From: Chlorophyllum brunneum | Taxonomy: Eukaryota > Basidiomycota > Agaricomycetes > Agaricales > Agaricaceae | DNA: 64,000 nt | Reading direction: 5' to 3' | NCBI GenBank assembly: GCA_963576785.1 | Contig: OY756148.1 | Location: 1,798,001 to 1,862,000 of the forward strand | Shown: positions 1-64,000 of the stretch, one piece after another | How positions within the stretch are numbered: position 1 is the stretch's first letter | Layout of the letters: each line of letters opens with the position of its first letter | Program-made: the position numbers and the translations under genes | Notes under the pieces: model-generated | What the model was told of the DNA's origin: nothing | The model's input: the letters and a program-made list of their open reading frames with translations, nothing else | Database searches by the model: none

Positions 1-2960
1 CTGGACTTTGGGTTGTGGTGAGTATAGTCATTGAGACATGGGATACTCCAAAGTCTGTCACCATTGCTCGGTGAGCGTCAGATACAAGGACATTGCTCTA
101 CGCATCCAGAATCAGACGGTTGCATGAGAAGTAAGAGGAAAATTATGATACCGCTTTGAGGTCAGAGTGTATGATTTTCGATTCGTGTAGGTATTGTATG
201 CCATCGATGATATCAGAGATCTGGCGCATGTGAGCAATGACGACAGAGGAGCAGAGCCAATGAGGCACTCACGAGTAGTACTCGAGGGCTGTCAGGGAAT
301 AAATTTAGATAGGCAAGGAGATCACCGTTCCGTATCCATGGTGAAACAATACAAACTCTTGGTATCGGTTCGTCCGACGTGTAGACGCCGTAAAATGGGA
401 CGATATTCTTATGTGACAGGTGTGCCCATAGGACGAGTTCCTTCATGTGTGCCTATCATATCAACGGTATTGATTGACCACGTCAGGCAGGAGGAAGGGG
501 GAGAACACTCACTTTCATACTCCGTTCGTTACCTCCTCCAGAGTATAGGCGGACGGCTTTTACGCATATATCATGACTTCTGTACATTCCCTTGTAGATG
601 AAACCAAACCCTCCGAAATTGTGATGCTTTGCGAGATCGCATTGAACACCGTCAAGTTGACAAGATGTCGGAAAGACCTGCGCAGACCGAGCAAGCTTAG
701 AAAGGAGAGAAAGTAGGTTTTTTCTCTCGTTAAGCTCGATTTGACCGTCATCATCATCAAGAATCTTCGATCACTGTATATGAGGTTTTAACATATCAAT
801 GGGTTATGATATAACGTACTTGATTGAGGAAATCGACCACGCGCTGAGCGTCGTCTCCCGTAAGGTCAGCAAGCTGTGCTCTCGTCGCTGGATTCCCAGT
901 GAGACTGCCTATCAAAGCTCGAGATTTGGTGTAAGCGGCATCCCTGGTGTTGGAACCCGTTAGAGATCGGGTGATATGATTGTCGTCGGATGCCGTAACA
1001 TCACTTTCTGAGTTCGCACTCCTCGATTTACTATTGAAAACCTTGAGGAAAACAGATGTAAGCTTTTCAATGCTCGACTGTCCTTTTGTATGTCCCAGTT
1101 TTCCAGCGGTTTCCTTTGGAACTGGAAACCGCGAGCTACCGGGGCTCGAAGTCCGTCTCTTGTGTCCCCTACCCCCGTTGGCGTTAGTCGCGTCAGGTAC
1201 TTGGGGTGGATTCACAACAATTATGGGTGTCGGTGACTGGGGTGCTGGTACGGCAGACGCGCGAGGTTGTGTGTCATCGTTGGGTGGGGTGGCTGGCCCA
1301 GTTGCGGGCTGAGGTTCTGTCGAATTTACAGGGGCCAAAACTGCAGGCATATGAGGTTGCGAGACCTCACTGGGTGGTGTAACTGGTGCAGTCGCGGGTT
1401 TACGTTTCGTCGAATCTTGCGATGCAGGCCCACGGGGTTGCGGAGGTTTAGATGGAGGTTTTGGTTTCTTCGAATCTACAGGACTCGTGGGGTGGGGCGA
1501 GGAAGGGATGTTATTCGAACTGCGACGGATAGGTCGAGTATGTGTATTCCGTTGTGAGGGAGTCTGCACCTGCGGTTGCGTGGGCGCCCGCTCGCTGGCG
1601 ACAGCTGCAGAGGCGCCTTTATTCTTCCGACGACTACGGCCATCTTGGCTTCTTGAGCGGCTGATTACAGGCACATCGGTATATTGGACCTGAGTAGTGT
1701 GATCAAGTATCCTAGCATTTCGTTTCCCCTTGTCTTTGTTACCGGGAGGCGAAGAGACTCCATCGCTGGACCGTGCCTTCTGTTCAGGGATTTTTGGAGA
1801 CGTAGATGCAGCTACCACGTCAGCAAGGCGTTTGTACCCTGGTCGGTGTTGGTAGTAGTGTACTAGTACCGCACGTGCTTCAAGGTCTTCGACGGTATTT
1901 CCAAAAACGCTGGGGCGACCGTCTGTTCTCGGAATACCGGCAAAGGCGGATAACCACCTATGAGTGATGATAGTGTCGATATTGGCGCGGCGCGTGGGAT
2001 CCGGAACAAGCATCATCTTGAGTAGATCCTTGGCGTCGGCAGAGGTATGGTCGGGGAAGGAGAGGGGAGTTCTGGCAATGTATTTGTAAAGTAGATTGAC
2101 ATCTTCACCATCAGGGTTGGCTGGATCATCGTCAAAAGGTAGGATACCAGCGACCATGGCATAGAGAATGACCCCACAACTCCAAATATCAGCAGCCTTG
2201 CCCGAATAGCGGCCTTGGCCGACAACCAGTTCGGGCGCGGCATAGCAGGGACTACCGCAGCGAGTTTCCATGAGATCGTCTGATTTCCTTTGAAAGGAAT
2301 TAGCGAAGTAGAAGTCGTTGATGACGAGATTCCCGTTGCTATCAAGGAGAAGGTTTTCGAGTTTGAGATCACGGTGAGCGATCTTCTTCTGGTGGATGTA
2401 CCAGACTCCAGAGATGAGCTGAGAAAAGAGTCTGGCAGCTTCTTTTTCTCTGAGGGGGCGGTGGGTGAGGATGTAATCCAAGAGCTCGCCTCTGGGTGGG
2501 TGTTGGAGGATGATCCCGAGGTATTCATCGCTTTCGATGACGTCGTAGAGGCAGACAATGTTTGGATGTTTAAGAGACTACAAACCATGTTGAGGTCAGA
2601 CCCGAAAGTGGAATAAACGGAAGAACGCACAAGGATAACTTCAACCTCACGCGCAATATTCGACCGCCGAGTAGTATCAGTTAGAAATTTGCGCTGAATA
2701 GTCTTGACAGCTACCTCTTCTCCCGTTTGAGCATGGACTCCAAGTCTGACTTTGTAAAAATCTTCCCTTTCTAGAGTTTGAAGTAGGAGGTAGGAACCGA
2801 ATTTGGGGATCGTGCGAGCTTCAGATGGATGGGCAGTCGCGTAAGACTTTACTGCCGGATAACGAAAGATATCGTCTTCCTGGGTAGAGGCTGCAGCTAA
2901 GTCAGAGGTTGACCGTGGTTTGCGAGCAGCATCTTGTGGTTTTAGAGCACTTGGTGCCAT
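1..2960 (-). CDS. Kin4-like pseudokinase fused to TKL kinase (copy A, truncated by window edge)
   Basis: The start ATG is at 2960-2958. Exon 1 (2960-2631, 110 codons) and exon 2 (2577-820, 586 codons) encode a Kin4/Frk1-type CAMK kinase fold, then a proline/serine-rich tail, then the linker ending LTGDDAQRVVDFLNQ. After an intron, using acceptor CGAAG before base 764, the frame continues into a TKL kinase: glycine loop FGGFGFIYKG, lysine in CVKAVRLYS, catalytic HSDLKASN, and DFG. The TKL part runs off the window at base 1. The first kinase keeps K86, H178-R179-D180 and the APE region (CYAAPE), but residues 64-69 read EREDFY where GEGEFG is usual, and 198-200 read DFY instead of DFG. It is therefore probably a pseudokinase or atypical. 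Fusion is visible because the kinase tail and the TKL-type linker share one exon. It diverges from the eIF2D pseudogene. Two separate genes cannot be excluded without RNA. Confidence 0.82.
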
Positions 2961-3050
2961 TGAAGGAGGATGGGAGAGACGACCTTGGTTGCTGTTAATG
3001 CGCCATATGCACCACCGGTGAATGAATAAAGCCGCTCTTCTATCAAGATC
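2961..3050. promoter_or_regulatory. putative upstream region of copy A (divergent with eIF2D pseudogene)
   Basis: This short stretch between the copy A start codon and the decayed eIF2D copy corresponds in position to the 202 nt divergent spacer upstream of copy C. No clear TATA box is seen. The promoter role is inferred from position only. Confidence 0.35.
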
Positions 3051-3850
3051 CCGTTAACATATATGGAAATAAAACGTCATGGTTGACGTGGGAACATTTA
3101 TGATCATCAACCTCTAAAATAAGACATCGTCACCTCAGACAGATGCAAACTCAAACGACGCGTCCATTCTACCTTCTCAACAACAAATATAACACCAATA
3201 TTCTTATCCTAGACAACATCCTCACAACAAATTCTTTACATACGCAAAAGAACCCGGCGTACGTCTTTCGTTTGCTTTAATTGGTCATCAGAACTGGAGT
3301 GATTTAGACCCTGTATTCAGATCGGGTGCATGGAAATCCTTTCTTTTTAGTTTAAAGGATCTGCAGTAGGCGGTGCCGATCTTGAGATTCCCGGGGGGTC
3401 AAAATCTACTCGTTTACTCCCGCACCCGTGAATCAAGCCAATTAATTTATCACACACACACACAGTCTACACTCGGTCTAGTCGTGGCACTTCAACGATC
3501 AAGTAAGAAGAACGATGATGGTACTATAGCTAGGCTTGCTTCGCCACCACTTCCTACTGGGAGAATGGCGATAGAGTAAAGACTTAGAAGCGGGGGGCAA
3601 GGCTGTGCTGGTTTTGCATACTTGGAAAGCTTACCTTTGGAAGATGGGGTAGAGCGACGTACCGCCTAGTACGCCTTTAGGCACTAACTATCGGGCTGAC
3701 TAAGGTGACGAAGATGTGATGGAGGATAGGGAGGAGATTAAAGAAGGCGAGTGCAACGTCGCTGTCCAGGACGAAGAGACAGATGATGAGGAAGTTACCG
3801 ATTCAATACCCAAACTCACCTATAGACCGCACCAAATTTCTTATCCGTGT
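3050..3850 (+). pseudogene. decayed 5' part of eIF2D (duplicate of 12032-12960)
   Basis: Blocks align by eye to the intact eIF2D gene downstream. They include the TACGCAAAAGAACCCGGCGT junction of exon 1 and intron 1, the intron region with TCAGAACTGGAGT, the segment encoding KNDDGT...RLxSPPL...GRMA, the VLHTWK segment, and the acidic segment before the KxTY region. The start codon and N-terminal MFKKP region are not intact and there are stops and indels throughout. The similarity fades near 3850, before the SWIB and SUI1 regions, so the copy is also truncated at its 3' end. A CA-rich microsatellite (about 3452-3464) lies inside. It diverges from kinase copy A exactly as functional eIF2D diverges from kinase copy C. 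Confidence 0.8.
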
Positions 3851-4432
3851 ACCTGTTAAGGACACCACCACGAAATTTTGAACAGAGACAGGCCTTCTGG
3901 ACGTCATTCATTTGTTCTCCGCGTCATCGTCGTGCTAGAATGCCTTGCTGTCCCACCCGGAAGAAGTTGATGCCTGAAAACGGGCAATTGATTACCAATT
4001 TTGGCAGGCCATTCTTCAAAGTATTGTGTTGTTCTCGCCGATCACGGTCTCAATAGGACAGGGCCCTATTTTTAGTTGAGACTGAGGCTGTTGAAAGAGA
4101 GTTAACCAGACCATCATGGTATAAAAGCTTGAGCTTTGAATACATGAGGGGTCGATCAAACTTGGATGTGTTCAGATATGCGACCTATTTGGGCAAGTTG
4201 CAGCTTAGTTTATTCCAACCTCCACCTCGAACCTGTATTCTCCTTCGTTCCATTCTCTCCCTTCCCATCCAACTCTTCTTTCTCGTCTCCGCCAGCGCCG
4301 CAGTCAATACCCCTCGGAACTTTGAACTACAGCAACTTCTGCTCAAGTGCCATCTCGTCGCGAATTCAATCCCTGTACTCAACAACCCATTTAGATTGAG
4401 GTGTGACAGATGTGGAAACCTTAGTTTGCTTT
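3851..4432. other. unassigned spacer between eIF2D pseudogene and copy B
   Basis: I see no convincing coding pattern here. Short open frames exist, but they have no recognisable domains and no splice-consistent continuation. It lies downstream of the 3' end of the Rheb-TKL gene and probably holds its 3' untranslated region plus rearranged DNA. Confidence 0.4.
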
Positions 4433-7134
4433 CTATTTCCACTTTACCATTCCCCTCACTGATAAATCATTGTTGAATCTATACAGTACGTGAGCGGCAA
4501 CTCCACCATCATTCAAGCCACTTGCCTGTTGTAGAATTTCATACACTCGTTCATGACTGATCTTCGTGTCGAACCTAGCCCTCTTCATGTCCAAGAAGGC
4601 TGCCCTATCGTCGACTTGTGGGCGATTATCCTGAACTTCTAGATCTGCGATAAATTGCCTAATTTCCCGGCATCCTGGACGTTTCTCAGGATCATAACTC
4701 CAGCACTCCTCCATCAATGTCCACATTTGATCCTCAGCTTCACTCTTCCTGCTGTCCCTCGGTGCTGGCCGGAGTGGAACGACCCCGCCTTTGATAAGAG
4801 CGAATATCAACTGTGCAGCATTCTTGTAATTCGAAAATGGCATTTCGCCAGTGAAGATCTTGAATACCATGAGATTAAAGACGAAACACTGTCTTCTGAG
4901 TCCAGCTCACCTCATAGCAGACACAACCAAATGCCCAGATATCACTCTCCTCCGTCGCTGGTGCACCGTCTTCCTTAAACATTTCGGGGGCCATCCAATT
5001 TGCTGTACCGGCCGGGCTTTGGGTCGTGGTGAGTAGAGTCATTGAGACATGGGATATTCCAAAATCGGTCAGCATTGCCCGCTGGGTGTCAGATACGAGG
5101 ACATTGCTCTAGAAATTGGGTATCAGACCACTAAACGAATAGTATGGGATGAATCACTGTACCGCTTTGAGGTCAGAGTGTATGATTTTTGACTCGTGTA
5201 GATATTGTAGGCCAGCGATGATATCGGAAATCTTGTGGATTTAAACAATGACAAAGGAGTAAGAGTCAATGAGATACTCACAAGTAGTACTCGAGGGCCT
5301 TGAGGGAATGCATTTAAATAAGCAAGAAGATCACCGTTCCGTATCCATGGTGAAACAATGCAAATCCTTGGTGTTGCTTCGTCCGAGAGATAGACTCCGT
5401 AAAACGGAAGGATATTTTCATGTGACAGGTGTGCCCATAGGACGAGTTCCTTCACATGCGCCTGTCACAGTCGCATTTTTAATCAACTAGGATATAAAAA
5501 GAGAAGAACACCTACTTTCATATTACGTTCGTTATCTCCCCCGGAATACAAGCGGACAGCCTTTACACATATATCATGGTTCCTATGCATTCCCTTGTAT
5601 ATGAAACCAAACCCTCCGAAATTGTGATGCTTGGCGAGATCACATTGGACACCCTGGAGCCGATAACATGTTGGGAAGACCTGAGCAGACCTAGCAAGTT
5701 TAGAAAGGAGAGCAAGGAGGCCTTTTCTTTCATTAAGCTCCATTTGACCGTCCTGATCGTCAAGAACCTTCCGATCACTGTATGTGAGCCCGTAAATACC
5801 AGGCGGTTGTATAACCTACCTGATTGAGGAAATCGACCACACTCTGAGCGTCATCTCCTGTGAGGCCAGCAAGTTGTGCTCTCGTCACAGGACTTCTCGC
5901 GAGACTGCATATCAAAGTTCGAGATCTGGTGTAGGCGACACCCGTAGTATGGGAACTTGTTGGAGGGTCCGTGAGATGACTCTCGTCAGGGTCCGTAAGA
6001 GTTTCTGTGCTCGTATTCGCACTACCACCGGAAATGTTGAACAAAGAAGATGTAAACCTGTCGGTACTCGATGTCCTCCGTTTCTCGATTTCTGCCAGGC
6101 ACAACTCGAAAACCTTGTCTACAGTTTCGTGTGATTCCACAACATGGTTATACTCCAGGTACAATGACTACGTACCGACGTTGATATTCTCCTTTGCACT
6201 CACCTCAACGAATGCAGCCCGGTTGGTCTTGGCAAGCATCGCACCGTCAGCTGTGGCAACTTGTCGCCTATATGAATTCGGACCAACGTCAGCATATACC
6301 TTCAAAACCATTGGAGAACCAGTCGGCGATTGGGAGCGCTGGGAATGGCAGGGATTGCATTGACGAAAGTCCCTCATATGAAGGATGGGTGATCAGGAGA
6401 TTGGATGACAAGCCAGGAGAGTCATGGAAAACCCCACCCTTTTGGAGAAAAAACCAAGTAATAATGCCGACTCACCCAGTGGATGCAAGATCGCTCTCTG
6501 AGCCTACAATTACGCAGGGTATATCGCCCATCCCACAGAAATCGATGATCTTGTCATACACAATCTGGATCATGTCGAAGGAACTACGAGATGTGACAGA
6601 GTATACGAGAATGTAACCATGGATTCCAATGGCATGTTGTGCATTTATCGGCGAGTACTCGTCCTATTGAAGGTCTGTCTGAATGGGTGGGGAAGTAGGG
6701 CATGAGGCAATCGCACCAGACCGGCAGTGTCGATGATACGACAGTCGTATTCGAGGCCTTTGTATTTCACACTCTTTGCAAAAGTAGTCTCGATGGTGGG
6801 ATAATATGCATCCAGAAAATGATTCTAGGATAAATTGATAGATGTCAACCCCGAGGATAGAGTAAGGTAGAGCACAGAGGAAGGCACCTCGATGAACCGT
6901 TTCACCAACGAGGATTTGCCTATTTATCCCGCCAACCATCGACCATGGCAATCCAGGATCACATGAGACATCGTACCAGAAAATCAACAAGCAAGAGAAA
7001 GAAGCCCAATGGGATTATTATCAGCATACGAAAGCCAATTCGCGCAACGTTGGGTACTTACCAACTGAACGCCGCCCCAACACCGCAATCTTTCTTCTCT
7101 TCACTGATGTCGCCGCTGAGTTTGATGTAAACAT
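4433..7134 (-). CDS. Rheb-like GTPase fused to TKL kinase (copy B)
   Basis: The start ATG is at 7134-7132. Exons 7134-7062, 6919-6888, 6824-6717, 6663-6476, 6267-6176 and 6118-5820 join in frame (264 codons) into a Rheb-like GTPase plus linker. P-loop GRRSVGKSS is at residues 20-28, switch I YYPTIETTF, DTAG-L-DEYS at 67-75, IHGYILVYSVTSRSSFD, and VFELCLAEIEKR. The last GTPase helix and the TKL linker (LTGDDAQSVVDFLNQ) share exon 6. Then comes a TKL kinase with GGFGFIYKG, CVKAVRLYS, HSDLKASN, DFGIS, MAPEMF and GEMPFSNYKNA. Oddities: residue 71 is Leu (CTG) where Rheb/Ras have Gln64/Gln61; the NKxD motif reads SESD (126-129); there is no CAAX end. The 3' end is uncertain: a GC-donor intron would end translation at 4467, readthrough at 4433. 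Exon boundaries are my inference, but all phases fit. Confidence 0.85.
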
Positions 7135-7329
7135 ATGTGTTATCTATTTCAGATATTACCCGAGTGGGCTGGTGATGAGCTTCGAGTAGAAATGGAAATC
7201 TACCTCTTGTCTTCTCAACAACCCAACCCAGCATGAAGCGCCAATTTACTGGCTTGTGCGGTCACATGTTCAACGTACACATATTGCTAAGAGCACACCT
7301 ACTCCTAAGGTGTGGTGAGCATAAGAATT
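7135..7329. promoter_or_regulatory. putative promoter of Rheb-TKL gene (B)
   Basis: This is the 195 nt between the start of copy B and the 3' end of the next relic on the same strand. The head-to-tail packing leaves little room for regulation. No definite TATA or other element is recognised. Confidence 0.3.
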
Positions 7330-8060
7330 TCATCCCCGTTCTCTGCTTCCCTGCTCTTTCCCTCTACCCAGTTCTCCCCTCTGATTGATCCCCGTTGAAC
7401 CTATACAGCACGTGAGCGGCCAATCCACCAACCGTCCAGGCCGCTGCAGGATCCAGTACACTCGTTCATATTTGCTCGCGTTGAGCCGAGCCCTCTTCAC
7501 GTCCAAGACTGCACCATATTCAACCGGTGGGCGATTATCCTGGACCTCCAGATCCGCGATAAACTGCCGGATTTCTTGGCATCTCGGGCGTTCCTTGCGG
7601 TCATAGTTCCAGCACCTCTCCATGACTGGCCATATCCGTTCTTCAGCTTCAGTCTTCCTGTCATGTCCTTATGCTTGTCGTAGTGGAAAGACCCGGTGTC
7701 TGATAAGACTTTTATCAACTGTACAGTGTTCTTGTAATACGAGAATGGTTTCTGGCCTGTGAAGACCTTGAAAACTGTGATGCCTATTTATACCGCGAAC
7801 CATCGATCATGGTAATCCAGAGTCACACGAGAAAGACCAAGTCTATGAGATATACGACAGTCTCAAAAAAGCAAAGAAAGGAACATAAAAAGGTTCAATC
7901 AAGTTGTTATCGGCCTATGAAAGCCAAAAACGCGCGACGTCACACACACACACCAAGTGAGTGCGGCCCCAACGCCACAATCTTTCTTCCCCCTCACAGA
8001 TACTACCGCTGAGTTTGATGTCGACATACGTACTTACTATTCCGGATACTGCCAGATTGA
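7330..8060 (-). pseudogene. relic of a second Rheb-TKL fusion (internal deletion)
   Basis: Read on the minus strand, about 8060-7780 resembles the first exon, first intron and following bases of the Rheb module of copy B: the same 'tttgatgt...ccgctgag' leader, the segment encoding KIVALG, and matching intron bases. The sequence then jumps directly to the last third of a TKL kinase (7780-7330), with RCWNYD, EIRQFIADLEVQDNRPP and a degenerate YERVYWILQ. Everything between, meaning switch regions, linker and kinase N-lobe, is missing. The TKL part is frameshifted near 7620-7700. It is a non-functional deletion derivative and shows that Rheb-TKL was duplicated at least once. A CA repeat lies near 7942-7953. 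Confidence 0.75.
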
Positions 8061-8130
8061 ACCGGTGATGAGCTTCAAGTAGGGCTAGGAGATACACATG
8101 CTGCCAAGTACCTTACAAACACACCTATTG

Positions 8131-11100
8131 CTAAGATGTAGTGAACATGAGGCCTTCATCAACCTCTTCTCCGCTCCCCTTGTCCTTGCCTTCACTTTCT
8201 GCCTTATCATCCTCCCCCTCGACCGATCTTTGTTGAACCTAAACAGTACGTAAGGCTCGAGCCAGTCCATCAACCGCCCAGGACACTCACCTGTTGTAGA
8301 ATCTCGCACACTCGTTCATAATTGATCTTCGTGTTGAACCTAGTCCTCTTCACATCCAAGAAGCTTGCACGATCGACGGGTGGACGATTATCCTGAACTT
8401 CCAGGTCCGCGATAAACTGTCGGATTTCCCGGCATCCCGGGCGTTTCTCAGGATCATAATTCCAACACCTCCCCATCAATATCCACATTTGATCCTCAGC
8501 GTCACTCCCCCTGCCATCCCTTGGTGCTGGCCGGAGTGGAACGACCCCGCCTTTAATAAGAGCGAATATCAACTGTGCAGCATTCTTGTAATTCGAAAAT
8601 GGCATTTCGCCGGTGAAGATCTTGGATACCATGAGATTAAAGACGAAACACTGTCGTCCGAGTCCAGCTCACTTCGTAGCACACACAACCAAATGCCCAG
8701 ATATCACTCTCCTCTGTCGCTGGTGCACCGTCTTCCTTGAACATTTCTGGGGCCATCCAGTTTGCTGTACCGGCCGGGCTTTGGGTCGTGGTGAGTAGAG
8801 TCATTGAGACATGGGATATTCCAAAATCGGTCAGCATTGCCCGCTGGGTGTCAGATACGAGGACATTGCTCTAGAAATTGGGTATCAGACCACTAAACGA
8901 ATAGTATTGGATGAGTCACTGTACCGCTTTGAGGTCAGAGTGTATGATTTTTGACTCGTGTAGATATTGTAGGCCAGCGATGATATCGGAAATCTTGTGG
9001 ATTTAAACAATGACAAAGGAGTAAGAGTCAATGAGATACTCACGAGTAGTACTCGAGGGCCTTGAGGGAATGCATTTAAATAAGCAAGAAGATCACCGTT
9101 CCGTATCCATGGTGAAACAATGCAAATCCTTGGTATCGCTTCGTCCGAGAGATAGACTCCGTAAAACGGAAGGATATTTTCATGTGACAGGTGTGCCCAT
9201 AGGACGAGCTCCTTCACATGCGCCTGTCATAGTCGCATTTCTAATCAACTATAATATAAGAAGAGAGGAGCACCTACTTTCATATTCCGTTCATTATCAC
9301 CCCCAGAATACAAGCGGACAGCTTTGACACAAATAGTATGATTTTTATGCATTCCCTTGTAGATGAAACCAAACCCTCCGAAATTGTGATGTTTGGCGAG
9401 ATCGCATTGGACGCCCTTGAGCCGATAACATGCCGGAAAAACCTGGGCAGACCTAGCAAGTTTGGAAAGAAGAGCAAGTAGACGTTTTCTTTCATTAAGC
9501 TCCATTTGACCATCTTGATCGTCAAGAATCTTCCGAACATACTTTGTGAGGGCTAAAATACCAATGGGTTATTCGTATAACGTACTTGATTGAGAAAGTC
9601 AACCATGCGCTGAGCCTTGTCTCCCGTAAGTTCAGCAAGCCTTGCCCTCGTCGCAGGACTCCCTGCGAGATTCAATATCAAAGCTCGAGCTTTCTTGTAA
9701 GCAGCAGGCGCTATCTTTGGACTCGTCGGAGATTCCATAACAACATAACCTTCCCCAGATCCCGATGCACTTTCTGGGCTCGCATTCGCACTACCATTGA
9801 AAAACTTGACAAAAGCCGATGTAAGCTTATCAATGCTCGATCGTCCTTTAACATGTCCCAGCCTGCCAGTGGCTTTCTTCGAAGCTGAATACCACGAACC
9901 ACCAGGACTCGAAGTCCCCTTGCTGTGGTACGGAATTTTTGTTGGATGATGTTCCCTGTCTTTGTTGGTGTTAATCGAGTCAAGGCTTGGGGTTCTTGTC
10001 ACAATGACCGGGGGTATAGAAATGGGGTACCTTTCTATGTGAATTGGGGCGGGCGGTGTATATATCTGGTGCGGTGGTGTAGAAGGCACCACAGGCGGTA
10101 TATATGGTTGGTATGGTGGGGTGGAAGGTACGACATGCGGTATATATGGCTGGAACTCTGGTGGGGAGGGTGTAGTCGGAGGTATGTATGGCCGGTACGG
10201 TATTGATGAGGGCATAACAATCGGGGGTTCTCTGTTCTTGGTACTGTATTGCGGAAATGTCGGGAGTGGAGGCGGAAGAATTGTACGAGGTTGCGGGGCC
10301 TTGATAGGTATAGGTTTAGATTTCGACGAGTCTATAGGCATTGGCGCTGGGAGTATAATAGGATCAGGCGACGCGGGGAGAGGTTTATTTGAACCACGAC
10401 GGATCGCTCGACTACGTGCATCACGCCGTGAAGGAATTTGTGGTTGCGGTGGGTGCGTAGGATGTCGTTCGATGACAGGGGCGATAGGGATGTTATTGCT
10501 CGACCGACGACCATCATGACTTCTTGGGCGTGTGACTACAGACACGTCGTTGTATTGAACCTGAGTAGTATGTTCAAATATCCTAGCATTCCGCTTCCAG
10601 CTGTCGGTGTTATCTGGAATTGAAGAAGGACCATCACTGGTCTGTGACTTCTGTTCAGAAGTCTCGGACGATATGGCTGCAGCTACCACGTCAGTGAGGC
10701 GCTTATACTCGGGTCGGCGCTGTTGAGAGTGTTCTAGTGCCACACGTTCAAGGTCTTCCACAGTGTTTCCAAACACGTTAGGGCGACCGTCTGTTCTCGG
10801 AGTACCACCAAAGGCGGATAACCACCTATGGTTGATGATAGTGTCGATATTGGCGCGGCGTGTGGGATCCGGAACAAGGATCATGCTGAGGAGATCCTTG
10901 GCGTCGGCGGAGGTATAGGAGGGGAAGGAGAGGGGGGCCGTAGCGATATATGTGTAGAGTAGGTTGATATTGTCGCCATCAGGGTTGGACGGATCATCGT
11001 CAAAAGGTAGGTAACCAGCGAGCATGGCATATAGAATGACACCACAACTCCAAATATCAGCAGTTCTACCTGAATAGCGGTCATCGCTGATAACTAGTTC

Positions 11101-11829
11101 TGGTGCAGCATAACATGGACTACCACAACTAGTCTCCATAAGATCATCAGATTTTCCTTCAAAGGAATTAGAAAAGTAGAAATCTGTGATGACGACATTC
11201 CTTTTGCTATCAAGGAGGAGGTTTTCGAGCTTGAGATGACGGTGAGCGATCTTCTTTTGATGGATATACCAGACACCGGAGATGAGTTGAGAAAAGATCC
11301 TAGCAGCTTCTTTTTCTTTGAGGTAACGATGGGCGAGGATATGATCGAAGAGCTCGCCTCCGGATGAGTGTTGGAGGATGATACCAAGGTATTTGTCAGT
11401 TTCAATGACATCGTAGAGACGGACGATATTTGGATGTTTGAGAGACTACAAATAAAGTCAAAACCAGAGCTGAAAATAGAAGAGAATGGAAGAACGTACA
11501 AGGATAACTTCAACTTCACGTTCAACCTTTGGCAACCGAGTAGTATCGGTAGTTACCAATTCGCGTTTGATAATCTTGACAGCTACCTCTTCGCCTGTTT
11601 GAGCATGGACACCGAGCCTGACTTTGTAGAAATCTTCCTTTTCTAGAGTCTGAAGTAGGAGGTAGGGACCGAATTTGGGGATCGTGCGAGCTTCAGATGG
11701 ATGAGCAGTCGTGTAGGCTTTTACTGCTGGGTGACGATAGATGTCTTCTTGTTGGGGTGAGGTTACAACCAAATGAGAGGTTGGGCGTGGTTTGCGAGGA
11801 TCTGATGGACTTAAAGCACCTGGTGGCAT
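8131..11829 (-). CDS. Kin4-like pseudokinase fused to TKL kinase (copy C)
   Basis: The ATG is at 11829-11827. Exon 1 codes 110 residues. Exon 2 (11445-9586, 620 codons) carries the rest of the Kin4-like fold, a long proline-rich segment with repeated PYIPPxxPSTPP-like units, and the linker LTGDKAQRMVDFLNQ. Acceptor CGGAAG leads into the TKL kinase (GGFGFIYKG, CVKAVRLYS, HSDLKA, DFGIS, APEMF, EIRQFIADLEVQDNRPP). In the N-terminal fold the glycine loop reads EKEDFY (63-68), the catalytic triad reads H178-R179-H180 instead of HRD, and DFG reads DFY. This is a strong pseudokinase signature, while the TKL half keeps its catalytic residues. The last intron (donor GTGAGT after ILQQ) gives an acidic tail ending at 8131; without it translation ends at 8270. 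Its TKL part is almost identical to that of copy B, introns included. Confidence 0.85.
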
Positions 11830-12031
11830 TGAAGGAGGATGAGAGACGACCTGAGTTGCTGTGAAGAGATATGCACTGCAACCGGTGACCGACTGAGGCC
11901 GCTAACCCATCAAGGACCCTGCAACATATCTGGCGATACATGCCATATGTGGGAGCACTTCTGATCAGTTCATCAAGTCAATTGACGTGGGAACATCAAT
12001 CTCCTATCTAAACACCATCGTCTCTAAAGTC
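11830..12031. promoter_or_regulatory. divergent promoter between copy C and eIF2D
   Basis: These 202 nt separate the start codons of two divergently transcribed genes. The fungal fusion-kinase gene and the translation-factor gene probably share regulatory sequence. The duplicated counterpart upstream of copy A has lost its translation-factor partner. Confidence 0.5.
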
Positions 12032-14607
12032 ATGTTCAAAAAACCAATAGGCCAGCTGAAAACATCAGCACCCATACGCGCCTCAGACAGACGCAAGCTC
12101 AAACAACGCGTCATATCCACCTTCTCTACTCTCCAAGAACACGGCGACCTTCTCATCCCAGACGGCATCCTCACAGCCAAATTCTTCACATACGCAAAAG
12201 AACCCGGCGTACGTCTTTTGTTTACTTTGTCTACGTTACATTGGGTATCAGAACTGGAGTGGTTTAGACTTTGTATTTAGATCCGGGGAATGGCAATCCT
12301 CTTTGGTTCACTATCGGTAAGGGATCTGAAGACCTGATACCGACCGTCTACACGCTATGGAAACTCCAAGATTCTAATTTGTTACCGTATGTGTTTACAC
12401 CATCGGCGGTTATCCCTATCCTCGTCGGTGGTGCAGATCTTATGATTCCTGGAGGTTAAGATTTCCTTGTTTACACGCCGATCAATGACACTGAAGTGAA
12501 TTAAGCTAGTTATCATGCATATACCGTCTACACTTGATCAAGGCCAGCTCGTCGCGGTTCATCAGCTATCAGGTGCGAAGAATGATGATGGTACTATGAC
12601 TCGACTCGTTTCGCCACCACTTGCTGTTGGGAGAATGGCTATATCAAGTGAAGGTTTGAAAGCGAGGCGAGAAGCAGACGAGAAAGGGAAAGCGGTACTG
12701 GTATTGCATACTTGGAAAGATCACCTTTGGGAGGTGGGACAGAAGGGCGACGTGCCGCCTAGTACACCTTTGGGTGCTAACGATCAGGCTGAGGGAGGTG
12801 ATGAAGGCGAAGTGAAAGACGAAGAAGAGAAAGCTGAAGAAAATGAAGGTGATGTCGGTGCCCAAGATGAAGAGCCAGATGAAGAAGATGCTGCCGATTC
12901 GACGCCCAAAATCACCTACACACCCGAAGAAATCTCCGACTTGCTCACTAGATCTCTTATCCACGCAATCGCAACTCAATTAACCTCTCCACCCAAAGAC
13001 ACATTCCCAATCCCATCCACCCAACTCTATCAAACATATATCCTTCCATCTCGTCCTGCATACCCAACTTCCATCCTCTCACCATCATCCGCTCCAGTCG
13101 ATTCCGAAGACATCCATATCGACCCATCGGAAATTACAATCAAAGCCTCTACACATAAATCCGTCTCAACCTTTCTCAAAGCTGTTGGGGGAGCATCTTT
13201 CCTCACACTCAAATATACTAAACAAAAATCTGGTGGGAGTGATTATGTGGTGACGAGTGTGAATGTTGAACATCCCGATGTGGTGGCTTATGCGACTGGA
13301 AAGGATGTGAAACGGCATGTTACTGTAGCGGATATTGAGGCGAAGAAGGCGAAGAGACTTGCGAGAGAGGAGAGGGAGGAGAGGGAGAGGGAGAGGAGTG
13401 AAAGGGAGGTTGAGGTTCGTCAGGTGTGGAAGCCTTGGTTGGGAAGTATTGGGTTGTTCGAGGATATGGGTGCCAAGTGAGTATCCTACTGACTAATTTG
13501 AGATTTTACTTATGTGGTGCAGCACTTCAGCTGTGTACACACTCAACGATATTCGAATTCTTCTCAACGACTACTTTGTCTCACAGCAATTGATCAACCC
13601 GCGTGATCAAGCGTATATCAATCTCAACCGTCCTTTACTGGCCTGTCTGGCGGCCAAGTCCTCCGTTGAACCCGGCAAGAAAGTTAGCAAAAGTGGCGCG
13701 GAACCATCAGCAGAATTCATGAAACGAGATGAACTGATGAAAAGGATCGTGGAACACATGCAAAGTTGGTATGAAGTCAAAGCAGAAGGAAAAGATATCA
13801 TCACAACGTATGTTTTTATCTCCTTTTTATCTTTTCTCTGTCATCTTCGGGAGGGTTATGAACTCGCTTGCTGTGTATCACTCGGTACCTTACACAAAAA
13901 CTGACATCCGGGGCGTACCTATTCCGCAGTAAAGGCGAGATCAAACCAATACGAGTAGAGGTTAAATATAAAATGGGGGGTAGGAGGGGAATAACGGCGA
14001 TTACGGGATTTGAACCGTTCATGGTTATTGATGCAGAGGAAATGGCAGAGAAGATTAGAAAGATATGTGCTGGGTCTACTTCAGGTCAGTTTTTCATTTT
14101 TAACAGACTCTTTGCTCACTACTAAATTTACTTTTGTTCGCCTGCTCGTTTTCTCTTCCTCGGTCCCTCGTTTATTGGTTCTATAAACACTCGTGGTGTT
14201 ATTCTAATTTTGGTTCCTGGGGTTTCTGACATTACCCATCGCGGATGCCCAACTCTCCGGTGGACCGTATTTCCACACCATGGTTTGATGGATTCATGTG
14301 GGTCCGCCCCCTCCTGCTTGGGTCCGCTGACCCTTGGTGCTGCGGCGCTGCGGCGTTATCGCCACTCATGACTGCGGTGATGACGATGGGCGCTATTTTG
14401 AACATGGTGTTCACTAATGCCGACTTTTCAACAAACGCGTAATACCTTGAGCTTGTAGTTTCGCCATATCAAGTTCCGGGGACAAATCAACAGAGGTTGA
14501 AAGTGGTTGTGCAAGGAAAACAGAGTAAAGCGGTTGTGGATTACCTGATTGAGAAGGGTATTCCAAAGAAGTGGATTACGGTTGCGGAGATGGTAGGGAA
14601 GAAATAG
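12032..14607 (+). CDS. translation initiation factor eIF2D (Tma64/ligatin family)
   Basis: eIF2D is a cytoplasmic ribosome-associated factor acting in non-canonical initiation and in recycling of 40S subunits. Exons 12032-12208, 12268-12454, 12510-about 13479, about 13523-13807, 13930-14084 and 14459-14607 join in frame. Landmarks: MFKKPIGQLKTSAP and RRKLKQRV at the N-terminus; GNPLWFTIGKGS, PTVYTLWK and GGADLMIPGV of the PUA region; LVAVHQLSG...VGRMA; an acidic low-complexity stretch; a SWIB/MDM2-like region; and a C-terminal SUI1 domain (GRRGITAITGFEPF, KICAGSTS). The domain order and length fit the family. The start was chosen because MFKKP is the conserved N-terminus; an upstream in-frame ATG at 11987 lies in the divergent promoter and is less likely. 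The last intron is unusually long. Confidence 0.92.
14085..14458 (+). other. unusually long (374 nt) last intron of eIF2D
   Basis: The donor is TCAG/GTCAGT and the acceptor CTTGTAG. Splicing restores STSVSPY in the SUI1 domain. The other introns of the gene are about 45-120 nt. The extra GC-richer DNA (about 14,140-14,440) could be a small non-autonomous insertion, but I found no terminal repeats or target duplication. Confidence 0.7.
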
Positions 14608-15062
14608 AGTTGATATTCCATTGGGGGCGTGTGTGTGTTTACAGCTTTTACGCCCTCGAATGGTGTACACGTTCTGAAGGGGTGCCGTAACGGGATACTT
14701 GTGATTTTTATTTCCGTGAGAGGGACTAGGAGACGTGAGGCTAATACAGACCCCAATACGACGGATAATTGCCGGAGACAAGGGCAGTGGTACACGCGTC
14801 GGCCACGCTGGAGGCCTTGGACGGAGCTTGGCCATGTCATGCCTGTCTACAGCCCATCACCCCATCCATCACCGTTTATATATCCTCCCAACCTCGTCTC
14901 TTCCCTCCCTCCCTCTCTTATAATACTCCCATCGACCCGGGTCTGAACTATACCACCACGTTGCCATTCAGCCGAATCCTCTTATACATAATAGATAGAC
15001 TCCTCTCCCCCAAACACCCAAATCCCAACCACCTTGGAGATCACCCACCAACGAAGACTATT

Positions 15063-16811
15063 ATGGTGCCAATCAGCGATACATGGCCTGATGTCCAACT
15101 TTCTCTCCAGCTTCTTCCGCCCGAATTTGTGGATCGGGTGACTTCCCTCGTCGACTGGCTCGCTCCTCACTTTTCCAACATCGAGGCTTACGCTAGTAGC
15201 CTGCACCCTCAACGGAGAAAATGTCGAATCGTGAAGGATAACTATACGTGGGGACAGTCGTTTGCGGTGTTCGAGATTGTGTTCGAAGGTGCTGGAGACG
15301 AGGAGGAGAAGAAGCTAGAATGGGAAGACGAGTCGTGGATCATCCGATTTGGAATGCGTCCAATGGATGCCTACTTCAACACCGCAGCTCAGCTCGAACG
15401 TAAAATCCTCAACGAAGTCGCTGCTCTCCATCTCGTCCGTACACGAACCTCCATCCCAGTCCCTCAAATCATCTCATACCATCCCGTCGCCGGTGATAGT
15501 GACCCTTCCGAACATCAGTACCCACACTCTTCCCATCCCCTCGGTTCTTCCTTCCCCGCTTTCGTCTTGATGACTGCCATTCGTGGCATCACAATTGAAG
15601 ATTGTGGTATCGCCATTCACGAATTGGGACATGCCGATCCTGATTCGGATCCTTTACAAGGAAATGAAACCAAAAGACCGATATTGAAACAATATCTTAG
15701 GGATATTGCCGATATTCATGTTCAATTGAGTCGCATCACCTTTGACAGGATTGGAGGTTTTGTGATGGATGAACAAGGGAATGTCAGTGTGGGACCTGGT
15801 GCCGATTTTGGGTTGGGTCCGTTTCAGAGTGCGAAGGAGTATTTTGGGATTCAGGCCGAAGCGTATGAGAGGTTGGCCGAAGCTGCGAGTGAAGAAGATG
15901 CGGAGGAGGAGAGTAACAGCGGGGCCGTAGAAGATGATGGAGAAAAGTCGGCAGAGTGTTTGAAGAGGAGATTCGTGGCTTCCTTATGGCGTACGGCGAT
16001 GATGCCGCTGGTTGATGAACGTGATGCAGGTGGTCCTTTCCCAATGCGCCATGGCGATCTCCATAGTGAGAATATCCTCGTCGACGAAACCGGTCATATT
16101 GTTGGTGTGCTTGATTGGGATTGTGCAGCAACAGTACCTTGGGAGGCCTTTGCCGTTCCAACCTTCGAAGTCTCAGGACACTATGGCGAATCTAAAAACG
16201 AACCTAGGACACCTGTGCTTTCCTCTTCGACACCGGCTGTCACTGTTCCCACTACGACACAAGAGAAGCAACAACCATCAATCCGAGGTCCGACCGAGAA
16301 TGAAAACCAGGCTGTTGATGTTTCGAGTTCTGCGAAACATCAGCTTCGACGTGGTCATAAACGTAACCTTTCAAGACCACAAGTACACGAGGAATTTAAC
16401 AAAGCTCTCGTGGAGATTGAACTTCAATCTTCGACTTCATCGACAGAGTCGGATACGTCATCGACAACCACATCATCCACTTCCCTTTCCCCATCATCAA
16501 CCCCCTCCTCATCAGCCAACACCCTCGACACACCCAAACCACCACCCGTAACAGCCTCCGGTCGCTCTCTCGCAGCTTTACACGACTCCGACGCCGGCTA
16601 CGTCGGAGCATATCTCGCATATTGGATGTATTCACTCGCTTGTGATTATGAAGAAACGGGTAGAGCATTACATCGAATGCTCGTCGCTCGTGGTCTTCAA
16701 AATACTTCATCGAATGGTAAACATTCGGATGAGGGTGTTGTGGAAGGTGATATGGAGGAGGCTTTTAGGAACTTTGTGAGACGGGTTCGTGGTTCGGAAA
16801 CTACTGTGTAA
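15063..16811 (+). CDS. aminoglycoside-phosphotransferase-like (APH family) protein
   Basis: This is a single-exon gene of about 582 codons. The C-lobe carries the Brenner-type motif HGDLHSENIL followed by VGVLDWDCA, the APH/choline-kinase family catalytic and metal-binding motifs. Upstream are WIIRFGM and LERKILNEVAALHLVRTRT(S)IPVPQI, the N-lobe pattern of fungal phosphotransferase-enzyme proteins. A serine/threonine-rich insert (around 16,180-16,560) separates the catalytic part from a C-terminal helix region (DAGYVGAYLAYWMYSLACD). The ATG at 15063 is preferred over the in-frame ATG at 14769 because the intervening sequence has non-coding composition and a TATA-like stretch (TTTATATATC near 14875). 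The substrate is unknown; in fungi these proteins are typically of unassigned function and are not evidence of drug resistance. Confidence 0.85.
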   Translation: MVPISDTWPDVQLSLQLLPPEFVDRVTSLVDWLAPHFSNIEAYASSLHPQRRKCRIVKDNYTWGQSFAVFEIVFEGAGDEEEKKLEWEDESWIIRFGMRPMDAYFNTAAQLERKILNEVAALHLVRTRTSIPVPQIISYHPVAGDSDPSEHQYPHSSHPLGSSFPAFVLMTAIRGITIEDCGIAIHELGHADPDSDPLQGNETKRPILKQYLRDIADIHVQLSRITFDRIGGFVMDEQGNVSVGPGADFGLGPFQSAKEYFGIQAEAYERLAEAASEEDAEEESNSGAVEDDGEKSAECLKRRFVASLWRTAMMPLVDERDAGGPFPMRHGDLHSENILVDETGHIVGVLDWDCAATVPWEAFAVPTFEVSGHYGESKNEPRTPVLSSSTPAVTVPTTTQEKQQPSIRGPTENENQAVDVSSSAKHQLRRGHKRNLSRPQVHEEFNKALVEIELQSSTSSTESDTSSTTTSSTSLSPSSTPSSSANTLDTPKPPPVTASGRSLAALHDSDAGYVGAYLAYWMYSLACDYEETGRALHRMLVARGLQNTSSNGKHSDEGVVEGDMEEAFRNFVRRVRGSETTV

Positions 16812-17328
16812 GAAAAAAAAAAAAAGGCAAAAAAAAAAAAGTAAAAGCTGGGCTTTTGTTTCTTTATGGATTCTCTTTTTTTGGACCCTGGATTTTCTTT
16901 TAATGGCGACTGAGTCGCTCAGAGAAGAATTAATCTCTATGTTTTTTTGTTGCTTTTGTAGAATATCATACTGCAGGTCATCAATGGTTTGCTTGTATCA
17001 TAGTATCTCTAATGTACATTTTTGTACTGTTTTTTACTCGTGGTATATATAGATAGACCATTGTTAGACGAAGTGGATCTAGGGCAAGTTATTGAAGAAA
17101 CTTTACTCGACTCTCTTTCGTTATTCGGACGCGAGCGATGGAGATGTTTGACCAACTTCGATTCGGGGGCATTCGGAACGTAATAATTAATGCTGTCGAT
17201 ACAAATACATAAAAAATGCAGATGCGATGAGATAGTAGTCCAAAGGCTAATGGATAAATGACGCCGTATATATCGTATCGTCCATATGTCATTGGAAGGA
17301 CCTTCCTGAACGCCCAAGCTCGAAGCAC
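16812..17328. other. convergent intergenic region
   Basis: It lies between the 3' ends of the APH-like gene and the DUF7598-like gene. It begins with A-rich tracts just after the stop codon and has TA-rich stretches. It probably holds both 3' untranslated regions. No gene is seen. Confidence 0.6.
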
Positions 17329-18383
17329 TTACACCACCGTGTGATCACTCCCACCCGTCGAAGTCGACCTCGCAGGCACATACTTCGGCAAACTCTCAAC
17401 AGGTTTCGTAATCAAGAAACCTTTAAGCCCCGCAACCTTCTCTCCCTGTCTACCAAATCCCATCCCAGAGAAATCCCGTTTCAATCCACCACCACCACCA
17501 CCAGTGCTCTCAACACTATGTTTACTCGACAACGAATCTCCAAACACATGTCCAAGTTTCCTCTTCTCATCAACTTCATTAGAATGATAGATCCCCAAAT
17601 GCGAAGAAACGACTTTTGCTGCTCCTAGACCTTGTTGAACGGGAGTGGGAAGAACGTTTTTGGCTTGTTCACGCCATGATGTGATGGATCGTTTGGATTT
17701 GGCACGTTCACGAAAGACAAGTCCAAGAAATATGTTCAAACAACCGATGGAGAAGAGGAACCACGCAGAGACGAGAGTGACAGTATCAACATGATGAGAG
17801 AGAATTGCTGCTCCAATCCTAAGAAAAAAAGATTATTTTTTTCTTTTAGTCCATGATTTGTTGTGGAACGAGTCAAATAAGGAACTCACAGTGTTTGAAT
17901 AACACCTAATGCACCCAGTCCAAAATCCTTTCCGAGAACAGGGAAAAATCGATCAAAGAAACATGCAGGGAAGCCGAGTTCGGACAAGACCAGTACGATG
18001 GCTTGGCTGATAATCAACAATCTGTTGAGTACCGCCCAGAAAGCACCCGCTTGTTGATTCGGTACCGTACTTCCACTGTACCAACCGCATTTGAGCGTCG
18101 GATAAAATCAAGGGATATTACAATCTTGCGTACCTGATATAATCATCCGACTTCGTAGTGGTAGAGTTCGAACTGGCATTGTTCCCACCAGCCTCCATGA
18201 ACTTATTGACAGCCCTAACATCATTCACCAGTGTAGCAATATTACTTGCGAAAACGAAAAGCAGCCCAACGAGACTGAGTATACGGACTATATTGAGTCC
18301 AATAAAAGTGTCTACGTGCAACAACGGAAATCAGCTTTGGTAAGTAGGAGTATAAGAAACTTACAAGCGCGAGGGGGTAGCAT
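17329..18383 (-). CDS. four-helix fungal membrane protein (DUF7598-like)
   Basis: The ATG at 18383-18381 begins MLPPRA, spliced (GT-AG, phase 1) to YTFIGLNIVRILSLVGLLFVFASNI in segments, then further exons encoding NQQAGAFWAVLNR, a hydrophobic helix with IVLVLSELG and FFPVLGKDFGLGALGVIQT, and a last helix with FLFSIGCLNIFLGLVFRERAK. It ends at 17331-17329 after a basic, glycine-rich cytoplasmic tail. The pattern of four hydrophobic helices and the FWAVLNR / FFPVLG / FRERAK motifs match a widespread uncharacterised basidiomycete family that I recall as DUF7598. At least three introns are present. The molecular function is unknown. Confidence 0.75.
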
Positions 18384-19288
18384 CGTTTTTACTGGGTTTT
18401 CAAAGTGTGGAGTACCAGTGAGGATCTAAGGGTATCGTGGATCGACGTTTCACTTCAAACAAAGCGTAGTCGATGTTGACGTCGAGGATTAGGCGTAACA
18501 AGCAGTTGAAAAGAACGATAACAAGTGTCCAGGTATGCGAGTAAACGAGAGTACGATGGATTGCACGAGGAAAACGTCAAGAGCACTTGAAGAAAGTAGT
18601 CCGTGTCCAGCACGAGATGAAGCAAGTCTAAAAGGAACGTGAGAGTAGAGAGAACGAGAAATGAGTGAAGAGAGAGGACAGAAAGAATGCCTCAATGCCT
18701 GACGCGTGCCCTGCACCAACCAGCTAAAGAAGGGGAATTTAGTGGTGTAAATGGGGGCGAGAGGAAGACAATTGGAAGGTCAGCCAGTCGGTACTTAAGA
18801 AGAAAACAAAAACCCTTCATTGGCGCATCACCGGTCTCCAAGGCACTATTTTGTCTGTCGAATTTCTCGGCGCATGAACAACGTCGGCGGGCGAGTCAGT
18901 CATTGTTCTCGTTGTTCTTGCTCTATTTCTGGAACAAGTATGCATGTCACGCCATTGTGACGGAGCAATTCAGGACCCTGGGAAACTGTCCGATCGGAAT
19001 CTTTGGGCTTCTTCATATCTGACGCTTTGTTGAATATCGGTGAATACATGGTAGTCAAGGGAGCAGGTACGGCAACACTACAAAAATCGATTCATACCGT
19101 CATCCAACGCCAAGAATGCCTGGAGCAGGTCTGTATTAAACACACAAGGATCTTGTACTACAACTAGGAACAATCCAGTGGAAAGGGGGTAACATGCGTA
19201 GGTAGCTATGATCCACGATAAGATGAAAAATCCTCGAGGCGTAGTGTATGTCCAGGAGGTACAGAGGGGGAATACAAAATGAACCTCG
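18384..19288. other. intergenic region between membrane-protein and UNC13-like genes
   Basis: About 0.9 kb upstream of the DUF7598-like gene and downstream of the UNC13-like gene, both on the minus strand. Short open frames here have no recognisable features. It probably contains the promoter of the former and the 3' region of the latter. Confidence 0.5.
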
Positions 19289-22200
19289 TTATGATTTCTG
19301 TGGGGGTAAAGGAGGAACTGGAGGAATCTGACTCAAAGGTCTGTTCACTGCAGAGGCAGCACGTTTTGCTTTCCTTTCTTCCACTTCCCTTGCACGCTGT
19401 TCCCGTTCGGCCTGCATTGCGGCCGAGATTTGCATTTGCTGAGCAATAAATTCTTGGGTTCTCGGTCTATTGGTGTATGCTGAACAACGCGACGTTGTAG
19501 AATAAGGGCAAGGTAACACATACCTCATGCGCAAAATTCGCATAATGGTCTGTTCACTCGTCGGCTCTGGTTCTTGCTTCTTCTCTTTCTTCCTCTCCTT
19601 GATAGTCCCAAGATTACGTTGTTGATACACGCTCTTGGCGCGTTTTTTCATCGTTGGTGCCTGCCTGAGACTCTGCTGCATCATCCTCACGCATTCTTCC
19701 ATCAGTGCGTCACTATGCAGCCATCAATAACTTGTAAACAAGGGGGTGCAAGAGTTACGCACGTATGCCAATCATAGTATAACCGAATTGACAGAACATC
19801 GCGATATTTCTGGTTCTGGAGCGACTCGAGTGGTACAGGACCTTCACCTCCGGCGTAGAAATAATCCCTTAGGAACTACAACACCCGACCTATCAACGTC
19901 AGGTTTCACTTAGCGGTAGTTGCCACTTACCTTCAGCCACTTGAATACAATATCGACCTCCTTATCACTCAACGGTTTCATATCGCTGGGTGCATCCGAA
20001 AGCGGGGGAATCAACAACCCCTCAATCACAGCCAAGATGTCCTTCCAAACCCTCGTCATCACCATCTCCTTCGCTGTGTCACTCAAGTACGTATTCAGCG
20101 TCTGCAAATTCGCGTCAAAGTAATCAAACAGCGGTAATATCGCTTGTTCGATTTCCACATCCGTAAGATCCTCTAGTCGAATACGAGGTTTCTCGGACGA
20201 TGGAAGCGGGATTAGTGGATCGGAAGTAGTGGCGCCAACGGCGGAGCGATAGAGCGCTGTGACATTTCCTATGGCTTTGTTGTAGTCTAGCCCTTGTTCT
20301 CGAGACCTGAGGAGTGTTTTGACAACAGTACGCGAGAGACATTGTTGAATGAATGGTGACATCTACCACGGACCATCAATCACGTAGCAATTGGTGAGAA
20401 AAGTACATGTGACGCCTACCTTGTCAATGAAAATTCTCAACATGTCCGCCTCAGCTCTCTTCAACGATCGGAACGCCCGACCAAAGTAGAATTGGATATC
20501 ATCCTTCTCCCCTTCCATACTAACCCTCACCAATATCCGTCCTTGGGTATCCAGATCCATCCACAACTCGTGCGTCAACATATCCCCAAACCGTCGCGGA
20601 TCAAGACATAGATACGCCCGTCCAATGATATCATGTTTTCCAACCAAAGCTCTGTCACGCACGCTAACCATCAGCCAAAGAGGCTTTTCGACAGATATAT
20701 CAAATGTCTCCTCCCCTATACCCTCAATAAGTAAAGAGAGACACAGCAAATACTGAAAGGCTCACATCTGGGATCTAGGGACTCGTAAATCGTCCTCGTC
20801 TTGGCAACCCTCTTCCCGTTCTCATCACTCAATGTCACAAACGTATCCAACCGACTTGACGGGCTACTATCCAATGGCACAAGGTTCTCCGCAATCACAA
20901 CTTTCACAGAAAACAAAAACGTATTCCTCTCGACTTTGTCCGGAATAGGCGGTGATTTCTCCAACACCGCAGCAACTTTATCAGCTTGCATTTGTTCGTA
21001 CATGTTGTCCAACAACTTGCGTGCAGCTTCGATATTGTTCAGTTTGACGCAGGACTCCGGTCGGAAGTTGAATGGCTCGACTCTTTTCTCGCCCGCGATT
21101 GCTAATTGGCGAGCTTTCTCAAGCCAAGCGGAAGATTTCTGAGGTTGGAGGTAGTCAGTTGGGCGAGGGTACATTTCGGTAAGGAAGAGAGATTCAACGC
21201 TGCGACGGTATTGCTCTACAGCACTCGACATGCTCTACGAGTTTCGCGTTAGTACTGATACTCCAGCCACATAATGCCTTCGTACCTTTGATAGATGTGT
21301 GAAGAAGCGTGCTTCTTGATACTCATCTGACCATTCAAGATCTTGCAGGAAGTTGATAGGACTTCGCAGAGAGTCGAAAAGGTCAACGATAGAAGAACTA
21401 TGGCCTTCACTGCCCTCCGCCTCGAATTTGTCTGCTGCAATGGCCTAAAGCCATCTCAGTATGTAGCGCACATGCAGAAGTGATCCCACGTACGGCTTCA
21501 ACCCATTGTTCTGTCTTGTTCTCAGTGTTGAGTAACCATTGTCGCACGTATGGCTCATAGTAGCCCGACAAATCAAAGTCGAAATCGCCCCTACATCACA
21601 GGTGCTATCAGCTTTGGACTACCTGAACACAAAAAGAAACACCCACTGAGAACAAAATGCGTGATACATGCCCAACATTGTCTTGGTCCGCCTGTACAAC
21701 GCAAAGATATCCTGAATCGGCACATCCGGTGTTGGTCCATTCATCGACGACTCGAATAGCCTCTTCTGCGATTTCTGTATATCCGTTATGAGGTACGGAA
21801 CTGCAATCTCGACGTATAGAGAAACAATGTCCAGAAGTCTGTGGCTTTCACTTAACAACAAAGAACACAACAAGTGAGTGAGTGCTCTCACCCAAACACA
21901 GGTTCCGTGAATCTCTTGTCCAACAACTTGGTCGCTTTCTCAATTTCATCTGTCATCAACAACAGCGGTAGTGCTCTATTCACCCCAGGCGCCGCTTGCA
22001 AGTCACCCAGCTTCGTCTCATACCATTGGGCCGTCGCCTGTCGTATCCGTTCCTGTATATCCCCCATGCGTGCAGGTATATCAATATCCGTCCGTTCCAA
22101 TAATCCGCTATCTCGTATCTGCTCCAAAACGGCAGCGTATGGGTTGACATCGGAAGGTTTGAGGTTCGGTAGAGCATCCATGGCGTGATAAAGAGAGGAG

Positions 22201-24131
22201 AGAAAGACGTTGAAGAGGCCGCCGTATATGCTTACAAGAAAGTCAATCTGTTCCGATTGTCAGTTTGAGATTGCGTGTACGATAGTAAGACTCACGTCTG
22301 AAATAGTCCAGTACTCGAATGACGTTTCATCCATCGACTTCAACACCCCACTCAACGCCTCGGGTACACATTCCATCGGGACCTCATTCCTCTCATAGAA
22401 CTGCCTGACCAAGTCCAAGAAACATACCGCCTTATACGGATGTCCTATTCTCCATCTCAACGCACATTCATTAATCAACTCCAAATTCGGATGTGACAGG
22501 ATCCCCAAGGAGACTTCGTCATTGTCATCAACCTCCGGACTCAACATGACCTCCAAATCCGCAAGTAGACAATACTCCACGAGGCGCTTGTAGTATTTTT
22601 TTGGATTGGGGGGAATGTACGTGAAATGGTGGCCAACGGGAACGTCGTCGTCGGGTTCGTAAAAGTTGTTCGGGTCATATATCGATCGTCTACTGCTTAT
22701 GGATCCTGCCCTCGAACCGGGATGTGATTCGTAGAACGAAGCTGAAGTTGGTCGGGTCGAGTTTGTGGGCGTGTATCCCGAGTTGCTAGCCATATAGCCA
22801 TCTGATGATGTTGATTTCGCAAGTTCAGGATTGATTTGAACCATGGCGACCATGAGCTGCTGTAAATGAGTGGCTTCGAGTGTTTTCCAGTGCTGCCACG
22901 CTGTATCACTCTCGAAGTCTTCTCGACGCCCGGGAAAGACAGCTCCCGCGTTGATGTTCTTCAAGCAGGTCTAAAAACGCTTCATTAAGTAAGGTACACC
23001 CAATCGGACTCAGAGATTGTGCGTACCTTGAGGTCCGTGATAGCAGCCTAAAATCCAATCATCAGTTCATCCATCCCCCTACAATCCATTCAAATCACGC
23101 ACTTTGTCTGTCACAGTCCCATTCCTAAGCCTATCCACCTCGGATTGAATTTCCCTGTCCGTCATCTTCAAAAGCTTCCCAACCGTCTTCACAAGCGGCA
23201 TATCTGCAACATTCGTAGTAATCCCCACATTCGTCGAATACACCGAATCTCTATCCCTCGATGTCGAACTTGATTCGTATCCCGAATCACTATGCGCTGC
23301 AGCAGGTGCCAACTTGGCCGAATACGCATCCAGCCGTGCAAGCAGTTCAGGAGAAACGTGATTCACATTCCTCAGACACTCCCTGAGCAACTTGATGAAT
23401 TGTGCGATCTGGTTGTTAAGCTCGAGTTTCCAGCCATCTCCAATAGCTAATGTGGGTTCTTTCTTGAGCACACTGGTAGCATGCGTCGCGAACATCAAGA
23501 TGAGATCTTCAATCTTCCTGCTCTCCTTCATCTGCTTCATGAAACTATTCACCGAGAATTGGCCATAAAACTTGGTCATAGTCCTTCGGACTAATTGGTC
23601 CGAGTACCTTCCGGGGTGATGTTGAGCTGACAGGAGAAAGCAAGCAAGGGGGGGTAAAACATACCCCGGATCCTGATTCATACCAATTTTCTCCAACCTC
23701 TGGTCCAACACCTTTAACAATTTCTCAGGAAACTTGACGCTCTTCGATCCATCTCGGATACTATCAAACATATCGCCCAGCGAGAAGTTAGACAGAGCCG
23801 ACAACCTCGACGAGTGTTCCCGTTCCCGTTCTCGTGTTTCATGAATATGGGCTTGTTGTGCTTCGACCGCTTTCGGTGAAGTGATGTGGGAGAGGATACT
23901 GCGGGGGCCGCAAAACCCACGATGAGATCACCGCCATATATGTAAGCGTATGGAGATCCAGGACAGCCAACGAGACTCACGCTACACGCAGCACATAGCT
24001 GTCGGGTGATATCAGCACCGGAGGGGACCACGATAGACAAGAAGCACATACTCAAAGAGCTCTTCGTCAGTTACGCGATGTTTTGAGAGACGTCTGCCCT
24101 GAGCATAGCTGTCGTAACTGCGCCTCGACAT
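19289..24131 (-). CDS. UNC13-like MUN/C2-domain protein
   Basis: This large multi-exon gene has its start near 24131 (MSRRSYDSYAQG) and its stop at 19289. Recognisable parts in order are a coiled N-terminal segment (VEAQQAHIHETRERERE), MUN-domain helices (LACFLLSAQHHPGRYSD, FYGQFSVNSFMKQM), an MHD1-type block (GYYEPYVRQWLLNTE ... VEAV ... SLFDSLRSP type), a C2 domain (VKVVIAENLVPLDSS, DTFVTLSDENGKRVAKTRT), an MHD2-type block (LRIFIDKV, PFIQQCLSRTVVKTLLRSR) and a short proline-rich tail. Homologues in yeast and fission yeast (Ync13/Git1 type) act in exocytosis and vesicle tethering at the plasma membrane; this is family knowledge. The junctions of the first two or three exons (about 23,880-24,060) could not be fixed confidently. 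Confidence 0.85.
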
Positions 24132-24411
24132 CGGGTGCGGCAACGCTTCGAAGCAGCGGGAGTAGTGCAGGCAATGTGGAGGTAGGAGGCAGGATTGAGG
24201 ACGTGATAAGTGAAGGAGGGCGGATGTGAGGTAGCGACACTGGAAGAAAGGGGGAAGTGATCTTGACAAGCAACAACAAATATCACTCGTCACACCACAT
24301 ACGGCCAACACTCCCGAAGAAGAAACAGGATATATCATTAGTTTTAAATAACCAGATCATTGCTTGTATACTTCGTGGTATGCTAATATAGTCGCCAACA
24401 AATCTATCCCT

Positions 24412-27328
24412 CTACAGCTCATCATGCTTCGCTGGCTCGTCCTTCTCCGCAGTCTTCCCCTCTTGCTCCGGTGGCGGTGGTGATGCAGTCGGTTTCATTT
24501 CCTCCGCAGTCTCTGTTACCTCGGCTTTCTTTGTTGCCTTCGGCTTCTTCGCCTTCGGTATCCTCCTCTTAACCAGCTTGGAGAGCTGGGTTTCAAGGAC
24601 TTTGGCCCGCGCCTTCATCTCTGTCGTCTCGATAACCGGATCCTCGTACGACTTGACAGAACGTTGCTTCTCAACCCACTCATTGAGCCACGACTCATGT
24701 TCTTTGAGCGTCTTTTCTAGGGCGTCAAGCTCCTCACCCGTCCACTTGGAGGGGACATCGGCCTCGATTTCCGCCGTGAGATTTTGCCGAGCGTCGGTAA
24801 GGAACATCCGTGTATGCCAATTCCATTTCTGACTGTTATTCAGCGCCTCGGGGAACGCCTCGATCTCCTTGTACCGGTGAACGATTGGCTTCTCTAGAGT
24901 TCTTGGCATATCAGTCAGCATATGGCTGTGCACACAAGTAGTGGGAACTTACTCGAGGGCAATGCGCTTGTTGAGGAACTGTGATGTCTCGGCCAAGTCA
25001 CCACGTTCAAAGAGCCACTGGAAGGAATCATCCAACTTGACAGCGATGGCCTCGCGTTCAGATTCCCTAGAACACTTCTTGAAAGGCGTATCCTGATTAT
25101 CATCGTCCAGGAGATCACGGAGACGGTAAAGGTAGCTTTCGAAGGTGTTACGAGCTTCTTCGCGACGAGCCTTGACAGCTTCCTCTTGATCAACAGCACG
25201 AAGCCTAAATGAAACATCAGCATGAGAATACAGAACAATTAAACATCGAATGCGCACTTCTTCCTGGACTCCTGCTTCTCCGAAACAGTCATCGGGGCAA
25301 TCGTGGTGAATTTGACATCAACAGTCAGAGCAATAGTGTTTTCGACGGGTTTTTTCTTCTCCTCTTTCTTCTCCTCTTTTTTCTCCTCTTTCTCTTTCTT
25401 CTCAGGAGTGGGCTCGGGAGTGGCCGACGACGATGACGAGGTAGCAGAAGGAGAGATGGTCTCTGACGTTTCAGGAGTCTCCCGAGGAGGCGTGTTCTCC
25501 GCAGATCCTGTGGAAGTCTCCTCTGTCGAGCTACTTCCAGCGAAGAATTCCTTGAGCTTTCCTAGGTGCACCGTTAATTGTGTTCGCATACACTTCACTT
25601 CACTTACCAGTAATGCTATCATCTTTGATATCACCAAAGGCAATGGCGTTAGAAACACTAACGAATCCAGACTCGGAGAGGGTAAGGGTGGCTTTAACGA
25701 CGGGATCGATAGCCCCTCGTTCAGTAAGGTTGCCAATAGCCTCAGCGACACCAACAATTTCGGCTTCCAACATGCGGGTAGGGAAGCCACTACAGGAACG
25801 ATCAGTTTCCGGCAAAGAATCAAATAAAGTGAGCACTTACGGAGCGGAAGAATCCCTATAGTCTAAATTGATAGTGAAATCTTCCGTCCTCTTGAACGTC
25901 AAAGTCTTCTTTGTACCAGTCTTCGAACCAGCCGGGAAAATCAAAGTCGTGATAGTTCTCGGCTTCGCATTGGGCGAAGTCGCGGCAGCCGCATACGATG
26001 CCTGAACATCATAGACACCCACATCGCTAACTTTGATATTCTTCGTCTTAAACTGTCGGCTGAGCGAAGCACCATGCAACGCCGCACCCAACACTGCTGC
26101 CTCATCCGCATTCACATTGTACGCCAGCTTGTCTTCTCCAACAGCTACTTTGACAGCAGCTTGAATCATCGGCGTCCTCGTGCTGCCTCCGGTGAAAATC
26201 AACGACGTCACATTATCCAAGCTAATCTCCGCCGCGTGTAGTGCATCGAAGATAGGTCGGACGAATCGGGGCTGGAGGTCCTCACATGCCTTCTCGAATG
26301 TCGCTCTGGCAACTTTGGTCTTGAAATCGATATCGTAGGCTAGAGACTCCACGGAGGACACTGCTTCCGTGTTTGCACTAAGGATAGCCTTGATACGGTT
26401 CGCCTCTTTCCAGAGCTTCGCCATCCCCTTCTTATCCTTCTTCACATCTTTCTTATGCTTCTCCTCAAAAGCCTTAACCAGAATCTCCCTCAACCGCCTG
26501 TCTAACTCCAATCCACCGACATTACGATCCCAACCAACACCCGCAACGGATACCTGTGTACCAGGACCCTCTCTCTTATCCTTCATACTCGAGAACCCAA
26601 CAACTGTAGCCGTGATCGACGATGCACCAGCATCATAGATGATATGATACTCCGGCGCACTGTCAAAGTTCCTCGTCATCGCATAGTTGACTGCCACTGC
26701 CGTTCCGTCATTAATGAGGGCAAGAGTTTTAAGGCCAGAAATCTCGATAGCGTCGACTATGGCGTCACGCTCGAATTGGGTGTAATATGGTGGCACTGTG
26801 ATGATAACGTCCCGAACTTTCTCATGCGCAAACGATTCCGCCAGGTCCTTGACATATGCAAATTGCATTGCAATAAGCTCCTCTACAGTCCACTCCTTCC
26901 CATCGCTCTGCTTCAGCGCGACGGTTCCTCGCACAGTCTCTGCAATATCTGCAGTGGAGATTTTTGTGTAGAACGAAACAGCATCCGAGTCAAAGGGAGC
27001 AGCTTGTAGCAGTTTAGTGTCTAGGAAGACATCACTCGGAAACCTCGAAGCCTATAGATAATTCCTTCAATTACGGACATTATGACGAAAGAGAAAAACG
27101 TACAAGGTTGAAGGCATCACCACCAAATAACCTATCCGACTTCTTCCACCCAACAGCGGATGAAATCTTCCTCTTCGAGTCCTTATTCAACAACACATCA
27201 AATGGCACCCCCGGCTTCATCAACGACGCCTTCATAAAATCCGCACCATAGTCGATGGCGAGGACCGAAGCCTCCACGGCCAGAGGTGCAAAGAGCGCCA
27301 GTGCGCTCCAAATTCTTGTTAAGCGCAT
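24412..27328 (-). CDS. LHS1: ER lumenal Hsp70-family chaperone LHS1/GRP170
   Basis: The N-terminus MRLTRIWSALALFAPLAVEA is a signal peptide, followed by the Hsp70 phosphate-binding motif VLAIDYGADFMKASL. The nucleotide-binding domain continues with VRDVIITVPPYYTQFERDA and LALINDGTAVAVNYA, and further with FTGGSTRTPMIQ. After the substrate-binding part comes an acidic/proline region (about 25.3-25.5 kb) with a lysine-glutamate repeat, then a helical C-terminal domain. The protein ends in HDEL, the ER retrieval signal (stop at 24414-24412). The Hsp110/GRP170 branch is supported by IDYGAD in place of the DLGTT of canonical Hsp70, by the extended acidic insert and by the lumenal signals. In yeast Lhs1 is a nucleotide-exchange partner of Kar2/BiP. 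At least five introns are present. Confidence 0.93.
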
Positions 27329-28391
27329 CTGTGCGTCCCGGGTCCGAAGGTATGGAGGTGGATGGATGAGGTGTTGCGTAATTCTACCACGTCAAAGTCA
27401 GAAGGTAGGGTCCAGGCCGAGAATTCCAAAGTAGGTGCGCAGTATAGGTGAGAGCTATGAGAGTGAGAGACGAGGAAGGCCGACTTCAGAGACGGGGGAG
27501 CATAGAATAAAGATATAAAGATGTTTGCTGGCAGAAAACCGGTTGATATTGACAGCCGTTTAGAGAGTCGTCGTGGCGGACACGTAAATTAAGCGTCACG
27601 TGGGCATGGCCAGCGCGTCACTTGCTTTTCCGGAAACGGAATTTTTACCGATCAGTCCGCATTGAATACATCGAAACTGTAACACAGAACAAGTCCCGAC
27701 CCAGGAACACGAAGGCGCCAAGGTCGAATACGGAACCAGAAATAGTTCAACTGGTGCATAAGTACTATTTTCACAGACTCGACTCATCTTGTGTTGGACT
27801 CCGAGGAGTGGGGTAATTAGTACGGGCAACGAGAGGAAAGAAAGCCCGGACTGCAGCAAATGATTATCCCTGTCCCTTTGGATATTCAGGTCGTCAGGCT
27901 GGACATTTCCGCTTGACAAGAGATGACTCGAGGTCGCCGCCGAGTCGTACACCGGATGGGACTCGGAGTTGGCGGTCGTTGGTACTGGGTCGTATTGCCA
28001 CATCCCTACGTTGCTCTCGCGAGACAGTCCAGTTAGAAATGGGCCATTTTATGTGCGGCTCTGATGGACCCTTACATTGTGGGTGCTTTTGCAGACCGAG
28101 GGTCCCTGTCGAAGGTAACTAGTCATCCAGAGCGACTTCGCATGGTACTTTTACCTGCCCGCCTACAGCGCCCCCTGGCTCGGGCATTTCTGTGACAAAA
28201 TCCCTTGCATTTGTGCCATCAGCATCTTAATGCATGGGATATTAAGCGGAGCGGTTAGTAGCTCGGAGCAGACTGAATATTACAGAACAAAAGCAAAGCA
28301 ATACGAACAACAATGACTGTACATACATCAGAAATCAACACGACTGGGAGATCAGAGCGCATAAATCAACAACAGGAGCGACGACGTGCCA
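27329..28391. other. intergenic region upstream of LHS1
   Basis: About 1 kb separates the LHS1 start from the next minus-strand gene. I could not recognise any coding family; one 135-codon open frame on the minus strand has no domain. Stress-type promoter elements for LHS1 may lie in the proximal part, but none is asserted. Confidence 0.4.
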
Positions 28392-29354
28392 TCAGAGGCT
28401 CGTGGATCTAACCATGCAACGCATCTTCACAAAGACAAATCCAAAATGGATAAGAGCAGCGGTGAGCAGCATTACGGATATATACCTGAAAGCACGCAGT
28501 CTCTCGACTGGACAGACTAAATTTTCTATGCTGGTCGCCGTATCACCGACTGAGCGCTCCCAAATCGAGAGCATGACAGTCGAAACCAGCAGGCTGACAG
28601 ACAAGAAAAACCAGGCCCTTGGCAAGGATATAGTTAGGTATAGTATCAGATTCAGGGTGTGTGAAGGCACGAACCGCTAACCAATCATCGCATCCATTCT
28701 GCAGCGTTTTGATGCTTTGTTTGTAGATGTAACTAGTCGCAAAGCTGACGGTCCCAGTGAGGAATGACATTGTTGCTGCAAAGCCAGCGATAGAGCATAG
28801 AGGAAGCCCCGAAGAGGAGATCATTGGGAACAAAAGTCTGGGTATCATCAGAGTGAGGACCGAGACCCGAGCACCACGAAGGGAAACAAGATACTCACGG
28901 GAGTACCGTTGAGGGCAGTGTGTAGTAGGCATCCCACCACCTGCACAGCTCATCAGTGATCTCAAGCCATATTCTAGTCGGAGTCCCTTCAGTATGACCA
29001 TCTCGGTGGCCGTAGCACCGATACTGCCAATACGGTGCGCCAAGTGTAACAACCACGATGGTTGGATGACCAAGACAAACTGAGAGATCGGAACAGACAC
29101 TTTGTGCCTAACGTCACTATCTACCGCGCGGCTTTACTAGCGGCGATGGTGACGCACCGCGTAGCCTGTGTCAGAAATCCAGAGATACGCTCGTACGGAA
29201 CGAAGATCCAATTATAAGCCTCTGGGGTAGTGAGAGTGCTATAAGCTAGACCCATGGTTTGAGACAGGGAGTTGGGTGGTTGGATTTTGCTGACATGTCT
29301 TTTATGTGGTGGTTGTCCACTAACTGCCATGCGTTTTGTGCTCCTCCGTCCCAA
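28392..29354 (-). CDS. putative multi-spanning membrane protein, unassigned
   Basis: Several hydrophobic helices are encoded on the minus strand in two frames: AGFAATMSFLTGTVSFATSY near 28.75 kb, then RAWFFLSVSLLVSTVML near 28.6 kb and YISVMLLTAALIHFGFVFVK near 28.45 kb, ending at 28392. An upstream segment with MGLAYSTLTTPEAYNWIFVPYE (29255 and below) could be the first exon. Short introns would be needed to join the frames, and I could not fix all junctions; a stop at the end of the first segment must be removed by splicing. The layout resembles small agaricomycete membrane proteins of unknown function. It could also be a decaying gene. Confidence 0.45.
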
Positions 29355-31264
29355 AACTTATCCTGGGCACTTTGATGCGGAATCAAATGACCTACACCTA
29401 AAGTGGGCCACAAGCCATGAAAGCTCTCCTAGGAAGCCATGTCGGAGGTGCACGAGAAGGGTTTTCCACGCGCGTGTGATTGAATTTCGGGTTCGGGTAT
29501 AGCCGTTTCCTTATATCGTCTTGAGCCTCTGAGCTATTAGCCCTTGGTGCTATTTCAGGTCGTGTCTACAGGATTCTTATGATTTATCTGGTGCCAAATC
29601 GCTCAGAAATGGAATTTATATTTTTTTTTCTGAATTTATCGCAACAAAGATATATAAGCACTCCTGCCCTGGGATGGGACCGCGATCAGGATGGTAGCGA
29701 CATGGAAGTGAAGAAGGCTGCGGTCCTGGCGAATGCCAATAAGCGGGGGAGTCTTGGTTCAACGTTCAACATTCAACATTGACCCGTGAATGGGCCGTTT
29801 CGCAAAAATGAGAACAGGATGGCACGTGTTGCGTCACTGTGGTTACCCAAGTGGCCCCTCCATCCTCCTAACCACTCTGCCTGCCCTCTTGTTCAGCTAT
29901 AAATTCAGCTACGGCTGATGATCACTCGAACACCAAGGCACTGCAAGAGTGCCATACGGGGAAAGATGTCAACGCTAGTGGGTTGATGTTCACAAAAATT
30001 TCATAGGATACAGTCTAGGCATTATTCATTTAGTGCATATTACATGGAGCCTGATCCCAGCAATTTTACCATTCCTATCTCAATGAACTCAGTCGATTAG
30101 CCTGAGGAGAATACAATTCTGTGCAACATGGCCTGCCAACAGGGCAAATCTAGTTGGCCAAGTGAATTCTCCCACTCAAATCACTCATACAGGGGAGTTG
30201 GATTAGGTTGGGTTAGACCTCTTTAATATATTTCCGCAAACTGATACCTGTCTTAACGGATAGCTTCCGGTGTCCACGGAGGGCTATTGGTTCAGTCGGG
30301 CTCGAACGTAGATCCGTCTTATAGAAATGTTGCTTCAAAAGAGAACGCTGTCAGTTTCACCCGGGGATATGCGGCCACAACTATGCCATAAACCTCAGGC
30401 AACTCAGAAACAATGACGCCTGCCTAAAAGACGAGGTAAAAAGAGGTGGAAAGGGAGTCCATATACGGATCACATGACTTGAAACTTCTAAATACAACGA
30501 CGCCAGCAGTGAAAACATAACCAACGAGACCCAAATCCATGCAAAATAGTTCAATCGATATGCGCAAGTTCATGAAGCAAAAACAATGCCAGTAAAAATC
30601 AAAAGAAAAATCGTATTCTTTTCAAAGACTTGTTGAAAAGTTTGAGGTAAACATGAATTAAAAACGGATGGAATGAGAGAGGGAGGTACAAAAAACCGGT
30701 ATGTAGTAAATGATACAGCAGATTCTTCACTGAGAGAGAGACTGGATGATTGCCTTGAGCAAAAAAAAACAAAGAAACGCATCGGGACTTGGGGGCTGGG
30801 TAAGAGAGGAGTACGTATCAACCAAAAAAAAAAAAGAACGCACACAGACAAAAGAACACTAAAAGCGTGAACAGTAATCGTAATCATAAAACCTAAAGCC
30901 TATCGTATAATAACCGTATCTGCAAAAAGCGTCGACAAACCCCCGCGCCCGTCTATTACAGGTAACTCCATGTCAAAACATACAGGAAACGGACAAAAAA
31001 GTATAATGATGATGATGGTAATGGGTGCCTTCCTTCAGATGGCAAAAATGTATCAATGACCTTCAATGGATCATGATGGATGCAATGGATGGAGAATATA
31101 GATTGCATTGGACTAAAGAAAAATGTAAAAGAAAAGCAAACTAGAAAAAAAGCCGAGGTAAAGCCGTAAACGTAAAGGCAGAAGGGAAATGTCCAAGGAC
31201 AAAAAAAGCAAAATTCAAAGCCTTCACTGCGTAGCAATTTTAACCATCTACGCGCGCATTCACA
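29355..31264. other. gene-poor intergenic region
   Basis: About 1.9 kb with no supportable gene. TATA-like stretches occur near 29,650 (GATATATAAG) and 29,900 (CTATAAATTC). The right half (30.56-31.26 kb) is rich in A/T homopolymers and probably includes the 3' untranslated region of the importin gene. No tRNA-like B box of convincing quality was seen. Confidence 0.5.
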
Positions 31265-34200
31265 TCAGCACCCCGTCTGAAAAGTTAAATAAAAAGAAGC
31301 ACTCACCTCACGCGCCCACCGCATTGTCTTCTTCGTTTCGCCCGGCATCTTATACTTGGTCCGTAGTTCGTTGGCGATCCAGGGCGATAGCAGCAATCCC
31401 TTGATGTCTCCATTCGGGAACGAATCCGCCAAGTCACCAAGGAGACCGTAAGACAGTCTCATCGTTGCATCAGTCTTGTCTTCATCCTTGAGACACCGTT
31501 GGATGAGGTCAAGGATAGCTGCTGCGTGGTGGAGTAGGATGGGGACTACGCGTGGTACGAGAGCTTAAGTTCGTCATATGTGGGAGGCAAGAGTCAGAGA
31601 TGTACCTTTGTCTGTCTTCTTGAAACCAGTAACAATACCGGTGTAAGCCTCAAGAATTCCTTCCCTCAGTTGCGATACATAATCCACGATATCATAGTCA
31701 AGCTACGCGCCAGATCTTAGCACCCGCTTAGCTAAACCAAACCGCGAAACACTCACAGGGTTAGGTTCAACCTGTCCTGCCTGCCTAAGCACACTCATCG
31801 TCGTCTCGAAGTACGGCTCAAAATGTGGACCAATCGCAAGCGCAATATCCCCAAAACAAGCCAAAATAGAAACCTTCACGTTTCTGTTCAGCACTTCGCT
31901 CTGCAAGTTCTCCAATAACACTGTCATGAAGGGCCCAGCGAACTCTGCACTTTGTTCGCCTAGCGCCCTTGAAATATCGCCAATGAGTCCAACTGCAGTC
32001 GTGCAGAGCTGGGTGTCTTCGTGGGCTTTGAGGGCAGGATACAGGTATGGGAGGATATGTTTCACGTAGGGTGAGAATGCGGTGTCCAGGGCTGGGGAAA
32101 ATACGTTAGATAAAGCGCGCGAGTAAAGTTTATGTAGGGATCGGACATACCGGCTGCAAGGGCTCCAATGACCAGGAACGTATCCTCGACTATTGTTGAT
32201 GTCTTGCTTGCAGCTGTGAGCAGTCGGATGTTGATAGTCATGATCCGATCGGCCCGGGGTTGGATGTTTGCCTCCAATTTGCGGATCACCGACTACAAGG
32301 TAAGGTTAGGGCGTTCATGACCAACACACACATTATAGTTTAGACGACGTACCATAACAACATTGCACAGGTTGCTAATCAGGTCGTTCCAGTTGTTACG
32401 GTCATCAATACCAACAATCTGTTCCTATTGTAGATGTCAGCCGCCAAATCAAGAGTAAACGTGAGGGAGTGGGGGCCCACGTGGATGACCAACAGGTGCT
32501 CCATTCGAACGAGGACAGTGTCAAGAGTCTCGAGGACAACAGGAATGACATCGGCCGTCGCCTGGCCGAGGTAGGCAGCAATAGCCTGGTAGGCAGCAGT
32601 ACGATAATTCGCCTCGTTGCTTCCGCTGCACGAACAATAGTCAGCATACAGTTACGCTGCAATGCGACGGGTAGGAGCACCTCTCAGTAACACGCAACAA
32701 TGCAGCCACAACGCCCCCGTAATAAGGCGACAGCGGCCCATTTGGGCTCTCGGTGCCATCCTCGTCATAGTAGCTCCCCCCAAGCTGCTCCGCAAGGTTT
32801 TTCAACGCCCAACAACAATTCGCGGCAATCCTCGGCGAATCCGTCAGCCCATTGACAAGAGCGGTAACCAAGGGATTCAAATGCACATCCGTCTTGATTG
32901 TCGTAACCAATAAATCCGAAATCCGGCCCAGAGTCCAAGCAGTCGTATCCTTGACATGGGTATTCGAATCGGTCATCATCGAAATCAAGAGTGGTAGAGC
33001 TTGGTTGACGAGAGGAGTAAGGACGCCCGGATCAGGGCCGTCTAATATAGAACCGAAAGTCATGGTTGCCGCTTCACGGAAATGCCAGTCGTCGGCTTTG
33101 ATATGGGCCTCGATGAAGGGGATGACGGCGGGTACGATCGCGTCCTGAACCGCCATGGCGAGAAGATTAAGGCATGTGGCAGCCGCCATGGATACATTCC
33201 ACTCGTCGTCATCGGCGTCTTCTTCCTGCTTGGTGAGGAGCTGTAGCAGTACAGGTACAATCTCGGGCAAAGCAATCTTTGCGAAATGTCTCGACTCTGC
33301 TTCGGGCTGTTCGCCGTATTCCAAGGCCTGTGGGAGCCGGCTATCAGTCAATCAAAGAATTCAACAGCAAATGCTGTTAACGCGCCTCTTGTGCTTCAAC
33401 TGCTAGCTCGACCTCTTCCTCGCAGACAGTAGACCAGAATTCGACAGCTTGCAGGGCTACACGCTCATCCGTGTGCTTCATTCCCATAACGGTCAACTAC
33501 GGCAGGGTGATAAGCGTGTATCAAGGGCCCATTAAGCGAAATACGTACACCAAAGAGGGCTTGCTCCATGTAGAGGGCCATCTTGTCGTAGTAGAGACCC
33601 ATGATCCGTACCAGACATTCAAAAGCACCGACTTGGACCTGAACCGCTTGGTTTTGTGTTGCCTCGCAGACAACCTGCATGATGTAATTCCGTTCACCCT
33701 ATCATTCCCTTTGAGTAATGCGAAAGGTTGGAAACAATGAGGACCACTCACCTCGCGTTCAAAGTTCTCACGAACGAATTCAAGCGAGTTGTAGAGGGCA
33801 TGGACAGCAGCAAGCTGAACTTCATGCGACGGCTCCTCTTTCCTCGCACCATGAATAACAGCCGTCAAAATCTCGTTTGAGCGCAAACTAAGGATCTCAG
33901 GTTTCTGAAAAAGAACAAAAGGCGGGACGCGTAAGCGAGAGCAACAGACCAGACGAGGACATCGAAACACACGATCACTTCACAGATAAAGCCGATGGTC
34001 TGCAACGTCGCGATTTTGAGATTGGGGTTTCGCTGATTGTTGACAAAGCTGAGCAAAAGCTCAATCAGATCAGCCCATTGATTATGTGGGAGCTCGACAG
34101 CGGCGATGGCGGCGACGACCTGCGAGGCAAAGTTGCCTGCCTTTTGTGAGGACGATCCAAGGGTTTCGAGGGCGTGCTGCTTGATCTTGTTCTTTGTGTC

Positions 34201-34620
34201 GGCATTGAGCTGGAGCCAGCGATTGGAGTATTCTTGCTGCCTTGTCGCGTCCTGTAAGGTTTGAAGCCCCGATGAGTGGTGGATGAGAGGAAAGCAGTGG
34301 GGGAGAGAGGGGGACGTACGCGGGCGGAGAGGGCGTTCTTGAGCGCCAGGCCAGCGGCATTTCTGACATGTATGGGTGCAGTCTCGTTTGCGAGGACAGA
34401 GGTCAGCATGAGCATGTATTCGGGCTGGGATATGGTGAGAAATGCAGAAAAAAGAGGGAGAAAAAGGCGCAGACATAGTTTTCCCTGGACGCAGCCTCGA
34501 GCTTCTGGGTGGCATCCTGACGCGTATTTGCGTCTACGGGGGTGAGGCGGGAATGGAGAGGACGTGCTGGAAGGGCTCACCGGCAGAGAGAGTGTTTGCG
34601 AGGAGGTCTGTGGCGTTCAT
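31265..34620 (-). CDS. KAP95: importin subunit beta-1 (karyopherin 95)
   Basis: This nuclear import receptor binds importin-alpha, FG nucleoporins and Ran-GTP. The ATG at 34620-34618 begins [18 protein letters not shown]-repeat segments follow: [142 protein letters not shown], and later [17 protein letters not shown]. The acidic DADDDEWN loop is typical. The last intron (donor GTGAGTGC after RWARE) gives an end of RWARETGC with the stop at 31267-31265. About ten short introns are present. It is divergent from LSM7 with a 73 nt spacer. Confidence 0.96.
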
Positions 34621-34693
34621 GGGTGGTGGGTGGAGGAGAGAAGGAGGACGGCGATTGTTGATTCAATTTTCACACATCTCATTTCCGTCCATC
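34621..34693. promoter_or_regulatory. 73 nt bidirectional promoter, KAP95/LSM7
   Basis: Only 73 nt separate the two divergent start codons, so both 5' untranslated regions and core promoter elements must lie within it or inside the coding regions. There is no clear TATA box. Confidence 0.65.
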
Positions 34694-35215
34694 ATGGCTG
34701 ATCGCGTGTGTCCTCTCCCTGCCCTCACTTCTCCTCTGACCACCCACCCAGGCCAGAGCTTCTGCACGAGGCATCATCCGTGGTGTCCTCCCCAACAGGT
34801 CTCGCGGCCCTGCCTCCCAGTCTTCCGGCCTCCCGTCCCAGGACAAGCCCAAGCGCGAGGCAATTCTCGATCTCTCAAAGTACCTCGATGAGCCCATCCG
34901 CGTAAAATTCATGGGCGGACGCGAGGGTCTGTGCCTTCTGTCTACTCAGTTGCCCTTGCTAACCCCAAGCAGTGGTGGGAACGCTCAAAGGCTACGACCA
35001 GCTGCTAAATCTCGTCCTTGACGACGTCGAGGAACAATTCCAAGGCAACACCACTCCTTCCCTTATTGTCCCAGTTCTTACGTTAAACACTTTCAGAACC
35101 AGAGCCCCATTCTCGCTCTCTCGGTCTCGTAGTCCTCCGCGGACCACTCATCACCATCGTCAGCCCGGTAGACGGTTCACAAGAAATTGCTAACCCCTTC
35201 ATGGCTCAGGAGTAA
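34694..35215 (+). CDS. LSM7: U6 snRNA-associated Sm-like protein LSm7
   Basis: LSm7 is a subunit of the LSm1-7 (mRNA decapping, cytoplasm) and LSm2-8 (U6 snRNA, nucleus) heptameric rings. ATG GCT GAT CGC is spliced to an Arg/Gly/Ser-rich leader, then KREAILDLSKYLDEPIRVKF and MGGREVVGTLKGYDQLLNLVLDD (Sm1), then RSLGLVVLRGPLITIVSPVDG (Sm2) and EIANPFMAQE, stop at 35213-35215. The third intron (about 35,045-35,096) must begin with GC, not GT (AAG/GCAACA ... TTTCAG), to join EEQFQ to EPEPHSR in frame. Length and Sm motifs match the family. Confidence 0.93.
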
Positions 35216-36639
35216 CATCTTGCTCCTTGTACAATAGCCTACGTAACGCCGCCAGCCAACGTGTACTCTTAGATTTCTAATCGACTTTCTTGATAAACAG
35301 GACGTGGATAGTAGCTCGCTGTCCCACAACACACAAGCCCCTAGGCATGCATGATAAAGTCATATTCAAGACCAGTGATCGGTGGTGCATCTGATGACCC
35401 AATGTTCTTTATAGACACCAACGACCTCACTCCGTCGTCTTCCTCTCCATGTCGTTCTACAATCTGTCCGGTCCCCGTGCCCTACACATAATCCAAGAAC
35501 AACCCCGACTATTCTAGTCGCACCACCAATTCTTCCCCCACTCCCAGCCAATCCTTCCCCTCCTATCGCGAAGATTCCACCAGGTGACCCTCGGGAAACC
35601 CTGTGTCCCAATATTAGACGACTATCTTTTGAAGTGCGATTGGATTGGCAAATCCGTATTAGAATACTCGATCCCCCAAAGGTTGAGTACTCTTAGCATT
35701 CCTCGCATTTTAATACTGATGTGGTGACCAGATATTTCAGATCTCTCGGCCAGGGACTACTACCTCGCATTGTTGAATCCGATTTCCGACATTTTCAATC
35801 AGTTAAGCGTTGGCGGTGGGTGCAAGTTGGGGTGGGCGGTCAGCATGTTGCCTGTATCCCCAGACAGCTGTAAGACGCCAACTTGAGCTTCCAACCTTCC
35901 GTTACTGATCGCTGGTCTTCCTCTATAGGGCATCTATTTTTTTCCTTCCACATGGATAAACGTGGTGAACCCTTAATCATTCTTACGGTATGGCTTTTCT
36001 TAATCCCTCACTACTCCGGCGGCATTTCACGACAGGTTAGAACACGCGTGGAGAGTGAAACCCGATACTTATCTGATTTTCAGTGATTTGCATACCCTTG
36101 TTGTCGTCCACCCATCCTCGAAGTCTGACCCTGGTCAACCAATGCTCTACGAGGATGTCAACATCTCTGGCCACCTCGAGATTTTGGGCATCGTCGCTTC
36201 TTCTCCCGCTTGTCAGAGCCGGGTCCCTTTGGATCGTATTTTCACTACCCGTTTCATAATCTTTGGTATTCTAAACCCGAGGGTGCGCGAATTAACCCAG
36301 CCACCAATCCTCTCTTGCCTGATGAGACCATCTTCATAAAATGTCAAAGGAATAATGATTGATGCGTATATGCTTTTCAACTTCCCCGAGCGCTTTGAAC
36401 AGTTCCTTCGTTGGAAGGAATTTGTCAGTGAGACTCGGACTCCAAACGTTGCTACGTATGGAGATGTCCTTTATGCTGTGTCTAGGGGGTTGGAAAAGAT
36501 GCGTCAAGAGCTCAAGCCATTGTATCCCACGGATCCGCTTCCACAGGAGACTTTACATCACATACACTCAATCCGTCGACAGCCTCCCTTTTCTTTGATG
36601 ACAGGTTTGTGAAGGCGCCCAACACTCTCTTCCGGATCA
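35216..36639. other. region with unresolved coding remnants
   Basis: Several plus-strand open stretches (for example LSFEVRLDWQIRIRILDPPK near 35.65 kb, an intron-like GTTGAG...CCAG, and YEDVNISGHLEILGIVASSP near 36.17 kb) suggest an exon-intron gene that probably leads into the kinase-like remnant downstream. I cannot recognise a family and cannot build one continuous frame. Confidence 0.35.
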
Positions 36640-37330
36640 CCACGGAAAAATTATATACGACGACAAGATGCTACATATAAATGGCTATCCTTCGCTCAAG
36701 GATCACAAATTCCCTGGTTCTCTCCTTTTCACGATGCTACCTCAGGCTTACCCCCAATAGTTCGAGCTTCCCGGAGGTGTAAGGCTGTACGGGTGCCTTA
36801 TGGAATATATTCACGCCCCAAGCTTGAGTGCCGATCCGTTGTCTGCACTATCAGAGCAGCAGCAAGTTGAACTGGTGCGATCAATTACCCCTCCACTAAC
36901 TCATGTTCTCTGACCTTTCCGTCCAGTGCTCGCCACGGGGTCCGTGTTTTGCAGTACTCGAATATATCCCAACGTGACTGACACCCCAGTCAGGTATTAT
37001 GCTCAAGTAATTACAGACAAAACACCATCAACCTCTTGCGTTCTCGTCGACTTTGCCTCCACATCTCAAACCTTCTCGATCTCGGAACCTGGGTATTTTC
37101 TCGCGTTGACGACTACGGGGAATGTTTATTTGATACTCTCCTCGACGAAGATGTATCACCAGGTTATAAAAACCGTAACATCGTAAAAGAGACGTTTGGA
37201 AAAAGGGAGATTTGTGATTGTTGGGATACTGATTACTATAATCAAGTCGATGGGTGGTGCACAGATACTTCCTTAGAAGATCCGTGGCGTTATATATACG
37301 AGCTGGTGCAGACTTGCCATTGCCAATGAT
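36640..37330 (+). pseudogene. decayed kinase-like gene (C-terminal part)
   Basis: The pieces read ELPGGVRLYGCLMEYIHAP, then RHGVRVLQYSNISQRD followed by a TGA where a tryptophan is expected, then HPSQVLC, then VLVDFASTSQTF in another frame, and VDDYGECLFDTLLDEDVSPG in a third. The order (hydrophobic EYI hinge, H...NISQRDxHPSQ catalytic-loop-like segment, VLVDFA in place of DFG) suggests an agaricomycete protein-kinase-like fold. At least one stop and one frameshift (near 37,095) are present, so it is probably a pseudogene; very short introns are an alternative for one of the breaks. Confidence 0.5.
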
Positions 37331-38780
37331 CCTATCTCGCCCGTTGTTCACCTTTTTATAATCTTGAGTAGTAATGTAACCTAGTTCTGGTACCTTTGTA
37401 TATACAGTACTTTCTGTCTCGTTCAACCCGGAAAACGTAAGAAAGACTGGATTATTCTGCCTTGAAGTTGATTTCTTCGACTGACGATTGCATTTTCTTA
37501 CATATCGAATAAATTAGGATTAGCACAAGACATATATAGATTTACATCTTATCTCGTCTTATCTTCTTATCGCCTCAACCTCGCTATACCCGCATTCACT
37601 GCCTAGATCCGTTCCTAGATGAATCCTCTCCAGGCTTTCACACCCATTTATACACACCAATAATACACAAAGCAAATATCCACCAAACCCACAAAAGCGT
37701 CATCTAAAACCACAACCAATCTCCTCCTCATCATCAAAACAAAAACAAGAAAAAAAAAACAGAAAAAAAGAAAAAGCGGAATTAAACCAACAAAAAGAAT
37801 TTGTAACCTATGTATATATATATACGTCTGTAGTAAGTAAGTCGTAGTAGTAATAGCAGTACGTTCATATGCCATGCACAGTGCGAAAAAATAATAGTTC
37901 ATCAGAGAGGGAGGGAAAAAAAAAGAGAGTAAGTAATCCAATTCCGACAATGTATGTAGGGGGCATTGCAGTGGTAAGCGGAGATTGCACAAATGAATGA
38001 GTGAATAATGATCAAAAAAAAAAAAAACCTGTACAACAGGGAACTCCAGAGCACGAACAACACAAACGGGGGATCGAAAAGTGGGAACCCAACTTGGGGT
38101 ATCAATAGAAAAGTATATGCGCGTAAGGAGTGGTATGTGTCCAAGCACCAGTAAGTTAAGTGGAAGAGCACAGGGAACACGACCATTCCACGGGTACAAG
38201 CATAATATGCAACCAAAGGGGGCGAGGGTGGGGCGATACGAATAGCAGTGATGGATGATGCAAAGACGAATCAACAAAGATCCAGAGAAAGAGCGGGGTA
38301 TACAAACGAAGGGGTCGTGCCGAGAGTGAGTGTGGTGTCTTGACTATCAATGTGGTTGGAGTAAACGAGTGAGGGGGAGGGCTATGGAGATGCAAAGGCA
38401 AGGGGAGGATGCACCACTGCCGCGTACGCGTCGCGCCACCAATAAATAACGAGGCAACGAGGGAATCAAAAGGGGGTAGGGAGGAGGATGACAAACCCAG
38501 GAGCAGGAAAAAGTCGCTCGCTGTGAAAAGTCTTGAGCATGTTACCTCACATCCGGGGAGCCGACCACCACTGATTCCGACGTCCATTTCGACCAAGGCA
38601 GCGCTTAACAACATATGCCCAAGTCCACCCAAACTCGATCAAAATCCCAACGAAAAGATCCACGAGAATCACAATCGGGAACGGCACCAACAAATCAAGG
38701 TTGTTGGTGAAGTGCACGACGTCCTCCGTCGCTCTATCATCCATCATTGATATCCAATCACACCCACCCCCGAGCCTGGC
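37331..38780. other. intergenic region upstream of the Cid1-like 3' end
   Basis: About 1.45 kb rich in A homopolymers (for example 37,750-37,780, 37,916-37,925 and 38,014-38,028) and with a TATATATATA tract at 37,811-37,823. No gene is recognised. It probably includes the long 3' untranslated region of the Cid1-like gene. Confidence 0.5.
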
Positions 38781-41700
38781 CTAACTCGAAGCACCCCCTC
38801 CACCTCCCGCAACAGCAGCAGTAACAGCAGCAGCGGCAGTAACAGCTTTCCCGCTCGCCTCAACAGCCTGATCAAACTTTTTATTCCCACTCACACCGCT
38901 CCCATTCCTTTTCTGTTTTCCTTTCTGCTTCCCTTTCGTTTTCGAACTTCCACCATTTCCCTTCATACCACCAGCACCCCCTCCATTTGTTTTCGCCGTC
39001 GCCTTCCCATTCCCATTCCCATTAGCTCCGCCCTTTACTTCCACCTTTCGTTCAATCTCACGAGACTTCACCTCCTCAACTGTATTTCCGCTTCCAGCAG
39101 CGGCAGCAGGGGCATCGGCTTTATTCTGATCACCGTCCACAACTTTTCCTCCAATGACAGCGCTACCAGCAGTCGCATGAAACCTCTCTTCCTCCTCTTT
39201 CGTGATCTTCAACGGCACGAAAGCAGGCCCGGTACTGGCACTCGCATTTGTCGTCGGGGGAACGAGCGGTGAAGGTGATCTAGATTTCGACTTGGCCGAT
39301 GAGGCACGAGTAGGAGCCGTTGAATTTGAACCAGCCGACGAAGTTGAGGTCGAAGTAGTCGTAGTCGACGCAGAGCCAGAAGGAATAGACGACGACATAG
39401 TTGATACCGATCCCCTGATGTCCGAACCCGAACCACCAACGGGAGTAGAAGCTTCTTCACACATCAAAGATGAGGAAGAAACTACAACTTGTACCGGTGT
39501 CAACTCCTCATTCCCACTCTTCGTTCTTTGCTCATTCTTTTCAAGTGTTATTACCCCATGAAGACCATTCGGCATGGTAGGAACTGGAGACTTCACCGGC
39601 GATCCTGATCTAGATCTCGACACCTTCCCTTCAGCTTCTTCCTCCTTCATCACACCAACCAAAGGCATAAGTCCCACAACCGTCCTATTCGATACCGAAT
39701 GTCCATGCCTCATCGCCATCCTCACCCCATCTCCCTCTTCGCCTCTTTCACCGCGAAACATCCCAGGCGTTGGGGTACTCGCACTCGCCTCCGGCATCGT
39801 CGTCGTTAGAGGACCCAAAGGCGGTCCTAACCCAAGTACACCAGCACACCCGCTTAAAATCGCGATCCTATTCGCAAGTCCAGCATCAAACCCACGCATA
39901 ATACCAATAGCGGGCAAATTCGGTGGTAAGATATCTTCACCTACACCTCCACCAGTTCCAGAATTCTGATAAGCTGCGAACGAGGGTGACGTCGACGTTC
40001 CTCCTCCCGCTCCTCCACCTGGACTCGTCGTAGCACTACCAATACCACTCCCACCTGCCTGGGTATGACCGTGATACGGTACAGCAACACGAGGCGACTT
40101 AGGTACAGTCGTTTGATAATAAACCGTCGTTGTCGTGGGTGCTGATGATTCCATATTCATATCCAAAGTCAATCTCGGACTCGCATGACCATGATTGTTA
40201 TTAAGAAACCTAGGAGATTGTGATATTCCCGCTATACGCGGCGATGATGATGAATTAATCCTCGGCGAATGCGTGTGTGAATGGGAGTGGTGAGAATCGA
40301 AAGAGGAAGGTGAAAGTAATTCAGGTGATCCCGGGACCAGTGGTGAATTCATTTGGTGAGAAATCGACCATCCTTGTTGTTGCTGGGGGGTATTAAACCC
40401 AGATCCTCCTCCTTGTCGTTGTTGTGTATGGTGGTGATGGTGATATGGTCTAGGAGGACGGGTATATTCTGATCTCGGTGATGATGTTCCTGAACCCACA
40501 TTGTAGTTGTGGTTGTGATTGTGAAATGAAGGAGTACGAAAAGACGTAGGGGGAGATGGTGTACCAACTGATACGGCAACAGGTGATGATGACGGTGGTA
40601 TACCATGCGATTCTTGATGTTCCGAAGCGTATTGTCTCGCAAAACGCCCTCTACCACCATTCTGCGTTTGGAGTTGTGGAAGTTTAAGCGCATTGGCAGG
40701 GGTAAATGATGGTGGAACCCATCCTCTAGGTAACGAATCCGCAACATGCCAGGAAGGTCGGCGAATCGGCACCGCGTTGCCACCACTCGGATTCGGACTT
40801 GCAAAATACACCCCCTCAGTAAAACTCCTCACACTTCCAACCTCACTCAAACTCTCAACCACACTCCCAATATCACTGGACACTTCCGATCCTTCTTCCC
40901 ACCTATTATTATCCCCTTCCACCCCATCATCGCGCTTATAAGACCGTCTGGGGTCTTCCCTAGCCTCCGTAGACGCCGTACCCAACTCCAACGATTTATC
41001 TAGCTGTGATTCATACAATGTTCGATCAACAGAAGGTGCATCTGGTGGGGGTGGTGACGTCCATTTTGATCGTTTGGGAGCCATATGTTCGGGATGGATG
41101 TGGTCTGGCATTGGGTGGAGGAAGATGGAGATGGGTATATTCGTCGCAGCCGTTGTTGATGATGAAAGTGGAGGATGATGTGAAAAGTCGGAGGTATGCG
41201 ATTGCGATGGAGAAAGTGTTTGAATTTGTGATGGGAGGACGGTACTCTCCGTATCAGATGTGATTTCATTCGTATCCCCTGTCATGGTCCCTTTCGTGTC
41301 TTCAGTGACAGAGCCAAAATCATTCCTAGGCCTTGATCGGCTCTGACTTCCAACACTATACGGCGTCTGTGGTGGGATTCCCAACCTCGCCCCACCAGCA
41401 GGATGACGAGTGACATGTGAAGGAGCTGATACGAGATCTTCATCTTTTCGTTCTTCGCAGAGTTCGGCTAGTGCGATGACGGCTCGTTCAGGGCGTGTTG
41501 CGAGGATTCGGGAGGCACGCATAAATTCGCCTCGGATCTGGAGTATGTGTTAGCTTATGGAGGGTGAAGGGGGAGACGGCATACGGTGTATAGACCATCT
41601 TTCGTGACGCATCGTGCGACGTTGTAGTCTGTCTCAAACGGGTCCTATTGGGGTGGTGAGATTGAGTGAAACGGGTTGGATTGGTATCTCCCACCTCTAT

Positions 41701-43026
41701 ACAAAACCGATTGCGTTCCCGTGAAGAATCGTACCGCGCACTTGCTGAGAGCTAAAGTAAGCGTCAGGGTGGGGTTAAGGACGGAGATAGGAACGACCAA
41801 CGTCATTTTGCCAGCCCTTGGCTTCCTTCTTGAGCAATCCAGCTCGTATTGATGCAACACCAGTGTTGTATAAAAAGTCGCGAGAAAAGTAACGAAAAAA
41901 GTCGATGAGCCTAGAACAAGGTAAGTTGACATGGTGACGGTGGAAGATAATGGGCATGTACAGCTCAGCCACGGTCTCTGTGTTCTCTGATTGCCATCGC
42001 TGGCAAAGTATATCTGTATCATCGAAAAACCTTGATCCCACGTCAGAGCTAATATTGGGACGTGGGATGGGGGACTGACCAAACGTTGTATCGATTGAGA
42101 GTTGTCTCATCCTGTCAGAAAGAGAGGGATTAGTCAGTTGATGGATGACGATCTGGAGAAGCGCTGGGGAAGAGACCTTGTTTATTGGACGTAATGGAGG
42201 CATTTGTTGGAGATTAGGAAGGACGGGGGGATTCTTTACATGTACGAGGAAATAAATTACTAGGAGGACATAGCCGTAGGACGAGAGGGTTCCTTTGTAC
42301 GGAGAGTTTATTTTTCTGGAAGGAATTAGTGGGAAAAGTGGAGAAAGGGGAGGGGCGGACCTTCTCTTGCTCCAAATCTTGACTGGAAGAGAATCCAAGA
42401 ATCAGGAGAGGGATCGGATGATCGTCGCTGGGTGGTACTTACGAAATAGAACGAGGGTGCGCACGCGGGTAGGATCAATCTTGGCATAGGTAAATAGGAG
42501 GCGGGTGTTTTCGATGGCGAGTCTGTTCTCGAAGCCGATGTCGCAGGCTATACCCGAGGGGAGGCCTGGAGAGGGGTCTAGGGAGAGTTTGACGATGGGT
42601 ATTCGGGCGTGGGGGAGGGGTTTTACGTGGAACCTGGTCTCTGGAGGGGAGTGAGGATGGCAAGAGATGTGGGGAGGGGAGAGGACAGACCGCGCTCAAG
42701 GACGTCGCCTAGCATGGTGACGAGATCAGAGGCGTTGAGACGCTCGCCTGAATCGATGAGACAGCAGAGATCCATATCTGGGCTGGGGGGTAAGCTGGAG
42801 AAAGATGGGGGGGGAGAGAACTACCAGAGTTGCGGAGAGAGAAGCCATTTGCGGTAGAGCCAAAGGCGAGGAGACGGCTGTTAGGTTCGATGGTGCGGAT
42901 GAGACGCTCGAGGAGGACTCTGACGTTCTCCTTGACATGAAGCTCGTCCTCTGGGGGGAGCAGCTGGATGACAAAGTCGAAGAGACACTGGGAGAGGTCG
43001 GCGAGGAAGCGGTGCCTGGAGGCCAT
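38781..43026 (-). CDS. Cid1-family terminal nucleotidyltransferase (poly(A)/poly(U) polymerase-like)
   Basis: It adds non-templated A or U residues to RNA 3' ends, by family. The ATG at 43026-43024 begins MASRHRFLADLSQ. Exon 1 ends in LLAFGSTANGFSLRNS, which is spliced (phase 1) to DMDLCCLIDSGERLN: the GSxxxG...DxD motif with the first two catalytic aspartates. The third is in GIACDIGFENRLAI. Then come SYGYVLLVIYFLVHVKNPP and ELLIDFFRYFSRDF, which fit the PAP-associated domain. About 41.5-38.8 kb encodes an approximately 900-residue low-complexity tail rich in Ser, Pro, Gly, Asn and His with a basic end (KTKGKQKGKQKRNG). The long disordered tail is typical of fungal cytoplasmic Cid1-type enzymes. 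It is head-to-head with PAN3. Whether it prefers A or U cannot be read from the sequence. Confidence 0.88.
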
Positions 43027-43099
43027 GGCTTGAGAGAGCCAACAGGCGGCGCCTCTTATGGCAGGGCTCTTGGGCCCCCAAACACAGGTCAACACCACC
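43027..43099. promoter_or_regulatory. 73 nt bidirectional promoter, Cid1-like/PAN3
   Basis: Only 73 nt lie between the divergent start codons of two poly(A)-tail modifying genes. The sequence is GC-rich with no TATA box. Co-regulation is inferred from the layout. Confidence 0.6.
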
Positions 43100-45749
43100 A
43101 TGGCCTTCTTTGCAAGGCCCCAGTCCACCGCCGTCCGCATCTCCCACCCCCCGCACGCAGACAGCCCCCAGTCACCCCGCAGAGGTCCGTGCTCCCTCCG
43201 TCCCAGACACCCGCTCACCCGGCCCAGATTCCGTCCAGCGCCAGTGCAGAAACATCGTCATCTACGGCCACTGCAAGTACCAGGACAAGGGGTGCCACTA
43301 CTTCCACCCCGCCGCCTCCCCGTAAGCCCCCCGCTCTCTCCACCGTCCCCGTCTCAACCCACCAGTCCCCCAGCCGAAAATGCCACCCCGGGCTCTCTCT
43401 CTGCGCAGGCCATCAATGCCCCAGTCTTTGTCCCCAAAGCTACTGTCCCAGCATCGTCAGTCTCTGATCACGCCGCTCTATCTCTCGCTCAATCCTTCCC
43501 AGTCCGCCGCCCGCTTCGCCGAGCTATGAGCCGCCTTATGATCAGTTCCCGTACACATCCGCCGACGCCGCTGCCGTGGACGATCTGACGTCGGGACTCG
43601 ATGCAGTGGGTAATTCATCCCGACACTCCGACTCCGATCTCACATACTCTAGATGGACACCGGATTCTATGACGACAGTCAATATCAATACGTACCACCT
43701 TACGACCCAAGCGGCCTCGACAGTTTCTACACCCAGCCTGCTCCCTTTCTCCGTCAACCCGTATGTCTACTCACACCCCATATTTATCAATCTGCCCACG
43801 TCATTCACAGCTCAGCTACCTCTTGTACACCCCTTCCCTCCCCGAAGATCTCGTCTCCTCATCAGCCAACACCCATTTTGTCCCTCCATCCTGTGACCTC
43901 CGCCAACTCCTCCAAACTCGAAGCGAAACCATCCGCACCGTCGCTCCTCCAGGTAATTCCAACAACCTCCCACAGCTCACACTTACACACATACTACCGT
44001 GATAGACTCGGGACTCCCAGATGAATGTCAAGGCTATCACTCCTTCGTTCCTCTCGAAGAGTCCGGTACCAATTCCGAACGTCGGAAACTAGGTAACTGG
44101 TATTCAACCGTCTACCGTGCTATCCGAATGTCAGACGGCCGGCCATATGCCCTGCGTCGTGTCGAAAGTGCGTTGCCTGAAGCTATTTAAATCCTGATCT
44201 TTGATTGAATTTTTTTTATTGTTGCCTGGCGCTTAATAGATTACCGTCTGATGCATCAATCCGCTTTCTCGGCTATTGATTTATGGTCCACCATTCATCA
44301 CCCCAATATCGTCCCCGTACGAGAGGCGTTTACGACCAAAGCATTCAACGATAACTGTACGTCCTGCTCGACATCCACCCCACTCGCTCTCTCATACGGC
44401 TCTCAGCTCTGGTGGTATGTTATGCATACTACCCAGACGCACAAACGCTCTATGATGTGCACTTCAAACAAACCAACGGCAACCCCCAACCTGTCACCCT
44501 CAGTTCCACTGCTGGATCTGGGAGACGCGGTAGAGGCCAAAGCGATACCGAGAGAAGCACAAATCTAGGTGGTGATCAAGCAAACGTTATTCCAGAACGT
44601 ACATTGTGGTCATACATCGTCCAACTCGCGAGCGCGATTAAAAAAGTCCACGAAACCGGAAGCCCAGTCCGTATGCTTGATCCAACCAAAATCCTGATCA
44701 CAGGACAAAACCGGTACGCTCCTCCACCATCATGAGAGGCTTATCCTAAACGACAGCGAAAACAGGCTACGAATATCGTCATGCGGAATAATCGACGTCC
44801 TGATGTACGGGACCCCAACAGACTACATCACACTTCTCCAAGAAGATTTAACCATGTTCGGTCGACTTGTGTTTTCATTGGCCTGTTGTAATATCAATGC
44901 TTGGACTGCACCTCAATTTCAGAAAAGCCTTGATTGGATGGCGAGAGTGTATAAACCGGAAGTGAAGAGTGTTGCGTTGTATCTGATAAGTAAGCCTGGG
45001 GTGCATAAAGTTAAGGTGCGTGCGTGCTTCTAGTCGTTTGTGGGTGCTGATGGTGGTTGAGGGTAGACTATTGACCATCTGATGGAGATGATTAGACCAA
45101 AGGTGCAGGCGGAGATGGAAGATGCTTTACTGCAAGTCCCTTACTCTTAAGAAAATTCTTTCGGTAACCAGTGAAACCGGATACAGCGCGACGGATAGAC
45201 TCGAACACGAACTACTAGGTGAACTAGAAAACGCGCGTCTCGTTCGTTTGCTTTGTAAATTTGGGTTTATCAATGAACGACCCGAGTACGTCTTACACCC
45301 CCCTCTCTTCCTTCGCTTGCCTATTTCATCTTCGTAGATTCTCCCTCGAGCCCCGATGGTCCGAAACAGGCGATAGATACATCATCAAGCTATTCCGAGA
45401 TTATGTCTTCCACCAAGTCGACGAACATGGCAATCCCGTAGTAAATATGTCTCACGTCCTCACTTGTTTGAATAAAGTACGAGTTCCAGCCCTAGTTCCC
45501 CATACCACGATAAATTGACTTTCTTGGGTAGCTGGATGCAGGATCCGAAGAAAGAGTCATGCTTGTGTCAAGAGACGATACGAGTTGTCTAGTTGTGAGT
45601 TATAAAGAGATCAAAGCGTGTTTAGAAGGTGCTTTCAGGTTCGTCGTCTTTAAATCTTTTAAGAGGAATATAATGCTGATGATATGGTTGTGCGTATCAC
45701 TAGTGATCTTGCGAGACCGAGTGTTGTACCGTTCCAACCTGTCCGATGA
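43100..45749 (+). CDS. PAN3: PAN2-PAN3 deadenylase subunit PAN3
   Basis: PAN3 is the pseudokinase adaptor that brings the PAN2 nuclease to poly(A)-bound Pab1. N-terminal [15 protein letters not shown] is followed by a CCCH zinc finger ([23 protein letters not shown]), a PAM2-like disordered region, then the pseudokinase core ([68 protein letters not shown]) and the C-terminal knob ([60 protein letters not shown]). The last splice gives [17 protein letters not shown], stop 45747-45749. MAFFARPQ and the zinc finger are one nucleotide out of phase; a C6 run at about 43,147-43,152 or an atypically short intron explains this. A decayed second copy lies downstream. Confidence 0.92.
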
Positions 45750-46060
45750 CAAAATGAAACAAAGGTTGTTATCGCTAAACTCTTGGGCATTATGTATGTG
45801 TTTTGTATATTGTCTTTTTTTGTTAGTGTTGTGTTTGTAAAAAGGTTAGAATCAGAAAAAAATACAAGAAATGGTTTTTTTCGCTTTTGGGGTGGGAGGA
45901 CGGGGTGAGTATGAGGGACAAATCAAACGTTGTTGTCGGAAAAATAGTTCGGTAACGAAGCTGACTATTTTGTGAAACATCCAACTTGGAAGCCTTGAAT
46001 ATCATCCCCTCTCAAATTTCCTTCGAGATTTACTAAATATAATCTTGAAACTGTACTGAG
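45750..46060. other. 3' flank of PAN3
   Basis: T-rich and A-rich sequence after the PAN3 stop. It is repeated in diverged form after the PAN3 pseudogene (about 60,700-60,950). No gene is seen. Confidence 0.5.
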
Positions 46061-46713
46061 CAAAAATATGTACCTTGACAACTCAAATGCCAGTTTAACA
46101 CATTGTTCTGATCCTAGCACTACCAACAGTCAGCAACTGTGCATTGGGTTCAATAAATCCAATCAGTTCGACCATCGAAACAATTGCGAAATTGATACTT
46201 GGAAAGTGATACATCTGACAAAGTTCAACTTGGAAGTGGCTGCCTCGAGCATGCTTTTCTTCCTATACACTCATGATTCCACAATAAGTAAAATAAATTA
46301 TGTCAAAATCTCGCATACAACAAGCAAAAGAGAGAAGTACATATAATTATCAACCAAGTAACTACAAATACCACATCTGAAATAATCTCAGGGTTCATTT
46401 ACTGTCATCTCATTCTCTTCCTGTGTTGTCCCATGGTGAAATTGCAGGGCTGAGTGTGTCTGTTGTGAAGCCAGGGACTCTGTCAACTTGCAGCCGGCCT
46501 TATGAAGGTTGAGTATCAGTTGTGTCCCCTACAAATATTTGTCAACAGGTTGTGTATGGTTAATTGATTCAAGAGGGATGGCTGTACCATTAGGTAGTAT
46601 GCAACTTCAAGGCACCTGGTATAAGTGGAAATTAGAGGGATATAGAGACAGATATAAAGTAAAGAATAACTCACACAGTCCAGTCAATCTCAAGTAGACT
46701 CATTGCATTCTCT

Positions 46714-46718
46714 GCTAT
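46714..46718. repeat. target-site duplication, left (GCTAT)
   Basis: The 5 bp GCTAT immediately before the 5' LTR is repeated exactly at 54078-54082 after the 3' LTR, as expected for integrase-mediated insertion. Confidence 0.93.
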
Positions 46719-47290
46719 TGTTGAAGTTCCGGACATATTCTAGAAATAGATTATGAAGTCATTATTCTAATAATAGACTGATCCGTTACTTTCCAGTAAC
46801 TTCATTCCGTAGTAACTTCCTATGAGTTGCTCTGCATACGATGAGAGTCATAAGTACTTGATAGACTATTCTACATAGTACCAATGACTAGATACTACGT
46901 TCCGCAGTACTCCGCAGGCACTACGCCGCAGTTAAAGGGAGTCATAAGGAACAATCCATGCAATGCTAGTATTTTATGTAGTATGAGTCGTCTATGTTAC
47001 AATATGTATATAAACCCCATGTAGCAGACCTAAGTTCTGTATCTTGTTCAATCGAACAACTTCTTCATCATTGCCTATCTCTTTGAGTACAACACCTCAA
47101 TCGACCTTATCAACTTTGACCTCTATCTGACTGACGTCAACCGCTTTATCAATAATATCTGTCTATCCGAACTACCTTACTACAGGTATCAGATAGAAGC
47201 TTATTATCTCGGTGAGTAGACCCTACGTTCTCTTCCACTGCGTTTACTGCTGCCCCCAGCAAACAACTCGTTACAGTTGTTTCCTCAACA
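46719..47290 (+). repeat. 5' LTR of copia element
   Basis: 572 bp, starting TGTTGAAGTTCC and ending TTTCCTCAACA. It contains a TATA box (TGTATATAAACCCC near 47,005-47,018), the likely transcription start region. Confidence 0.95.
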
Positions 47291-47305
47291 GGTTATGGGC
47301 CCAGG
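47291..47305 (+). promoter_or_regulatory. primer-binding site matching internal initiator tRNA-Met
   Basis: GGTTATGGGCCCAGG directly abuts the 5' LTR. Its complement, CCTGGGCCCATAACC, matches the anticodon stem-loop region of eukaryotic initiator tRNA-Met and not the tRNA 3' end. This is the half-tRNA priming arrangement known from Drosophila copia and yeast Ty5. Confidence 0.85.
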
Positions 47306-47449
47306 TAGCCTTACCGATGGTTAAACCATTATCATCCCCTCTAACCAAGATAGGATGATAGGGCTTCACCTGACAGAGTTATCCTTGTATTTGATCATTG
47401 CTGATATGAGAATTTTCTTCTAGAAAGAAATACACTCAACGAAGATATT

Positions 47450-50400
47450 ATGTCTACCAATAATATCGTCGCTGGTTTACCTAAGCTTAATGGGCCTAAG
47501 AACTATGCGTTCTGGTCTAGAAGGCTTCAGGATGCCCTAACCCTCATTTCTGTCACTGGTTCTGACCAGTCCGGATGGACTGTGACAGACCAGGATCTCT
47601 CCCCTAAAAATCCTTCCGCTTTGACGGAGGAGGATAGAAGGAGAGAACAATTGAGAGGTCAGGCATTGGCTGTTATTAATGGCACCTTACCTGATTCCCT
47701 GTTACTCCATGGGCATGACGCTCCTGGATTCCTCTGGACTGATTTGAAAACCCGCTTTGGGACACCTTCTCCTGCCGCGGTGTATTCAATTCTCCAAAGA
47801 ATGTTGCGAAAGCGCATTTCAGGGAATCAAGATCCAGCAATGGATCTAGCTGAATTGAGAACAATGGCTTCTCAATTAGAAACAGCTAAGGTAAAATTGC
47901 CAGAAGTTCTTGGTGCAATGATCGCTTTGAACACATTACCACTGGATTGGAATGCAGTGGCCCAAACAACATTGGCAAATAATCACAATGTTGTAGATAT
48001 GACCTGGGAGGTAGTTCAGCAGGCTATAAATGCTGAGTGGTCAAGACGTGAAGGGTCAAGACCTAACATGTCTAACCCCCAAGCATCTTTTGCAGCCACC
48101 GCTAACTACCAAGCTCGCCCTCAGGGCAACTTCCCCAGGACTCGCCCTGGACCACCCTGGAACCGCTTCCACCCTGGAGGCGATACCAGGGCCCAGCCTG
48201 CGAGAGGTCCACGCCACCCTGCCAATCCGAGTGGGCAGCCTCCTCAGCCTTCTCCCCCTTCTCCTACCTGGATTAACGTCCAGAAAAAGAAGAAGAAGCC
48301 CAAAAAGTGCCAGGGTAGACCCCAGGCCCACATGGCGGAAGCCATGGCGGGCTTCGCCGCTGCCACGGAACCGGCGGTCCATCGTTTCACTGGTCCGGAG
48401 ATGACCCCCTTCGACCTGATGAGGCACATGGATGCGCCTCGACCCATTCCCGCTCCCGCTCCTCCGACCACTCGTGTACTAGTGAGTGAGAGACCAAAAC
48501 CTCTTACTTGGGTTAATCCCAAGAAGGTCCAGCAGGCACGAGAGAATGCTTGTGCTGAGCTCGAGAAAAAGGTGCGTGCTGAAGCATGAAACTTATGTTT
48601 CACCGCCCTGCTCGAAAACTCACTGCGGATCCAACAGGTGACCACCTGGTGTGACCGCGTCACTGGTCCTTTGCCTATGCAAATGGCAAAGAAACGTGCC
48701 CTCGATCGTTACGATCGACGGATGCACGAGGTCTCTCACCCCCGCGCCCAACAAGGATGATCGGTGATACCGCCCGGTGCACCTTCAGTTCCTTCTGGTC
48801 ATCCCCCAGGTTGTACCTGTGAGGGACACACGAGGGTAAGTAAATGGTTCACTAAAAATAGTAACCCCGATATTAACATGACTCGCGTCCGCTTTTCCTT
48901 TCTTTTACCCATTGGTTTGCCTTATACCTTATTGGTTTCTCCCAAATTTGGGACGAAAATTAATTTGGTTATGCACCATGTGGTAAAGATCCCAAGCATG
49001 GACTCCGTCGCCCGGGGCGACTTGCTTGAACCTGGAGAGGTTCGGCCGTACTACCTTCCTCCTCCGGAGAAAATAGTAGCTCCGGTCGTCAGGACCTACG
49101 AAGAGGAGCTTCCTCCTCTTCCTCGGGCCTCCCCTCCTACGGAGCGATTCCAGAGTAAGAGATACTCTCTTACTCAGAAGAACAAGACCACTGATAGGCA
49201 TCCTACCACACTTTCAGTGTTGGTAGACAAAGCCTTCAAATGGCTTGAGAGCGAGAAGGAGGTCGATGACCTCATGACGCCGGCTTAGGATGTCGCCTAC
49301 GACATCCGCGATCCCAGGAACCCTGCGAACGTCGCAGAACCCTCTTCTGGGCCTCTCCCCAAGTCTCCAAAGTCCGAACCTTTTGCTTCGGCACCTCAAT
49401 CTGAGGTGTCACTCGGACTCTCGTCGACTGACTATGGAAGCGACTTCAAGAAGAAGGGAGGAGCTGGGTACGTGATCAATTTGATCTCAGATACTCTTAC
49501 TGACCCTGATACACAGTCCTGTCACCAATATGCCGACCGGCCGTCTTCACAAGAAGAAGGGCAAGGGCAAGGGGAAGGGACGTCGGGGGCCGGGCATATA
49601 GACACGCTATCGGGATCTTTAGGATCCCATAATAATGTTGTTACGAGCGAATGGATAAATGAGAAGTGTTTTAACACTTCTCAACTTTTTTGTTTCTCCA
49701 CGCGCATGCCCGATCAGTATTTAAGAGTACCGGATCAATTTAGATCTCGATCGCAAAGCAATGATCAAAGCATAACGCCACTAGAAGAATATAGTGACGT
49801 ATGGTTATTAGACTCAGGGGCATCATATCATTATACCCCTTATGCGGAAGACTTTATCAACTTCGAAGAACTCGAAGTTTCGATCCCAATTAAGACTGTA
49901 GGAGCACAAAGCCCCTACCTTAATGCGGTTGGTCTTGGCGCAGTTATGCTTAAGCATAAAGTCTATAACGGAAAGACTGACAGCGTTCAACCAACACAGA
50001 TATTAATATATCCAGTCTTCCTTTTGAAAGGAACCTCTGAACGACTAATGTCAGTGGGACAGTTATGCCAGGATGGCAAAACTGTTAGAACAGATGCCAA
50101 CGAATCAGTAGTAGTTGATAGCGAAGGAAATCCTATTCTTCAAGCATATCCTTCAGCAAGTCGCAACACTACTTTACATTTTGTTAATACAAAAATTGTA
50201 CACTCGGAACAAGCAGCTATGACTGCAGATCCGATCGTTGGCTACAAAGTTGTACATGCGAGATTAGGATATCCCTCTAATCATATCCTCAATCACTTTG
50301 AGAAAAATACGATTGGGTTTACTCCGGTGCGGATTCCCGAGCAAAAGCCAGTCTGCGACGGTTGTGCCAAGGGAAAGATGCACCAGAAACCCTTTAGAGA

Positions 50401-53400
50401 GAACCCTACACGCGCAAAGTGTCCATTCGAAAGAATACACTCGGATTTAGTTGAACTTCCGATTCTTTCTTACCATAAATTTAAATGGGTCATGACCATA
50501 ATGGACGACTTTTCCTCTCATGGATGGATTCGCTTCCTCCATAAGAAATCAGAAGCAGCAGAAGAAATGAAAATTTTCATTGCCTTAATTCAGACTCAAT
50601 ATGAGACTAAATTAAAATATCTCTGCACTGATAGAGGAGGAGAGTATGCAACTGACGAGTTGCAATCTCATTTGCGCTCATTAGGGATTATACATGAGAC
50701 CAGTGCACTGCACATATACCAACAAAATGGTCGAGCGGAACGCTTGAACTGAACTCTAATGGATAAAGCAGAAGCCATGCGGCATCATGCTTGTATTCCT
50801 GATGGTTGGTGGGAGTTTTCTATAGATCATGCAATACATATCTATAATAAAACACCGGTATCACGGCTCATGTGGAAAACACCTTATGAAGTGTTGAATC
50901 AGAAGATTCCAGACATCTCCAAAGAGAGAGTCTTTGGCTGCGGTGCTTATGTCTTTCTCCCAAAAGAGATAAGAGACAATAAACTGACAGCGAAGTCAGA
51001 ACTCATGATTTTCCTTGGTTGGACATCAGACAGGAAAAATTATTGTTTCATGAGGCACCTAAATGGGAATGTAATCTATACATCTCCAACAGCCGTATTC
51101 AGCGAAGAACACTTCCCTAAATGTGTTGGGAAGAAGCGAGAAGAACGGATGAACCAACCATCATCTTCTACTTCTCGAAGCACACCTTCGGAAGTTATTG
51201 TCTTCCATGCTCCAGATCCATCTACTGGTTTACCTATTAAACCACCAAGCCCTATTCCCCGAACTTCTACCAGAAGTTCTCCGGAAGATAGGACTTATAG
51301 ATCTGTTCATGGACAAATTCCAACTCCTTTCCCTGAACCTAAAAAGAATAAAGGAAAGGGAAAAGCACTGAATATCGATACCGATGTTCAGGAGGAGTGG
51401 GATGGTATTGTGCAAAATATTCTCTTTCCACCAAGAGAAACACAAATACCAGAAGACGATGACAGTGATGGATTATCTTATGCTGATCCACCTAATCACC
51501 CTGAAGGTTCGAACCATCCGCCTTCTCCCAGAGATGATCCAGATGTACAACCATTCATACCCTATACCCCTGTCGAAGATGATCGGGATGCTGGTCCTTC
51601 TGTACCACGAGGTCGCTCGGATCGAATACTGGTTCCTGAAATACCTCAGAGACCGCAAAGAACCAGAAAAGTACCTGAACGTCCGGGAAACTTCTATGGT
51701 TCTACCAAGCATCCAACCAAAATACTCCAGGACTATGAGATGTTCCAACCTCCTAAGTCGAAATTAACAAGTTCTACAAGTAGACTTGTTAGACAAATTC
51801 GATCAGAGGCTTCCAAACCTGGAATAATCGATAGACGTTCTCAGCATGAAGCTTCTACATTAGAAGACTTATGCAGAGAAGGAGGAGTAGGAATGATCGA
51901 TTATCTGTGCGCTCAAAAAGTCGAATCACCATTAGTTCCTATTTCTTTCAAGGATCTAAATCGACTACCATCAGAAGAGAAATCTAAATGGTGGAAAGCA
52001 TGCTTAGAAGAGTTAAATTCACTCAAAGAAAGACATGTTTATGACTTAGCTAAACTTCTGCCTGGAAGAAAAGCTGTCAAAAATAGATGGGTCTTTACAC
52101 CCAAATCAGACGGTCGATACCGTGCTCGACTAGTAGCAAAAGGATTCTCTCAGATAGAGGGAATCGATTACGATGAATTATTTTCACCAGTAGTCCGTTA
52201 TGAGACAGCACGACTCATATTTGCAGTCGCTGCCCTCAACGATTGGGAGATGCTCAGTTTAGATGTTAAAACTGCTTATCTCTACGGAAAACTGGATGAA
52301 GAACTCTATATGGAACTTCCAGAAGGTTTCAATACAGGTCGTGGTAATTTGGTTTGGAAATTAAACCAAGCCATTTATGGATTAAAGCAATCTGGACGAC
52401 AATGGTGGAAGGAATTGACTAAGTCAATGACCGACCTAGGATTTGTCCGATCCAAACTAGATGCTGGAGTCTATTATTACTACGACTCTGAAACCAAAGA
52501 GCTTATTATAGCTCTGGTCTATGTAGATGACTCAATGTTCGTCGGAATTAGAGGCTCTAGACTTCTACATGAGAAGCGAGCACTCTTTATGAAGAAATGG
52601 GAATGCCGAGACCTTGGTCCAACCAAAGAGTTTCTTGGTATGAAAATTTCGCGAAATCCTATAAACCGATCAATTACCCTAGACCAAATGGATTATCTAG
52701 GAAAAGTTCTTGATCGATTTAATATAATTGGAAAAGAAGAAATACCATTACCAAATGGATTTATCTTCGAATCCAATACAGGAAAAGCGACACCTGACTT
52801 CATGAAGAGGTATCAACAATTAGTAGGATCGGTTATGTATCTGATGATAGGCAGTTGGCCCGACATAGCTTTCGCCACTGTCAAATTATCACAACATATG
52901 ACCAATCCAACTAAAGCGCATTACAATGCAGGCTTACATTTGCTAAAGTATCTTAATACTACTCGCAAATATAGAATTACCTATAACGGAAGTTCTATGC
53001 AAGGCCTGAATGCATTTTCCGACTCTGATTGGGCTGGTGATCCAATTAGTTGTAAATCTGTAACTGGATATTTCTGTTTATTAGCTAGTGGAGCTATCGC
53101 TTGGTTAAGTAGGAAACAGAAAACTGTTGCATTATCTTCCACTGAAGCCGAATATATGGCTTTGTCAGATTGCAGTCGACAACTAGTTTGGACTGTCAAT
53201 TTGTTGGAAGAAATTGGTATCCAATCATTGGCCCCTTATCTCTTCGGTGATAATGAGGGTTCAATATTTTGGGCTAAAAATCCAGTAACAGAAAAACGAT
53301 CAAAACACGTCGACGTCAAATACCATTACATTCGTGATTTGGTAGAAGACGGAAAGATTGAAATATTCTCTGTGAAAGGCACTGAAAATCCTGCCGATAT

Positions 53401-53470
53401 TCTCACAAAGAATTTAGACAAAATTAAATTCAATCTATTCCAACCTCGCCTTGGCTTGACGTTTGAGTGA
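47450..53470 (+). pseudogene. copia gag-pol, one frame interrupted by four stops
   Basis: Gag begins MSTNNIVAGLPKLNGPKNY (UBN2/copia gag fold; I see no CCHC zinc knuckle). Further along the same frame come the protease (WLLDSGASYH near 49.81 kb), the pre-integrase region (HARLGYPSNH ... CDGCAKGKMHQKPF), the integrase core (HSDL, CTDRGGEY, NGRAERLN = D,D,E), reverse transcriptase (NRWVFTPKSDG, LDVKTAYLYGKLDEELYM, LVYVDDSMFVG) and RNase H (SSTEAEYMAL). In-frame stops: TGA 48587, TGA about 48757, TAG about 49286, TGA 50750. No indel shifts the frame over about 2,007 codons. The stop at 50750 follows the integrase Glu and sits where an Arg (CGA) is expected. Confidence 0.93.
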
Positions 53471-53493
53471 TTAAAAACTCTATATCAATACAG

Positions 53494-53505
53494 AGCAAGG
53501 AGGAG
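53494..53505 (+). promoter_or_regulatory. polypurine tract of copia element
   Basis: AGCAAGGAGGAG lies immediately before the 3' LTR. It is purine-rich and in the position expected for plus-strand DNA priming. Confidence 0.7.
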
Positions 53506-54077
53506 TGTTGAAGTTCCGGACATATTCTAGAAATAGATTATGAAGTCATTATTCTAATAATAGACTGATCTGTTACTTTCCAGTAACTTCATTCCGTAGT
53601 AACTTCCTATGAGTTGCTTTGCATACGATGAGAGTCATAAGTACTTGATAGACTATTCTACATAGTACCAATGACTAGATACTACGTTCCGCAGTACTCC
53701 ACAGGCACTACGCCGCAGTTAAAGGGAGTCATAAGGAACAATCCATGCAATGCTAGTATTTTATGTAGTATGAGTCGTCTATGTTACAATATGTATATAA
53801 ACCCCATGTAGCAGACCTAAGTTCTGTATCTTGTTCAATCAAACAACTTCTTCATCATTGCCTATCTCTTTGAGTACAATACCTCAATCGACCTTATCAA
53901 CTTTGACCTCTATCTGACTGACGTCAACCGCTTTATCAATAATATCTGTCTATCCAAACTACCTTACTACAGGTATCAGATAGAAGCTTATTATCTTGGT
54001 GAGTAGACCCTACGTTCTCTTCCACTGCATTTACTGCTGCCCCCAGCAAACAACTCGTTACGGTCGTTTCCTCAACA
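53506..54077 (+). repeat. 3' LTR of copia element
   Basis: 572 bp, the same length as the 5' LTR, with 10 transition differences, eight of them at CpG dinucleotides. Confidence 0.95.
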
Positions 54078-54082
54078 GCTAT
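54078..54082. repeat. target-site duplication, right (GCTAT)
   Basis: Exact copy of the five bases preceding the 5' LTR. Confidence 0.93.
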
Positions 54083-55607
54083 AACCTCAGTAATAAGAAG
54101 ATTGATAGCATCAAGAATTGCAAATGCTATTTCAGATGAATATGAGTACTTGCACAGACCTTGCTTCTTTTACTTACTTAGGAATCTGAAGTCATGGCAG
54201 ATTAGTCTGATATATCACATAGATAGTCAGCTGTACCCTATTTACGGAATCAAGAACAATGTCCCATCATGGTAGAAGATGTATACAATTGGTTGAGCCT
54301 TTTTCATGTGTGACAAGGTCTGACGAAATGGCTGGCCAATGGATGTAGCCTGTTTTAGTGTTTGCACAAGCTTGATAAGCATCAATGTGACTTCAACACT
54401 TGTAGAGAATAATCGGATTGTGCTTTGTGAGTGAATTCAGTTTACAAATAGAGGAGGAGAGAAAGAATGGCTTACATAACTGCTACTCCTATTTTTGTGT
54501 ATAGACTTGGAAGAGCTTGGACAAAGCATCCATGAAGTGGAATTGCATTAATCATATCCATACTGCTATTAGCAATAGTAGCTGCCAGTCCAGCCTATTG
54601 CCATTCTCATAGGTGAACAAGGTATCCAAAGAGAGTACCACAACTTACTGAAACTTCAGCTTAACAGACAGAAATCATGTAAGCAGTCTTTTCTTTGGTA
54701 AATTTCAACTTTACCCACCAATTGTAACAGAGCACAAGATAATTGTTACTAACCATGTTTAATTGGTACTTTCCTGAATTAGAAGTACCAGAGACTCACC
54801 AATAAGGCTCTCATTCCAGAGTGCTCGAATGCACAGTATTATAAGTGCCTTCAGTGTTCCTGTGAGAAGAACATCTAGAGAGCTATGGATATTGCTCAGT
54901 ATCCATTTTACAGAATGACACAGAGTCTTACAGTGCCCCAAATAATTCATTGATTGAACAACTGAGATGGTGCCAGTAGAGTGAGCCTGATTCATAAATA
55001 TCAAATAGTCACCCACACCTACCAGATGCCATGTAAGGACTATATTGTAGAGAAAGAGAAAAGATAATCTCACTGATTCTTGGATGAAATTATTTTGTGA
55101 AACTAGTAGCATGTGTAGGTAGCCACTTATTTGAGAGAAGAACAGATTGTACCCACCATAAATATCAAATCTAGCTGATATGAGCTTATATGGTCAATGC
55201 AAGTATACAATAGAATGCTAACCCTATTACCGAAAATGCCCACAAGCGGAAAGAGAAGTAGATGATTCGGACCAGTGTCCACTTTGTGCTGGGGGAACAA
55301 GTGGGCAGACAGAAGGATGAGGGATTGTTTGCCACATACCAATACATATGTTGTACCTACAGCCTGGTCAGCTGGGCTTGTAGTCAGCAACAACATCCTT
55401 ACCTCTTGAGGCATGGTACGCAAGGTCTCGTAAACTAACACTGTTATTGCAGCAACTAAATATTCCTGTGATAAAAAAGGCACTTAAGGATAGAGAAGAA
55501 CTCATACCATCAATGTAGCCATTAAGCTGTGTCAGAAGAAGGTCGTTGGTATAGTCCTCGAGTGTCAGACTCCATTCAGCCATTTTACTTCGAAGTGTTG
55601 GTACCAT

Positions 55608-57830
55608 ATCACCTACAGGGTTGCCAGGTTTATGTACTGCCCATATTTATATTTATACGTAATATTTCTGTCTTGTCAGTGCCCTTGATGAACGCCCGAA
55701 GTAGTTCAGATCATGGAATTATCAACGAGATTGCGGTTGGGGCGTAATGTCAGCAACGACTGATGGCGACAGGCGGATAGAACTCTCATCAGAGATTTCG
55801 GTGTGGCGAGACAAGATGGATGTTCCACCAGCAATTCTGGCACATCCCAAATGTATCTGTGTACTAAAAATCCTTTCACACATGGTAATCATATCAAGAA
55901 CCCTGTTTGGATGTAAAAGTGAGCTGGCCTAAAAGATGAGAACCCTAATCTGAAAGAGAATCTTCTGGATATTCGAGGATGCGAATATACATGGCATCTA
56001 TGATCGATGGAAGAGGTGGGACGGGCGGTGTCGGAAACTACCATCATCTCCCGGAAATACCACAGTATATGACGCTCAAGGTTTCCGTTCCCTCGTATTG
56101 GTATATTAACCCAAACTGGCCTGTTGAGAAGCTAGTGACCGTCTCTATGCATGTGGATGATCATAAAATGATATCCCAAAGACTTGACCCAATGCGCTGA
56201 AGTTTATAAATACGTCGGCCGCCACTGGGGTGCCAATCCGTCTGGTTGAATCTTCAATCATGTACGACCCGCTAGACGACTGACTAGATCAACAGTACAA
56301 ATCCGAGAATCCTGCAGCGGACTACTTGAGTCGTGTTCGATGGGAGTTGAGTGTTGATCTCGGTACGAAACGATTGATTGGTCCAATGGAACTGCTTTTT
56401 GTGTTCTATTCTCTGAAGTGATTGTACACAGCCAAGTACGACTGATTATATCACACCGTCCAACTGTCTGGCGAAGAAGCCGCTATGATCATGGATCTTA
56501 CACATGTGGATTGCGCCAGTGTGTTGTGTTTGGGCTGTTGAAAACCAGGCTGGGGTCATGATTGTGCGTCCGCTAAACTAAGTTCTTATAAGTTTGACGT
56601 GCTCAGTGCGGCTGGACGTACGATATATCTCGGAAGGTTAAGGCAAGCGTTTTCTATCTTCAACTCACCTATCCTACCCTACTACAGTTTGGAGCACACT
56701 GACGCAATGGTAAACTGAATGGTGTCATGCCAGGATATCGGTGATTGCTTGTACTTCTGGCCCCGAGATCTTCTAGGTTTATACTGGGTAAGTATATCTC
56801 GTCGATGAACTTTGCTGATGTGATTTTTGTCTCAGGTTTGTGAGAATGCTTCTATTTATCTTCCTGTTGGGATGCGGCGTAACTGTGAAGGTCCGATGGG
56901 AGGTATCATCCTAAGAAAGGCATCGCAAATGAAACGGATGATACACTTACGGGAATTTATGTCCCTCCATCGACATCGGGTACATGCTAAGCTACCAAAG
57001 ATCCCCCGAAGGCATTTCGTCGTCTGGTCTTCGTATTGGCAATATACGTTCAAGCGTAATTTGGTCTATGGATAATACCGTGGTCAAGTTGAGACCGAGA
57101 ACGAGAAATCGATTATCGACGGGAGGAAGTTTGGCCGTTTTTGGGCGAGCATGAACGAGCGAATATCTGGTGCAGTGACCGTGAGGCGGAGTATACCATC
57201 GAGTCTGCTGTGAGTGATTGTACAGGCTTTGATTTTGATCAAAATTGACTCAGGGGGTAGTGTGTTTACGGAGGTAGACGCCGTGACTATAGTAGGTGTG
57301 GTCGTGGATTCTGATCAGAGCCAAGAGTAAACCTCAAGCCGCGAAGAAAGTGATCATTATTGCAAGCGCTTATGTCGTAGGCCCCAATCTCGACAAGTAC
57401 AATCAAGGTGAGCCGGTGGTAAACGCCAGCACGACAGGGTATGCGAGCAAAGGTATAAAGTTTCTTGCTACGAACTGTCTTGCACCACTAGTTTATTGAC
57501 AGATGGAGACGTGACTACGGCCACTCAGAAGACAGTGGACGCTCCGTCGAACAAGGATTGGTGTAGTGGTTCAGGTGCTGACAAGGCTATTACGAGATTG
57601 CGTAGGTTCTACTCTTGCCTCTCCTCCTCGTTTGCGGGATGGACGACTAGTATTCCGCGTCACGAAACTCGATGGCTCGGTGGTCAATCTTGTCAATCGT
57701 GTCGAAAGGGAAGTAAGGGAGGCCTGAGGGTAGCTGGGTGCAAAGTAAAGGCATCGGCAGGGCATCACGGAGTATAGTTTCTGATGCCGTTGGAAGATGG
57801 AGTTGAACTCTTTTGATGGTGGCTGGTGAT
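55608..57830. other. decayed, unassigned sequence between duplication units
   Basis: The left part (to about 56.33 kb) is repeated at 63.26-63.96 kb. Around 56.1-56.4 kb, protein-like plus-strand pieces (VEKLVTVSMHVDDHKMISQRLDP; ENPAADYLSRVRWELSVDLG; LIGPMELLFVFYS) are separated by stops, which suggests a dead gene whose family I do not recognise. Other short open stretches near 56.85-57.05 and 57.3-57.5 kb could be its later exons. Confidence 0.4.
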
Positions 57831-57879
57831 GGATCCGTCCACAGAGACAACCAATGCGTCAGGCTTTGTGAGAAGCTGC

Positions 57880-60700
57880 CTTTTAAAAGTCTTCAGTTTT
57901 CCCGTCCACCTCTACTGCCCCCGCTCACATTGTTTCCAGTCCGCCTCCTACATCGCTTCCACAACCGAACTATGACCCATCGCATTTGCATCCACCAGCG
58001 CCGTTCCAGTCGACAATCTGACGCAGGGACGTGAAGTGCAACCAATCCCCCACAGGATTCGATCTCACGTACGACCAATGGTCTCGATGGTTTCTACATC
58101 CACCGTCCTCCGCCAACCCGTTCGTGTATCCACCAATTTACTCGCATCATACCCAACTCAGCCACCCACTAATCACGCACCTCTCGCTCAGCAGTTCCCA
58201 GTCCTCCACTTGCTTCCACAAGCTATGACCCATCACATGATCACTTTGCATACACCCTTGTTCTTTGCGTGTGTTGTCAGGTATGAATGATAGTATATAT
58301 ATATAGAGAGAGAGAACGACCACACGAAGGGTCGGGATATGGAAATTGGCAGCCGGAGGGGCGGCCAGTTCCAGGTTTGTGAGGCCGAAGCTGAACGCGG
58401 CGGGTCACCCCCGAACCTTTGGCTCACTGTGTGGTCGTTCTCGATGTTAGAGGGTGAGGGTGTGTGGGAGAAAAAGAGTGAGCGAGATCGCCGAGGGAGC
58501 GTAATAGAGAATAGTTAATGAATTACGAAGTGACGTGACCGTCACACTTTTCACAAGAATTCACCTCTGGCTCATTCCGTCGCCAGAACTGTCCAATACC
58601 CTGACGCCGCTGCCGTTGACGATCTGACGTCGGGACTCGATGCAGTGGGTATTCAATTCCTACACTCCGACTTCGATCCCACACACTCTGGATAGACACC
58701 GGATTTTATGACGACAGTCAATATCAACACGTACCACCTTACAACCCAAGCAGCCTCGACAGTTTCTACACCCAGCCTGCTCCCTTTCTCCGTCAACCCG
58801 TATGTCTACCCACACCCCATATTTATACAATCTACCCACGTCATCCACAGCTCAGCTAACTTTTGTACACCCCTTCCCTCCCCGAAGATCCCATCTCATC
58901 ATCAGCCAACACCTATTTTGTCCCTCCCTCCTGTGACTCCGCTAGCTTCTCCAAGCTCGAAGCGAAACCATCCGCACCGTCGCTCCTCCAGGTAATTCCA
59001 ACAACCACCCACAGCTCACACTCACACACTACCATAATAGACTCGGGACTCCCAGGTGGGTGTCGGGGGTATTCCTCTCGAGCCAACTGCAAACGTCGGA
59101 AATTCGGAAGTTGGTATTCAGTCATATATCATGCTATACGAATGGTCGACCATATGCCCTGCGTCGTGTCGAAAGTGCGTTGCCTGAAGCTATTTAAATC
59201 CTGATCTTTGATTGAATTTTTTTCATTGTGACTTAGCACTTAATAGACTACCACCTGATGCATCATCCATTTTCTCGACTATTGATTTATGGTCCTCTAT
59301 TCATCACCCCAACATCGTCCGCATACGAGAGGCGTTTATGACCAAAGCACTCAACGATAACTGTACGTCCTGCTCGACATCCACCCCACTCCCTCTCTTA
59401 TACGGCTCTCAGCTCTGGTGGTATGTTATGCATACTACCCAGACGCACAAACGCTCTACGACGTGCACTTCCAACAATCCAACAACAACTCCCAAACTGT
59501 CACTCCCGGTTCCACTGGCGAATCTGGGAGACGCGCTAGAGGCAGCGATACTGAGAGAAGCGCAAATCTTGGTGGTGATCAAGCAAACGTTATTCCAGAA
59601 CGTACATTATGGTCGTACATTGTCCAACTCGCGAGCGCAATCAAAAAGTTCACGAAACAGGAAACCATGCTCGATCCAACCAAAATCCTGATTACAGGAC
59701 AAAACCGGTACGCTCCTCCACTACCATGAGAGGCTTATCTTAAACGGCAACGAAAACAGGCTACTAATATCGTCATGCGGTATAATCGACGTCCTGATGT
59801 ACGGGACCCCAACAGACTACATTACACTTCTCCAAGACGATTTAACCATGTTCGGTTGACTTGTGTTTTCATTGGCCTGTTGTAATATCAATGCGTGGAC
59901 CACGCCTCAGTTTCAGGTGAGCCTTGATTGGATAGCGAGGGTGTATAAACCTGAAGTGAAGAGTGTTGCGTTGTATCTAATAAGTAAGCCCGGGGTGCAT
60001 AAAGTTAAGGTGCGCGCTTCTAGTCGTTTCGTTTTTGTGGGTGCCGATGGTGATGGAGGGTAGACTATTGACCATTTAATGGAGATGATTAGACCAAAGG
60101 TGCAGGCGGAGATGGAAGATGCTTTACTCTTAAGAAAATTCTTACGGTAACCAATAAAACCGGATACAGCGCAACACAGACTCGAACACGAACTACTACG
60201 CGAATTATAAACGCGCATCTCGTTCGGTTGCTCTGTAAATTTGGGTTTATCAACGTCTCACACACCCCCCTCTCACTCTTCGCTTGCCTATTTCATCTTC
60301 ATAGATTGTCCCTCGAACCCCGATGGTCCGAAACAGGCGATAGATACATCATCAAGCTATTCCGAGATTATGTCTTCCACCAAGTCGACGAACATGGCAA
60401 CCCTGTAGTAAATATGTCTCATGTCCTCACTTGGTCGAATAAAGTACGATTTCCTTCCCTAGTTCCCCATATCGCAGTAAATTGACTCTCCTGGGTAGTT
60501 GGATGCAGGATCCGAAGAAAGAGTCATGCTTGTGTCAAGAGACGATACGAGTTGTCTAGTTGTGAGTTATAAAGAGATTAAAGCGCCTCTAGAAGGTGCT
60601 TTTGGGTTCGTCATCTTTAAACTCTTAAGAGGATTATAATGCTGATGAAATGGTTTGTATAGTGATCTTGCGAGGTTGAGCGTCGTACCATTCCAACCCG
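57880..60700 (+). pseudogene. PAN3 pseudogene (duplicate copy)
   Basis: From about 58.6 kb it follows PAN3 closely: the [11 protein letters not shown] segment, TTVNINTYH, the kinase-like core [65 protein letters not shown] and [32 protein letters not shown]. Upstream (57.88-58.26 kb) two partial repeats of the Pro/Ser-rich N-terminal region occur, and no zinc finger is seen. Disabling changes include a TGA in MFGRLVF (near 59,858), missing bases in the KKVHETG region, and frameshifts in the knob (around 60,130-60,250). A hairpin element at 58,312-58,442 interrupts the N-terminal part. Confidence 0.88.
58312..58442. mobile_element. 131 bp MITE-like element with perfect 14 bp inverted ends
   Basis: GAGAACGACCACAC at 58312-58325 is the exact reverse complement of GTGTGGTCGTTCTC at 58429-58442. 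The interior is GC-rich, unlike its flanks, and encodes nothing. A TATATATATA tract abuts the left end. No clear target duplication is seen. A hairpin-forming non-autonomous DNA transposon is the simplest reading. Confidence 0.6.
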
Positions 60701-60949
60701 TCCGATGACAAGACGAAACAAAAGTTGGTGGTTTAGGTAGACTTTTGGACATTACGTATGTGTTTTGTATATTGTCTTTTTTTGTCAGTGTCATGTTTTT
60801 AAAGAGGTCAGAATCAGGAAAAATAGAAAGAGATGAATTTTTTCACTCTTGGGGTGGGAGCAGGGAGTGAGTATGAGCGACGAACCCCTGAGGTTCGACC
60901 GTAATCGGGCAATAACAGAAATTCATACTTGCCGAGCCTGTGTTGCAAT

Positions 60950-63217
60950 TGTCGAAAATATTGAGGCCATATGCAATTTGTTAATAAAGCTAAGTATCTT
61001 CAGAAATATACAATTCAGAAGTCTTGAGTATTATTCCCCTATCATGTTTTGTTCAAATTTTACTAAATACATTCAACCGACTGTACTAAAGAGAGAAAAG
61101 GACCTCAACAATTTGAATGCTGGTTATGATGGTGGGTAACATGTATGCATTGGGTTTAGTGAATCCAGTTAGTTTGACCATCAGAACCATTGGGAAATTG
61201 AACTTGGAAAGTACTGACATATCTGACAGTTCAACCTGAAAGCAGCTGCCTCAAATATACACCCATGATTCCACAAACTTGTAAAATAAATTATGTCAAA
61301 TCTCATATACAACAAGCAAAAGGGAGAAGTACATCTAGTCATCAATCAACAAACAGACAAGTAGCTACAAATACCACATCTGGACAGATCTCAGAGTTCA
61401 TTTACAGTCACCTCATTCTCTTCCTGTATTGTTTCATGTTGAAACTGCAGGACTGAGTATACCTGTTGTGAGGTCAGGGACTCTGTCAACTTGCAGTTGG
61501 CCTCATGAAGGTTGAGTATAAGTTGTGTCCCCTAGAAATGTTCATCATGAGGTTGTACATGATCAACCAACTCAAAATGACTATACCATCAGGTAGTATG
61601 CAACTGCAAGGCACCTTGTACAGGTGGAAATTAGGGGGATATGAAGACAGATATAAAGTAGAGAATAACTCACACACTCCAGTCAATCTCAAGTAAGCTT
61701 ATTGGACTCTTTATGGTATCAGCAACAAGAAGAGTGATAGTATCAAGAATTGCAAATGCCATTTCCAATAAATGTTAATATTTGTGCAGGCCTGCTTTGA
61801 CTTACTTAGGAGTCTGAAGTCATAGCAAATTAGTCTGATATATCATGTAGATAGTCAGCTATACTTTACTCACGGAATCAAGGACAATGTCCCATCAAGA
61901 TAGAAGATGTATACAATTGGTTGAGCCTTTTTCATATGTGATAAGGTCTGATAAAATGGCTGGCCAATGGATGTAGCCTGTTTTAGTGTCTGCACAAGCT
62001 TGATAAGCATCAATGTGACTTCAACACTTGTAGAGAATAATTGTGCTGTGCTTTGTGAGTATACCTAATTTAGCTTACAGATAGAAGAGAAAAGAAAGAA
62101 TGACATACATAAGTGCCACTTGTGCTCTTATGTCTAGACTTGAAAAACATTGGGTAAAGCATCCATGAAGTGGAAATGCATTAATTGAATCTCTACCACT
62201 GTTAGCAATAGTAGCTACCAGCCCAGCCTATTAGCATGATAGTTAGTGAAGAAGACATCCAAAAAAAGTACCATAACTTACTGAAACTTCAGCTTAACAG
62301 ACAGAAATTGTGTGAGTGGTCTTTTCTCTGGTAAACTTCAACTTTACCCACCAAAAGTAACAGGGCACAAGATAATTGTTACTAACCATTTTGAATTGGT
62401 GCTTTGTCTCAATTGGAAGTACCAGAGACTCACCAAGAAGGTTTTCATTCCATAGTGCTCGAATGCGCAATATCACAAGAGCCTTCAATGTCACACAGAG
62501 AAGGACATCTATGGAACTATGAACATTGCTCAATATCATTCTATAGAATGGCACAGAGTGCTTACAGTGCCCCAAATGATCCATAAATTGAACAACTGAG
62601 ATGGTGCCAGTAGAGAGTGAGCCTGATCTCTAAATGTCAAATAATTACTCACACCTATCAATGCCGTGTAAGGGCTATGATTGTGAAGAAAGAGAAAAGA
62701 CCTTACTGATTCTTGGATGAAATTATTTTGCCAAACTAGCAGCATGTGTAGGTAGCCACTCATTTGAGAGAAGAAGAGAATGTACCTACCATAAACAGCC
62801 AGACTAACTGATGTGAGCTTATAGGGTCAATGCAAGTATATAATGGAATGCTAACCCTATTGCTGGAAATGCCCATAAGCGGAAGGAGAAGTAGATGATT
62901 CGGACCAGTGTCCACTTTGTGCTGGGGCAACAAGTGAGCAAAAGGAAGGGTGAGGGATTGTTTGCCACATACCAATACATGTGCTGTACCTGCAGCCTGG
63001 TTAGCCAGGCCCGTAGTCTGCAGTGACATGCTTACTTCCTGAGGCATGGCACGCAAGGTCTCGTAACCCAGCACCGCTATTGCAGCGGCTAAGTATTCCT
63101 GTGTTAAAGGGGACTCAAGGATACAGAGGAGCTATACTTACAATGAATGTAGCCATTGAGCTGTCTCAGGCGAAGGTCGTTGGTGTAGTCCTCGGCTGTC
63201 AGACCCCATTCATCCAT
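60950..63217 (-). CDS. DUF6533-like membrane protein, second copy (may be decaying)
   Basis: Start MDEWGLTAEDYTND (ATG 63217-63215), intron with GTAAGTAT, then EYLAAAIAVLGYETLRAMPQEV, WTLVRIIYFSFRLWAFPA near 62.9 kb, a helix with LKALVILRIRALWNEN near 62.47 kb, and AFAILDTITLLVADTIKSPISLLEIDW at 61.76-61.68 kb, where the donor GTGAGTTATTC follows. Unlike the first copy, the exon that the copia element hit in unit 1 is continuous here. Five or more introns are needed and I could not verify all splice sites or the 3' end, so integrity is uncertain. Function is unknown; the family has about seven membrane helices. Confidence 0.55.
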
Positions 63218-63299
63218 TTTACTTCGAAGTGTTGATATCGTATTACTTACAGGGTCGCAGGCCTTATGTACTTGCCCATATTTGTATTTATACATACTA

Positions 63300-64000
63300 A
63301 TTCACGGATATCTGTCATGATGAACACCTGAACTAGTTGAGATCGTGAAATTATTGCGATTGAGGGATAATCTCAGCGATAATTGTAGCGACAGGTGGAT
63401 GGAGCCCTCATCAGAGATTTTGGTATGACGAGATGAGATGGATGCTCCATTGACAATTACGACACGGCTAAATGTACTTGCGTATCAAAGGATCCCCCCA
63501 CTGGCAATGATACCGAGAGCCTTGGGAAGGAGGTATGTGCCGGGGAGTCTGAGGAGTCTGAGCTTGCCCGAGACCCAGGGAGTCTCGCCCAGCCATTTGT
63601 GCCGCACTTGATACAGGAAAATCTTCCACCCCATCTCCACACAAGTGCGACCGTGATCGAAGAGGCGAATAGCGTCGGAACATGCAATGGAGTATGCGCT
63701 TTGATCTCACAGAATGTAGTACTTCTTTCTCTTGATATATCAATACGCATTGGCCTGCCTATGGGCTAGCGTAGCACTGGCAGTTCCTGATGGTGGATGC
63801 TTGACACTACCCGTTGAGGTTTAGAAATCCGTCGGCAGTTACCAAAGCGCTAAATCCATCTTGTGGCATCATATACGACTCCGAAGATTCGAGCGTTCTG
63901 CAGCGGAATACTTACGCCCGCTCCCGATTAAAAGAGTTGAGTCTATAAAATGATTGATAGATCGCCTGCACAACAATATGTGAGCGGCTTCTATTGTTTT
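63300..64000. other. spacer repeated from 55.7-56.3 kb
   Basis: It matches unit 1 in blocks (for example GACAGGTGGATGGA/GACAGGCGGATAGA and the CTCATCAGAGATTT box). No intact gene is seen before the window ends. Confidence 0.5.

What the first reader, a model, noticed from the sequence alone, without database searches (positions are those of the whole stretch)
1..11829. Modular family: interchangeable degenerate signalling modules on a conserved TKL kinase
All three genes share the linker (TRAxLAxLTGDxAQxxVDFLNQ type), the following intron position and phase, and the TKL kinase. The N-terminal partner is Kin4-like in A and C but Rheb-like in B. Both partner types belong to conserved growth or cell-cycle signalling and both are eroded at catalytic motifs while structurally complete. 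This is the pattern expected of integrated decoys or baits that a kinase guards, or of fixed-state regulators. It could be an undescribed fungal sensing system; the function is inference.
Basis: inference. Interest (0 to 1): 0.95.

Follow-up and report, generated by a model that had tools for sequence, protein, structure and literature searches.

The report
Mushroom kinases fused to decoy-like partners
In a mushroom-type fungus, three neighbouring genes join altered copies of two cell-growth switches to one kind of kinase, and related mushrooms join the same kind of kinase to other partners, which looks like a home-grown fungal sensing or defence system but has not been tested.

Summary
Genes A and C carry a Kin4-derived kinase domain and gene B a Rheb domain, each joined in frame, inside one open exon, to a linker plus a TKL kinase whose catalytic residues read as intact. 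The donors are on the same contig and strand: KIN4 about 9 kb and RHEB about 30 kb left of the window. A and C lost the glycine-loop glycines, the DFG glycine and (A scanned) the KA1 tail; C also lost the HRD aspartate. 'Eroded' is too strong for Rheb: its P-loop is intact and 3 of 49 near-invariant sites changed, two of them (human Q64, K120) at nucleotide-state positions. Ka/Ks of these domains is 0.14-0.19, so they are not decaying pseudogenes. The linker is the ordinary N-terminus of mushroom TKLs. In Leucocoprinus and Leucoagaricus the same module carries RhoGEF, Cdc24 without its GEF domain, MA3, a transcription-factor domain, Kelch, NACHT and other partners; RhoGEF-TKL is shared by two species. 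Partner sets differ by species. I favour bait (integrated-decoy-like) sensor kinases, with fixed-state regulators as the main rival. No function is shown.

The parts
1..2960 (-). Gene A: Kin4-like pseudokinase + Pro-rich region + linker + TKL; 1065 aa; 3' end lies outside the window (last sense codon at C10:1797392)
   Evidence: Spliced model, no stop or frameshift; Pfam Pkinase in two stretches, no KA1 at E 0.01
1933..2810 (-). A: Kin4-derived kinase domain (intron 2630-2578); G-loop LEREDFYKV, VAVK, HRDLK, DFY
820..936 (-). A: linker AYTKSRALI...DFLNQ, followed by phase-0 intron 819-765
1..764 (-). A: TKL exons 764-513, 452-273, 220-152, 97 and on past the window's left edge
4433..7134 (-). 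Gene B: Rheb-like GTPase + Kin4-tail remnant + linker + TKL; at least 609 aa; 3' end not settled (probable GC-AG intron before a short last exon)
6078..7134 (-). B: Rheb module, 6 exons, all 5 introns at the same position and phase as own RHEB; Q71L and K127E (human Q64 and K120)
5940..6077 (-). B: remnant of the Kin4 tail (SSTDRFTSS...) between Rheb and linker; Rheb homology and TKL-side homology abut at 6077
5820..5939 (-). B: linker, followed by phase-0 intron 5819-5768
4522..5767 (-). B: TKL kinase exons
4714..5505 (-). Stretch 92-100% identical to gene C in 100-column steps, against 62-90% upstream and 64-84% downstream: gene-conversion-like tract
7490..8082 (-). Deleted remnant of another Rheb/TKL copy (Rheb 5' end joined to TKL 3' part, the latter closest to A)
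8131..11829 (-). Gene C: Kin4-like pseudokinase + Pro-rich region + linker + TKL; 1108 aa
10798..11682 (-). C: Kin4-derived kinase domain; LEKEDFYKV, VAVK, HRHLK, DFY
9586..9702 (-). C: linker, followed by phase-0 intron 9585-9530
8131..9529 (-). C: TKL kinase exons
3133..3828 (+). Fragmentary copy of the 5' part of the eIF2D gene (intact gene from about 11990 on), probably duplicated together with A
   Evidence: blastn 68-77% to 12081-12924; WH_eIF2D domain in the frame 12500-13477

Best explanation
A, B and C are members of a lineage of mushroom TKL kinases that take copies of ordinary cellular proteins as N-terminal modules. Shown: the in-frame joins, the local origin of both donors, the loss of KA1 and CaaX, the changed catalytic residues, the purifying selection, a conversion-like tract between the B and C kinases, and other partners on the same kind of kinase in related genera. 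Inferred: the N-terminal copy serves as bait. A foreign factor (mycovirus, bacterium, mycoparasite, or a non-self partner at hyphal fusion) that attacks Kin4, Rheb or another hub also strikes the copy; this releases or activates the TKL (a non-RD kinase), which signals growth arrest or death. Loss of catalysis, KA1 and CaaX would keep the bait from disturbing the real pathway, while its binding surfaces are kept by selection.
For: In-frame exons spanning partner and linker; Ka/Ks 0.19 (0.13-0.29) for the Kin4 domain between A and C, 0.16 (0.10-0.29) for Rheb, 0.14-0.19 for linker+TKL; loop and DFG glycines changed in both A and C where every relative with a letter there has G (119 of 119, 120 of 120); partners differ by species while the kinase is kept; one Leucocoprinus subclade (support 0.997) holds four partner types; Cdc24 fusion P0146 shows no RhoGEF domain; NACHT and GTPase fusions exist on the same kinase; 24 of 24 own-genome TKL domains scored are non-RD by a crude pattern, a feature linked to innate immunity across kingdoms (PMC8463890, start of abstract in the listing).
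Against: No expression, interaction or phenotype data. Catalytic loss is not significantly concentrated: 4 of 15 catalytic against 23 of 192 other invariant sites changed in both A and C (Fisher p = 0.11). Rheb keeps its P-loop and switch I, and its changes resemble activation rather than inactivation. Kelch, RhoGEF, MA3 and PH_10 matches in this genome are not beside a listed TKL match. Some fusions of relatives are probably merged gene models. No positive-selection or presence/absence data.
Confidence: 0.45

Rival explanations
1. Fixed-state regulators: the modules are not bait but locked switches that bring the TKL to the normal partners of Rheb (TORC1) and Kin4, or titrate them. B would act as an always-on-like, membrane-free Rheb; A and C as Kin4 docking domains without catalysis or KA1.
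For: B keeps the P-loop and switch I but has Q64L- and K120E-like changes; a Lys-to-Arg change, K127R, was used as a hyperactive Rheb allele in Ustilago maydis after S. pombe work (PMC9704768, passages); that this is the same NKxD Lys is my reading from recall, not from the passages. All modules are under purifying selection. Rheb fused to other domains is known in protists (PMC5869587, passages).
Against: It does not explain why the same kinase carries RhoGEF, MA3, a transcription-factor domain, NACHT or Kelch in relatives; a Lys-to-Glu change may simply weaken nucleotide binding.
Confidence: 0.3
2. By-products: a gene-conversion-prone tandem array of TKLs joined by chance to neighbouring gene copies; selection acts on the TKL, and the partner only supplies promoter and start codon.
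For: Both donors are on the same contig and strand; Rheb came with about 130 bp of upstream sequence; a deleted remnant and an eIF2D fragment show unstable DNA; conversion-like tract in the kinase.
Against: Partner domains themselves have Ka/Ks 0.16-0.19 with no frameshift, while introns between A and C are 66% identical over 365 aligned bases with 16 gap columns.
Confidence: 0.17
3. Gene-model artefact: partner and TKL are separate adjacent genes.
For: Some database hits look like merges (GAPDH behind P0238, MRP-S33 before P0221); no RNA data here.
Against: In A, B and C the join lies inside one open exon read from DNA; B keeps the Kin4 tail in frame; RhoGEF-TKL recurs in two species.
Confidence: 0.08

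Closest known systems
Plant tandem kinase and kinase fusion proteins (wheat WTKs; Lr9 = WTK6-vWA; Sr43)
   Same: A and C are a kinase plus a probable pseudokinase in one chain; in wheat, kinases fused to other domains, for which the authors hypothesise integrated decoys (PMC10260399, passages)
   Different: Fungal; CAMKL/Kin4 plus TKL; partner is N-terminal; no resistance phenotype known; B has a GTPase instead of a second kinase
NLRs with integrated decoys (plants)
   Same: Extra copies of host proteins built into a signalling protein, sets differing between species (the plant side recalled)
   Different: A, B and C show no NB-ARC/NACHT and no LRR; only some other TKL proteins (P0125, P0235) have an NPHP3_N/NACHT domain
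Expanded TKL kinases of mushrooms (Laccaria bicolor)
   Same: Same kinase group; very large TKL number reported for Laccaria (PMC2838846, passages)
   Different: The word 'fusion' does not occur in the held text of that paper; the passages seen mention no Kin4 or Rheb partner
Kin4 (CAMKL) kinases
   Same: A and C kinase domain 69% and 76% identical to own KIN4
   Different: Loop glycines, DFG Gly and KA1 lost; TKL added
Rheb; PX-Rheb and FYVE-Rheb
   Same: B module 85% identical to own RHEB over 166 codons; fusion of Rheb to another domain has precedents in protists (PMC5869587, passages)
   Different: Partner is a C-terminal kinase; CaaX lost; Q64L- and K120E-like changes

Membership tests
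Mushroom TKL kinases | Conserved N-terminal region (GDxAQ..DFL) followed by phase-0 intron and TKL domain | tested here: met
Mushroom TKL kinases | Catalytic Lys, alpha-C Glu, HxD, Asn, DFG and APE present | tested here: met
   Read by eye in the A, B and C sequences; activity not assayed
Kin4 kinase (CAMKL) | Kin4-type kinase domain | tested here: met
Kin4 kinase (CAMKL) | Intact glycine loop and DFG | tested here: not met
   E/E/Y and DFY in A and C; G in 119 of 119 and 120 of 120 relatives with a letter there
Kin4 kinase (CAMKL) | C-terminal KA1 domain | tested here: not met
   KA1 in the own KIN4 tail, none in A at E 0.01; C runs into linker and TKL at the same place but was not scanned whole
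Rheb GTPase | Ras fold with RSVGKSS P-loop and Rheb as closest solved structure | tested here: met
   Ras 139.7 bits; Rheb best of the PDB sequence matches
Rheb GTPase | Switch II Gln and NKxD Lys | tested here: not met
   Q71L and K127E
Rheb GTPase | C-terminal CaaX | tested here: not met
   Own RHEB ends CLIM; B runs on into Kin4 tail, linker and TKL
Plant tandem kinase proteins | Kinase and pseudokinase in one chain | tested here: met
   A by Pfam, C by model; B has one kinase only; inactivity of the first kinase not assayed
Plant tandem kinase proteins | Kinases of the plant receptor-kinase type | tested here: not met
   Closest listed relatives are fungal Kin4 and fungal TKL
Plant tandem kinase proteins | Confers disease resistance | not testable with these tools
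   No call bears on it
NLR with integrated decoy | NB-ARC/NACHT and LRR or other repeat sensor | tested here: not met
   No such Pfam match in A or in the A, B and C exons scanned

The most novel reading that the evidence does not exclude
Mushrooms have their own receptor class, unrelated to NLRs: non-RD TKL kinases that capture copies of cellular hubs (Kin4, Rheb, Cdc24, RhoGEF, an MA3 domain, transcription factors) as integrated baits, with the kinase module kept uniform by gene conversion in tandem arrays and the bait set changing from species to species.
Probability: 0.3. Interest if true: 0.95.

Novelty: new variant of a known kind. Interest (0 to 1): 0.8.

Why it matters
What intracellular sensors mushrooms use against viruses, bacteria and mycoparasites is poorly known (my judgement). 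If the partners are baits, each fusion points to a host protein that some enemy attacks, and the expanded TKL family of mushrooms gets a function that can be tested. If they are fixed-state regulators instead, B is a natural Rheb altered at two sites that set nucleotide state, wired to a kinase, which would be a new kind of TOR-linked switch.

Tried and rejected
Pseudogene reading: rejected by Ka/Ks and open frames. Concentrated catalytic inactivation of Kin4 as proof of design: not significant. Dating the Rheb capture by B-C divergence: given up, because B-C identity is a mosaic, so Ks 0.324 (B-C kinase) against 0.455 (Rheb pair) does not order the events. Rheb 'only two invariant sites changed': corrected to three of 49. 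Partner families of the relatives in this genome: Kelch 30, RhoGEF 22, MA3 3 and PH_10 3 exon matches; compared by eye with the listed matches none lies within 5 kb, the nearest about 10 kb; one search did not list all its matches. PF01926 had no match beside a TKL, so the GTPase class was scored only by similarity to P0262, P0151, P0253 and like proteins. P0128 N-terminus: no family found. MA3 in P0233 gave no Pfam match in the whole protein nor in a mistyped piece and was found by BLASTP and PDB search. Fusions of relatives that may be merged gene models, by my judgement: GAPDH in P0238, MRP-S33 in P0221, actin in P0131, Pan3/HEAT in P0240, P0247 and P0249. Control for other Kin4-TKL or Rheb-TKL proteins: 0 of 120 Kin4-search proteins have a separate TKL domain and 0 of the other 159 have both Rheb and TKL; P0179, P0201 and P0255 have a second kinase domain that is weakly Kin4-like (43-79 bits). 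Structure prediction was not run: the spliced proteins are not letter-for-letter in the window DNA. Papers: nine searches, whose listings are capped (8 of 388, 8 of 10,224, 10 of 89), listed nothing on Kin4-TKL or Rheb-TKL fusions or decoy kinases in mushrooms; most papers of subscription journals are not held.
Full report
Setting. The window is C10:1798001-1862000 of an unnamed 38.9-Mb, 14-contig fungal genome. Its KIN4 is closest to proteins of Macrolepiota, Agaricus and Leucoagaricus among the 120 relatives compared, so it belongs in or near Agaricaceae (inference); the species is not known to me.

Anatomy. I modelled the genes by a spliced aligner of my own. A is 1065 aa, C 1108 aa, B at least 609 aa, all without stop or frameshift. 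In the linker+TKL part A and C have six introns at matching places, B five of them; for the sixth the aligner gave B a different, doubtful intron, and I read a probable GC-AG intron there instead (GC donors are recalled as usable). The linker intron is phase 0 after FLNQ in all three. Most of the 21 other TKL loci modelled in this genome, and TKL proteins of other mushrooms, have a comparable region before the kinase, so linker and intron are family traits, not special to these genes.

Donors. Own KIN4 (C10:1784799-1788649, minus) and own RHEB (C10:1766456-1767576, minus) lie on the same contig and strand. A and C share LE[RK]EDFYKV and DFY, so they probably descend from one already altered Kin4 copy. 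B has all five RHEB introns at the same position and phase. Rheb homology (6077-7268) and TKL-side homology (4466-6077) abut at 6077. B still has the Kin4-tail stretch SSTDRFTSS between Rheb and linker, so B most likely came from a Kin4-TKL gene whose Kin4 kinase was replaced by Rheb (inference). A remnant (7490-8082) joins a Rheb 5' end to a TKL 3' part. A's neighbour at 3133-3828 is a fragment of eIF2D, whose intact gene flanks C, so A and C are probably segmental duplicates. Outside the window, at C10:1790881-1791557 on the plus strand, lies a reading with a KA1 domain and no kinase (30 bits against a cut-off of 23), 38 of 50 residues identical to the end of own KIN4: the lost tail domain survives apart.

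Selection. NG86 Ka/Ks with bootstrap range: Kin4 domain A-C 0.19 (0.13-0.29), linker+TKL 0.19 (A-C), 0.17 (A-B) and 0.14 (B-C), Rheb against own RHEB 0.16 (0.10-0.29), Pro-rich part A-C 0.36 (0.25-0.50); own KIN4 against A 0.14 and C 0.12, at high Ks (1.2-1.3). The Rheb value averages a conserved branch with B's branch; if B had drifted freely for half of Ks 0.455, Ka should be near 0.2, not 0.075 (my estimate). Introns A-C are only 66% identical. So the altered domains are kept.

Catalysis. Against 120 Kin4 relatives, both A and C changed all three loop glycines and the DFG glycine; C alone changed the HRD Asp; Lys, alpha-C Glu, DFG Asp and Asn remain. Over 207 invariant sites the excess at catalytic sites is not significant (p = 0.11 for changes shared by A and C, 0.47 for A, 0.08 for C). 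'Probable pseudokinase' is fair for C and likely for A; no activity was measured. In Rheb, compared with 14 database Rhebs and human Rheb, 3 of 49 near-invariant sites changed: Q32R, Q71L (human Q64) and K127E (human K120). U. maydis Rhb1 K127R was used as a hyperactive allele after S. pombe work (PMC9704768, passages); that it is the same Lys, and that Q64L activates Rheb, is recalled. The TKL parts read as intact.

Recombination. In 100-column steps B and C are 92-100% identical from 5505 to 4714, 62-90% upstream and 64-84% downstream; outside the tract B is about as far from C as from A, a little closer to C on the downstream side. This looks like gene conversion of the kinase beneath different N-termini.

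How general. The search with C listed the best 120 of 1796 hits; none of the 120 has a TKL domain apart from its Kin4 domain. The search with B gave 99 hits, none with both a Ras and a kinase domain in the listed Pfam; over all 159 proteins, none has both Rheb and TKL. So these two fusions look restricted to this lineage, within that database. The search with the TKL of a Leucocoprinus protein gave 73 hits, itself included; by the listed Pfam domains 32 carry something beside kinase-like domains, 16 of them Kelch, all from Leucoagaricus. Scans placed the partner before the TKL for RhoGEF (P0133, P0221), a fungal transcription-factor domain (P0143; its Zn2Cys6 motif read by eye), Cdc24 CH+PH without RhoGEF (P0146), LSM14 (P0132, below the curated cut-off), NPHP3_N/NACHT (P0125, P0235), a GTPase domain (P0262) and Kelch, and the TKL first for GATA, CNH, MIF4G/MA3 and Arm. 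An MA3-like domain in P0233 was found by BLASTP (36%, E 1.8e-14) and PDB search (E 1e-4). P0133 and P0221 are 53% identical over 568 aligned partner positions and 64% in the TKL. In a tree of 86 TKL domains, A, B and C form a clade (support 1.0); one Leucocoprinus subclade (support 0.997) holds MA3-like, F-box-like (by eye), LSM14 and RhoGEF partners. In this genome 7 of 31 other TKL loci read have a GTPase-like stretch upstream, 4 of them in one frame with the linker; Kelch, RhoGEF, MA3 and PH_10 matches were not beside a listed TKL match. Partner sets thus differ between species.

Mechanism. I rank bait sensors first (0.45), fixed-state regulators second (0.30), by-products third (0.17) and artefact last (0.08). 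The non-RD character (24 of 24 own-genome TKL domains scored; 126 of 133 database domains with a readable motif; 52 of 209 kept domains gave no motif by this crude pattern and were dropped) fits an immune role but is no proof. Plant tandem kinases are the nearest working model, not relatives (PMC10260399, passages).

Limits. No RNA, no isolates, no assays. Database gene models are unverified.

Noticed in passing
L010:882-1558 (C10:1790881-1791557, +), outside the window: Reading frame with the KA1 tail of a Kin4 copy and no kinase, inverted relative to KIN4 and the array; may be a free KA1 gene or a fragment.
   Followed up: partly
window 47405-53467 (+): Copia-type LTR element frames: gag, integrase, reverse transcriptase. 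Seen in a Pfam scan only.
   Followed up: no
window 14769-16808 (+): 680-aa open frame with an APH-type phosphotransferase domain (45.9 bits), to the right of eIF2D.
   Followed up: no
window 38784-41549 (-): 922-aa open frame with no Pfam match at E 0.001.
   Followed up: no
L022, L023, L025, L027, L028, L030, L040: Other TKL loci of this genome have a P-loop GTPase-like stretch upstream, in four cases (L023, L027, L028, L040) in one frame with the linker.
   Followed up: partly
L021 about 308-1064 of the reverse complement: C2H2 zinc-finger motifs shortly upstream of a TKL; fusion or separate gene not settled.
   Followed up: no
   Followed up: no
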